The notes under the pieces are model-generated. The model saw nothing but the letters and a program-made list of their open reading frames with translations. It searched no databases and had not been told where the DNA came from. Below, one piece after another: positions 1-37,284 of a stretch of DNA of 37,284 nt. Origin of the DNA: Lachnospiraceae bacterium. GTDB taxonomy: Bacteria; Bacillota; Clostridia; Lachnospirales; Lachnospiraceae. The position numbers and the translations under genes are program-made. The first letter of the stretch is position 1. Every line of letters starts with the position of its first letter. Where the stretch lies: NCBI GenBank assembly GCA_024681775.1, contig JAILAF010000051.1:1-37284 (forward strand). Reading direction: 5' to 3'.

Positions 1-1
1 T

Positions 2-655
2 TCTGTGCTTGATTTGGCCAATCAGTTAAAAGATGAGGAAGACTATCTTAAAGCAATTGATAAGTTAGATGCCGGATTGGAAATCATTTCGGATGATCCG
101 GAAATGACTGTTCTGCGGGGACAATGTGAAGCGTTATATGCGATTAATGTTGTTGCCAGGGCGGATGCCTTGCTGGATGAAAAGGACTACGAAGGTGCCA
201 GTTCTTTGCTAAATGAGGCATTGGCGGTATTCCCGGGAAATGAGGTTTTGATAGATAAGGCGAACAAAGTAGAAGAAAGCAGACCTAAGTATTTGCTGGA
301 TATAATGGAACCTTTTGAGAAGGTTTATTATGAAAAATCGCCATTGATCATGGGAGGAAACACATATGATCATGGTTTTTCACTACATAATTCTTTTGAG
401 TCTTATGCGTATTTCCAGTTAAACGGTCAATATGACACCTTGGAATTTGATTTTGGGCATGTTGATGGAAGTGCCATGAAAAATGCGACACTATATATCA
501 TTTTAGACGACGTGACTGTTGCAGAAATATCCGGCAAGGCGAATGGTGCGGTGGAGCATTATTCAGTAAATGTTGCAGGGGGGAGTGTAGTACAATTCTA
601 TTTTCCAGGTGGTTGGGGTCCAAAATACGGAATCGTTAATGTTACAGTGCAATGA
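2..655 (+). CDS. TPR-like / NPCBM-like protein, 5' end cut by window
   Basis: The reading frame is open from the first bases, so the true start is probably upstream; the GTG at 5 need not be the start. Residues about 1-95 are helical with TPR-like spacing (two segments of the type DEEDYLKAIDKLDAGL and DEKDYEGASSLLNEALAVFP). Residues about 105-216 look like an NPCBM-type carbohydrate-binding beta domain (MGGNTYDHGFSLH, then YDTLEFDFGHVDG and a GGWGPKYGIVNV end). In related Clostridia such domains are often attached to regulatory or surface proteins with an N-terminal kinase, zinc ribbon or membrane segment, but that part is not in the window. Function is therefore not assigned. The next gene begins about 50 bp downstream on the same strand. 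Confidence 0.7.
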   Translation, partial: SVLDLANQLKDEEDYLKAIDKLDAGLEIISDDPEMTVLRGQCEALYAINVVARADALLDEKDYEGASSLLNEALAVFPGNEVLIDKANKVEESRPKYLLDIMEPFEKVYYEKSPLIMGGNTYDHGFSLHNSFESYAYFQLNGQYDTLEFDFGHVDGSAMKNATLYIILDDVTVAEISGKANGAVEHYSVNVAGGSVVQFYFPGGWGPKYGIVNVTVQ

Positions 656-704
656 GCAATATTCGAATATTTCCATTTATATGATGAAGAATGCAGAGGC
701 TGAA

Positions 705-1937
705 ATGGATTGGGATAAAGATGAACTTGACTATACGGTTAATGCTTGGGAGCAACTGTATGATGTTGTAGACAATTCATATTTTTTTGAGAAAGATTCT
801 GAGCTGATTTTTCAGGCCCTCAAGAACCGGGTTCGGTTTCTGTCGTTTGGAGAATTCTTAAAAAGGTATCTCTATAAAGCGGCGCAACTCCAAGAGCACT
901 TTGAAGATGTTCCTTTGGAAACCTATCAGCAGATTATAAAAGATTCCTTTGCAGATAATGCGACACCAAAATCTTTTGGCGAAACTACAGCAAAACTAAG
1001 CGCACTCTCAAAGAATTGGTTGACACAGCGCACAGTCAACAGGAAGGTAGTATTTTTGTTAGGTTTTGGTCTGGCGATGAGTGTCGATGATGTTAATGAA
1101 TTTTTGCAGAAAGCGCTTCGGGAACAGGGGATCAATCCCAAAGATCCCTTTGAGGTTATTTGCTGGTACTGCTACAAGAACCACTACACTTTTCCAAAGT
1201 ATGAATCACTTTGGACTACCTATCTGCAGACACCTGCGAATGAAGTTGATATGAAGTTACTATTCTCGGATCGCACTATTCGCTACAGAGAAGGCATGGG
1301 AACAATTGAAAATGATGCGATTTTGATTTCTTTTCTGTCCGGTCTGAAAACCAAAGACAACAAAAGCAGTTTCAGCGTTACAGCCAGGGAATCCTTCCTG
1401 GAATTATATGATCAGTCCAGAGATCTGGTGGCAAAGCTATTAAATGAACCGGATGCTTCAGAAGATGGAAAATCGCCTGGCATGAAACAGTATCGTAGGG
1501 AAGATATCACACCGGCTGACCTTGAACATGTTATCAGCGCAGCGATTCCAATCAATAAACAAGGAAACCTTGCACCAGGAAAAGCCTCCAGTTTAAATGA
1601 TTCATTTGATGGGAAACGATTTAGCAGGCAACGGCTTACTGATATTTTGTCCGGAGCAATGGACGTAAATAGGTTTGATCTGATTACGCTATGTTTCTTT
1701 GTTTATTCGCAGAGACTAGATGATTTCGCAAACAATAAGAGCAGGTACATCGCTTTTGTTGACGAGATGAATTGCATTCTTAGGAATTGCGATATGGGAG
1801 AACTGTATGTTGCGCATCCTTACGAATGTTTTGTGCTGATGTGTATTTTGTCTGAGGATCCACTGGGAACTTACGCAGATGTATGGGAATTATCCTATTT
1901 GAATCAGCAGGAAAAACAGCCGGATATGAGAGGGTAA
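705..1937 (+). CDS. hypothetical protein of unknown family, 410 aa
   Basis: I do not recognise this family. The ATG at 705 is preceded at a good distance by GAGG (696-699), so I prefer it. The same frame is open further upstream, with an ATG at 639 that would overlap the preceding gene by 17 bp but has only a weak ribosome binding site. The predicted protein is soluble, mostly helical and has no signal peptide or membrane segment. It has a hydrophobic central stretch (RKVVFLLGFGLAMSVDDVNEFL) followed by an aromatic-rich part (CWYCYKNHYTFPKYESLW), and a C-terminal part with RFSRQRLTDILSGAMDVNRFDLITLCFFV, which could be a helical DNA- or protein-binding module, but this is a guess. It sits first among AT-rich genes for membrane and surface proteins. 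Confidence 0.7.
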   Translation: MDWDKDELDYTVNAWEQLYDVVDNSYFFEKDSELIFQALKNRVRFLSFGEFLKRYLYKAAQLQEHFEDVPLETYQQIIKDSFADNATPKSFGETTAKLSALSKNWLTQRTVNRKVVFLLGFGLAMSVDDVNEFLQKALREQGINPKDPFEVICWYCYKNHYTFPKYESLWTTYLQTPANEVDMKLLFSDRTIRYREGMGTIENDAILISFLSGLKTKDNKSSFSVTARESFLELYDQSRDLVAKLLNEPDASEDGKSPGMKQYRREDITPADLEHVISAAIPINKQGNLAPGKASSLNDSFDGKRFSRQRLTDILSGAMDVNRFDLITLCFFVYSQRLDDFANNKSRYIAFVDEMNCILRNCDMGELYVAHPYECFVLMCILSEDPLGTYADVWELSYLNQQEKQPDMRG

Positions 1938-2027
1938 TATCCATATTACAGAATGGCGGAAAGCAGATGCTATATTGTGATTGTAAAGTAGTTCTTGCAG
2001 ATTTCTTAGATTATGGAGGATAGATAA

Positions 2028-2699
2028 ATGAACGAATTGTTGCAGAAACTAGTAAATGCAAATCAAATATGCAATCAGTCATATCAGCATTACTCGAATG
2101 CTAATCAGATGAGGGAAAAGGCTCAAAAAGAGTATGCCATTGCAAAAACAAACAAGATCTGGACCGCTATTATTTTAGGGTGTCTTCTTTCGGTTGCAGT
2201 GTTTTCGATTATTGAGTGGATTTTGGAAATGCCATTTGTTTATAGACATTTGGGAAATGCTTTAACAGTCATTTTTCAAATTAATACGTTTGGCTTTTCG
2301 GTTATCCTTTTTATTGTATCGAGTGTTGTGATTAATAGTCGATATCGAAAGAAGAATATCGCTGTATATGAACAAAAAATCGCTGAGGCAGATGCGGAGG
2401 AAGGACTTGGGACAAAAATATTAATCGATAATTCAGAAGCGATGTCTGTTATTCCGAATGATTATTGGTTTCCGCTTGCTACAGATTATTTGGTAAAGAT
2501 CGTTAGTGCCGGACGAGCTGAGACAATCAATCAGGCATTAACAATGCTGGATGAGCAACTTCATCGTTGGAAAATTGAGCAAACAAATGATCAGATCCTT
2601 GCTCAGCAGCAATCACAGACAGCGGCGCTTAAGGGGATTCGGACAAGTAGTGCAATTAATGCTACTGCAAACGTGTTGAGACTTTTGGACAGGCTATGA
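2028..2699 (+). CDS. two-TM membrane protein of unknown function, 223 aa
   Basis: An ATG with a good GGAGG site (GGAGGATAGATAA before it) starts a protein with a polar helical N-terminus (about 1-42), two hydrophobic segments (about 44-66 and 80-104), and a cytoplasmic-looking C-terminal half that ends in a glutamine-rich helix (NDQILAQQQSQTAALKGIR). The layout resembles a small helper protein with a coiled coil facing the cytoplasm. No conserved catalytic residues were seen and no family is assigned. It lies 90 bp after the previous gene and 33 bp before a zinc-ribbon membrane protein, so co-transcription with the next genes is likely. Confidence 0.75.
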   Translation: MNELLQKLVNANQICNQSYQHYSNANQMREKAQKEYAIAKTNKIWTAIILGCLLSVAVFSIIEWILEMPFVYRHLGNALTVIFQINTFGFSVILFIVSSVVINSRYRKKNIAVYEQKIAEADAEEGLGTKILIDNSEAMSVIPNDYWFPLATDYLVKIVSAGRAETINQALTMLDEQLHRWKIEQTNDQILAQQQSQTAALKGIRTSSAINATANVLRLLDRL

Positions 2700-2732
2700 T
2701 TCAGCCCTACAGATGGGAGAAAGGAACAAATA

Positions 2733-3419
2733 ATGAAAAAGTATATTAAATTAGTCACTCGTATAGTATCCCTTGTTTTGATCATTGGTTTTTTTATTCC
2801 CTGTTTTACAGTGTCTTGTGCGTCCCAATCAAGGGATGTCACTGCAATCGGAGCTACTTTCGGGTATGGCACAAAAGATACAACTATTTCTGATCCGAAA
2901 TTTATTCTCTTATTCCTGCTGATCATCCCGATCGCTGTTTTGATTGTGGTTGCTCGGAAGACCATTAGCGAAATGGCATCTTCTATTGCTACTGGTGCTA
3001 TGGGGTTTGCGGATTTCCTTCTTTTGATGGGCTTTAAGAGCGGCACAGAGAAATTTGCTGCCTCCTATCACTGTACAGTGGAAACGAAATTTGGATTTGT
3101 ATTGAATGTCATAATGTCGCTGGCACTGATTGGTGCTTCTGCTGTATCTTTATACTTCCTGATGACAGGTAAGAATCCGGCTTTACCGATGAAACCGGCA
3201 GGTGGCTGGACGTGCGCAAAGTGTGGAAGTGTGAACTTGGCAGAATATAAGTTCTGCACAAAATGTGGATCAGAAGCACCTGCACAAAACAGTGTCCCGG
3301 ATGGAGTATGTATTTGCGGGAAATGCGGAGCGAATAATCCGGCTGATAATCTGTTTTGCGTAGGGTGTGGTAATAAACTGAAGGAAACTACATCCACGGA
3401 GACTGCTTCGGAAGACTGA
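2733..3419 (+). CDS. membrane protein with two C-terminal zinc ribbons, 228 aa
   Basis: Residues about 8-30 form a first hydrophobic segment ending in FTVSC, followed by a short extracellular-looking loop, hydrophobic segments near 57-74, possibly 86-100, and 122-144. The C-terminal 70 residues hold two treble-clef/zinc-ribbon units: C161-x2-C164 with C175-x2-C178, and C195-x2-C198 with C209-x2-C212. Such ribbons are common at an end of membrane proteins of Clostridia and are thought to be protein-protein contact modules rather than enzymes. The start ATG has AGAAAGGA upstream. The gene after next (5020-6369) has the same kind of ribbon at its N-terminus, which suggests the cluster works together. 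Function is not known. Confidence 0.8.
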   Translation: MKKYIKLVTRIVSLVLIIGFFIPCFTVSCASQSRDVTAIGATFGYGTKDTTISDPKFILLFLLIIPIAVLIVVARKTISEMASSIATGAMGFADFLLLMGFKSGTEKFAASYHCTVETKFGFVLNVIMSLALIGASAVSLYFLMTGKNPALPMKPAGGWTCAKCGSVNLAEYKFCTKCGSEAPAQNSVPDGVCICGKCGANNPADNLFCVGCGNKLKETTSTETASED

Positions 3420-3437
3420 TGAAAGAGGGATAAAACT

Positions 3438-4997
3438 ATGGGTAATAGGATCTTTCGATGTTTGATTTCTTGCGCTCTTGCTCTGGGAATGTTTTTCAGT
3501 AGTACTATCAGCAGTTTGGCGATAGAGCCCATGGAGAGCAATCGTTATGTGGGTGAACCGTCCCCGCAGATTTATGGCTTCGTGGAGAGGATGTATGAGT
3601 GCTTTTTGGGCAGACCTTCTGATCCGGAAGGAAAAGAAGGATGGGCTGCAAAACTGGCTTCCGGTGAGATTGATGGAGCCTCCTTTGTATACGGATTTGC
3701 ACACTCCCCTGAGTTTACGGACATTTACAACTCCATCAGCAATGAGGACTTCGTAACACTACTATATCGCTCATTCCTGGATCGCGAGCCGGATGAGGCC
3801 GGGTTTTCCGAATGGGTAAAGTATGCCACAAATTGGATGCCTTTGGATTGGATGATTGCCGGATTTGTTAACTCTCAGGAGTTTTCGAATCTTTGCGAGG
3901 CTAGTGGGATTTCTCGGGGAAACTATTCTTGTCCGAATGTAAAAATCTCTCGATTGGATGGAGCGGCTGTTGGTAATTTTGTGGAGCGATTCTACGTTGA
4001 AGCATTAGGCCGATCTGCTGAAGCTGAGGGGAAACGACACTGGGCTACTAAGATTGCTATTGGAGAGATCGCCCCTGCCGATTTGGTTTATAGCTTTTTG
4101 GAATCGTTGGAATTTCATAATCGCGAGGGGGGGCTGTCAAATACAGAATATGTCGATTGCATGTATCATACCTTTTTTGACCGCAATCCAGATGAAGAGG
4201 GTCTGTCTTATTGGGTTAGTGCCTTGGATTCCGGGGAAAAATCCAGACATGATATAATCGATGGATTTGTTGGAAGCCAGGAGTATATCAATATGATTTG
4301 GAAATTCTTTTACCCTGACTCCGATGATGATGGTATTCCGGATTTGGATGATCCTTTGCTGGAAAGATTACTGAAGAAAGGATACCTGGCATACCATTTT
4401 GGCTACTATGAAGGCGGACTTGGCGGAAAAGTAGTTGCAACAGATCAAGATAAGGCTTGGGGATTTGAGGTTGGTTCTGTTATTCCGGATTTGTCTCTTG
4501 GCGAATTAAGGGAGAGATATAGCAATCTTGATGAAAATGACAGAGATGAATCCGGAAAAAATGCATTAGACAGATGGCTGATATCTGTTGGAGAGCCGCT
4601 CTATGTTACCAGCGCCGAAAATCATCTCCCATATACAGAAGATATGGTAAACGCAGAGCTTCCGGTGTTTATATATTTGGAATACTTCGTTGATCCTGAT
4701 ACAAATGAGTTTTGGTATACGGCTCATGTAAGCCCATATACATATTATCGAACGGAACATTTTGTTTCTCCGTATTACGGGATGACCGATATTTGGAACA
4801 GGGCAGCGTTTAACCGGATCAGTGAAACGGACATATATGGAAATGAGAGTGCATTCAACGGTTTGATTACGATTACCCGGGATGAGATTGCTGAGATCAT
4901 TCGAAACGATGATTATACCCCCAGACGTAGAGGAGAGTTGACTAGGTTTACGGACTTTTACGATTTCACGGTTGGAAATATTATTGACAAACGATAA
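3438..4997 (+). CDS. secreted DUF4214-repeat protein with EF-hand-like loop, 519 aa
   Basis: The protein starts with a signal peptide (about 1-28; CLISCALALGMFFSSTISSLA). Four related units follow at about 45-100, 101-150, 178-232 and 233-288, with the hallmark pattern of DUF4214: V/YRxFLxRxPDxxG-x2-xW...GFxxSxEF. Residues 294-306 (DSDDDGIPDLDDP) form an aspartate-rich loop of the thrombospondin-3/dockerin calcium-binding type. The remaining 210 residues are a domain that I do not recognise. DUF4214 units are found in secreted and surface proteins of many bacteria, often near S-layer or adhesion genes. I infer an extracellular, calcium-stabilised surface protein. Start ATG follows AGAGGGA, 18 bp after the previous stop. 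Confidence 0.85.
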   Translation: MGNRIFRCLISCALALGMFFSSTISSLAIEPMESNRYVGEPSPQIYGFVERMYECFLGRPSDPEGKEGWAAKLASGEIDGASFVYGFAHSPEFTDIYNSISNEDFVTLLYRSFLDREPDEAGFSEWVKYATNWMPLDWMIAGFVNSQEFSNLCEASGISRGNYSCPNVKISRLDGAAVGNFVERFYVEALGRSAEAEGKRHWATKIAIGEIAPADLVYSFLESLEFHNREGGLSNTEYVDCMYHTFFDRNPDEEGLSYWVSALDSGEKSRHDIIDGFVGSQEYINMIWKFFYPDSDDDGIPDLDDPLLERLLKKGYLAYHFGYYEGGLGGKVVATDQDKAWGFEVGSVIPDLSLGELRERYSNLDENDRDESGKNALDRWLISVGEPLYVTSAENHLPYTEDMVNAELPVFIYLEYFVDPDTNEFWYTAHVSPYTYYRTEHFVSPYYGMTDIWNRAAFNRISETDIYGNESAFNGLITITRDEIAEIIRNDDYTPRRRGELTRFTDFYDFTVGNIIDKR

Positions 4998-5019
4998 CTG
5001 ATTTTTTGGAGGACAGTAT

Positions 5020-6369
5020 ATGTATTGCGGAAAATGTGGTGCAGAAAATGAAGATGGAGCTAAGTTTTGCAGACAATGCGGGCAGCCGCTTCAGGCGAGT
5101 ATGGTTAATTCCGCTTCTCAAAATGCCATTTCCGGAGAAGAAGCTAAGCAGAAAATGAATCAGATCCTTGTAAAACTCAAGGCACTTCCAAAAATTGCAT
5201 GGATTATTTGTGGATGTTTGCTGTTGGGAACAATTGTTTTCGGAAGTATTGTTTCTAAGGCTGCCAAAGTCATCAAACTGGATAAATACCTAACATTTGA
5301 GGCGTCCGGGTATGACGGATATGGTTCTGTGTCTGCCGTGATTGATTGGGATGGAATTCAGAGAGACTATGGGAAAAAGGTTGAATTCACTGCTCTGGGG
5401 AGTGCTGAATATGGGAAGTCCCTATCCGGCAAAACGCCTGTGGATGTGATGGAAAGCAGAATTCATGTCAGATTTGATAGGAATACTGACCTTGCCAATG
5501 GAGAAGAACTGACGTATACCTGGGATATTGATGACAGCTTGGGAACGTTTGTGATTTATCAGGAGAAACATAAGGACGGTACCTATACGGTTACTGGCCT
5601 AACAGAGTTAGACACCTTTGATGCTTTTTCCGATTTGGAAGTAGAGTTTAGCGGGATTGCACCTGATGGTAAGCTGTACTTTAAGTATGACGGAGTAGAA
5701 CTGCAGGACTATGATTTTAGCTGTAATAAATCCAGCGGACTCAGCAATGGTGATAAGGTTGTCATCACGTTTGACAAAAGTAAAGTAAAGAAATACGCAG
5801 AAAAATATGGGAAGGTTCCGGAAGCGCTGGAAAAAGAATATACAGTTACGGGACTCATCAGCTATGTTAATCAATTGAGTGAGCTGGATGCGGAATCATT
5901 GGAGTTGATGAAAGCCCAGGCTGAGGATGTATTTGCTGCATATGTGGCGAAAGATTGGGCTTCATCATCAGAATTGGTATCATTGGATTACGTAGGTGAG
6001 TGCCTCCTGATTCCCAAAAGTACTTATGCCATGAGTCGGAATTACCTGTATTTGGTGTACAAGGTGAGTGCGAGGAACTTTATCTCCAATGAGAATGGTT
6101 CTTTCGATCAAATCAGCGAAATCTATTGGTTTATCGATTATAGCAACCTGACTGTTGATGAGGAAGGAAAAGTCAATGTGGACGTAACCTCCTACTCTAC
6201 TCCTAATGCTAAGGTTAAAGTCGATTCTCATATCCGGTCCGGATGGGATACAGCTTGTTGGTATTACCATGGGTATGTTTCATTGGATGAATTATATAAA
6301 GCACTTGTGACCAGTAATCTGGATGAGTATACCCATGAAGAGAATTTTAATGAGACCTTTGTACAATAA
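5020..6369 (+). CDS. zinc-ribbon single-TM membrane protein, 449 aa
   Basis: The N-terminus is a zinc ribbon (C3-x2-C6, C17-x2-C20; YCGKCGAENEDGAKFCRQCG), followed by a linker, one TM helix at about 57-79, and a large domain outside the membrane. The external part appears to contain two beta domains of similar style (about 88-180 and 181-275; both with DG-rich turns and strands such as VIDWDGIQRDYGKKVEFTA) and a C-terminal alpha/beta domain (about 285-449) that starts with a helix (AESLELMKAQAEDVFAAYVAKD). This architecture is widespread in Firmicutes but has no established role. It starts 22 bp after the previous gene with GGAGGACAG upstream of the ATG. Confidence 0.8.
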   Translation: MYCGKCGAENEDGAKFCRQCGQPLQASMVNSASQNAISGEEAKQKMNQILVKLKALPKIAWIICGCLLLGTIVFGSIVSKAAKVIKLDKYLTFEASGYDGYGSVSAVIDWDGIQRDYGKKVEFTALGSAEYGKSLSGKTPVDVMESRIHVRFDRNTDLANGEELTYTWDIDDSLGTFVIYQEKHKDGTYTVTGLTELDTFDAFSDLEVEFSGIAPDGKLYFKYDGVELQDYDFSCNKSSGLSNGDKVVITFDKSKVKKYAEKYGKVPEALEKEYTVTGLISYVNQLSELDAESLELMKAQAEDVFAAYVAKDWASSSELVSLDYVGECLLIPKSTYAMSRNYLYLVYKVSARNFISNENGSFDQISEIYWFIDYSNLTVDEEGKVNVDVTSYSTPNAKVKVDSHIRSGWDTACWYYHGYVSLDELYKALVTSNLDEYTHEENFNETFVQ

Positions 6370-6431
6370 GTAAGAAGGGCAAATCAGTTTATCATTATAA
6401 GGGCAGCCCTTTGGTAACGGAGATTTATAAA

Positions 6432-8051
6432 ATGAAAAAGAATTCAGTGCCGGTGGTAGCGCTCATGATCGGAGGCGTTCTGGTTGCATTACTCCTTTTT
6501 TGGGGGATCCAATCCATTAAGAAGGCTAAATCGATTGATCCGCAGACGGAGCTGCAGGAATATGCAGAATTAACTGTAGATGAATCTTCACAGGAAGCAA
6601 CTAAGGAAGAAGCAATAGAAGAGTCGATATTGGAAAAAGAGACCGAAGATTTGTCTGATTTAGAGTCTGAGCGTGCACCTCTTGTCGAGTATTTTAATTC
6701 TCATTATTCAGAGCGGCAGGCTTATCCGTATTTTGTAAATTTGGATGGAGATGCCGATCAGGAAATGATTGTAGTTGTGGAGCCGGAAGGTATCGAAACC
6801 TGTTATTACGATCATTTTTGCGATAATACGGAACTGGTCATCTTTGATCAAGTAAACGGTGAGATTAAGGAAATATTAAACGACCCTGTCAACAAGAGAT
6901 ATTTCCTTCTCTTTAATGAGGAGGAGACAGGCTTTTTAATCTATTCTACCTTACCGAATTTCACATTTTATGAAGAAGAAGACTCCGAAGAATTTTACGA
7001 AGTACATATAGAATCCGGACAGGTTATTTCTGAGGCGATTTCCGAAGAAGCATACAATGGTTTGCGGCCTGGGGCAATATCTCTGAATGAATTGCTGAAA
7101 AACGGAGATCGAACCAGGATGCTGATCAGGCCGATTTCATCTGCAGCCGCTTATGATTATTCCTCAGACAGAATGCATTTGGTTTCCAACCTGGCAAAAG
7201 AAGAGAATATGGTTGTTAACGATGCAATGTATATCAACGACGGAAGCGGTTTATGCCTTTATGCTTCTTTGGGGCCTGCATTTCCTGATGTTTGCAGAGA
7301 TTATTCATTTGATGATACCGACTATTATATAGACGGATTCTTTGAGGTGGTGTGTGTTGACGAGAGCTTAAACCTTTACAGGCCCGGAAAGATTATGCTT
7401 GCGGATCCTGAAGATGAATATGGTGATTCTGACCTTACTGTCAGCCAATATGGTGTTTTTCATTTTGGCGAGATTGAGCACTATTATGTTGATGTAGAAG
7501 GTGTAGAATTTGAAACACAGTATAAGTATGGTGATGTGGGCGGAGATAAAGGCTTGCTGGATTCGGAAATGCTGTTTATACAGGGCGAAAACGGAGTCCA
7601 ATGTGCTTCCTACAGAAGTTGGTGGGATACCTGTACCGCAACTGAGTACGTGGATATCGCATTTGAGGACGGTATGTATAAGCAGTATGCTGCCTACGAA
7701 GTTTCGTCCACGGAAGTAGAGGCTGAGGCAACAAATTGGGAAGATGTTTACAGCGAATGCATGAAGGACATTTATGCACTCGATAGATTTTATATTTTCC
7801 CGGATGATGAAGGCGTAGACATAATTGTCGACAACGTTTCCTTGAAGGATATCAAAAAAGGGGTGAACGGGAAATTTTATTTTTCATTTACCTATCATGC
7901 CCAGGTAAAATGGTGGGTTGCTCCGGAATATGATTTTGTTGGATATTATACATACAGAGTGGAGGGGAACAAACTGATCAGAGAGAGTTTTGTCGGTGGT
8001 ATAGATAAACTGGAAACATCCACTTTGAATCTCCCCGTAATATATAATTGA
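6432..8051 (+). CDS. single-TM protein with large extracellular domain, 539 aa
   Basis: I set the start at the ATG at 6432 because GGAGA lies 8 bp upstream; an in-frame TTG at 6411 would add seven residues but has a poor site. Residues 7-26 form a membrane anchor (VPVVALMIGGVLVALLLFWG), followed by an acidic, low-complexity linker (about 40-85) rich in Glu and Ser. The outside portion includes NLDGDADQEMIVV, which resembles FG-GAP/VCBS-type calcium loops, and a series of acidic beta-strands. No enzyme motif was seen. It is the last gene of the AT-rich cluster, ending 24 bp before a strong terminator. A 13-bp perfect palindrome (AAGGGC-A-GCCCTT, 6399-6411) lies just upstream. Confidence 0.75.
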   Translation: MKKNSVPVVALMIGGVLVALLLFWGIQSIKKAKSIDPQTELQEYAELTVDESSQEATKEEAIEESILEKETEDLSDLESERAPLVEYFNSHYSERQAYPYFVNLDGDADQEMIVVVEPEGIETCYYDHFCDNTELVIFDQVNGEIKEILNDPVNKRYFLLFNEEETGFLIYSTLPNFTFYEEEDSEEFYEVHIESGQVISEAISEEAYNGLRPGAISLNELLKNGDRTRMLIRPISSAAAYDYSSDRMHLVSNLAKEENMVVNDAMYINDGSGLCLYASLGPAFPDVCRDYSFDDTDYYIDGFFEVVCVDESLNLYRPGKIMLADPEDEYGDSDLTVSQYGVFHFGEIEHYYVDVEGVEFETQYKYGDVGGDKGLLDSEMLFIQGENGVQCASYRSWWDTCTATEYVDIAFEDGMYKQYAAYEVSSTEVEAEATNWEDVYSECMKDIYALDRFYIFPDDEGVDIIVDNVSLKDIKKGVNGKFYFSFTYHAQVKWWVAPEYDFVGYYTYRVEGNKLIRESFVGGIDKLETSTLNLPVIYN

Positions 8052-8075
8052 TCAGCTATGTAAACAAAAATGCGT

Positions 8076-8106
8076 AAAATCCCGGGTAATTCACCCGGGA
8101 TTTTTT
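8076..8106 (+). terminator. Rho-independent terminator
   Basis: Inverted repeat AAATCCCGGGT / ACCCGGGATTT with a 5-nt loop, followed by a run of T. It closes the AT-rich gene cluster and marks the composition boundary. Confidence 0.92.
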
Positions 8107-8128
8107 CTATCCCCTTGCGTGTTTTTTT

Positions 8129-8137
8129 TGGTATAAT
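8129..8137 (+). promoter_or_regulatory. extended -10 promoter of the DUF5717 operon
   Basis: TGGTATAAT is a perfect extended -10 element (TGn plus TATAAT). No good -35 hexamer is visible at 16-18 bp, where a T-rich tract lies. Transcription should start near 8144, about 26 nt before the ATG at 8170; GGGAAGG at 8156-8162 is the ribosome binding site. Confidence 0.7.
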
Positions 8138-8169
8138 GTATCTATCTGTGACTATGGGAAGGTATCGCT

Positions 8170-11100
8170 ATGCGGTCGAAGCTGGAACACATCCTGGAGG
8201 GGGATTTCACAACTGAAGAGCGGGCTCTTGATTTCTCCTGTACCAAGGTGGAGATCAGCATTTCGCCCCAGGAGCCTTGCGAGGGGAGCTTCCATGTCCT
8301 CTCCAGGCCCGGCACAGCCACCACCGGCTTTGTCACTTCCAGTGACATGCGCATGGAGCTCATGCAGACGAGACTGTCCGGCTCCGATACCGAGATCGGC
8401 TATCGCTTCCACTCGGAGCTCTGCCTCGAGGGGGACGTGATCAAAGGATCCTTCCATATTATCAGCAATCTGGGGGAATATTACATTCCCTTCGTGGTGA
8501 CGGTGGAGCACCCTTACGTGGACTCCTCCATCGGCCAGATCCGCAATCTGTTCCACTTTGCCAATCTGGCAAAAAGCAACTGGAAGGAGGCCGTCACCCT
8601 CTTTTATTCTCCGGACTTTGAACGGGTCCTGACCGGCAATGACGAGCAGTACCTGGAAGCCTATCATGCCCTCTCCGCCATCCCGGAAAACGAGAGAAAT
8701 CTGGAGGAATTCCTCCTGCATATCAACAAAAAACAGCCGCTGGAGTACCTGACCAGGACCCCGGAGCTGAGCTTCACCTTCAGTCCTTCCACGGCGGGTC
8801 TCCAGGAGAAGGAGATCGAGATCCTGCGGAACGGCTGGGGCTATACCCACCTGGAGATCGAGACCTGCGGCGAGTTCCTGTTCACGGAGCGCACGGTCTT
8901 AAACGATGACGATTTTCTCGGGAACATCTGCTACCTGCGGCTTTTCTTTGACATCTCCCACATGGGCAGCGGCAGACACTATGGCAAGGTGATCCTGAAG
9001 GGAGGAAGCATCCGTCTGGAGATCCCCGTAGAGATCCATCTGGGATCCACGGTGCCGGGAAAAAGCACCCAGCGAACAAAGAAGGAGATCGCCTGTCGCA
9101 TTTCGGAACTCTATCTCCAGATGCGCTTAAAGCAGCTTTCCACCAAACAGTGGATGAGCCGCACCGGCAAGCTGGTGGAGCAGCTGGCGGATATGGACGG
9201 GAAGGACATCATGGCCCGTCTCTACCAGGCACAGCTCCTCATCACCGACAGCCGCTCCAACGAGGCGGGATGGCTCTTGGACCAGTCTGCGGACCTGCTG
9301 GAGGAGGCACAGCGCGACCGGCTCTATCCGGAGAAAGAGCTGGATTTCATCTTTTGCTATCATTCCTACCTCACCACCCTGGTGCGCACGGAGGAGGAGT
9401 ATGCCCTGTCGGAGGCCGCCAGAGTAGAGCGGGTGTACCGGCGGGGAGACTATGACTGGCGTGTGGGCTGGCTCATGCTCTATCTGCCCACGGAGGTCTC
9501 CAGATCTCTGCCCAGACGTTGGGCACTGCTGGAAGAGCTCTACTACAACGGCTGCACCAGTCCCATTCTGTATATGGAGGGACTGCTGGCGCTGAACCAG
9601 AATCCGCTGATCGTCCGGAAAGTCTCCGGTTTTGCTTCCCAGGTGCTGCTCTTTGGCGCGAGACGCCATGCGCTGGCACAGGAGTCCATGGAACAGGTCC
9701 TGTTCCTTTTTGAAAAGGAGCGCACCTACCAGCCTCTGCTCCTCCGTGCCATGACACTGCTCTACAAGGACTACGGTGACAAGCGGCTCCTGCAGGAGAT
9801 CTGCGAGCAGCTCATCAAGGGCAGACGCTCCGATGCGGAGGCGCTGGAATGGTATCGGCTGGGCGTGGATGCACAGATGAAGCTGCCGAATCTCTATGAG
9901 ATGTACATGGCCAGCATCGATCTGACCGGGATGCGCGAGATCCCCAGACCCGTCCTTTTGTATTTTTCCTACGCAAATCAGCTGGATGCGGAGCATACGG
10001 CCTACTACTATCATTATCTGATCCGCAATCGCCGGGAGGTGCCGGAGATCCTGGACAGCGTCCGGGAAAACATGGCGGCCTTTGCCCTGGACCAGATCCG
10101 AAAGGGCCGCATCGACAGACATCTGGCCGCCATCTACGACGAGGTCCTGCAGCCCTCCCATCTGGAACGGGGGATTGCTCAGAGCCTGGCGGATCTGATC
10201 TACTCCGGGTGGCTCACCACGGACCATACCGGTATCCGGAAGGCGTACGTGTACCAGAAGGGCTTTACGAAGCCCTGGGAATATGACATCCGTGACGGAA
10301 AAGGCTGGGTCAGCGTCTACGGCAACGATTACCTCATCACTCTGGAGGATGAATACGGTAACCGGTATCTTAGGTCCGTGGACTATACCCTGGAGAAGCT
10401 GATGCTGGCAGGCAGGTTCCAGCGGCCCATTGCTGAGCAGGTCTGGGACAATCCGAGACTGAACTATCTCATCTGCCTGGGAGAGCACGGTGACGTGGAA
10501 GCGCACAAGGACAACATCAGCCGGTTCCAGTTCCTGGCGGAGTACGATGCTTTGAGTCCCGCCCTGCGCAGGACGCTGGCCTTCAAGGCCCTGGACTATT
10601 ACCGGGAGGCCGGCGAGGACAAGCAGGTTCAGATCGCCCTGCGGAAGCTGGATACGGCGGGCATGAACGCCGTGGAGAAAAACAGATACTTTACCTTCCT
10701 GTGTTTCCGGGAGGATCTGACGGAGGCCATGGACTACCTGGCGGACAATACGCCCTATTTTGCGGAGCCTGCACTTTTAAAACGGGTGCTGGATCAGGTC
10801 CTTTCCCAAGAGCGGGAGATGAGTCCCGTCCACCAGCGGGTGCTGTATTTCGGCAGCGTCAGGCTCCTGAACAGGGGCAAGGCTGACACCCCCACCATCC
10901 TCTATCTGATGGAGCATTATCAGGGGCTGTCCAAGGAACTGCGGGACATCTGGCGTACCGCCGGCAATATGAATCTGCCCAGAGCGGCATTGGAAGGCAG
11001 GCTGCTCACGCAGCTCCTCTTTACCGGCGCCTTCGTGGGAGAGCAGGATGAGATCTTCCGGAGCTATGCGGAAAACGACGGAGACGAGCGTGTGGTGCTG

Positions 11101-11832
11101 GCATACCTTCTGCAGAGCACACGGGATTATTTTGTAAACGACAGGGTTGTCAGTAATTTCCTGTTTGAACAGCTGGAGAAGCGCTTTCTGGAGGGGGCTG
11201 AGCTCCCGGAGGTCAGTGCGCTGGCACTGCTGAAATACTATACGGAGAATCCTTCCGTCCTCACCGATGAGAGCAGAAAGCTGGCACTGCATCTGCTGGA
11301 CCGGGAGATGAACCACCGGGTCCACATGGGATATTTTAAGACCTTCCTGGACGACGGGCTCTTCCCGCCGGGGAAGATGCGGGACCGGCTGGAGCTGATC
11401 CTGGACGAGCTGTCGGACAAGATGGTGGTGGAATACCACGCAAGGCCCGGCTGCGCTGCGCGGATCCACTATGTGATCGCAGGGAACGGCAGGGAGGATT
11501 ACGAGTACGAAGAGGAGTACATGCAGGAAGTCTGTGACGGCGTGTGCTTTAAGGAATTTGTGATCTTTTTCGGTGAGAGCCTGCAATACTATATCACCGA
11601 GGAATACCGCGCGAAACTTCCGGACGGCAGTGTGACGGAGGAAAGCGAGCTCACCCAGAGCGGTGATCTGCAGAGGAGCGATATCACGGGCGAGGTCCGG
11701 GAGGGCAGATTTGACGCCATCAACGACATGCTCATCAGTCTTACCCTGCAGGACTACGGCACCTTTGACCAGATGCTGGGAGAGTACAGACGCAAGGAAT
11801 ATCTGAACGGAGAACTGTTCCGGTTATTGTAG
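8170..11832 (+). CDS. DUF5717-like giant protein, 1220 aa
   Basis: The N-terminal part has two beta-rich, Ig-like domains (about 1-120 with CEGSFHVLSRPG... and GSFHIISNLGEYYIPFVV; and about 195-300 with LSFTFSPSTAGLQEKEIEIL). The middle (about 300-1050) is a long array of helical, TPR-like repeats. The C-terminal 170 residues are again beta-rich (VVEYHARPGCAARIHYVIAG, then YYITEEYRAKLPDGS). No signal peptide or TM helix is present, so it should be cytoplasmic. From memory this matches the DUF5717 family of Lachnospiraceae, whose function is unknown; a search would confirm. It is the first gene of a four-gene operon with an Hsp70/actin-fold protein, a TPR-like protein and a membrane coiled-coil protein, suggesting that it is a scaffold or client-binding part of a complex. 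Confidence 0.85.
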   Translation: MRSKLEHILEGDFTTEERALDFSCTKVEISISPQEPCEGSFHVLSRPGTATTGFVTSSDMRMELMQTRLSGSDTEIGYRFHSELCLEGDVIKGSFHIISNLGEYYIPFVVTVEHPYVDSSIGQIRNLFHFANLAKSNWKEAVTLFYSPDFERVLTGNDEQYLEAYHALSAIPENERNLEEFLLHINKKQPLEYLTRTPELSFTFSPSTAGLQEKEIEILRNGWGYTHLEIETCGEFLFTERTVLNDDDFLGNICYLRLFFDISHMGSGRHYGKVILKGGSIRLEIPVEIHLGSTVPGKSTQRTKKEIACRISELYLQMRLKQLSTKQWMSRTGKLVEQLADMDGKDIMARLYQAQLLITDSRSNEAGWLLDQSADLLEEAQRDRLYPEKELDFIFCYHSYLTTLVRTEEEYALSEAARVERVYRRGDYDWRVGWLMLYLPTEVSRSLPRRWALLEELYYNGCTSPILYMEGLLALNQNPLIVRKVSGFASQVLLFGARRHALAQESMEQVLFLFEKERTYQPLLLRAMTLLYKDYGDKRLLQEICEQLIKGRRSDAEALEWYRLGVDAQMKLPNLYEMYMASIDLTGMREIPRPVLLYFSYANQLDAEHTAYYYHYLIRNRREVPEILDSVRENMAAFALDQIRKGRIDRHLAAIYDEVLQPSHLERGIAQSLADLIYSGWLTTDHTGIRKAYVYQKGFTKPWEYDIRDGKGWVSVYGNDYLITLEDEYGNRYLRSVDYTLEKLMLAGRFQRPIAEQVWDNPRLNYLICLGEHGDVEAHKDNISRFQFLAEYDALSPALRRTLAFKALDYYREAGEDKQVQIALRKLDTAGMNAVEKNRYFTFLCFREDLTEAMDYLADNTPYFAEPALLKRVLDQVLSQEREMSPVHQRVLYFGSVRLLNRGKADTPTILYLMEHYQGLSKELRDIWRTAGNMNLPRAALEGRLLTQLLFTGAFVGEQDEIFRSYAENDGDERVVLAYLLQSTRDYFVNDRVVSNFLFEQLEKRFLEGAELPEVSALALLKYYTENPSVLTDESRKLALHLLDREMNHRVHMGYFKTFLDDGLFPPGKMRDRLELILDELSDKMVVEYHARPGCAARIHYVIAGNGREDYEYEEEYMQEVCDGVCFKEFVIFFGESLQYYITEEYRAKLPDGSVTEESELTQSGDLQRSDITGEVREGRFDAINDMLISLTLQDYGTFDQMLGEYRRKEYLNGELFRLL

Positions 11833-11840
11833 ACAGAAGC

Positions 11841-11880
11841 TTGAAAGAAAACGCTGACGCGCTTTTCTCTTCTCGGAGGA
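11841..11880 (+). repeat. short hairpin repeat that supplies the SD
   Basis: Starts with TTGAAAGAAAACGC and continues TGACGCGCTTTTCT. The first 28 bases match the start of the purC leader repeat at 15340-15367 with one mismatch. AGAAAA-CGC (11846-11854) pairs with GCG-c-TTTTCT (11859-11868). The element then ends with TCTTC...GGAGGA, as the longer purC copy does, and its GGAGG (11875-11879) is the ribosome binding site of the next gene. Confidence 0.75.
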
Positions 11881-11886
11881 AGAGCT

Positions 11887-13179
11887 ATGCTGAAGATCCC
11901 CGGGCCCTTTGGAAGCGGGAACAATCGATATATCGTTGGCTTTGACCTGGGCGAACTGCGCAGCGGCATCAGCTTTATGCTTCAGGACGGATCGATGGAG
12001 TCCGTCTCCGCCGTGCTGGGGGAGGAGCAGTTTGCCATCCCTACGGTGCTGGCAAAGCGCCTGGGGGCCGGGCAGTGGTTCTATGGTGCGGAGGCCGTAT
12101 CCTTTGCGGAAAAGGAGGAGGGCATCCTGGTGGATCACCTCCTGAGCAGGGCCATCAGCGGGGAGAGCGTTCTGGTGGACGGCAATCTCTATCAGCCCGT
12201 TTCCCTCCTGACGCTTTTTGTGAAGCGCGCACTGAGCCTCTTAAACCCTGTGGGTTCCCTGGATCATATCGTGGCCATCCTCTTTACGGTGGACACGCTG
12301 GATGCGGACCACATGCGGGTGCTGCGGGAGATGGCTGCGGGTCTGAAGCTCAAGACCGACAAGGTCTACTTCCAGAGCTATACCGAGAGCTTTTACCATT
12401 ACATGATCGGACAGCCCCCGGAGTTGTGGATGGGCGGCAGCATGCTGATGGATTACAGCGGAGAGCGGATCCGGGTGCTGAAAATGGCGACGAATCCCAA
12501 TACTTCGCCCGTGGTGGTCTACATCGACGAGACGGAATATCCCTTCTCCCGGATGCCCAGGACCAATATCCCGGATGAGGACTACGAGCTGCGGCAGCTG
12601 GATCAGGCCTTCCTGAATCTCTGCGAAGAGGTGCTGTCGGACAACCGCCCCACCAGCGTCTTCCTCATCGGAGAGCAATTCTCCGACACCTGGATGAAAC
12701 AGTCCCGGACCTATCTGGTGACGGGTTTTCGGGTGTTCCGCGGCAGCAACCTCTACAGCAAGGGGGCCTGCATGGGCCTGCGGAACCGTTTGAATGCCAC
12801 GGAGGAATCGAAAAATCACGTTTTCCTGGGCAATGAGAAGCTCAGTTCCAACGTGGGTATGAAGATCCTGCGGCAGGGAGAGGAGGTCTACCTGGCACTG
12901 CTGGATGCCGGCGTGGACTGGTTCGAAGCGGACCGGGAGTTCGACCTGTATCTGCAGGGCGGCAATCAGGTGGAGTTCGTCATCACCGGGCTGGTAAAGG
13001 GATCCTCCCGCATCGCCCGGATGACGCTGGAACATTACGAAGGAGAGCTTTCCCGCTTCCGTGCCCATCTGCACCTGGCGGACGAAAAGCATCTGGAGAT
13101 CTCACTGGAGGATCTGGGGCTGGGAAGGATCAGGCCCTCCTCCGGTAAAGTATGGACGGAAATGGTGGAGCTGGATTAA
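11887..13179 (+). CDS. DUF5716-like actin/Hsp70-fold protein, 430 aa
   Basis: Residues about 16-24 (IVGFDLGEL) read as the phosphate-1 motif of the actin/Hsp70 ATPase fold. Further landmarks are a PTVLAKR strand (about 55-61), MDYSGERIRV (about 190-200), which fits the phosphate-2 position, and SVFLIGEQFSDTW (about 257-269), which fits the adenosine motif (usually GG in Hsp70; here GEQ). The last 110 residues (VGMKILRQGEEVYLALLDAG...) are a beta domain that occupies the place of a substrate-binding domain. By memory this is the DUF5716 family. I infer an ATPase-fold partner of the DUF5717 protein, possibly chaperone-like or a degenerate pseudo-ATPase. Start ATG follows GGAGG by 7 bp, within the repeat. 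Confidence 0.8.
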   Translation: MLKIPGPFGSGNNRYIVGFDLGELRSGISFMLQDGSMESVSAVLGEEQFAIPTVLAKRLGAGQWFYGAEAVSFAEKEEGILVDHLLSRAISGESVLVDGNLYQPVSLLTLFVKRALSLLNPVGSLDHIVAILFTVDTLDADHMRVLREMAAGLKLKTDKVYFQSYTESFYHYMIGQPPELWMGGSMLMDYSGERIRVLKMATNPNTSPVVVYIDETEYPFSRMPRTNIPDEDYELRQLDQAFLNLCEEVLSDNRPTSVFLIGEQFSDTWMKQSRTYLVTGFRVFRGSNLYSKGACMGLRNRLNATEESKNHVFLGNEKLSSNVGMKILRQGEEVYLALLDAGVDWFEADREFDLYLQGGNQVEFVITGLVKGSSRIARMTLEHYEGELSRFRAHLHLADEKHLEISLEDLGLGRIRPSSGKVWTEMVELD

Positions 13180-14036
13180 TGCGCATCTGTATCAGCATCG
13201 GAGAATACACATCAAATCCATATTATGTGCCCGGTCTGGAAGTGCCTGCTTTCTGCATTGAGGAGCTCTGCGTCCTCCTGACGGAAAATGCGGTGCTGCT
13301 GGACGAGACCCTGCTGAGCAGATCCCTGGTGGACTGGATCCGGCTGGAGTGCTGTCTGCCCGAGCTGGCGGATGCCCTGACGCCCCTGGTGCAGAAAAGC
13401 GGTACCGTGAGCGCCCTGGTGGTCATGATCCTGGAGTATGTGGGGCTTTACTCCCCGGAGGAGATCGGCGAATGCCACAAGGTGCTGCTCTCCGGAGCGG
13501 GGCTTTCTTCCATAGAGAAGCATAAGCGACAGATCGACGGGATGGTCAGGGAGAAAAAATACCGTCAGGCAGTCCGGGGATATCAGTCCCTGGTGCGGAA
13601 ATGGGAGGACGTAAAGTCGGATGACGCGGCAAAACTCCCTGCGGGAGAGGTGCTGGCCTCCATTCACCACAACATGGGTGTGGCCTACGCCGGGATGATG
13701 AAATATCATCTGGCGGCGGAGGCATTCCTGCGGGCGGAGCAGATCTGCCCCGAGGAGCGGGAGCATTCCATGTCCTATCTGGCGGCAAAGCGCATGGAGC
13801 TTTCCGATGAAGAATATGTGGCGCTGGCGGCGGATCACCTGGATCAGTTCCGCAATTCCCTGGTACTGGAAAAAACAATGGATGCCTTAAACAAGGCCTG
13901 GAAGATGTCCCCCGAGGCAAAACGCCTGGAGGAGAGAGGATCCGTCCATGATACGCAGTCCGAGAGCTATTTTGAGGAGAACGGACGGATCATGGCAGGT
14001 CTGATGGCCAGCTACCGTGAATCGGTGGGAGAGTAA
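13179..14036 (+). CDS. TPR-like helical protein, 285 aa
   Basis: The start ATG overlaps the stop of the previous gene (TAATG), indicating translational coupling; an earlier in-frame ATG at 13152 would lie inside that gene. The N-terminal part (about 1-110) is helical and hydrophobic but not membranous. The middle (about 115-215) has TPR-like helix pairs: REKKYRQAVRGYQSLVRKWED, then IHHNMGVAYAGMMKYHLAAEAFLRAEQICPE, the latter a good TPR match. The C-terminus is a charged helix. No signal peptide. I infer an adapter or co-chaperone for the DUF5716 and DUF5717 proteins, from the coupling and the TPR-like fold; this is untested. Confidence 0.8.
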   Translation: MRICISIGEYTSNPYYVPGLEVPAFCIEELCVLLTENAVLLDETLLSRSLVDWIRLECCLPELADALTPLVQKSGTVSALVVMILEYVGLYSPEEIGECHKVLLSGAGLSSIEKHKRQIDGMVREKKYRQAVRGYQSLVRKWEDVKSDDAAKLPAGEVLASIHHNMGVAYAGMMKYHLAAEAFLRAEQICPEEREHSMSYLAAKRMELSDEEYVALAADHLDQFRNSLVLEKTMDALNKAWKMSPEAKRLEERGSVHDTQSESYFEENGRIMAGLMASYRESVGE

Positions 14037-14039
14037 CGG

Positions 14040-15230
14040 ATGGGATTCTGGAAATACCTGTTTTCAAGAGAACGCTTTTTGCGAAAGCGCGAGAAATCCC
14101 GGGAGGAAGAGGACTGGGAAGAGATCTCCCTGAGCTCGGAAACCGTGGACTTTCACGATCAGGAGCAGCGCAGCCGCTATATTTCCGACTGTCTGGAGCA
14201 GATGGCGGAGGCATCCCGTGAGGCGGAGCTTTTGAGCGGCGAGTACAATATGGTCACCTCCTACCTCACCGACATCGAGGAGATCGAGGCACTGCCCGAG
14301 GCGCAGCGACAGGAGGTCAATGCGGCGGCTTCCGCCCTCGTCGGCCTGGAGCGGGATATGAAGGCCTTTCGGGAGCGGACCAACAAGCTGACGGATGCGG
14401 AATACTACACCCTGCGGAAGCAGGAGGACGAAGTGGAGGAGGGCATTGCAAAGCTCCGGGAAAACGAGCAGATGGCCATCCTCATCAAGAAGGACCTGCG
14501 CCGGCTGGACGGAGAGCGCCACGCCTGCGAGTTCCGGGCGGAGGAGCTGGAGGGCCAGATGAACAACGCCAGGGGGATGGTCACCATCTTCCTGACAGCC
14601 TTTGTGGCGCTGATGAGTCTGTTGCTCATCCTGCAGTTCGGCTTGGGGATGAATGTCTTCGTGGGCTATATCCTTGCCATGGGCGCCGTGGCAGTGGCCA
14701 TGACCGTGGTTTACGTCCGCTACACCGATGCGGAGAAGGATCTGCGGAAAGTAAGCCGGGAGTTAAACCGAATCATCCAGCTGCAAAATACGGTGAAGAT
14801 CCGCTATGTGAACAACCGAAAGCTCCTGGAGTATCTGTACCTTAAATACAATGTCAGCAGCGGAGAAAAGCTGGAGAAGCTCTGGCGGATCTACCAGCAG
14901 GAGAAGGAGGAGCGGCGGCAGTACACGGAGTCGGAGGCCAAATCCGACTTTTACTCCAAGCAGCTCATCACCACCCTCCTGGGATATCGGGTTCGGAACC
15001 CGGAGCGCTGGGTCCACCAGGTGGAGGCTCTGCTGGACAAGCGGGAAATGGTGGAGATCCGCCATGCCCTGATCCTGAGACGTCAGTCGCTGCGGGAACA
15101 GATCGAGTACAACCGGGGGCTGGCTACGGAGGCCAGCGACGAGATCAAGCGGGTGGCGAGAGAATATCCCGGCTACGCGCGGGAGATCCTGGAGATGACC
15201 AATGCCTTCGAGGCTGTGGGCAGAGAGTAA
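14040..15230 (+). CDS. two-TM coiled-coil protein, 396 aa
   Basis: The gene starts 3 bp after the previous stop. The N-terminus is basic (WKYLFSRERFLRKREKSR), followed by a long coiled coil (about 45-180; many E/R/L heptads such as EVEEGIAKLRENEQMAILIKKDLRRL). Two adjacent TM helices lie at about 181-203 and 205-227 (MVTIFLTAFVALMSLLLILQF and VGYILAMGAVAVAMTVVYV). A second coiled coil follows (about 232-396). Both ends should face the cytoplasm. It probably anchors the three soluble operon products at the membrane. No family name is recalled. It is the last gene of the operon; the following 226 bp contain the purC leader. Confidence 0.82.
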   Translation: MGFWKYLFSRERFLRKREKSREEEDWEEISLSSETVDFHDQEQRSRYISDCLEQMAEASREAELLSGEYNMVTSYLTDIEEIEALPEAQRQEVNAAASALVGLERDMKAFRERTNKLTDAEYYTLRKQEDEVEEGIAKLRENEQMAILIKKDLRRLDGERHACEFRAEELEGQMNNARGMVTIFLTAFVALMSLLLILQFGLGMNVFVGYILAMGAVAVAMTVVYVRYTDAEKDLRKVSRELNRIIQLQNTVKIRYVNNRKLLEYLYLKYNVSSGEKLEKLWRIYQQEKEERRQYTESEAKSDFYSKQLITTLLGYRVRNPERWVHQVEALLDKREMVEIRHALILRRQSLREQIEYNRGLATEASDEIKRVAREYPGYAREILEMTNAFEAVGRE

Positions 15231-15274
15231 TGCGGCAGCCGCATGAATTCCATGGCTTTTGTGGAAACTGACGA

Positions 15275-15303
15275 TTGTATTTTACCGGTGAATTCGGTAT
15301 TGT
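15275..15303 (+). promoter_or_regulatory. possible promoter for the purC operon
   Basis: TTGTAT (15275-15280) and TATTGT (15298-15303) are spaced by 17 bp, upstream of the hairpin leader. Both hexamers deviate from consensus, so the call is tentative. No purine riboswitch consensus was seen in the leader. Confidence 0.4.
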
Positions 15304-15338
15304 GGTATTTGGTGTTTAAAATACTGCGCGGAGGATTG

Positions 15339-15450
15339 TTTGAAAGAAAACGCTGATGCGCTTTTCTTTCAAACCGGAATTGGTGCATATAAGTGCACCA
15401 ATTCCCCAATTCAGGGAAATCGCATACGCGATTTCTCTTCATGGAGGAGA
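15339..15450 (+). repeat. long leader repeat with three hairpins before purC
   Basis: Three successive hairpins fill this stretch. Hairpin 1: TTTGAAAGAAAA (15339-15350) with TTTTCTTTCAAA (15362-15373), plus an inner CGC/GCG. Hairpin 2: GGAATTGGTGCA (15376-15387) with TGCACCAATTCC (15394-15405), perfect 12-bp arms. Hairpin 3: GAAATCGC (15416-15423) with GCGATTTC (15428-15435). The element ends in TCTTCATGGAGGAG, giving the purC ribosome binding site. The beginning and end match the shorter element at 11841-11880. The remaining part of the 15231-15456 gap holds only the possible promoter. Confidence 0.8.
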
Positions 15451-15456
15451 AAAATT

Positions 15457-16326
15457 ATGGAAATGAAGCCGATCAAAGAGGGAAAAGTCAGAGAGATCTA
15501 CGAAGCGGGCGATCACCTGATCATGGTGGCGACCGACCGCATCAGCTGCTTCGATGTGATCCTGAACAATCAGGTCACGGACAAGGGAAAGGTGCTGACC
15601 CAGATCTCAAAGTTCTGGTTTGACATGACCGGAGACATCGTTCCCAATCACATGGTTTCCACCGATGTGAAGGATATGCCAGAGTTCTTCCAAAATGAAA
15701 AGTTCGAGGGACGCAGCATGATGTGCCGGAAGCTGGAGATGCTTCCCGTGGAGTGCATAGTCCGCGGCTACATCACCGGCAGCGGCTGGGCAAGCTATCA
15801 GAAGGACGGCACCGTCTGCGGCATCCGTCTTCCCGAGGGACTGAAGGAGTCCCAAAAGCTCCCTGAGCCCATCTACACTCCTTCCACCAAAGCAGAGATC
15901 GGCGATCATGATGAAAATATCTCCTATGAGCAGAGCGTTGCGCATCTGGAGAAGTTCTACCCCGGCAAGGGTGAGTATTATGCGTCTCAGCTCCGGGATC
16001 TGACCATCGCCCTGTATAAGAAGTGCGCGGACTATGCGCTGACCAAGGGCATCATCATTGCAGACACCAAGTTCGAGTTCGGCCTGGATGAGAAGGGCAA
16101 CATCGTCCTGGGTGACGAGATGCTTACCCCCGACAGTTCCCGTTTCTGGCCCCTGGATGGCTATGAAGAGGGCAAGAGCCAGCCTTCCTTTGACAAGCAG
16201 TTCGCAAGAGACTGGCTGAAGAGCCATGAGGGCCACAACTGGACCCTGCCCCAGGAGATCGTGGACAAGACCATAGACAAATATCTCCAGGGCTACGAGC
16301 TTCTCACCGGAAAGCCCCTGAAATAA
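15457..16326 (+). CDS. purC: phosphoribosylaminoimidazole-succinocarboxamide synthase
   Basis: SAICAR synthetase joins CAIR and aspartate using ATP in de novo purine synthesis. Family landmarks visible: KEGKVREIYEAG at the start, VATDRISCFDVIL (about 24-36), VECIVRGYITGSGW (about 98-111), IIADTKFEFGLDEKG (about 200-214) and GDEMLTPDSSRFW (about 220-232). At 289 aa it belongs to the long form, closer in length to yeast Ade1 than to the roughly 240-residue Bacillus form. I chose the ATG at 15457, since GGAGG lies 9 bp upstream and the family starts here; the frame is open upstream to a TTG at 15340 with its own GGAGG. Followed by purB and purA. Confidence 0.97.
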   Translation: MEMKPIKEGKVREIYEAGDHLIMVATDRISCFDVILNNQVTDKGKVLTQISKFWFDMTGDIVPNHMVSTDVKDMPEFFQNEKFEGRSMMCRKLEMLPVECIVRGYITGSGWASYQKDGTVCGIRLPEGLKESQKLPEPIYTPSTKAEIGDHDENISYEQSVAHLEKFYPGKGEYYASQLRDLTIALYKKCADYALTKGIIIADTKFEFGLDEKGNIVLGDEMLTPDSSRFWPLDGYEEGKSQPSFDKQFARDWLKSHEGHNWTLPQEIVDKTIDKYLQGYELLTGKPLK

Positions 16327-16375
16327 GAAACAATTCTGATCTATTGACAGAATGTCAATCGAAAAAGGAGTGTAT

Positions 16376-17827
16376 ATGGCAACCGATATTTACAGCAGTC
16401 CTCTTTCCGAGCGCTACGCCGGCAAGGAGATGCAGTACCTGTTTTCACAGGACAAGAAATTCCGCACCTGGAGAAAGCTCTGGATCGCTCTGGCGGAGAC
16501 TGAGATGGAGCTGGGCCTCTCCCAGGACGGCAAGCCCGTTATCACGCAGGAGATGGTCGATGAGCTGAAGAGCCATGCGGAAGACATCAATTACGATGTG
16601 GCAAGGGAGCGGGAAAAGCAGGTCCGCCATGACGTCATGAGCCATGTCTATGCTTACGGACAGCAGTGCCCCAAGGCGGCAGGCATCATCCATCTGGGCG
16701 CCACTTCCTGCTATGTGGGCGACAATACCGACATCATCATCATGAAGGAAGCGCTGCAGCTGGTCCGCAGAAAGCTGCTGAATGTCATGAAGGAACTGGC
16801 TGATTTTGCTGATAAGTATAAGGATCAGCCCACCCTGGCCTTCACCCATTTCCAGCCTGCACAGCCCACCACCGTGGGAAAGCGCGCCACCCTCTGGCTG
16901 CAGGAATTCGCCATGGACCTGGAGGACCTGGACTATGTGATGGGGAGCCTGAAACTCCTGGGATCCAAGGGAACCACCGGCACCCAGGCATCCTTCCGGG
17001 AACTCTTCAATGACAATGATGAGATCATTGATAAGATCGATCCCATGATCGCAGCAAAAATGGGCTTTGAAGCGTGCTACCCCGTGTCCGGGCAGACCTA
17101 TTCCCGGAAGGTGGACACCAGAGTGGCGAATGTCCTGGCAGGCATCGCAGCCTCCGCCCACAAGATGAGCAACGACATCCGTCTGCTGCAGCATCTGAAG
17201 GAAGTGGAGGAGCCCTTCGAGAAGAATCAGATCGGTTCTTCCGCCATGGCATACAAGAGAAATCCCATGCGCAGCGAGCGCATTGCATCCCTGTCCCGCT
17301 ATGTGATGGTGGATGCTTTAAATCCCGCCATCACCTCCGCTACCCAGTGGTTTGAGCGGACCCTGGACGACTCCGCCAACAAGCGTCTCTCCATTCCCGA
17401 GGGATTCCTGGCAGTGGACGGCATCCTGGATCTGTGCATGAACGTGGTGGACGGCCTGGTGGTTTATCCCAAGGTCATCGAGAAGCACTTCATGGCGGAG
17501 ATCCCCTTCATGGCTACCGAGAACATCATGATGGATGCCGTGAAGAAGGGCGGCAACCGCCAGGAGCTCCATGAGAAGATCCGCCAGCTTTCCATGCAGG
17601 CGGGCCGTACCGTGAAGGAAGAGGGCAAGGACAACGATCTGCTGGAGCGCATTGCCGCAGATCCCGCCTTCGGCCTGACCCTGGAAGAAATGCAGGAGAC
17701 CCTGCGCCCCGAGCTCTATGTGGGTCGTGCGCCCCTCCAGACCACCAAGTATCTGGAGACGGTGATCCGTCCCATCCTGGAGGCCAATGCGGATGTGCTG
17801 GGTATGACAGCGGATATTAAAGTATAA
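16376..17827 (+). CDS. purB: adenylosuccinate lyase
   Basis: Adenylosuccinate lyase removes fumarate at two steps of purine synthesis: SAICAR to AICAR and adenylosuccinate to AMP. The fumarase/aspartase-superfamily signature SSAMAYKRNPMRSER is present (about 290-304), as are HLGATSCYVGDNTDI (about 105-119) and TLAFTHFQPAQPTTVGKR (about 150-167) with the active-site histidine. Length 483 aa is normal for this subgroup. I use the ATG at 16376, which has AAAGGAG 5 bp upstream, instead of an in-frame ATG at 16352 that lies within a small palindrome (ATTGACA-GAA-TGTCAAT, 16343-16359). The 49-bp gap to purC contains only that palindrome. It acts directly after PurC and PurA, so the gene set makes sense. 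Confidence 0.97.
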   Translation: MATDIYSSPLSERYAGKEMQYLFSQDKKFRTWRKLWIALAETEMELGLSQDGKPVITQEMVDELKSHAEDINYDVAREREKQVRHDVMSHVYAYGQQCPKAAGIIHLGATSCYVGDNTDIIIMKEALQLVRRKLLNVMKELADFADKYKDQPTLAFTHFQPAQPTTVGKRATLWLQEFAMDLEDLDYVMGSLKLLGSKGTTGTQASFRELFNDNDEIIDKIDPMIAAKMGFEACYPVSGQTYSRKVDTRVANVLAGIAASAHKMSNDIRLLQHLKEVEEPFEKNQIGSSAMAYKRNPMRSERIASLSRYVMVDALNPAITSATQWFERTLDDSANKRLSIPEGFLAVDGILDLCMNVVDGLVVYPKVIEKHFMAEIPFMATENIMMDAVKKGGNRQELHEKIRQLSMQAGRTVKEEGKDNDLLERIAADPAFGLTLEEMQETLRPELYVGRAPLQTTKYLETVIRPILEANADVLGMTADIKV

Positions 17828-17845
17828 GAGGTAGAGGAGAGAATT

Positions 17846-19138
17846 ATGGTTAAAGCAGTTGTAGGAGCGAACTGGGGTGATGAAGGCAAGGGCAAGATCA
17901 CCGATATGATGGCGGAACAGGCGGATATCATCATCCGGTTCCAGGGTGGTGCCAATGCCGGCCACACGATCGTGAATGGTTACGGGAAGTTTGCACTGCA
18001 TACCCTTCCCTCCGGTGTCTTTTACGGACACACCACCAGCATCATCGGCAACGGTGTGGCGCTGAACATCCCCAAACTCATCGAGGAAATCGATTCCATC
18101 GTGGAGAAGGGCGTACCCAAGCCGAAGATCCTTGTGTCCGACAGAGTCCAGATCGTGATGCCCTATCACATCCTCTTTGACCAGTATGAGGAGGAGAGAC
18201 TGGGAGGCAAGGCCTTCGGTTCCACCAAGTCCGGCATCGCGCCTTTCTATTCCGACAAATACGCCAAGATCGGCTTCCAGGTCAACGAGCTTTTTGACGA
18301 GGAGCTGCTGAAGGACAAGGTACATCGCGTGCTGGAGGTGAAGAACGTTATCATCGAGCATCTCTATCACAAGCCCGCCATCGACGAGGGTGAGCTTCTG
18401 GAGACGCTGCATCAGTACCGCGACATGATCGCAGAATATGTGACGGATGTGTCGTCTTTCCTGGACAAGGCACTGAAAGAAGGCAAGACCATCCTGCTGG
18501 AGGGTCAGCTGGGTACCCTGAAGGACCCCGACCACGGCATCTATCCCATGGTCACCTCTTCCTCCACCCTGGCAGCTTACGGCGCCATCGGTGCAGGGGT
18601 TCCTCCCTATGAGATCAAGCAGATCGTTACGGTCTGCAAGGCATATTCCTCCGCAGTGGGCGCAGGCGCTTTCGTATCCGAGATCTTCGGCGACGAGGCG
18701 GATGAGCTGAGACGCCGCGGCGGCGACGGCGGAGAGTACGGTGCTACCACCGGCAGACCCCGTCGTATGGGCTGGTTCGACTGCGTGGCATCCAAGTACG
18801 GCTGCCGTCTGCAGGGCACCACGGATGTGGCATTCACCGTGCTGGACGTGCTGGGCTACCTGGATGAGATCCCTGTGTGCGTAGGTTACGAGATCGACGG
18901 TGAAGTCACCACCGATTTCCCTGTCACCACAAAGCTGGAGAAGGCAAAGCCCGTTCTGAAGACCCTTCCCGGCTGGAAGACCGAGATTCGCGGCATCCGC
19001 AACTACGATGAGCTTCCCGAGAACTGTCGCAAGTACATTGAGTTTATCGAGGAGCAGATCGGATATCCCATCACCATGGTCAGCAACGGCCCCGGCAGAG
19101 AGGATATCATCTATCGTGAGTCTCCCCTGAAGAAGTAA
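17846..19138 (+). CDS. purA: adenylosuccinate synthetase
   Basis: PurA couples IMP and aspartate with GTP to give adenylosuccinate, the first step from IMP to AMP. Hallmarks: VGANWGDEGKGKITD (about 6-20; GTP-binding loop with the catalytic aspartate), GGANAGHT (about 35-42; catalytic histidine), LLEGQLGTLKDPDHGIYPMVTSS (about 218-240) and GRPRRMGWFDC (about 303-313). At 430 aa it has the usual length. Start ATG has GAGGAGAG upstream, 18 bp after the purB stop. With purB it forms the AMP branch; a HAD phosphatase follows 13 bp downstream. Confidence 0.97.
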   Translation: MVKAVVGANWGDEGKGKITDMMAEQADIIIRFQGGANAGHTIVNGYGKFALHTLPSGVFYGHTTSIIGNGVALNIPKLIEEIDSIVEKGVPKPKILVSDRVQIVMPYHILFDQYEEERLGGKAFGSTKSGIAPFYSDKYAKIGFQVNELFDEELLKDKVHRVLEVKNVIIEHLYHKPAIDEGELLETLHQYRDMIAEYVTDVSSFLDKALKEGKTILLEGQLGTLKDPDHGIYPMVTSSSTLAAYGAIGAGVPPYEIKQIVTVCKAYSSAVGAGAFVSEIFGDEADELRRRGGDGGEYGATTGRPRRMGWFDCVASKYGCRLQGTTDVAFTVLDVLGYLDEIPVCVGYEIDGEVTTDFPVTTKLEKAKPVLKTLPGWKTEIRGIRNYDELPENCRKYIEFIEEQIGYPITMVSNGPGREDIIYRESPLKK

Positions 19139-19151
19139 GGGGTGCGATCAG

Positions 19152-19754
19152 ATGATAAGGAACATTGTATTTGACATCGGGAATGTCCTGGCAGACTTCC
19201 GCTGGAAGGGATTTATGCAGGACAAGGGCTATGACGAGGAGATGATAAAGCGCATTGCCAAAGCTTCCGTCATGACCCCCTACTGGGATGAGTTTGACCG
19301 GGGTGCCTGGTCGGAGGAAAAGACCCTGCAGGCCTTTATCTCCGAGGATCCCGGCATTGCGAAAGAGCTCCGGGAAGCATACTCCGACATCAAAGAGATG
19401 GTGACGAAGCGGGACTATGCCATCCCCTGGATCCGGGAGCTGAAGGAGCGGGGATACCGTGTGTACTGTCTCTCCAATTTCTCCAAGAAGGCTTATGATG
19501 AGTGCCGGGAGGCACTGGATTTCCTGGATGAGCTGGACGGCGGGATCCTTTCCTACAGAGAGCTTATCGTAAAGCCCAACCCCGCTATCTATAACCTGCT
19601 GCTGACCCGCTATGATCTGAAAGCTGACGAGTGTGTCTTTTTTGACGACACGGAGCGGAATGTAAAAGCAGCCATTGAATGCGGGTACCATTCTTTTGTT
19701 TTCACCACATTAGAGCAGGCGAAAGCAGACCTTAAGACTTTGGGTGTTGATTGA
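19152..19754 (+). CDS. HAD-superfamily phosphatase, YihX-like, 200 aa
   Basis: The start IVFDIGNVLADF carries the nucleophile aspartate (D8) in the DxGNV form seen in YihX-type HAD hydrolases. VYCLSNFSKKAYD (about 101-113) holds the motif 2 Ser, VKPNPAIYNLLL (about 139-150) the motif 3 Lys, and CVFFDDTERNVKAA (about 161-174) the acidic motif 4. YihX of E. coli dephosphorylates alpha-glucose-1-phosphate; the substrate here is unknown. It could be a nucleotide or sugar phosphatase. The gene is the last of the purine operon (13 bp from purA) and ends at a strong terminator. Confidence 0.88.
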   Translation: MIRNIVFDIGNVLADFRWKGFMQDKGYDEEMIKRIAKASVMTPYWDEFDRGAWSEEKTLQAFISEDPGIAKELREAYSDIKEMVTKRDYAIPWIRELKERGYRVYCLSNFSKKAYDECREALDFLDELDGGILSYRELIVKPNPAIYNLLLTRYDLKADECVFFDDTERNVKAAIECGYHSFVFTTLEQAKADLKTLGVD

Positions 19755-19762
19755 CCGTTATG

Positions 19763-19799
19763 CGGCCTGCCGAAGCACATCGGCAGGCCGTTTGTTTTC
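19763..19799 (+). terminator. Rho-independent terminator
   Basis: Perfect 11-bp stem CGGCCTGCCGA / TCGGCAGGCCG with a 6-nt loop, followed by TTTGTTTTC. It ends the purC-purB-purA-HAD transcript. Confidence 0.93.
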
Positions 19800-19817
19800 T
19801 GATCTGACGGAGGCGCC

Positions 19818-22028
19818 ATGTTTCAGAGCAAACTCTTTAAACGGCTGTTTTTCAGTTACATCCTCATCATCACCGTCAGTATGGTGATGTACTCCGGCTT
19901 TCTCTTCCTCCAGAGCAGGAAGGTGAGTCAGGAGCAGTCTGCCCGGATGGACGAGTATGTTCTGCGGGGTGTGTCCGACGAGATGGAGGATCACCTGCAG
20001 GGAGCCATGGAGGCGGTGCAGAATCTCCGGTATTCCTCGGTGATGCGGGACCTTTACATGTCCGTGAAGCTGGATCAGACCCTTACTTCTTTTCAGACCT
20101 ACGCCGTGCAGGAGCAGATGCGAAGCGTCTTCGCCTCTCACAGCAGCGGCATCTACAATATTTCTCTGTTTCTCTACGGCAGCGATGTGGCCTATACAGG
20201 AGGCGGTACCATTTTTCTGGATACGCCTTTTCCGTCGGAAGAGTCCCTGGGGGGATCTCTTCCTCTGCTGACGGTGGATACCGCCGCAAACGCGCTGCAG
20301 ATTTCCGACAATTCCCGCTACATCTATGACAGAACCGACATTCTCTACGCGGACCGTTTTACCTATCAGAACGGCCCCGGCGTGGGCGTCTGCTGCGTGA
20401 TCATCGATCTGAAGGAGGTGCAGCGCAGCCTTGCGGAGACACTGGGAGAGGATCATGCAGTCCGGATCCTGTATGACGGGCAGGAGATCCTGTCTCTGGG
20501 CAATATGGAGAAAAAGCGGATGACCCTGACCTCGGAGTCCCTCCATGTGCCCGGGCTTTCCTATGAACTCTACGCGGCGCCCCTCATCACCCTGGAGGAG
20601 GGACTGGCCTTCTGGATCATGTTCCTGCTGATCCTGCTGGTGAGCGCCGGGTTCGTGGCCCTGGCCTATTTCGAGAGCAAGCGCTACTACCGTCCCATCG
20701 GCTATCTGGAGCGCATGGTGTCCGAAGAGCCCGGGGAAAAGCCGCAGGAGGAGCCGGGGACGGAGAGTTTTGCCTCCTCCCGGAGAGACGGGGAGATGGA
20801 TGACATCATTGACAGCATCCGTGCTCTCATCGTTGAGAAAAACAGCTACCGGGAGCGGATGGTCACCATCGGCCGCTACGCCGAGACGGGCATGCTCCAT
20901 TCCATCGTGTCCGGCGGCGAGGGCGGAGAGAAGATCGGTATCCTCTCCAACGAGGAATACCTGAACCTGAAGCATTCCTATTACATTGTCTCCGCGGTGA
21001 ATTTTGCCTATGACGACAGCACGCCGCTGGAGAAGGATCTCCGGGGAGAACTGGAGCAGGTGTTTAAACGGGCGGCGGAAGGGTACTCTACCGAGGAAAT
21101 GCACATCGCCTGGTATTTCCGGGATGTGTGCAACGCCTACCTCATCGTGAACTTCGATGAGCTGGAGGACAGTGATGAGCTCTTCTTCGGCCTCCACAGA
21201 CAGATCGGTGCGGCACTGGCGGACCGGCATATTCTGGTCTCCATGGGCATCGATCAGCGCAGGGATGAGCTGACGGAGCTGAAGGAAGCCTGCGAGTCCG
21301 CACTTTCCGCACTGGACGGCGTTCTTCGGGACGGCCGCGGTGAGGTGTTCTTTGCTGAGGAATCGGCGGGAGAGCACATGGACTACTACCTGCCGGAAAG
21401 CTTCCGGGAGCGGCTGAAAAACTGTCTGGAAAAGGGAGACCGGCAGGGGATCCACGAGCTGCTCTTCGATATCTATCGGAAGAATCTGAACCTGGACGCG
21501 CCGGCGGAGGTGTACCGTTCCCTGTTGGACGAGGTCTATCCTGCCATCGTCAAAACGGTGCGGGAGATCTCCGGTCCTTCCATGACCCACCTGAACATCC
21601 GCCGCACCGACGGTCTCATGACATTGCAGGAGATCTTCGACTACTATGATGCGGTGCTCATGTCCGTCATCGATCTGACGGAGCAAAGCCGTGCGGCAGG
21701 AGGAGAGGAAGAACGGCTGGACGAGGAGATCCTTCGCTATGTGGAGGAGCATTTCTGCGACAGTGAGCTTTCCCTGCAGCAGCTTTCGGACCTTTACGGC
21801 GTCAGCAACAAGTACCTGGTTCTGCTCTTTAAGCGCAGATACAATATGACCTATCTGCAATACCTGCAGAACAAACGCATCGCCAAGGCGGCGGAGATGA
21901 TCCGGCGGTCCGAGCAGCCTCTTTCCGAGATCGGATTTGCGGTGGGGTATCCCAACCAGCTCACCTTCCGCAGAAACTTTAAGGCGGTGATGGGGGTGAA
22001 CCCCAGCGAATATATCCCGGAGAACTGA
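19818..22028 (+). CDS. membrane-bound AraC/YesN-type transcriptional regulator
   Basis: The 736-residue protein has a TM helix at about 11-31, an extracellular sensor of about 230 residues, and a second TM at about 262-283 (FWIMFLLILLVSAGFVALAYF). A cytoplasmic region follows that is weakly GGDEF-like as in PucR/YesN proteins (YYIVSAVNFAYDDSTP..., VSMGIDQRRDELTELKEACESALSAL). The C-terminal AraC HTH domain is at about 633-736 (LSLQQLSDLYGVSNKYLVLLFKRRY and IGFAVGYPNQLTFRRNFKAVMGVNPSEYI). Such one-component membrane sensors regulate neighbouring sugar transporters, here the two permeases and binding protein just downstream. Start ATG follows GGAGG by 5 bp, a few bases after the purine-operon terminator. 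Confidence 0.92.
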   Translation: MFQSKLFKRLFFSYILIITVSMVMYSGFLFLQSRKVSQEQSARMDEYVLRGVSDEMEDHLQGAMEAVQNLRYSSVMRDLYMSVKLDQTLTSFQTYAVQEQMRSVFASHSSGIYNISLFLYGSDVAYTGGGTIFLDTPFPSEESLGGSLPLLTVDTAANALQISDNSRYIYDRTDILYADRFTYQNGPGVGVCCVIIDLKEVQRSLAETLGEDHAVRILYDGQEILSLGNMEKKRMTLTSESLHVPGLSYELYAAPLITLEEGLAFWIMFLLILLVSAGFVALAYFESKRYYRPIGYLERMVSEEPGEKPQEEPGTESFASSRRDGEMDDIIDSIRALIVEKNSYRERMVTIGRYAETGMLHSIVSGGEGGEKIGILSNEEYLNLKHSYYIVSAVNFAYDDSTPLEKDLRGELEQVFKRAAEGYSTEEMHIAWYFRDVCNAYLIVNFDELEDSDELFFGLHRQIGAALADRHILVSMGIDQRRDELTELKEACESALSALDGVLRDGRGEVFFAEESAGEHMDYYLPESFRERLKNCLEKGDRQGIHELLFDIYRKNLNLDAPAEVYRSLLDEVYPAIVKTVREISGPSMTHLNIRRTDGLMTLQEIFDYYDAVLMSVIDLTEQSRAAGGEEERLDEEILRYVEEHFCDSELSLQQLSDLYGVSNKYLVLLFKRRYNMTYLQYLQNKRIAKAAEMIRRSEQPLSEIGFAVGYPNQLTFRRNFKAVMGVNPSEYIPEN

Positions 22029-22056
22029 TGACTGGGAAATACCGATTTTACAGCGC

Positions 22057-22096
22057 TTTCCGGGGGCGGAAAAATATGAACCCCCGGAAAATTTTG
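22057..22096 (+). terminator. probable terminator after the AraC-type gene
   Basis: Perfect 10-bp stem TTTCCGGGGG / CCCCCGGAAA with a 14-nt loop and a short ATTTTG tail. The weak U-tract leaves the possibility of partial read-through into the transporter genes. Confidence 0.6.
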
Positions 22097-22123
22097 TGTC
22101 TGTCCCCTGGAAACTACCTGCCC

Positions 22124-22129
22124 TATAAT
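22124..22129 (+). promoter_or_regulatory. -10 element before the first permease gene
   Basis: TATAAT is a consensus -10, but no good -35 lies 16-18 bp upstream (TGTCCC at 17). An activator, plausibly the AraC-type protein encoded just before, might compensate. Transcription would start near 22136, which excludes the in-frame ATG at 22128 as start of the permease gene. Confidence 0.5.
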
Positions 22130-22181
22130 GGCATTCGTAGAAGTCAGTTTGATTCCCCACCGGAAAACGGAGAGCAAACGA

Positions 22182-23132
22182 ATGGCAAAAAAGAAGCAGG
22201 ACAAGTCCATAGGAAAGCAGACGCCTTTCAAAAAGCTTCTGCACAGGGATCGTTACCTTCTGATCATGCTGATCCCTGTGGTCTTGTACTATCTGATTTT
22301 CTGCTATTTTCCCATGACAGGCATCGTCATGGCCTTCAAGAATTACCGCCTGGGCTCCGGCCTGGCGGGCGTCTACAACAGCCCGAATGTGGGCTTTAAG
22401 TGGTTTCAGCAGTTCTTTGGTTCCATATATCTGGGGAGACTGGTGCGCAATACCTTCCTGCTTCAGTTTTTCTCCCTGATCTTCGGATTCCCCATTCCCA
22501 TTCTCTTTGCCGTTGCGGTGACCCAGGTGTCCCGGAAGGGCCTGCAGAAGGGAATCCAGGTCTGTACTTACCTTCCCTATTTCATTTCCACCGTGGTGGT
22601 CTGCGGCATGATCAACAATTTCCTGTCCCCCACCGGCGGTATCATCAACAAGCTTATCAATATGATGGGCTTTGAAAGCATCAACTTCATGAATCTGCCC
22701 CAGTGGTTCCGTCCCATCTATGTGATCTCCGGATCCTGGCAGAGCTTCGGCTTTAACTCCATCATTTTCGTGGCCGCCATCATGGGCATTTCTCCCGATC
22801 TGTACGAAGCCATGAAGGTGGACGGAGCCAACCGCCGCCAGCTGATCTGGCACCTGGTGCTGCCCTCCATTAAGCCCACCATCATCCTTCTCCTGATCCT
22901 CTCCCTGGGTACCATGATGAGCGTGGGCTTTGAGAAAGTATATCTGCTCTACAATACCGCCATTTACGAGACTGCAGACGTCATTCAGACCTACGTGTAC
23001 CGGCAGGGCATCGAGAGCAGTAACTATAGCTATGCGACGGCAGTGGGACTCTTTAATTCCGTCATTAATTTCGTCATTGTCTTTACCGCAAACCGTATCA
23101 GCCGCAAGGTCAGCGATACGGCAATCTGGTAA
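22182..23132 (+). CDS. carbohydrate ABC transporter permease, LplB/YteP-like
   Basis: The 316-residue protein is an inner-membrane permease with about six TM helices, beginning at HRDRYLLIMLIPVVLYYLIFCYFPMTG (about 20-48). The EAA loop that contacts the ATPase is present: YEAMKVDGANRRQLIWHLVLPSIKP (about 208-232). FLSPTGGIINKLI and the LLYN end are typical of LplB/YteP-type sugar permeases. I use the ATG at 22182, preceded by GGAGAG with 7-bp spacing; the frame is open further upstream to an ATG at 22128 that overlaps the -10. It pairs with the next gene to form the channel. No ATPase gene is nearby, as is usual for this subfamily, which shares an MsmX-like ATPase. Confidence 0.93.
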   Translation: MAKKKQDKSIGKQTPFKKLLHRDRYLLIMLIPVVLYYLIFCYFPMTGIVMAFKNYRLGSGLAGVYNSPNVGFKWFQQFFGSIYLGRLVRNTFLLQFFSLIFGFPIPILFAVAVTQVSRKGLQKGIQVCTYLPYFISTVVVCGMINNFLSPTGGIINKLINMMGFESINFMNLPQWFRPIYVISGSWQSFGFNSIIFVAAIMGISPDLYEAMKVDGANRRQLIWHLVLPSIKPTIILLLILSLGTMMSVGFEKVYLLYNTAIYETADVIQTYVYRQGIESSNYSYATAVGLFNSVINFVIVFTANRISRKVSDTAIW

Positions 23133-23147
23133 CCTTTGGGAGGCCCC

Positions 23148-24059
23148 ATGCGATTCGGAAAAAAGCTTCGGGCAATCAAATATCATCAGGGCCTGGTGGG
23201 AGACCTGATCTTTGACCTGGTGATCGGCATATTTTTGCTGATCGCGGTGGTGGTCTGTGTCTATCCCTTCCTCTATGTGGTGAGTGTGGCCCTTTCCTCC
23301 GGGGAAGCGGTCAACAAGGGACTGGTGGTGCTGTTCCCCGTGGACTTCAGCGCCGAGGCCTTAAAGACGGTGCTGGGATACAAACAGCTGTGGATCTCCT
23401 ATGCAAACACCCTCTTTTACACCGTGGTGGGGACCTTCTTCAATGTGGTCTTTACCTGCCTGGCAGCTTATCCCCTTTCCCGGAAAAAATTCGTCTTCCG
23501 GAAACAGATGAATTTCCTGCTGGCATTTACCATGTATTTTTCCGGCGGTCTGATCCCAATCTACATCGTTGTCACCAGGCTGGGACTTTATAATTCCCGC
23601 TGGGTCATGATCCTGCCGGTGCTGATCTCCGCTTACAATGTGATGATCTGTCGTTCCGCCTTCGAGTCCATTTCCGAGGAGCTCTTTGAGGAAGCGGCCA
23701 TCGAGGGGGCCAACGATTTTTACATTCTGGGAGAGATCGCGGTGCCGCTGATCAAGCCGACCCTGGCAGTGCTGACCCTGTACTATGCTGTGGCCCGCTA
23801 CAACGATTTCTTCAGTGCGCTGCTCTACATCAGCGATTCGAAAAAGGAGCCGCTGCAGATCTTCCTGCGCCGGATCCTGCTCCAGTCGTCCATGGAGATC
23901 ATGCAGACCACGAACATCAACATGGGAGCCGTTTCCCAGTCCACCATCCAGGTGCGCTATGTCTGCATCGTGGTTGCTGTGGTGCCCATCATGCTGGTGG
24001 TGCCCCTGGTCCAGAAATACCTGGTGCAGGGAACCATGCTGGGTGCCGTAAAAGGCTGA
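23148..24059 (+). CDS. carbohydrate ABC transporter permease, LplC/YtcP-like
   Basis: Second permease of the pair, 303 residues and about six TM helices (first at about 23-45, GIFLLIAVVVCVYPFLYVVSVAL). The EAA motif is EEAAIEGANDFYILGEIAVPLIKP (about 186-209), and YFSGGLIPIYIVVTRLGLYNS and MLGAVKG at the C-terminus are typical of the YtcP/LplC group. Start ATG follows GGGAGG by 4 bp, 15 bp after the first permease gene; an in-frame TTG at 23136 would add four residues but overlaps that site. It ends 72 bp before the solute-binding protein, which has its own promoter. Confidence 0.93.
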   Translation: MRFGKKLRAIKYHQGLVGDLIFDLVIGIFLLIAVVVCVYPFLYVVSVALSSGEAVNKGLVVLFPVDFSAEALKTVLGYKQLWISYANTLFYTVVGTFFNVVFTCLAAYPLSRKKFVFRKQMNFLLAFTMYFSGGLIPIYIVVTRLGLYNSRWVMILPVLISAYNVMICRSAFESISEELFEEAAIEGANDFYILGEIAVPLIKPTLAVLTLYYAVARYNDFFSALLYISDSKKEPLQIFLRRILLQSSMEIMQTTNINMGAVSQSTIQVRYVCIVVAVVPIMLVVPLVQKYLVQGTMLGAVKG

Positions 24060-24068
24060 TCGTCCGGG

Positions 24069-24110
24069 TTGAAGCAAGCCCCCGGACTCGGTATAATAGA
24101 ACTAAGTTCT
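24069..24110 (+). promoter_or_regulatory. promoter with hairpin and palindrome for the binding protein
   Basis: TTGAAG (24069-24074) and TATAAT (24092-24097) are spaced exactly 17 bp. GTCCGGG (24062-24068) and CCCGGAC (24081-24087) form an inverted repeat over the spacer, and a 13-bp palindrome AGAAC-TAA-GTTCT (24098-24110) covers the expected start. This provides separate and probably stronger expression of the binding protein than of the permeases. Confidence 0.8.
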
Positions 24111-24131
24111 GCTGTAAAAAGGAGGATTACC

Positions 24132-25721
24132 ATGAAAAAGAAAGCATTGTCAGTACTTCTTGTGTCTGCCCTGGCGATCGTTTCCCTGGCAGGTTGCGGA
24201 GCTTCCGGCAGCGGATCCGGCGGCGGATCCGGGAGCAAGGAACCCACCTATTCGGGATCCGGCCCCATCACCGAAAAAGCCGGTACCCTGAAGATCCTGG
24301 CGCAGACTTCCAACTATTCCAACGTGGATATCACCCAGGCGCCCATCGTAAAGAAAGTGTTCGAGGAAGCGAACATCACCCCCGACTGGCAGCTGCTGGA
24401 TTACAACAGCTATGAGGATGCCATCACGCCCATGCTTTCCGCAGGAAACGTGGATGCGGATATCATCAAGCTTCCCGATAACGATCCCAACCAGACCTAT
24501 CTGAAGTCCGGTATGTTCGTTGCTCTGGATGAGTATTTTGATTACATGCCGAATTTCTCCAAGTGGCTGAATGACCACCCCGTGCAGAAGGCTGAGCTGA
24601 CTGCAGAGGACGGCCACATCTACTACGTGCCCGGTGTCAACGTGGCGCATGACTATCAGCCCGTTCTGATGTTCAATCAGGTATGGCTGGACAAGGCAGG
24701 TAAGACCGCTCCCGAGACTCTGGATGACTTTACCGAGCTCCTTCGTTACTACAAGGCCAACGATATGAACGGCAACGGAGATGCCGATGATGAGATTCCC
24801 ATGAGCATCATGGCTGACTTCCTGCCCTACATGTTCGGACCTGCTTTCGGTCTGGATCTGATCAGCGGCTTCCAGGCAGATGACAACGGTGTCGTTACCT
24901 ACGCCGCAGCGGATGCCGAAAATTACAAGGCATATCTGCAGTACCTGAACAGCCTCTATGAGGAAGGCCTCCTGGAAGTGGAGTACACCTCCATCGACAG
25001 AGACAAGGTCATCGAACGTATCTCCAACGACCTTACCGGCGTTGCATTCGACTTCAGCTGGGCAATGTCCATGATGTATTCCAACGTGCTGCCTTACTAT
25101 GACGGCACCGCAGCTACCGCTTTTGTCGGCACCAAGCCTCTGAGCGGCACCCACGAGGGATTCTACGTAGGCCGTAACTTCCTGTCCGGTATGTTTGGCG
25201 TCAACTCCAAGTCCAAGCAGATCGCCCTGGCTTGCAAGTTCCTGGATTATGCCATGAGCGATCACTGCCAGGATTACTATCAGTGGGGCTTCGAGGGTGA
25301 GACCTTCACCGTGAACGCAGACGGCAGCCGTTCCTACACCGAGCAGGCGCTGGACAATGACTGGCTCCAGGCCTTCGGTATCAACCCTGCATTCGTCTTC
25401 CCCGCACAGCAGTCCGTGGAGGCAACCGATATCCTGGTAGCTGACTGGCATGCGCTGATCAATGCGCAGCAGCGTCAGTATGTGGTGGATCCCTGGCCCA
25501 TGATCTACTCCACCACTGAGGAGAGCGATACCCTGAACATGTACATGACCGATATTCAGACCAAGGTGAATGAGGATGCCACCGCATTCATCACCGGCAC
25601 CAAGAGCATCGATGCAGAGTTCGATCAGTATGTGTCCGAGCTGAATTCCCTGAACCTTTCCGAACTGGTCTCCATCAAGCAGAAGCAGTACGACCGGTAT
25701 CTGAAGGCACTGGGCAACTAA
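24132..25721 (+). CDS. extracellular solute-binding lipoprotein, LplA/YtcQ-like
   Basis: 529 residues. A lipoprotein signal ends in LAGC with the anchor cysteine at position 22, followed by a Gly/Ser linker (about 23-45). The mature part begins TLKILAQTSNYSNVDITQAPIVKKVFEEANI, as in binding proteins of the LplA type, and contains DIIKLPDNDPNQTYLKSGMFVALDEYFDYMPN (about 109-140) and WLDKAGKTAPETLDDFTELLRYYKANDMNGNGDADDEIPM (about 187-226), the latter with the acidic loop seen in this family. It captures an oligosaccharide or monosaccharide; the sugar cannot be told. I chose the ATG at 24132, after GGAGG, because it begins the signal peptide; the open frame continues upstream over the promoter. 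Confidence 0.95.
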   Translation: MKKKALSVLLVSALAIVSLAGCGASGSGSGGGSGSKEPTYSGSGPITEKAGTLKILAQTSNYSNVDITQAPIVKKVFEEANITPDWQLLDYNSYEDAITPMLSAGNVDADIIKLPDNDPNQTYLKSGMFVALDEYFDYMPNFSKWLNDHPVQKAELTAEDGHIYYVPGVNVAHDYQPVLMFNQVWLDKAGKTAPETLDDFTELLRYYKANDMNGNGDADDEIPMSIMADFLPYMFGPAFGLDLISGFQADDNGVVTYAAADAENYKAYLQYLNSLYEEGLLEVEYTSIDRDKVIERISNDLTGVAFDFSWAMSMMYSNVLPYYDGTAATAFVGTKPLSGTHEGFYVGRNFLSGMFGVNSKSKQIALACKFLDYAMSDHCQDYYQWGFEGETFTVNADGSRSYTEQALDNDWLQAFGINPAFVFPAQQSVEATDILVADWHALINAQQRQYVVDPWPMIYSTTEESDTLNMYMTDIQTKVNEDATAFITGTKSIDAEFDQYVSELNSLNLSELVSIKQKQYDRYLKALGN

Positions 25722-25749
25722 ACGCATATTCCTACTCCCATAGATTGGG

Positions 25750-25780
25750 GCGGGCGGCTGAGGCTGCCCGCTCCTTTTCG
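25750..25780 (+). terminator. Rho-independent terminator after the transporter
   Basis: GCGGGCGGC / GCTGCCCGC stem (one G-T pair) with a TGAG loop, then TCCTTTTCG. Confidence 0.8.
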
Positions 25781-25802
25781 CTACGCTTTCTTTTCGCATT
25801 TG

Positions 25803-25811
25803 TGGTAAACT
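25803..25811 (+). promoter_or_regulatory. possible extended -10 promoter before the lipoprotein gene
   Basis: TGGTAAACT has the extended -10 form also seen in three other promoters of this window. No clear -35. The leader to the ATG at 25900 would be about 80 nt. Confidence 0.4.
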
Positions 25812-25899
25812 GTATTTGACGCGGGAGAGAGCGTGCGCGTTGGTGCGCGGCTTCCTGCGGAACTGACCGGTAATAGCTTCATTGACATGGGAGAATGTT

Positions 25900-27690
25900 A
25901 TGAGAAAGAAAATGCTACTGGGAAAGAAAACGCTGGCAGCGCTACTGGCCGTAACACTGCTGCTGTCCATGACGGGATGCGGAAAGAAAGGAGCTCAGCA
26001 GACGGCTCCTGACAACTCTGTCACAACTACCGCACAGCAGCCGGAAAGCAACGGGGCAGATGCCCAGGTGGATACGGGCGCAGCAGGAGAGGATGCAGGC
26101 ACCTCCGGAGACGCTGCTGCGGATACCGCTGAGAAGCCGCAGTTATCTATGGAGATCCGTTCCCACTACCTCCGGACCGCAGAGGAATTCTCCACCCCGA
26201 ATGAGGAGATGATCCCCTACGCCTATGTGCTCTACCAGACCCTCGAGCCTTCCGGGGAGACGGCAGAGGCCTATCCGGAGCTGGCAGCAGCCCTGACGGA
26301 TTACAACAACGGCGCGGATGAGATGGCCATGAGCACGCTGGTGGACGGCGCTTCCCTGATGGAAGAGTACCTGGGCTACGAAGCCCAGATGTACGGCTCC
26401 AACGAGCGCTGTGATAACCTGACCATCCACAGGGCGGACAGCAGGCTCTTCAGCTTTGAGGTTTCTTCCGAGAGCTGGTTCAACGGACCTCATCCCAATA
26501 CCATATTCAACTCCTTTAACTACGATCCGCAGACCGGAGATTTCCTGCAGATCCGGGATGTGATGTCCCATCCGGAAGAGCTCCCGGAGATGATCTTTGA
26601 TCACCTGGAATGGCTGGATGATACGTATGTTTTTGAAGAAGAAGAAAACATCCGGATGAAGGAGCGCATCAGGGAGTATGTGGCGGATGACGTTCTTTGC
26701 TGGACCGTGGACGAGAAGGGCATCGCTGTCACGTTTGATGCCTATGCGCTGCAGTTTTACGCCTTTGGTCCCATGTGGTCGGTTCTGACCTTTGAGGACT
26801 ATCCGGATCTGCTCCTGCCGCAGTATGTCTGCGACGAAGAAACAGCCCCCTTCGAGGACCGTTTTGTCGTTGCGGAAGCCCCCGAGGAGATTTTTGAACT
26901 GCAGGAACTGTATGCGCTTTACGGCAATCCAAACGAGGCTTATGAAGGCAGCGGGGATGCGCAGGAAGCTTACTATCTGGTGGAGAATCACGGCTGGGAG
27001 GCCTACATCAGCGATGCTGCCGACAGGTCAAAGCCCGATTCCCCCATCACATTAAAGCAAAGCTCCAAAGAGGCCATTGATTTTGCGGAGAACTGGGCGT
27101 CCGCCCATGACCTGTCCCTGCCCGTTACCGTATATCAATATCCGAACTTTACGGACGGGATCTATGAATATGAAGTGACCAACGAAGAGGAAACCTGCAT
27201 TATGGTGCGGGTGCGTAACGCCGTCACGGGAGAGTACATCGGGGAATATGATTTCTCGGAATATCTGAATCCCCCGGACACCGATTACAATGACCTGTTC
27301 TGGGATGTGACCCAGACACGGATCCTGAACTGCCAGGCCATGGGAGGTATCCTCTATGTCTCCATCGGCCACAGGACCTATGCTTCGGCCCAGCCCCACA
27401 AGGCTTATATCGTGGCGGTGGATATGCAGGACGGTTCGTTGCTCTGGCGGAGTGCAGAGCTCCTGTCCAACGCCTACAACATCGTCCTGACCACGGATAC
27501 CATTCTCTGCGGGTACGGCTTTACCAATGAGCCGGATTATCTGTATGTCCTGAACCGCAGGACCGGCGAGGTCTATGACTCCTACAAGGTGGACAGCAAG
27601 ATCGACTACATCCTTTTTGATCCGGAGGCCTACACGGTACGGATCTTCACCTACAATTACACCTACCTCTTTGATATGATCGACAAATAA
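25900..27690 (+). CDS. lipoprotein with DUF3298-like and beta-propeller-like domains
   Basis: 596 residues. The N-terminus is a lipoprotein signal ending in MTGC with the cysteine at 27 (CGKKGAQQ follows), then a Thr/Gln/Ala-rich linker to about 80. Residues about 83-310 resemble DUF3298/RsiV-type extracytoplasmic domains: FNGPHPNTIFNSFNYDPQTGDFLQIRDVM is the signature stretch. The C-terminal 130 residues (GILYVSIGHRTYAS..., AYIVAVDMQDGSLLW, YLYVLNRRTGEVYDSYKVD) resemble PQQ-type propeller blades. The combination suggests an extracellular sensing or scaffold lipoprotein; no enzyme is claimed. I chose the ATG at 25900 (GGGAGA 5 bp upstream) over an in-frame TTG at 25882. It is monocistronic and ends at a bidirectional terminator. 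Confidence 0.85.
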   Translation: MRKKMLLGKKTLAALLAVTLLLSMTGCGKKGAQQTAPDNSVTTTAQQPESNGADAQVDTGAAGEDAGTSGDAAADTAEKPQLSMEIRSHYLRTAEEFSTPNEEMIPYAYVLYQTLEPSGETAEAYPELAAALTDYNNGADEMAMSTLVDGASLMEEYLGYEAQMYGSNERCDNLTIHRADSRLFSFEVSSESWFNGPHPNTIFNSFNYDPQTGDFLQIRDVMSHPEELPEMIFDHLEWLDDTYVFEEEENIRMKERIREYVADDVLCWTVDEKGIAVTFDAYALQFYAFGPMWSVLTFEDYPDLLLPQYVCDEETAPFEDRFVVAEAPEEIFELQELYALYGNPNEAYEGSGDAQEAYYLVENHGWEAYISDAADRSKPDSPITLKQSSKEAIDFAENWASAHDLSLPVTVYQYPNFTDGIYEYEVTNEEETCIMVRVRNAVTGEYIGEYDFSEYLNPPDTDYNDLFWDVTQTRILNCQAMGGILYVSIGHRTYASAQPHKAYIVAVDMQDGSLLWRSAELLSNAYNIVLTTDTILCGYGFTNEPDYLYVLNRRTGEVYDSYKVDSKIDYILFDPEAYTVRIFTYNYTYLFDMIDK

Positions 27691-27715
27691 ACGGTCGGCA
27701 TTGGAAGACGGGCAT

Positions 27716-27753
27716 AAAAAATCCGTGATCGATACTTCGGTCACGGATTTTTT
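27716..27753. terminator. bidirectional Rho-independent terminator
   Basis: AAAAAATCCGTGA / TCACGGATTTTTT is a perfect 13-bp stem with A-run and T-run on both sides, so it works for both converging transcripts (lipoprotein gene on plus, small membrane protein gene on minus). Confidence 0.93.
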
Positions 27754-27787
27754 CATGGGCATAAGTTTTTGATGTTCCCGGGATCGG

Positions 27788-28108
27788 TTATTCCTTTGGT
27801 TCCCCGGGCGCCTGCGCATCTTCCGGCTCCGGGGGCGGCATCACGGGATCGCCGATGGTGCGCTTGCCCCGGTTTCTGTCGATGAGGAAAATGGTGATCC
27901 AGGTCATCAGCGGCACCGCCACGGTGGCATAGAGGCAGAGGGCAAATAGTTTGCTCCCGGCAGTGGGATCAAAGAGCGCGGCAAAGAGCGTGATCAGATA
28001 CATGGCCACCAGCAAAACAACGACCAGGAGGGCGGCGATGCGCTTGGGGGTCATCTTTTTTGCTTCCTTGTTGCTTTTGGTTTCTTTCATTTCCGACATG
28101 TTCGTCAT
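27788..28108 (-). CDS. small two-TM membrane protein, 106 aa
   Basis: A lysine-rich N-terminus (about 1-23) is followed by TM helices at about 25-46 (IAALLVVVLLVAMYLITLFAAL) and 54-76 (LFALCLYATVAVPLMTWITIFLI) and a proline/acid-rich tail (PPPEPEDAQAPGEPKE). The start is uncertain: AAAGGAG is 2 bp from the first ATG and 11 bp from the second, three codons later. It lies 7 bp downstream of the glycosyltransferase gene on the same strand and is probably co-transcribed. No family is recognised. Confidence 0.75.
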   Translation of the reverse strand: MTNMSEMKETKSNKEAKKMTPKRIAALLVVVLLVAMYLITLFAALFDPTAGSKLFALCLYATVAVPLMTWITIFLIDRNRGKRTIGDPVMPPPEPEDAQAPGEPKE

Positions 28109-28115
28109 TTCTCCT

Positions 28116-29861
28116 TTAATTCCCTCCGGTCAGAGAGGGGTAATAATACAGATCACATTCCGGGAAGGACTGTCTGACAAAGCCGGATGCCAGCAGTTCA
28201 TCGCACAGCTCCGGGAAGAGCCCGGGTTTAAAGACATAACAGGCAGTGTTGTCAACGCCGCCCACGGAAGCGAAGGTGATGTTCCGGAAGGAAGCGGTGG
28301 TGTGATAGGCAAAATCGGAAGGATCCTCGATCTCGTAGGGGCTCACTTCCGTGGTCAGAAGGTACCCGATGGGCGGGTCGCTGCAGTAGACGGTCTCCGC
28401 GGGAACGCCGGCTCTTTCGATGAACCGGAAGGCGGGAGACATATCGCTCACGAAATATTCCTGCAGTTCGCCGGACTCCCGGAAGGTGCCGAAGTAGAAG
28501 GCTGCAAAGCGGATCCCGTAAGCCAGGTACAGGCAGGAGATACACCCCAGCGTACCGAGGAGAACGCGCTTCCTGATCTTGCTTCGCCGCCCTTCGTCCT
28601 CCCACGCCTTCGGAAAGTATTTTTGCATCACCGGCCCCGCAATGAGCGGCAGTCCCTCTACCGCCTCCGTGATGAGAAAGGCCGCTGCAAAAAAGGCGGG
28701 ATTTAAGGTGTAGGTCAGGGCGTTGATGCAGTACTCAAAGGAAACCACCGCAAGGAACCACAGCGTGATGAGGGGCCGCAGAAGTTCGGGAGACGGCTTC
28801 TTTGAAATCTCCTGCATGCCTGTGTTATCCAGGTTTCCCGGTCTGCGGGACGCTTTGTCCGGCCTGCCGCCACCCCGCTTCAGGTTTTCCATGAGCCGTA
28901 CCAGCCCGCGGAAAAAACCCAGGGGCAGCAGGATCAGGGAAGGCTTTAAGAGATTGGGGAAGCCCGGCAGGGAATCGAAGGTCAGATCATCCCCCACCAG
29001 CAGTGCATCCTTCATCCGCAGGATCTTTTCCACGGTGGGCCGTCCGATTTCGGCCCCCCGGTAGCGGTCCAGCTTTGTCAGGGTGAAGATCCCAATCTTC
29101 ATCTCCGGCAGATCCGTCAGATTGATGACCTGGATCAGGAGCAGGGGCAGCGCCAGCAAAAAGAGGGGCACCGCCATACAGATCCATCCCTTCAGAGAAA
29201 AAGCCCGGATCCGCAGGAGATAGATGAGGGAAAGCAGCAAAAAGAGGGGCAGGATGATGTAGGAGAGTGCGTAGGAATAAAGCAGGATCCCACCGGCAAC
29301 CCCCGCCGCAAAGTATTTCAGGCAGACCTGCTTTTCGCTTTGCAGTGCATCCGTCAGGGCATCCAGGAATACTACCGACAGTCCCAGCATCAGGTTGCAG
29401 TCGTAGGCAAAACGGGAGCTCATCACGAAGTAGGGGCAGATAACGATCAAAAATGCCGTAAAAACGGTGTAAAAAGAATCCTTCCCGAAGAGTCTGTCCG
29501 AAAGCCGCACGCCCGCTGCCCACACCAGGACAGAGCCCAGAGCGGCAGGCAGCCGCAGCAGAAACTTGCTGTAGCCGAAGAGACGGAACAGACCTGCGCA
29601 GAGAAAGGCGTAGAGGCTGCTCTGGCCGGAGCCGTAATTGGTCAGGTAAAGGGGCCAGCTCTTCAGGTACCGGTCCACTCCGTAACGGGCGAGGCTCAGA
29701 GCATCGTACCCGGCGCCCGCTTCGTCGATGTGAAAGCCCGCGGGAAAGTCCGTGAGCCATGCGAAACGACTCATCAGCAGAGCGGAGAAAAGCACCGTCA
29801 GAAGAAGGATTTTGATCTCTTTTTTGTTGGTTGTCACAGAGGGAAATTGATTGTTTCTCAT
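28116..29861 (-). CDS. GT39-like membrane glycosyltransferase, 581 aa
   Basis: A polytopic membrane protein with about ten TM helices; the first is at about 17-36 (IKILLLTVLFSALLMSRFAW). Directly after it, FHIDEAGAGYDALSLARYGVDRY (about 43-65) holds the acidic DE motif in the first external loop, as in the PMT/ArnT-like (GT-C, GT39) fold, which transfers sugars from polyprenyl-phosphate donors. The C-terminal 110 residues form a soluble extracytoplasmic domain (FVSDMSPAFRFIERAGVPAETVYC). Acceptor and sugar are unknown. Upstream of the ATG there is no Shine-Dalgarno site; a -10 ends 6 bp before the start, so the transcript may be leaderless. The gene is transcribed away from the DUF2974/ATP synthase operon. 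Confidence 0.85.
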   Translation of the reverse strand: MRNNQFPSVTTNKKEIKILLLTVLFSALLMSRFAWLTDFPAGFHIDEAGAGYDALSLARYGVDRYLKSWPLYLTNYGSGQSSLYAFLCAGLFRLFGYSKFLLRLPAALGSVLVWAAGVRLSDRLFGKDSFYTVFTAFLIVICPYFVMSSRFAYDCNLMLGLSVVFLDALTDALQSEKQVCLKYFAAGVAGGILLYSYALSYIILPLFLLLSLIYLLRIRAFSLKGWICMAVPLFLLALPLLLIQVINLTDLPEMKIGIFTLTKLDRYRGAEIGRPTVEKILRMKDALLVGDDLTFDSLPGFPNLLKPSLILLPLGFFRGLVRLMENLKRGGGRPDKASRRPGNLDNTGMQEISKKPSPELLRPLITLWFLAVVSFEYCINALTYTLNPAFFAAAFLITEAVEGLPLIAGPVMQKYFPKAWEDEGRRSKIRKRVLLGTLGCISCLYLAYGIRFAAFYFGTFRESGELQEYFVSDMSPAFRFIERAGVPAETVYCSDPPIGYLLTTEVSPYEIEDPSDFAYHTTASFRNITFASVGGVDNTACYVFKPGLFPELCDELLASGFVRQSFPECDLYYYPSLTGGN

Positions 29862-29867
29862 GGGTAC

Positions 29868-29876
29868 ATATTACCA
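29868..29876 (-). promoter_or_regulatory. extended -10 next to the glycosyltransferase start
   Basis: On the minus strand TGGTAATAT ends 6 bp before the ATG at 29861. The expected transcription start would be at or beside the A of that ATG, with no ribosome binding site between. Confidence 0.45.
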
Positions 29877-29880
29877 TATA

Positions 29881-30011
29881 TGTGGGATAACAGACAGAAT
29901 GTCTGTTATCGGGAAGGAAAAAAGTTCTTTCCTTGTGAAATGTGGTATAACAGACATAAAGTCTGTTATCGAGGAGGATATGCGTTTTACGCTTGCAAAA
30001 TGTGGTATAAT
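29881..30011 (+). repeat. 60-bp tandem repeat with dyads and -10-like elements
   Basis: Units start at 29881, 29941 and (partial) 30001. Each starts TGTGG(G/T)ATAA. In the first two units a dyad follows: GATAACAGACA / TGTCTGTTATC (29886-29910, perfect 11-bp arms) and ATAACAGAC / GTCTGTTAT (29947-29969). The third unit has TATAAT instead of the dyad start and acts as the promoter. The second halves differ but each can form a small hairpin (AAGGAAA/TTTCCTT in unit 1; GCGT/ACGC in unit 2). The repeat fills the 184-bp divergent intergenic space 29862-30045. Confidence 0.85.
30003..30011 (+). promoter_or_regulatory. extended -10 promoter of the DUF2974-atp operon
   Basis: TGGTATAAT is a perfect extended -10 within the last, partial repeat unit; the -35 region (CGTTTT at 17 bp) is poor. 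The leader to the ATG at 30046 is about 28 nt and contains AGAGGA at 7 bp from the start. Confidence 0.7.
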
Positions 30012-30045
30012 GTAGTGCGAATTCGACCGATCAGAGGAACTTGTT

Positions 30046-31392
30046 ATGGAAGGTAGCATTATCGAATACATCAGGGATTACGGCGGGCAGAGCTTTTCGG
30101 AGCGCCCCTTTTGCGACGTGGACGCCCTGGTGCTGAGCCAGTTCTGCTATCTGAAGTTTGACGGGCTGGTGCCGGGCCCCGATGAAGACCGGGACATCGC
30201 CCTGCAGGACCTGCCGGAGAGCCCGGAATACGAATCCCTTTTCTCGGATATCCGCTATGAAAAATCCAACCGTCCCCTGCTGCAGGAGCTCCTGCAAAGC
30301 AGGCGCTTCGGCGCTATGCGCCTGCGGGGGTATGTGAATCTGGTGGAGACGACGCCTCAGGTGCAGTTTTCCGCCATTACCTTTTTCCCGGACGGGGCAG
30401 ACATGTTCGTGGCTTTCCGGGGCACGGACGAAAACATGGTGGGCTGGAAGGAAGACTTCAACATGACCTTCATGGATGAGGTACCGGGCCAGCATCTGTC
30501 CGTGGAATACCTGGAAAAAGCAGCCACCTGGAGTAAGGAATCCTTCCTGGTGGGAGGCCATTCCAAAGGCGGGAACCTTTCGGTGTACAGCGCCATGAAC
30601 TGTTCTCCGGAAACGAGACAGCGGATCCGTAACATTTATTCCATGGACGGGCCGGGCTTCCGGGATGAAGTTCTGGAGGGCAGTGCCTACCTGGAAATCC
30701 GGGACCGGATCGTGAAGATCCTTCCGGAGTCCAGCATGGTGGGGATGCTGATGGAGTCGGACTCCAATTACAGCGTCATTAAGAGCAACAGCTTCGGCCT
30801 CACCCAGCACAATCCCTACACCTGGATGGTGGAAGGTACGGACTTTGTCCGGCGGGAGAAGGTGGACAGCAGAGTGCTGGCCCTGGACGATGCGGTGAAC
30901 GACTGGATCCTTGCCCAGGATAATGAGAGCAGAGAGTCCTTTGTGGATGCGGTCTACGGGATCTTTTCCTCCTGCGACGCGGACACGCTGATCGACTTTA
31001 ATGCCAGCAAATACCGGAACATGTCCCAGGTCCTTTCCTCCCTGCGGGGACTGGACGAGCAGACGGTAACGCTTCTGCGGCGGATCATCAAAAACCTGGT
31101 GGAACTGTCAGGTGCCTATATGAAAACGGAACTTTCCGATGAAGCGGCCACCGCCAGAGAGGATTTAAAACGCGGTGTGGAGCGCAGGAAGGAAGAAGTG
31201 ATCCGGGGCGCGGAACGCCGGAAGGAAGAAGTGATCCGGGAGGCGGAACGGATCCGGGAAGAGCGCACGGAAAAATCCGAGCGGAAAAAGGAAGAACGGG
31301 CGGAGAAAGCAAAGCGCAAAACAAAGCGTAAGGCTAAGAACGACGCGGAACAGAGCGGCACGGAAGAGAGCGCAGGCCCTGATAAGCAGTAA
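30046..31392 (+). CDS. DUF2974/Mbeg1-like alpha/beta-hydrolase, 448 aa
   Basis: The N-terminal 330 residues match the Mbeg1-like (DUF2974) lipase-fold family: SIIEYIRDYGGQSFSERPFCDVDALVLSQFCYLKFDG at the start, then VAFRGTDENMVGWKEDFNM (about 124-142) and GGHSKGGNLSVYSAMN (nucleophile Ser173 in GHSKGG). Residues about 370-448 form a highly charged, probably helical tail with an 11-residue repeat (RRKEEVIRxAE) and a Lys/Arg-rich end. No signal peptide or TM helix. The gene takes the place at the head of the ATP synthase genes where atpI often sits, only 14 bp before atpB, so it should be co-transcribed. Substrate and link with ATP synthase are unknown. Confidence 0.85.
   Translation: MEGSIIEYIRDYGGQSFSERPFCDVDALVLSQFCYLKFDGLVPGPDEDRDIALQDLPESPEYESLFSDIRYEKSNRPLLQELLQSRRFGAMRLRGYVNLVETTPQVQFSAITFFPDGADMFVAFRGTDENMVGWKEDFNMTFMDEVPGQHLSVEYLEKAATWSKESFLVGGHSKGGNLSVYSAMNCSPETRQRIRNIYSMDGPGFRDEVLEGSAYLEIRDRIVKILPESSMVGMLMESDSNYSVIKSNSFGLTQHNPYTWMVEGTDFVRREKVDSRVLALDDAVNDWILAQDNESRESFVDAVYGIFSSCDADTLIDFNASKYRNMSQVLSSLRGLDEQTVTLLRRIIKNLVELSGAYMKTELSDEAATAREDLKRGVERRKEEVIRGAERRKEEVIREAERIREERTEKSERKKEERAEKAKRKTKRKAKNDAEQSGTEESAGPDKQ
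31183..31248 (+). repeat. 33-bp tandem repeat within the DUF2974 gene
   Basis: Two copies (31183-31215 and 31216-31248) share the core GGAAGGAAGAAGTGATCCGG and encode RRKEEVIRGAE and RRKEEVIREAE in the charged tail. The repeat keeps the reading frame. Confidence 0.85.
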
Positions 31393-31406
31393 AGGAACAA
31401 AACATT

Positions 31407-32096
31407 ATGGAACGGATTGCGGAAGAATTGATGGCCCAATTGAATGCGGACACAGCCTTCACGATCCGGCTGGGAGGACTGGAGATCCCCGTTGCGGAAT
31501 CTACCGTCATCAGCTGGGTGGTGATCGGGATCGTGTTGATCCTGTGTCTCATCCTGACGGCCGACCTTAAGGTCAAGAACATCTCCAAACGCCAGGCCCT
31601 GGCGGAACTCATCGTCACAAAGCTGCAGGGCATGGTGGAAGGCATGATCGGCGAGGAAGGAAAGGAATATATTCCCTATCTGGTGTCGGTGCTGATCTTC
31701 ATCGGATTTTCCAACATCATCGGCATCTTCGGGATGAAACCTCCCACCAAGGATATGAACGTCACGGCGGGACTGGCCATCATGAGCATTGTGCTGGTGC
31801 AGATCGCTTCAATCCGGAAAAAGCGGGTGAAGGGATGGCTGAAGAGCTTTGCACAGCCCATGGCGGTGGTGGCGCCCATCAACATCCTGGAGCTGGTGAT
31901 CAAGCCATTGTCCCTGTGTATGCGACTCTTTGGTAATGTGGTGGGTGCTTTCGTCATCATGGAACTGTTAAAGACCGTGGTACCCATTCTGGTGCCGACG
32001 GTATTCAGCCTGTATTTTGATCTCTTTGACGGACTGTTGCAGGCATATGTCTTTGTATTTTTGACCAGTATGTACATTCGTGAGGCCGTGGAGTAA
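31407..32096 (+). CDS. atpB: F-type ATP synthase subunit a
   Basis: Membrane subunit that forms the ion half-channels of the F0 sector. About five to six TM helices are visible. The essential stator arginine is R173 in KPLSLCMRLFGNVVGA (about 166-181), and the final helix has FDGLLQAYVFVFLTSMYI, with the conserved Gln/aromatic pattern. 229 residues is normal. AAAGGA lies 11 bp upstream of the ATG. It starts the ATP synthase genes a-c-b-alpha-gamma-beta-epsilon. Confidence 0.96.
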   Translation: MERIAEELMAQLNADTAFTIRLGGLEIPVAESTVISWVVIGIVLILCLILTADLKVKNISKRQALAELIVTKLQGMVEGMIGEEGKEYIPYLVSVLIFIGFSNIIGIFGMKPPTKDMNVTAGLAIMSIVLVQIASIRKKRVKGWLKSFAQPMAVVAPINILELVIKPLSLCMRLFGNVVGAFVIMELLKTVVPILVPTVFSLYFDLFDGLLQAYVFVFLTSMYIREAVE

Positions 32097-32134
32097 GCGG
32101 ACCTCGAAAAATCAATCAAACGGAGGAATGAATT

Positions 32135-32353
32135 ATGGTAGCACTTGGAGCGGGAATTGCGGCACTGTCATGTATCGGAGCAGGTTTGGGACTGGGCATC
32201 GCCACCAGCAAGGCTTGTGAAGCCTGTGCGAGACAGCCTGAGGCTGACGGCAAGATCATGCGTCTTTTGCTTTTGGGCGGCGCCCTTGCGGAGGCAACGG
32301 CTATTTACGGATTCGTTATCGGTATCCTGATCATTCTGTTTATGGGGGCATAA
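32135..32353 (+). CDS. atpE: F-type ATP synthase subunit c
   Basis: Two-helix hairpin of 72 residues that forms the rotor ring. The polar loop is ARQPEADGK, and the ion-binding carboxylate is E53 in [13 protein letters not shown]. The residues that ligand sodium in known Na+ rings (Gln in helix 1, Ser after the Glu) are replaced by Leu ([10 protein letters not shown]) and Ala, so proton coupling is more likely, though the following Thr is retained. The start ATG has GGAGGAATGAATT upstream, 38 bp after atpB. Confidence 0.97.
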
Positions 32354-32358
32354 AACCT

Positions 32359-32853
32359 ATGCTGAGATTTGACATCAACTTATTGTTCACGGTGATCAAT
32401 GTCCTGATCCTCTTTTTCGTGGTATGGCGTTTTCTCTTAAAGCCCATCAACAAGATCCTGGATCAGCGCAAGGCTGAAGTGGAAAAGCAGTATGCCGACG
32501 CGGACGAAGCGAAGGAACTGGCAGAGCGGGCCAAGGAAAGCTATGAGAAGGGCCTTGCGGACATGGGACAGGAGCGTTCCCGCCTCATGAGCGAGAGCCA
32601 GGCCAAGGCCAGCAGAGAATACGAGAACATCATCGCCACCGCCCGGAGCGAAGCGGAGACCATCCTCTCCAACGCCCGGATCAACGGCGAAGAGGAAAAG
32701 CGCCGCCGCATCAAGCAGGCCAGCGAGGAGATCGCCGTGCTGGTAACGGAGGGTACCGCCAAACTGGTGGCTTCCAAGGACAGCGCGGAGAACGACAAAG
32801 AACTGCTGGATGAATTCCTGAGAAGAGCCACGGAGGACAATGCCACGGAGTAA
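32359..32853 (+). CDS. atpF: F-type ATP synthase subunit b
   Basis: Peripheral stalk subunit with one TM helix at about 6-26 (INLLFTVINVLILFFVVWRFLLKPI) and a long amphipathic, coiled-coil cytoplasmic helix rich in Ala, Glu and Arg. 164 residues is the usual length. Its C-terminus normally docks on the C-terminal domain of delta, which here is fused to alpha encoded by the next gene. The gene starts 5 bp after atpE, and only 27 bp separate its stop from the alpha start, so no separate delta gene fits between them. Confidence 0.94.
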   Translation: MLRFDINLLFTVINVLILFFVVWRFLLKPINKILDQRKAEVEKQYADADEAKELAERAKESYEKGLADMGQERSRLMSESQAKASREYENIIATARSEAETILSNARINGEEEKRRRIKQASEEIAVLVTEGTAKLVASKDSAENDKELLDEFLRRATEDNATE

Positions 32854-32880
32854 CGGCATCCTTCGGAAAGGATATGAATC

Positions 32881-34656
32881 GTGAGTAAGAAGAAAAAAAT
32901 ACCGGAGGCCGTGCTCTATTATGTGACTCCGCCCACGAAGGAACAGCTGGCGGGAATCCGTGCGTTTGTCAACGAAAAATACGGAGATAAGACCGGTAAC
33001 GGGCCGGAGATTCCCTTTACCGCGGAGCAGGACACGACCCTTGGAGGCGGATTTATCCTGCAGGTGGGTAATGAAGTCTACAACTGGAGTACCGAAGGCA
33101 GAGTCGGTGCTCTGAAGCGTAAGATGGACAGCCTGCGCCGGAAGCTGAGCTATGAGAACAGGGATGTGATTCCCTTGATCCATACCACTATCAGCGAGTT
33201 CGAGCTCAGCGCCAAGTTCCGTACCATCGGCATGGTCACTTATGTAGGTGACGGCATCGCCCATATCGAGGGGCTGAATCACTCCAAATACGGAGAGATC
33301 ATCCTCTTTGAGTGTGGCATCAAGGGCATGGTGCAGAACATCGAGGAAAATTCCATCGGCGTCATCCTCTTCGGTTCCGACAGAGAGGTTCGGGTGGGCT
33401 CTAAGGCTGCCAGAACCTACATGAGCGCCGGCATCCCTGTGGGAGACGGCTTCCTGGGCCGTGTGGTAAACGCCCTGGGAGAGCCCATCGACGGCAAGGG
33501 CTTCATCGAGGAGGACGAGTACTTCCCCGTGGAACAGCCCGCACCCTCCATCGTGGACAGACAGAGCGTGTCCGTTCCCATGGAGACCGGTATCCTGGCC
33601 ATTGATTCCATGTTCCCCATCGGCAGAGGTCAGCGTGAGCTCATCATCGGCGACCGTCAGACCGGCAAGACCTCCATTGCCATGGAGACCATCCTGAACC
33701 AGAAGGGGAAGGATGTGATCTGCGTCTATGTGGCCATCGGACAAAAGAACTCCACCGTGGCCAGCCTGGTGAACAATCTGAAAAAGCACGGTGCCATGGA
33801 CTATACCGTGGTGGTAAGCGCCACCGCATCCGATCCTGCACCCCTGCAATACATCGCACCCTATTCCGGCACCTCCCTGGCGGAGTATTTCATGCATGCC
33901 GGCAAGGATGTGCTCATCGTGTACGATGATCTGTCCAAGCACGCGGTGGCTTACCGTATGCTGAGCCTGCTGCTGGAGCGTTCTCCCGGCCGTGAGGCTT
34001 ATCCCGGAGACGTTTTTTACCTGCATTCCAGACTGCTGGAGCGCAGTGCCAGACTGTCCGATGAACTGGGCGGCGGTTCCATTACGGCCCTTCCCATCAT
34101 CGAGACCCAGGCGGGAGATGTATCCGCCTATATTCCTACCAACGTGATCTCCATCACCGACGGTCAGATCTACCTGGAGAGCGAGCTCTTTAACCTGGGT
34201 ACCAGACCTGCCGTGAACGTGGGCCTGTCCGTGTCCCGTGTGGGCGGCGCAGCCCAGACCAAGGCCATGAAAAAGGCGGCGGGCAGCATCCGTATCGATC
34301 TGGCCCAGTTCCGCGAGATGGAGGTGTTTACCCAGTTTTCCTCCAATCTGGATGAGGTGACCAAGAGCCAGCTGGCGCACGGCCGCGTGCTGATGGAGCT
34401 CTTAAAGCAGCCCCTGGGCAGACCCCTTTCCATGGCGGAGCAGGTGGTGACCCTGGTGGCCGCCAATGCGCATCTCATGGAGGACATCCCCGTGGAGAAG
34501 GTGAAGGCCTTCCAGATGGAGATGCTGGAATTCTTTAACGCGGAAGCGGATGCCGTCATGCATGAGATCACGGTGTCCAAAGTACTGAACGAAGAGACGA
34601 AGCAGACTATCATCGAGAAAGCGACGGAATTTGCGGAGGCCGTAAAGAAGAGATAA
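32881..34656 (+). CDS. atpA: ATP synthase alpha subunit with N-terminal delta C-domain
   Basis: 591 residues versus about 500 for normal alpha. Residues about 95-591 are a regular alpha subunit: FRTIGMVTYVGDGIAHIEGL, Walker A GDRQTGKT (257-264), IYVPTNVISITDGQIYLE-type stretch with SAYIPTNVISITDGQ, and the alpha C-terminus. Residues about 10-88 read as the C-terminal domain of delta/OSCP: VTPPTKEQLAGIRAFVNEKYG, then TLGGGFILQVGNEVYNWSTEGRV, as in delta (GGFxxxxGxxxxDxSxxGRLxxL). The delta N-terminal six-helix domain is missing. The start is GTG at 32881 with AAAGGA upstream; a stop codon (TGA 32875-32877) directly upstream in frame proves that the protein cannot start earlier. Confidence 0.93.
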   Translation: MSKKKKIPEAVLYYVTPPTKEQLAGIRAFVNEKYGDKTGNGPEIPFTAEQDTTLGGGFILQVGNEVYNWSTEGRVGALKRKMDSLRRKLSYENRDVIPLIHTTISEFELSAKFRTIGMVTYVGDGIAHIEGLNHSKYGEIILFECGIKGMVQNIEENSIGVILFGSDREVRVGSKAARTYMSAGIPVGDGFLGRVVNALGEPIDGKGFIEEDEYFPVEQPAPSIVDRQSVSVPMETGILAIDSMFPIGRGQRELIIGDRQTGKTSIAMETILNQKGKDVICVYVAIGQKNSTVASLVNNLKKHGAMDYTVVVSATASDPAPLQYIAPYSGTSLAEYFMHAGKDVLIVYDDLSKHAVAYRMLSLLLERSPGREAYPGDVFYLHSRLLERSARLSDELGGGSITALPIIETQAGDVSAYIPTNVISITDGQIYLESELFNLGTRPAVNVGLSVSRVGGAAQTKAMKKAAGSIRIDLAQFREMEVFTQFSSNLDEVTKSQLAHGRVLMELLKQPLGRPLSMAEQVVTLVAANAHLMEDIPVEKVKAFQMEMLEFFNAEADAVMHEITVSKVLNEETKQTIIEKATEFAEAVKKR

Positions 34657-35571
34657 ATGGCAACGATGCGTGAACTTTCTGCCCGCATTCGCAGCGTGCA
34701 GGATACCATGAAAATTACAAATGCCATGTATATGATCTCCTCCACGAAGCTGCACAAGGCGAGACGGGAGATGGACAACAACTCCCCCTACTTTCTCGCC
34801 CTGCAGAAAATGCTGGCCCACATTCTGGTGTCCCTGCCGGAGATCGACCATCCCTACCTGGATCTGCGCCCCGAGAAAAAGGGGAAGAACCGGGTCCGTG
34901 CCATTGTCGTCATATCCGGTGACAAGGGACTGGCAGGCGCCTACAACCACAATGTGCTGCGGCTGGTGGAGAGCATGCTTTCCGGTCCGGAACAGACTTT
35001 GCTGTACGTGGTGGGAGAGGTAGGAAGGTCCTATTTTGCTTCCCGCCGGATCCACATGGAGGGACAGTTCCGTTACACTTCCCAGAATCCGACTCTGCAC
35101 AGGGCCCGGGTCATTTCGGAGAAGCTCCTGGAGGACTTCCGGGAAGGCGCCGTGGACGAGGTGGATCTGGTCTATACCACCATGCCCAATTCCATCACCA
35201 GCGTTCCTGCGGTGATGCCCCTTCTGCCCCTGCGGAAAAAAGATGTCCTCAGCAGACTGCCGAAGAACATTAAGATCCCGGAGGAGGAACTGAATTTCCA
35301 GCCCTCCCCCCAGAGCATTCTGGACAATATGGTGCCGGATCTGCTGGTGGGCTATGTGTACAGTGCGCTGGTGGATTCCTATTGCAGTGAGCAGAACGAC
35401 CGTATGATGGCCATGGACGCCGCAAATCGGAACGGGCAGGAGATGATCCGCACCCTGTCCATGGAATACAACCGTGTCAGACAATCCGCCATTACCCAGG
35501 AGATCACGGAGGTGATCGCCGGAGCGAAGGCGCAGAAGAAAAAGAAAAAGCAAAGGAGGCCCGAGGGTTAA
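34657..35571 (+). CDS. atpG: F-type ATP synthase gamma subunit with basic C-terminal tail
   Basis: Central rotor shaft, 304 residues. The N-terminal helix (MRELSARIRSVQDTMKITNAMYMIS, with LHKAR) and the C-terminal helix (YNRVRQSAITQEITEVIAGAKA) are canonical, and the middle Rossmann-like domain carries VVISGDKGLAGAYNHNV. Most gamma subunits end right after the GAxA stretch; here QKKKKKQRRPEG follows, a strongly basic tail. The ATG abuts the alpha stop codon (TAAATG), and the ribosome site is weak (AGAAGAGA), so translational coupling is expected. Confidence 0.95.
   Translation: MATMRELSARIRSVQDTMKITNAMYMISSTKLHKARREMDNNSPYFLALQKMLAHILVSLPEIDHPYLDLRPEKKGKNRVRAIVVISGDKGLAGAYNHNVLRLVESMLSGPEQTLLYVVGEVGRSYFASRRIHMEGQFRYTSQNPTLHRARVISEKLLEDFREGAVDEVDLVYTTMPNSITSVPAVMPLLPLRKKDVLSRLPKNIKIPEEELNFQPSPQSILDNMVPDLLVGYVYSALVDSYCSEQNDRMMAMDAANRNGQEMIRTLSMEYNRVRQSAITQEITEVIAGAKAQKKKKKQRRPEG

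Positions 35572-37284
<1,713 letters not shown>

Follow-up and report, generated by a model that had tools for sequence, protein, structure and literature searches.

How would the side stalk of an F-type ATP synthase be attached when its operon has no place for a delta gene and part of delta is found on the alpha subunit? As a rule, an ATP synthase is taken to have a single side stalk and a single a subunit. The question is raised by an operon at the end of a 37,284-nucleotide contig from a Lachnospiraceae bacterium, called the window here. On the forward strand, the operon comprises atpB (subunit a, 31407..32096; Pfam ATP-synt_A, 153 bits), atpE (subunit c, 72 aa, 32135..32353; ATP-synt_C, 64 bits), atpF (subunit b, 164 aa, 32359..32853; ATP-synt_B, 60.5 bits), a fused deltaC-alpha gene (32881..34656), atpG (gamma, 34657..35571; ATP-synt, 300 bits), atpD (beta, 35572..37002), an ORF that served as the beta query and has homologues at the matching place of the operons surveyed, and atpC (epsilon, 36995..37282), an ORF open at its 3΄ side, cut by the contig end and assigned by its operon place in the survey. 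The order is a-c-b-(deltaC-alpha)-gamma-beta-epsilon with a single a and a single b gene, and the presence of a, b, c, alpha, beta, gamma and the incomplete epsilon in one operon identifies an F-type (F1Fo) enzyme. Immediately upstream of atpB, at 30046-31392 (+), lies a gene for an Mbeg1-like hydrolase (Pfam, 255.8 bits) whose C-terminus is repetitive and highly charged (RKEEVIRGAERRKEEVIREAER...); at 8170-19754 (+) there are DUF5717/DUF5716 genes, followed by adenylosuccinate lyase and synthetase genes and a HAD hydrolase gene.

The ORF at 32881..34656 (+) encodes an alpha subunit that is extended at the N-terminal end by the C-terminal half of delta/OSCP. Its product of 591 aa matches Pfam OSCP, ATP-synt_ab_N, ATP-synt_ab and ATP-synt_ab_C in a single frame. 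The delta C-terminal domain (residues 2-82, 32884..33126) aligns with OSCP model positions 97-172 at 27.4 bits in the whole protein, and residues 1-95 searched alone reach 28.8 bits (cut-off 22.3 in both cases); the original prediction of a 591-residue alpha preceded by the C-terminal half of delta, for which a profile search of residues 1-95 had been proposed, is thereby borne out. The match begins at model position 95-97, so the delta N-terminal domain is absent from the fusion, as had also been claimed. A profile of 21 fused N-termini matched a profile of 20 separate deltas over columns 120-202 of 212, which is the C-terminal domain only, with a probability of 98.0 and an E-value of 2.6e-13, and P18, G57, F58, S70 and R74 are invariant in the 21 aligned extensions. 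The NCBIfam delta models match the fusion far below their curated cut-offs (best 23.1 bits versus 148; TIGR01145, 22.3 versus 57.5). A junction (33127..33216), formed by the end of the last delta helix and the alpha N-terminal helix, leads into alpha proper (33217..34653; TIGR00962 atpA, 751 bits over residues 93-586, cut-off 484). Translation has a suitable start context at GTG 32881, with a Shine-Dalgarno-like GGAAAGG at 32865..32871, 9 nt upstream. An in-frame TGA (32875-32877) precedes this codon, and the b stop ends at 32853; the 27-nt gap of the window sequence is too small for a separate delta gene between atpF and the fusion, just as the original reading had it. An ATG at 32874 opens a 4-codon ORF (ATG AAT CGT GAG TAA; 32874-32888, +) that overlaps the fusion start in another frame and is possibly a leader, or due to chance.

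The predicted structure agrees with this assignment. AlphaFold2, run with 54 sequences (mean pLDDT 84, pTM 0.78), folds residues 10-88 into an alpha/beta domain of strand, helix, three strands and helix, with pLDDT blocks of 82-95 for residues 11-80; between the last delta helix (71-88) and the alpha N-terminal helix (96-106), the pLDDT is 65-71. In a fold search, the best three PDB matches by E-value were chains I, J and K of entry 9JC1 ('Engineering of ATP synthase'), aligned over 581, 574 and 584 columns with TM values over the model of 0.82-0.84, the highest among the best 50 rows; the other 47 were alpha chains aligned over 469-512 columns. A sequence-profile search of the PDB also ranked 9JC1 highest (1.2e-15), ahead of delta subunits from other ATP synthases. 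Entry 9JC1 comes from the work of Ueno et al. 2025 (PMC12229609), who deleted the N-terminal domain of the Bacillus PS3 delta and fused the remainder to alpha, so that each alpha holds a stalk. They report that delta-N sits on the three-fold axis and limits the stalks to one, that the engineered enzyme forms up to three stalks with their a subunits (two on average by gel, triple-stalk particles being rare in cryo-EM), that its H+/ATP ratio is 5.8 compared with 3.0 in the wild type, that it makes ATP at low pmf, and that its ATP-driven proton pumping is below that of the wild type. The alpha of the window thus carries the stalk-binding half of delta in a design that matches one built by engineers for two or three side stalks. 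Both have the delta C-domain on the alpha N-terminus, in frame in the window by ORF, Pfam, profile, AlphaFold2 and fold match, and both are without delta-N and a separate operon delta. They differ in that the engineered PS3 enzyme, as described, has a truncated epsilon and another linker and is the one in which stalk number was measured, while the window enzyme is natural and is known here from its sequence.

The idea that fusions of this subunit were confined to the b-delta protein of mycobacteria is outdated, given the engineered delta-alpha and the natural cases noted in the same article. The Discussion of Ueno et al. 2025 (PMC12229609) mentions natural fusions without delta-N in Acidaminococcus fermentans and under UniProt G4Q3K6 and A0A1I2C5T3; going by that description, these resemble the window fusion, which therefore belongs to a kind already noted. 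The open literature searched, a scope that leaves aside most subscription journals and all preprints, gave no other description of a delta-alpha fusion. What is added here is its extent in the family, the full-length intermediates, a recurrent loss of delta-N and two b-deltaC-alpha triple fusions. The b-delta fusion of some mycobacteria and Gordonia (PMC5709465; PDB 7jg5_d) is alike in joining delta to a subunit of the stalk, but there delta is on b, whereas here delta-C is on alpha and b is separate: the 164-aa b of the window has no OSCP match in Pfam, ends in ...ELLDEFLRRATEDNATE without an attached delta, and scores 39.7 with the B/delta model NF009961, compared with a cut-off of 328. N-ATPases also have an F-type operon without a separate delta gene, but the window enzyme is not one of them: theirs is described (PMC5709465) as starting with beta-epsilon and continuing, after one or two extra genes, with a-c-b-alpha-gamma, an order different from that of the window, and the alternate F1 alpha model TIGR03324 stays below its cut-off (618.6 versus 750.5 bits).

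The survey of relatives that the original prediction had proposed revealed a recurrent arrangement. Alpha was matched in 298 of the 299 Lachnospiraceae genomes searched; 140 operon loci were fetched, best matches first, and together with the window and the second operon of its genome these 142 loci were classified with a delta profile built from them. They comprise 54 with a separate delta beside a window-type alpha, 20 with a full-length delta-alpha fusion, 43 with a fused delta-C only (the window included), 24 canonical paralogues and one cut by a contig end (L152). The 43 and the 20 fused loci come from 63 different genomes, so at least 63 of the 299 family genomes carry a fusion, a lower bound as lower-ranked matches were not all fetched. 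The first in-frame start codon of a fused gene is never more than 78 nt past the b stop (the maximum, in L146), and often there is overlap with b; L098 is without a separate b. Pfam OSCP alone places the fused delta-C above the cut-off in 37 of the 43 delta-C-only genomes and below it in five, and misses that of G044, which the family-built profile detects at 24 bits. One genome, G141, has three F-type operons, with a separate delta (L112), a deltaC-alpha (L116) and a canonical arrangement (L171), and one full-length fusion (L048, G294) has an ORF of 758 codons, some 80 more than its relatives. Long N-terminal extensions, signal-like in those read, were seen on the subunit c frames of 19 of the 43 delta-C-only loci (L096, L097, L115, L121 and 15 others), compared with none of 20 full-length, one of 53 separate-delta and three of 23 canonical loci, with frames read from stop to stop; these 19 loci make up exactly one supported clade of the alpha-beta-gamma tree described below.

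If every alpha chain carries delta-C, each F1 should hold three of these domains, unless unfused alpha is also made from an internal start. A start codon with a Shine-Dalgarno match of at least 5 nt was present in the junction of none of 42 deltaC-alpha loci and one of 20 full-length fusions (L042, a TTG with a 5-nt match); unfused relatives had one at the start of alpha in 53 of 53 cases, and the 630 control windows in 7%. Starts with a 4-nt match occur in 12 of the 42 and three of the 20 junctions and in 33% of the 630 control windows, and ATG 33124 of the window, with only such a match, is at chance level. Loci in which the alpha barrel start was not found by its motif were dropped from these counts (L150, delta-C-only; L148, separate delta; L152; and 20 of 24 canonical rows), and the canonical control (4/4) is weak for this reason. 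A conserved internal start yielding unfused alpha can thus be rejected, and three delta-C domains per F1, as originally proposed, are the expected state on sequence grounds, although proteolysis could still free some alphas.

We propose, with a probability of about 0.58, that the window encodes a working F-ATP synthase, probably of the proton type, that has the stalk-binding half of delta built permanently into alpha and extra stalks as part of its normal function. The b2 stalk would dock on a delta-C anchored to F1 by the alpha chain itself and not by delta-N. Every F1 would have three delta-C domains, each able to receive a b2 dimer; with delta-N gone the three docking places would be equivalent, and one to three b2-a units may attach, as they do in the engineered enzyme. 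With additional a subunits around the ring, more ions would pass per ATP, and ATP could be made at low ion-motive force. By analogy with the PS3 enzyme of matching anatomy, a natural multi-stalk assembly is likely, and besides the in-frame OSCP domain, the fold matches to 9JC1 and the lack of junction starts, it is supported by the delta-C-only genomes, 18 of 43, that showed no separate complete delta. The difficulty raised at the outset, of three domains for two b helices, changes accordingly in part: three domains are still expected, but the mismatch need not hold, as the engineered enzyme is reported to bind up to three b2 dimers. Against the proposal stands that the number of stalks depends on the supply of a and b, which is beyond what a sequence gives, that proteolysis could release some alphas from the fusion, and that 20 loci keep delta-N in the fusion; since three delta-Ns cannot all occupy the axis, a fusion alone does not need extra stalks.

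These 20 loci also speak for a single stalk, an explanation to which we give a smaller but still substantial share of the probability. Here one of the three delta-C domains would bind b2 and two would stay idle; the fusion would be a covalent replacement of the contact between delta-N and alpha, so that delta-N became redundant and was lost. In full-length delta-alpha enzymes delta-N should still limit the stalks to one, the window operon has single a and b genes, and repeated loss of delta-N after the fusion is what redundancy predicts; its loss may be that of a redundant anchor. On the other side, the engineered enzyme took two stalks on average, and the truncation of epsilon is reported for it and for its one-stalk comparator alike (PMC12229609).

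The phylogeny bears on this point. Trees were inferred by a fast LG+G4 'quick' method, from alpha alone (142 rows; 64 of 139 inner branches open) and from concatenated alpha, beta and gamma of 79 loci (all 63 fused loci plus 16 of the 54 that have a separate delta; 1268 columns, 25 of 76 inner branches open). In the concatenated tree delta-C-only and full-length fusions interleave, with supported mixed sister pairs L053/L051 (100), L061/L063 (99), L041/L047 (97), L045/L077 (96) and L054/L055 (96), and the window falls in a supported set (95) of four delta-C-only and two full-length loci. A single clade of all delta-C-only rows was rejected (lnL 752 lower, p-AU 9e-130), while a single clade of all fused rows was not (p 0.41), so that the simplest reading is probably a fusion that took place once or a few times, after which delta-N was lost independently on many occasions. 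The order from fusion to delta-N loss is deduced from these trees, and recombination at the locus could also swap the states. In the alpha-only tree the states interleave too, but besides a main fused group of 57 rows there are two full-length (L131, L119) and five delta-C-only loci (L059, L061, L065, L108, L135) outside it, which would mean several fusions, and a single one fits less well. The existence of full-length fusions argues that the fusion came first for another reason, for example a fixed supply or assembly, and that the loss of delta-N came second.

Two loci carry the fusion one step further. L212 (5425-7731; uncultured Clostridiales RUG282) is a single frame that leads from a b-like segment (42.6 bits) through delta-C (50.6 bits) into alpha, and adjoins a separate b (67.7 bits), these two being all the b matches of that genome; a b-like segment on alpha beside a separate b provides material for three b/b' pairs, which favours extra stalks. 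L098 (4056-6389; G068, 96% complete) is a single frame of 778 aa with b (Pfam, 65 bits), delta-C (OSCP, 29 bits) and alpha (alpha/beta nucleotide domain, 279 bits), and no other b above the cut-off was found in G068; three b for three alpha do not make three b2 pairs, which counts against extra stalks. Each triple fusion is known from one assembly, and the genus of L098 was represented by a single genome in the set. Two motifs at the end of b, a loose and a stricter one, occur in 37 and 24 of the 42 delta-C-only loci, 17 and 18 of the 20 full-length loci, 38 and 41 of the 53 with a separate delta, and five and four of the 23 canonical loci, respectively, the canonical b being mostly without either; judged from these sequences, conservation of the b end decides nothing between one and several stalks.

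It is improbable that the enzyme borrows a complete delta from a second operon and that the alpha extension is a relic. The objection named in the original prediction, a complete atpH elsewhere in the genome that is co-expressed with this operon, holds in its first half, as such a complete gene does exist: the one other OSCP match in the window genome (92% complete) is a complete delta at C120:9780-10295, and 25 of the 43 delta-C-only genomes also hold one (in G075 split over two contig ends). However, that of the window genome belongs to another complete, canonical operon (L003, G000:C120) with all eight genes in the order a-c-b-delta-alpha-gamma-beta-epsilon. Moreover, the search found no separate complete delta in 18 of the 43 genomes, 15 of which are at least 90% complete, nor in six of the 20 full-length-fusion genomes, so the fusion seems sufficient there, and the invariant residues of the extension are unlike those of a relic. 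The fused gene thus appears to be the only recognisable delta in many genomes; gaps in draft assemblies could explain some of these cases, but hardly all. The missing half of delta was not seen as a free domain either. In the window genome the OSCP search gave no delta-N apart from the complete delta, and among the 43 delta-C-only genomes the only above-cut-off match confined to delta-N, on G075 C75 (model 5-78, 90-aa frame), fits the other half of the contig-split delta (C39:12-275, model 83-171); a match on G158 C13 (model 16-81, 19.5 bits) is below the cut-off. A delta-N fused to b was rejected, as b has no OSCP match. In G062, G137 and G255 the delta match extends beyond stop codons on its upstream side, starting at model positions 22, 31 and 79, in a stretch that overlaps or abuts the b gene and may be a matter of chance or a relic of delta-N.

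The two operons of the window genome also differ in subunit c. We compared the position of the sodium-ligand glutamine of Ilyobacter tartaricus, where Q marks a Na+ c-ring; the window atpE has L at this place, and the L003 subunit c has Q and the residues ETT, the motif of sodium-type rings. Canonical paralogues have Q in 19 and E in four of 23 readable cases, and window-type enzymes have I, M or L in all 116 readable ones. Judged by this motif, the window genome seems to combine a canonical enzyme of the sodium type with a fused one that is probably of the proton type.

A sequencing error, a mis-called start or a decaying operon is the least probable explanation: the window is indeed a draft contig ending inside atpC, but a stop codon stands ahead of the GTG, the other operon genes are open, and the delta-C-only form recurs: it was seen in 43 family loci, the window being one, in 17 of the 20 loci fetched from other families and in 15 named loci among the best 80 of 589, sets that may overlap. 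Beyond the family, a class-wide search of 291 genomes gave, among the matches listed, at least 29 with a stop-free frame reaching from delta-C (query position 42 or lower) into alpha, seven of them in the family of the window. All 20 loci fetched from 14 other families (19 of the remaining 22, and G534) have delta sequence fused to alpha, 17 as delta-C only and three at full length; the alpha frame of L276 is short. Named genomes were scanned by full-length alignment, and the counts for the best 80 of 589 places are not frequencies: 20 fused, 58 with a separate delta and two without delta on the available stretch. The fused ones are 15 delta-C-only, L179, unclassed as its contig begins inside, and four full-length loci (Lachnospira sp. 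UBA5912 L177, Lachnospiraceae STD2_226 L180, a Subdoligranulum MAG L199 and an Erysipelotrichaceae MAG L211). They are mostly metagenome assemblies named by their depositors, and as many of the nearest are called Lachnospiraceae, the named loci overlap the family set and the two are not independent. The alphas of L199 and L211 have scores (604 and 601) similar to those of less closely related bacteria listed with them, and these two full-length fusions are probably further separate origins.

What do these enzymes mean for their hosts? In the engineering work of Ueno et al. 2025 (PMC12229609), delta-N proved to enforce the single-stalk rule, and the authors predicted that multi-stalk enzymes occur naturally. 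Many natural candidates for such exceptions are offered by the window and its relatives. In a tentative scenario, which we hold at somewhat less than even odds, delta became fused to alpha once or a few times and delta-N, which breaks the three-fold symmetry of F1, was then discarded repeatedly, giving rise to natural two- or three-stalk enzymes that would work at unusually low ion-motive force, and in L212 a second b on every alpha would hard-wire three stalks. The hosts probably live by fermentation in the gut, and their ion-motive force would be expected to be low. Relatives that are unfused, fused at full length, delta-C-only or b-fused can be compared directly, which makes the existence of natural multi-stalk enzymes, and their ion/ATP ratio, open to direct test.
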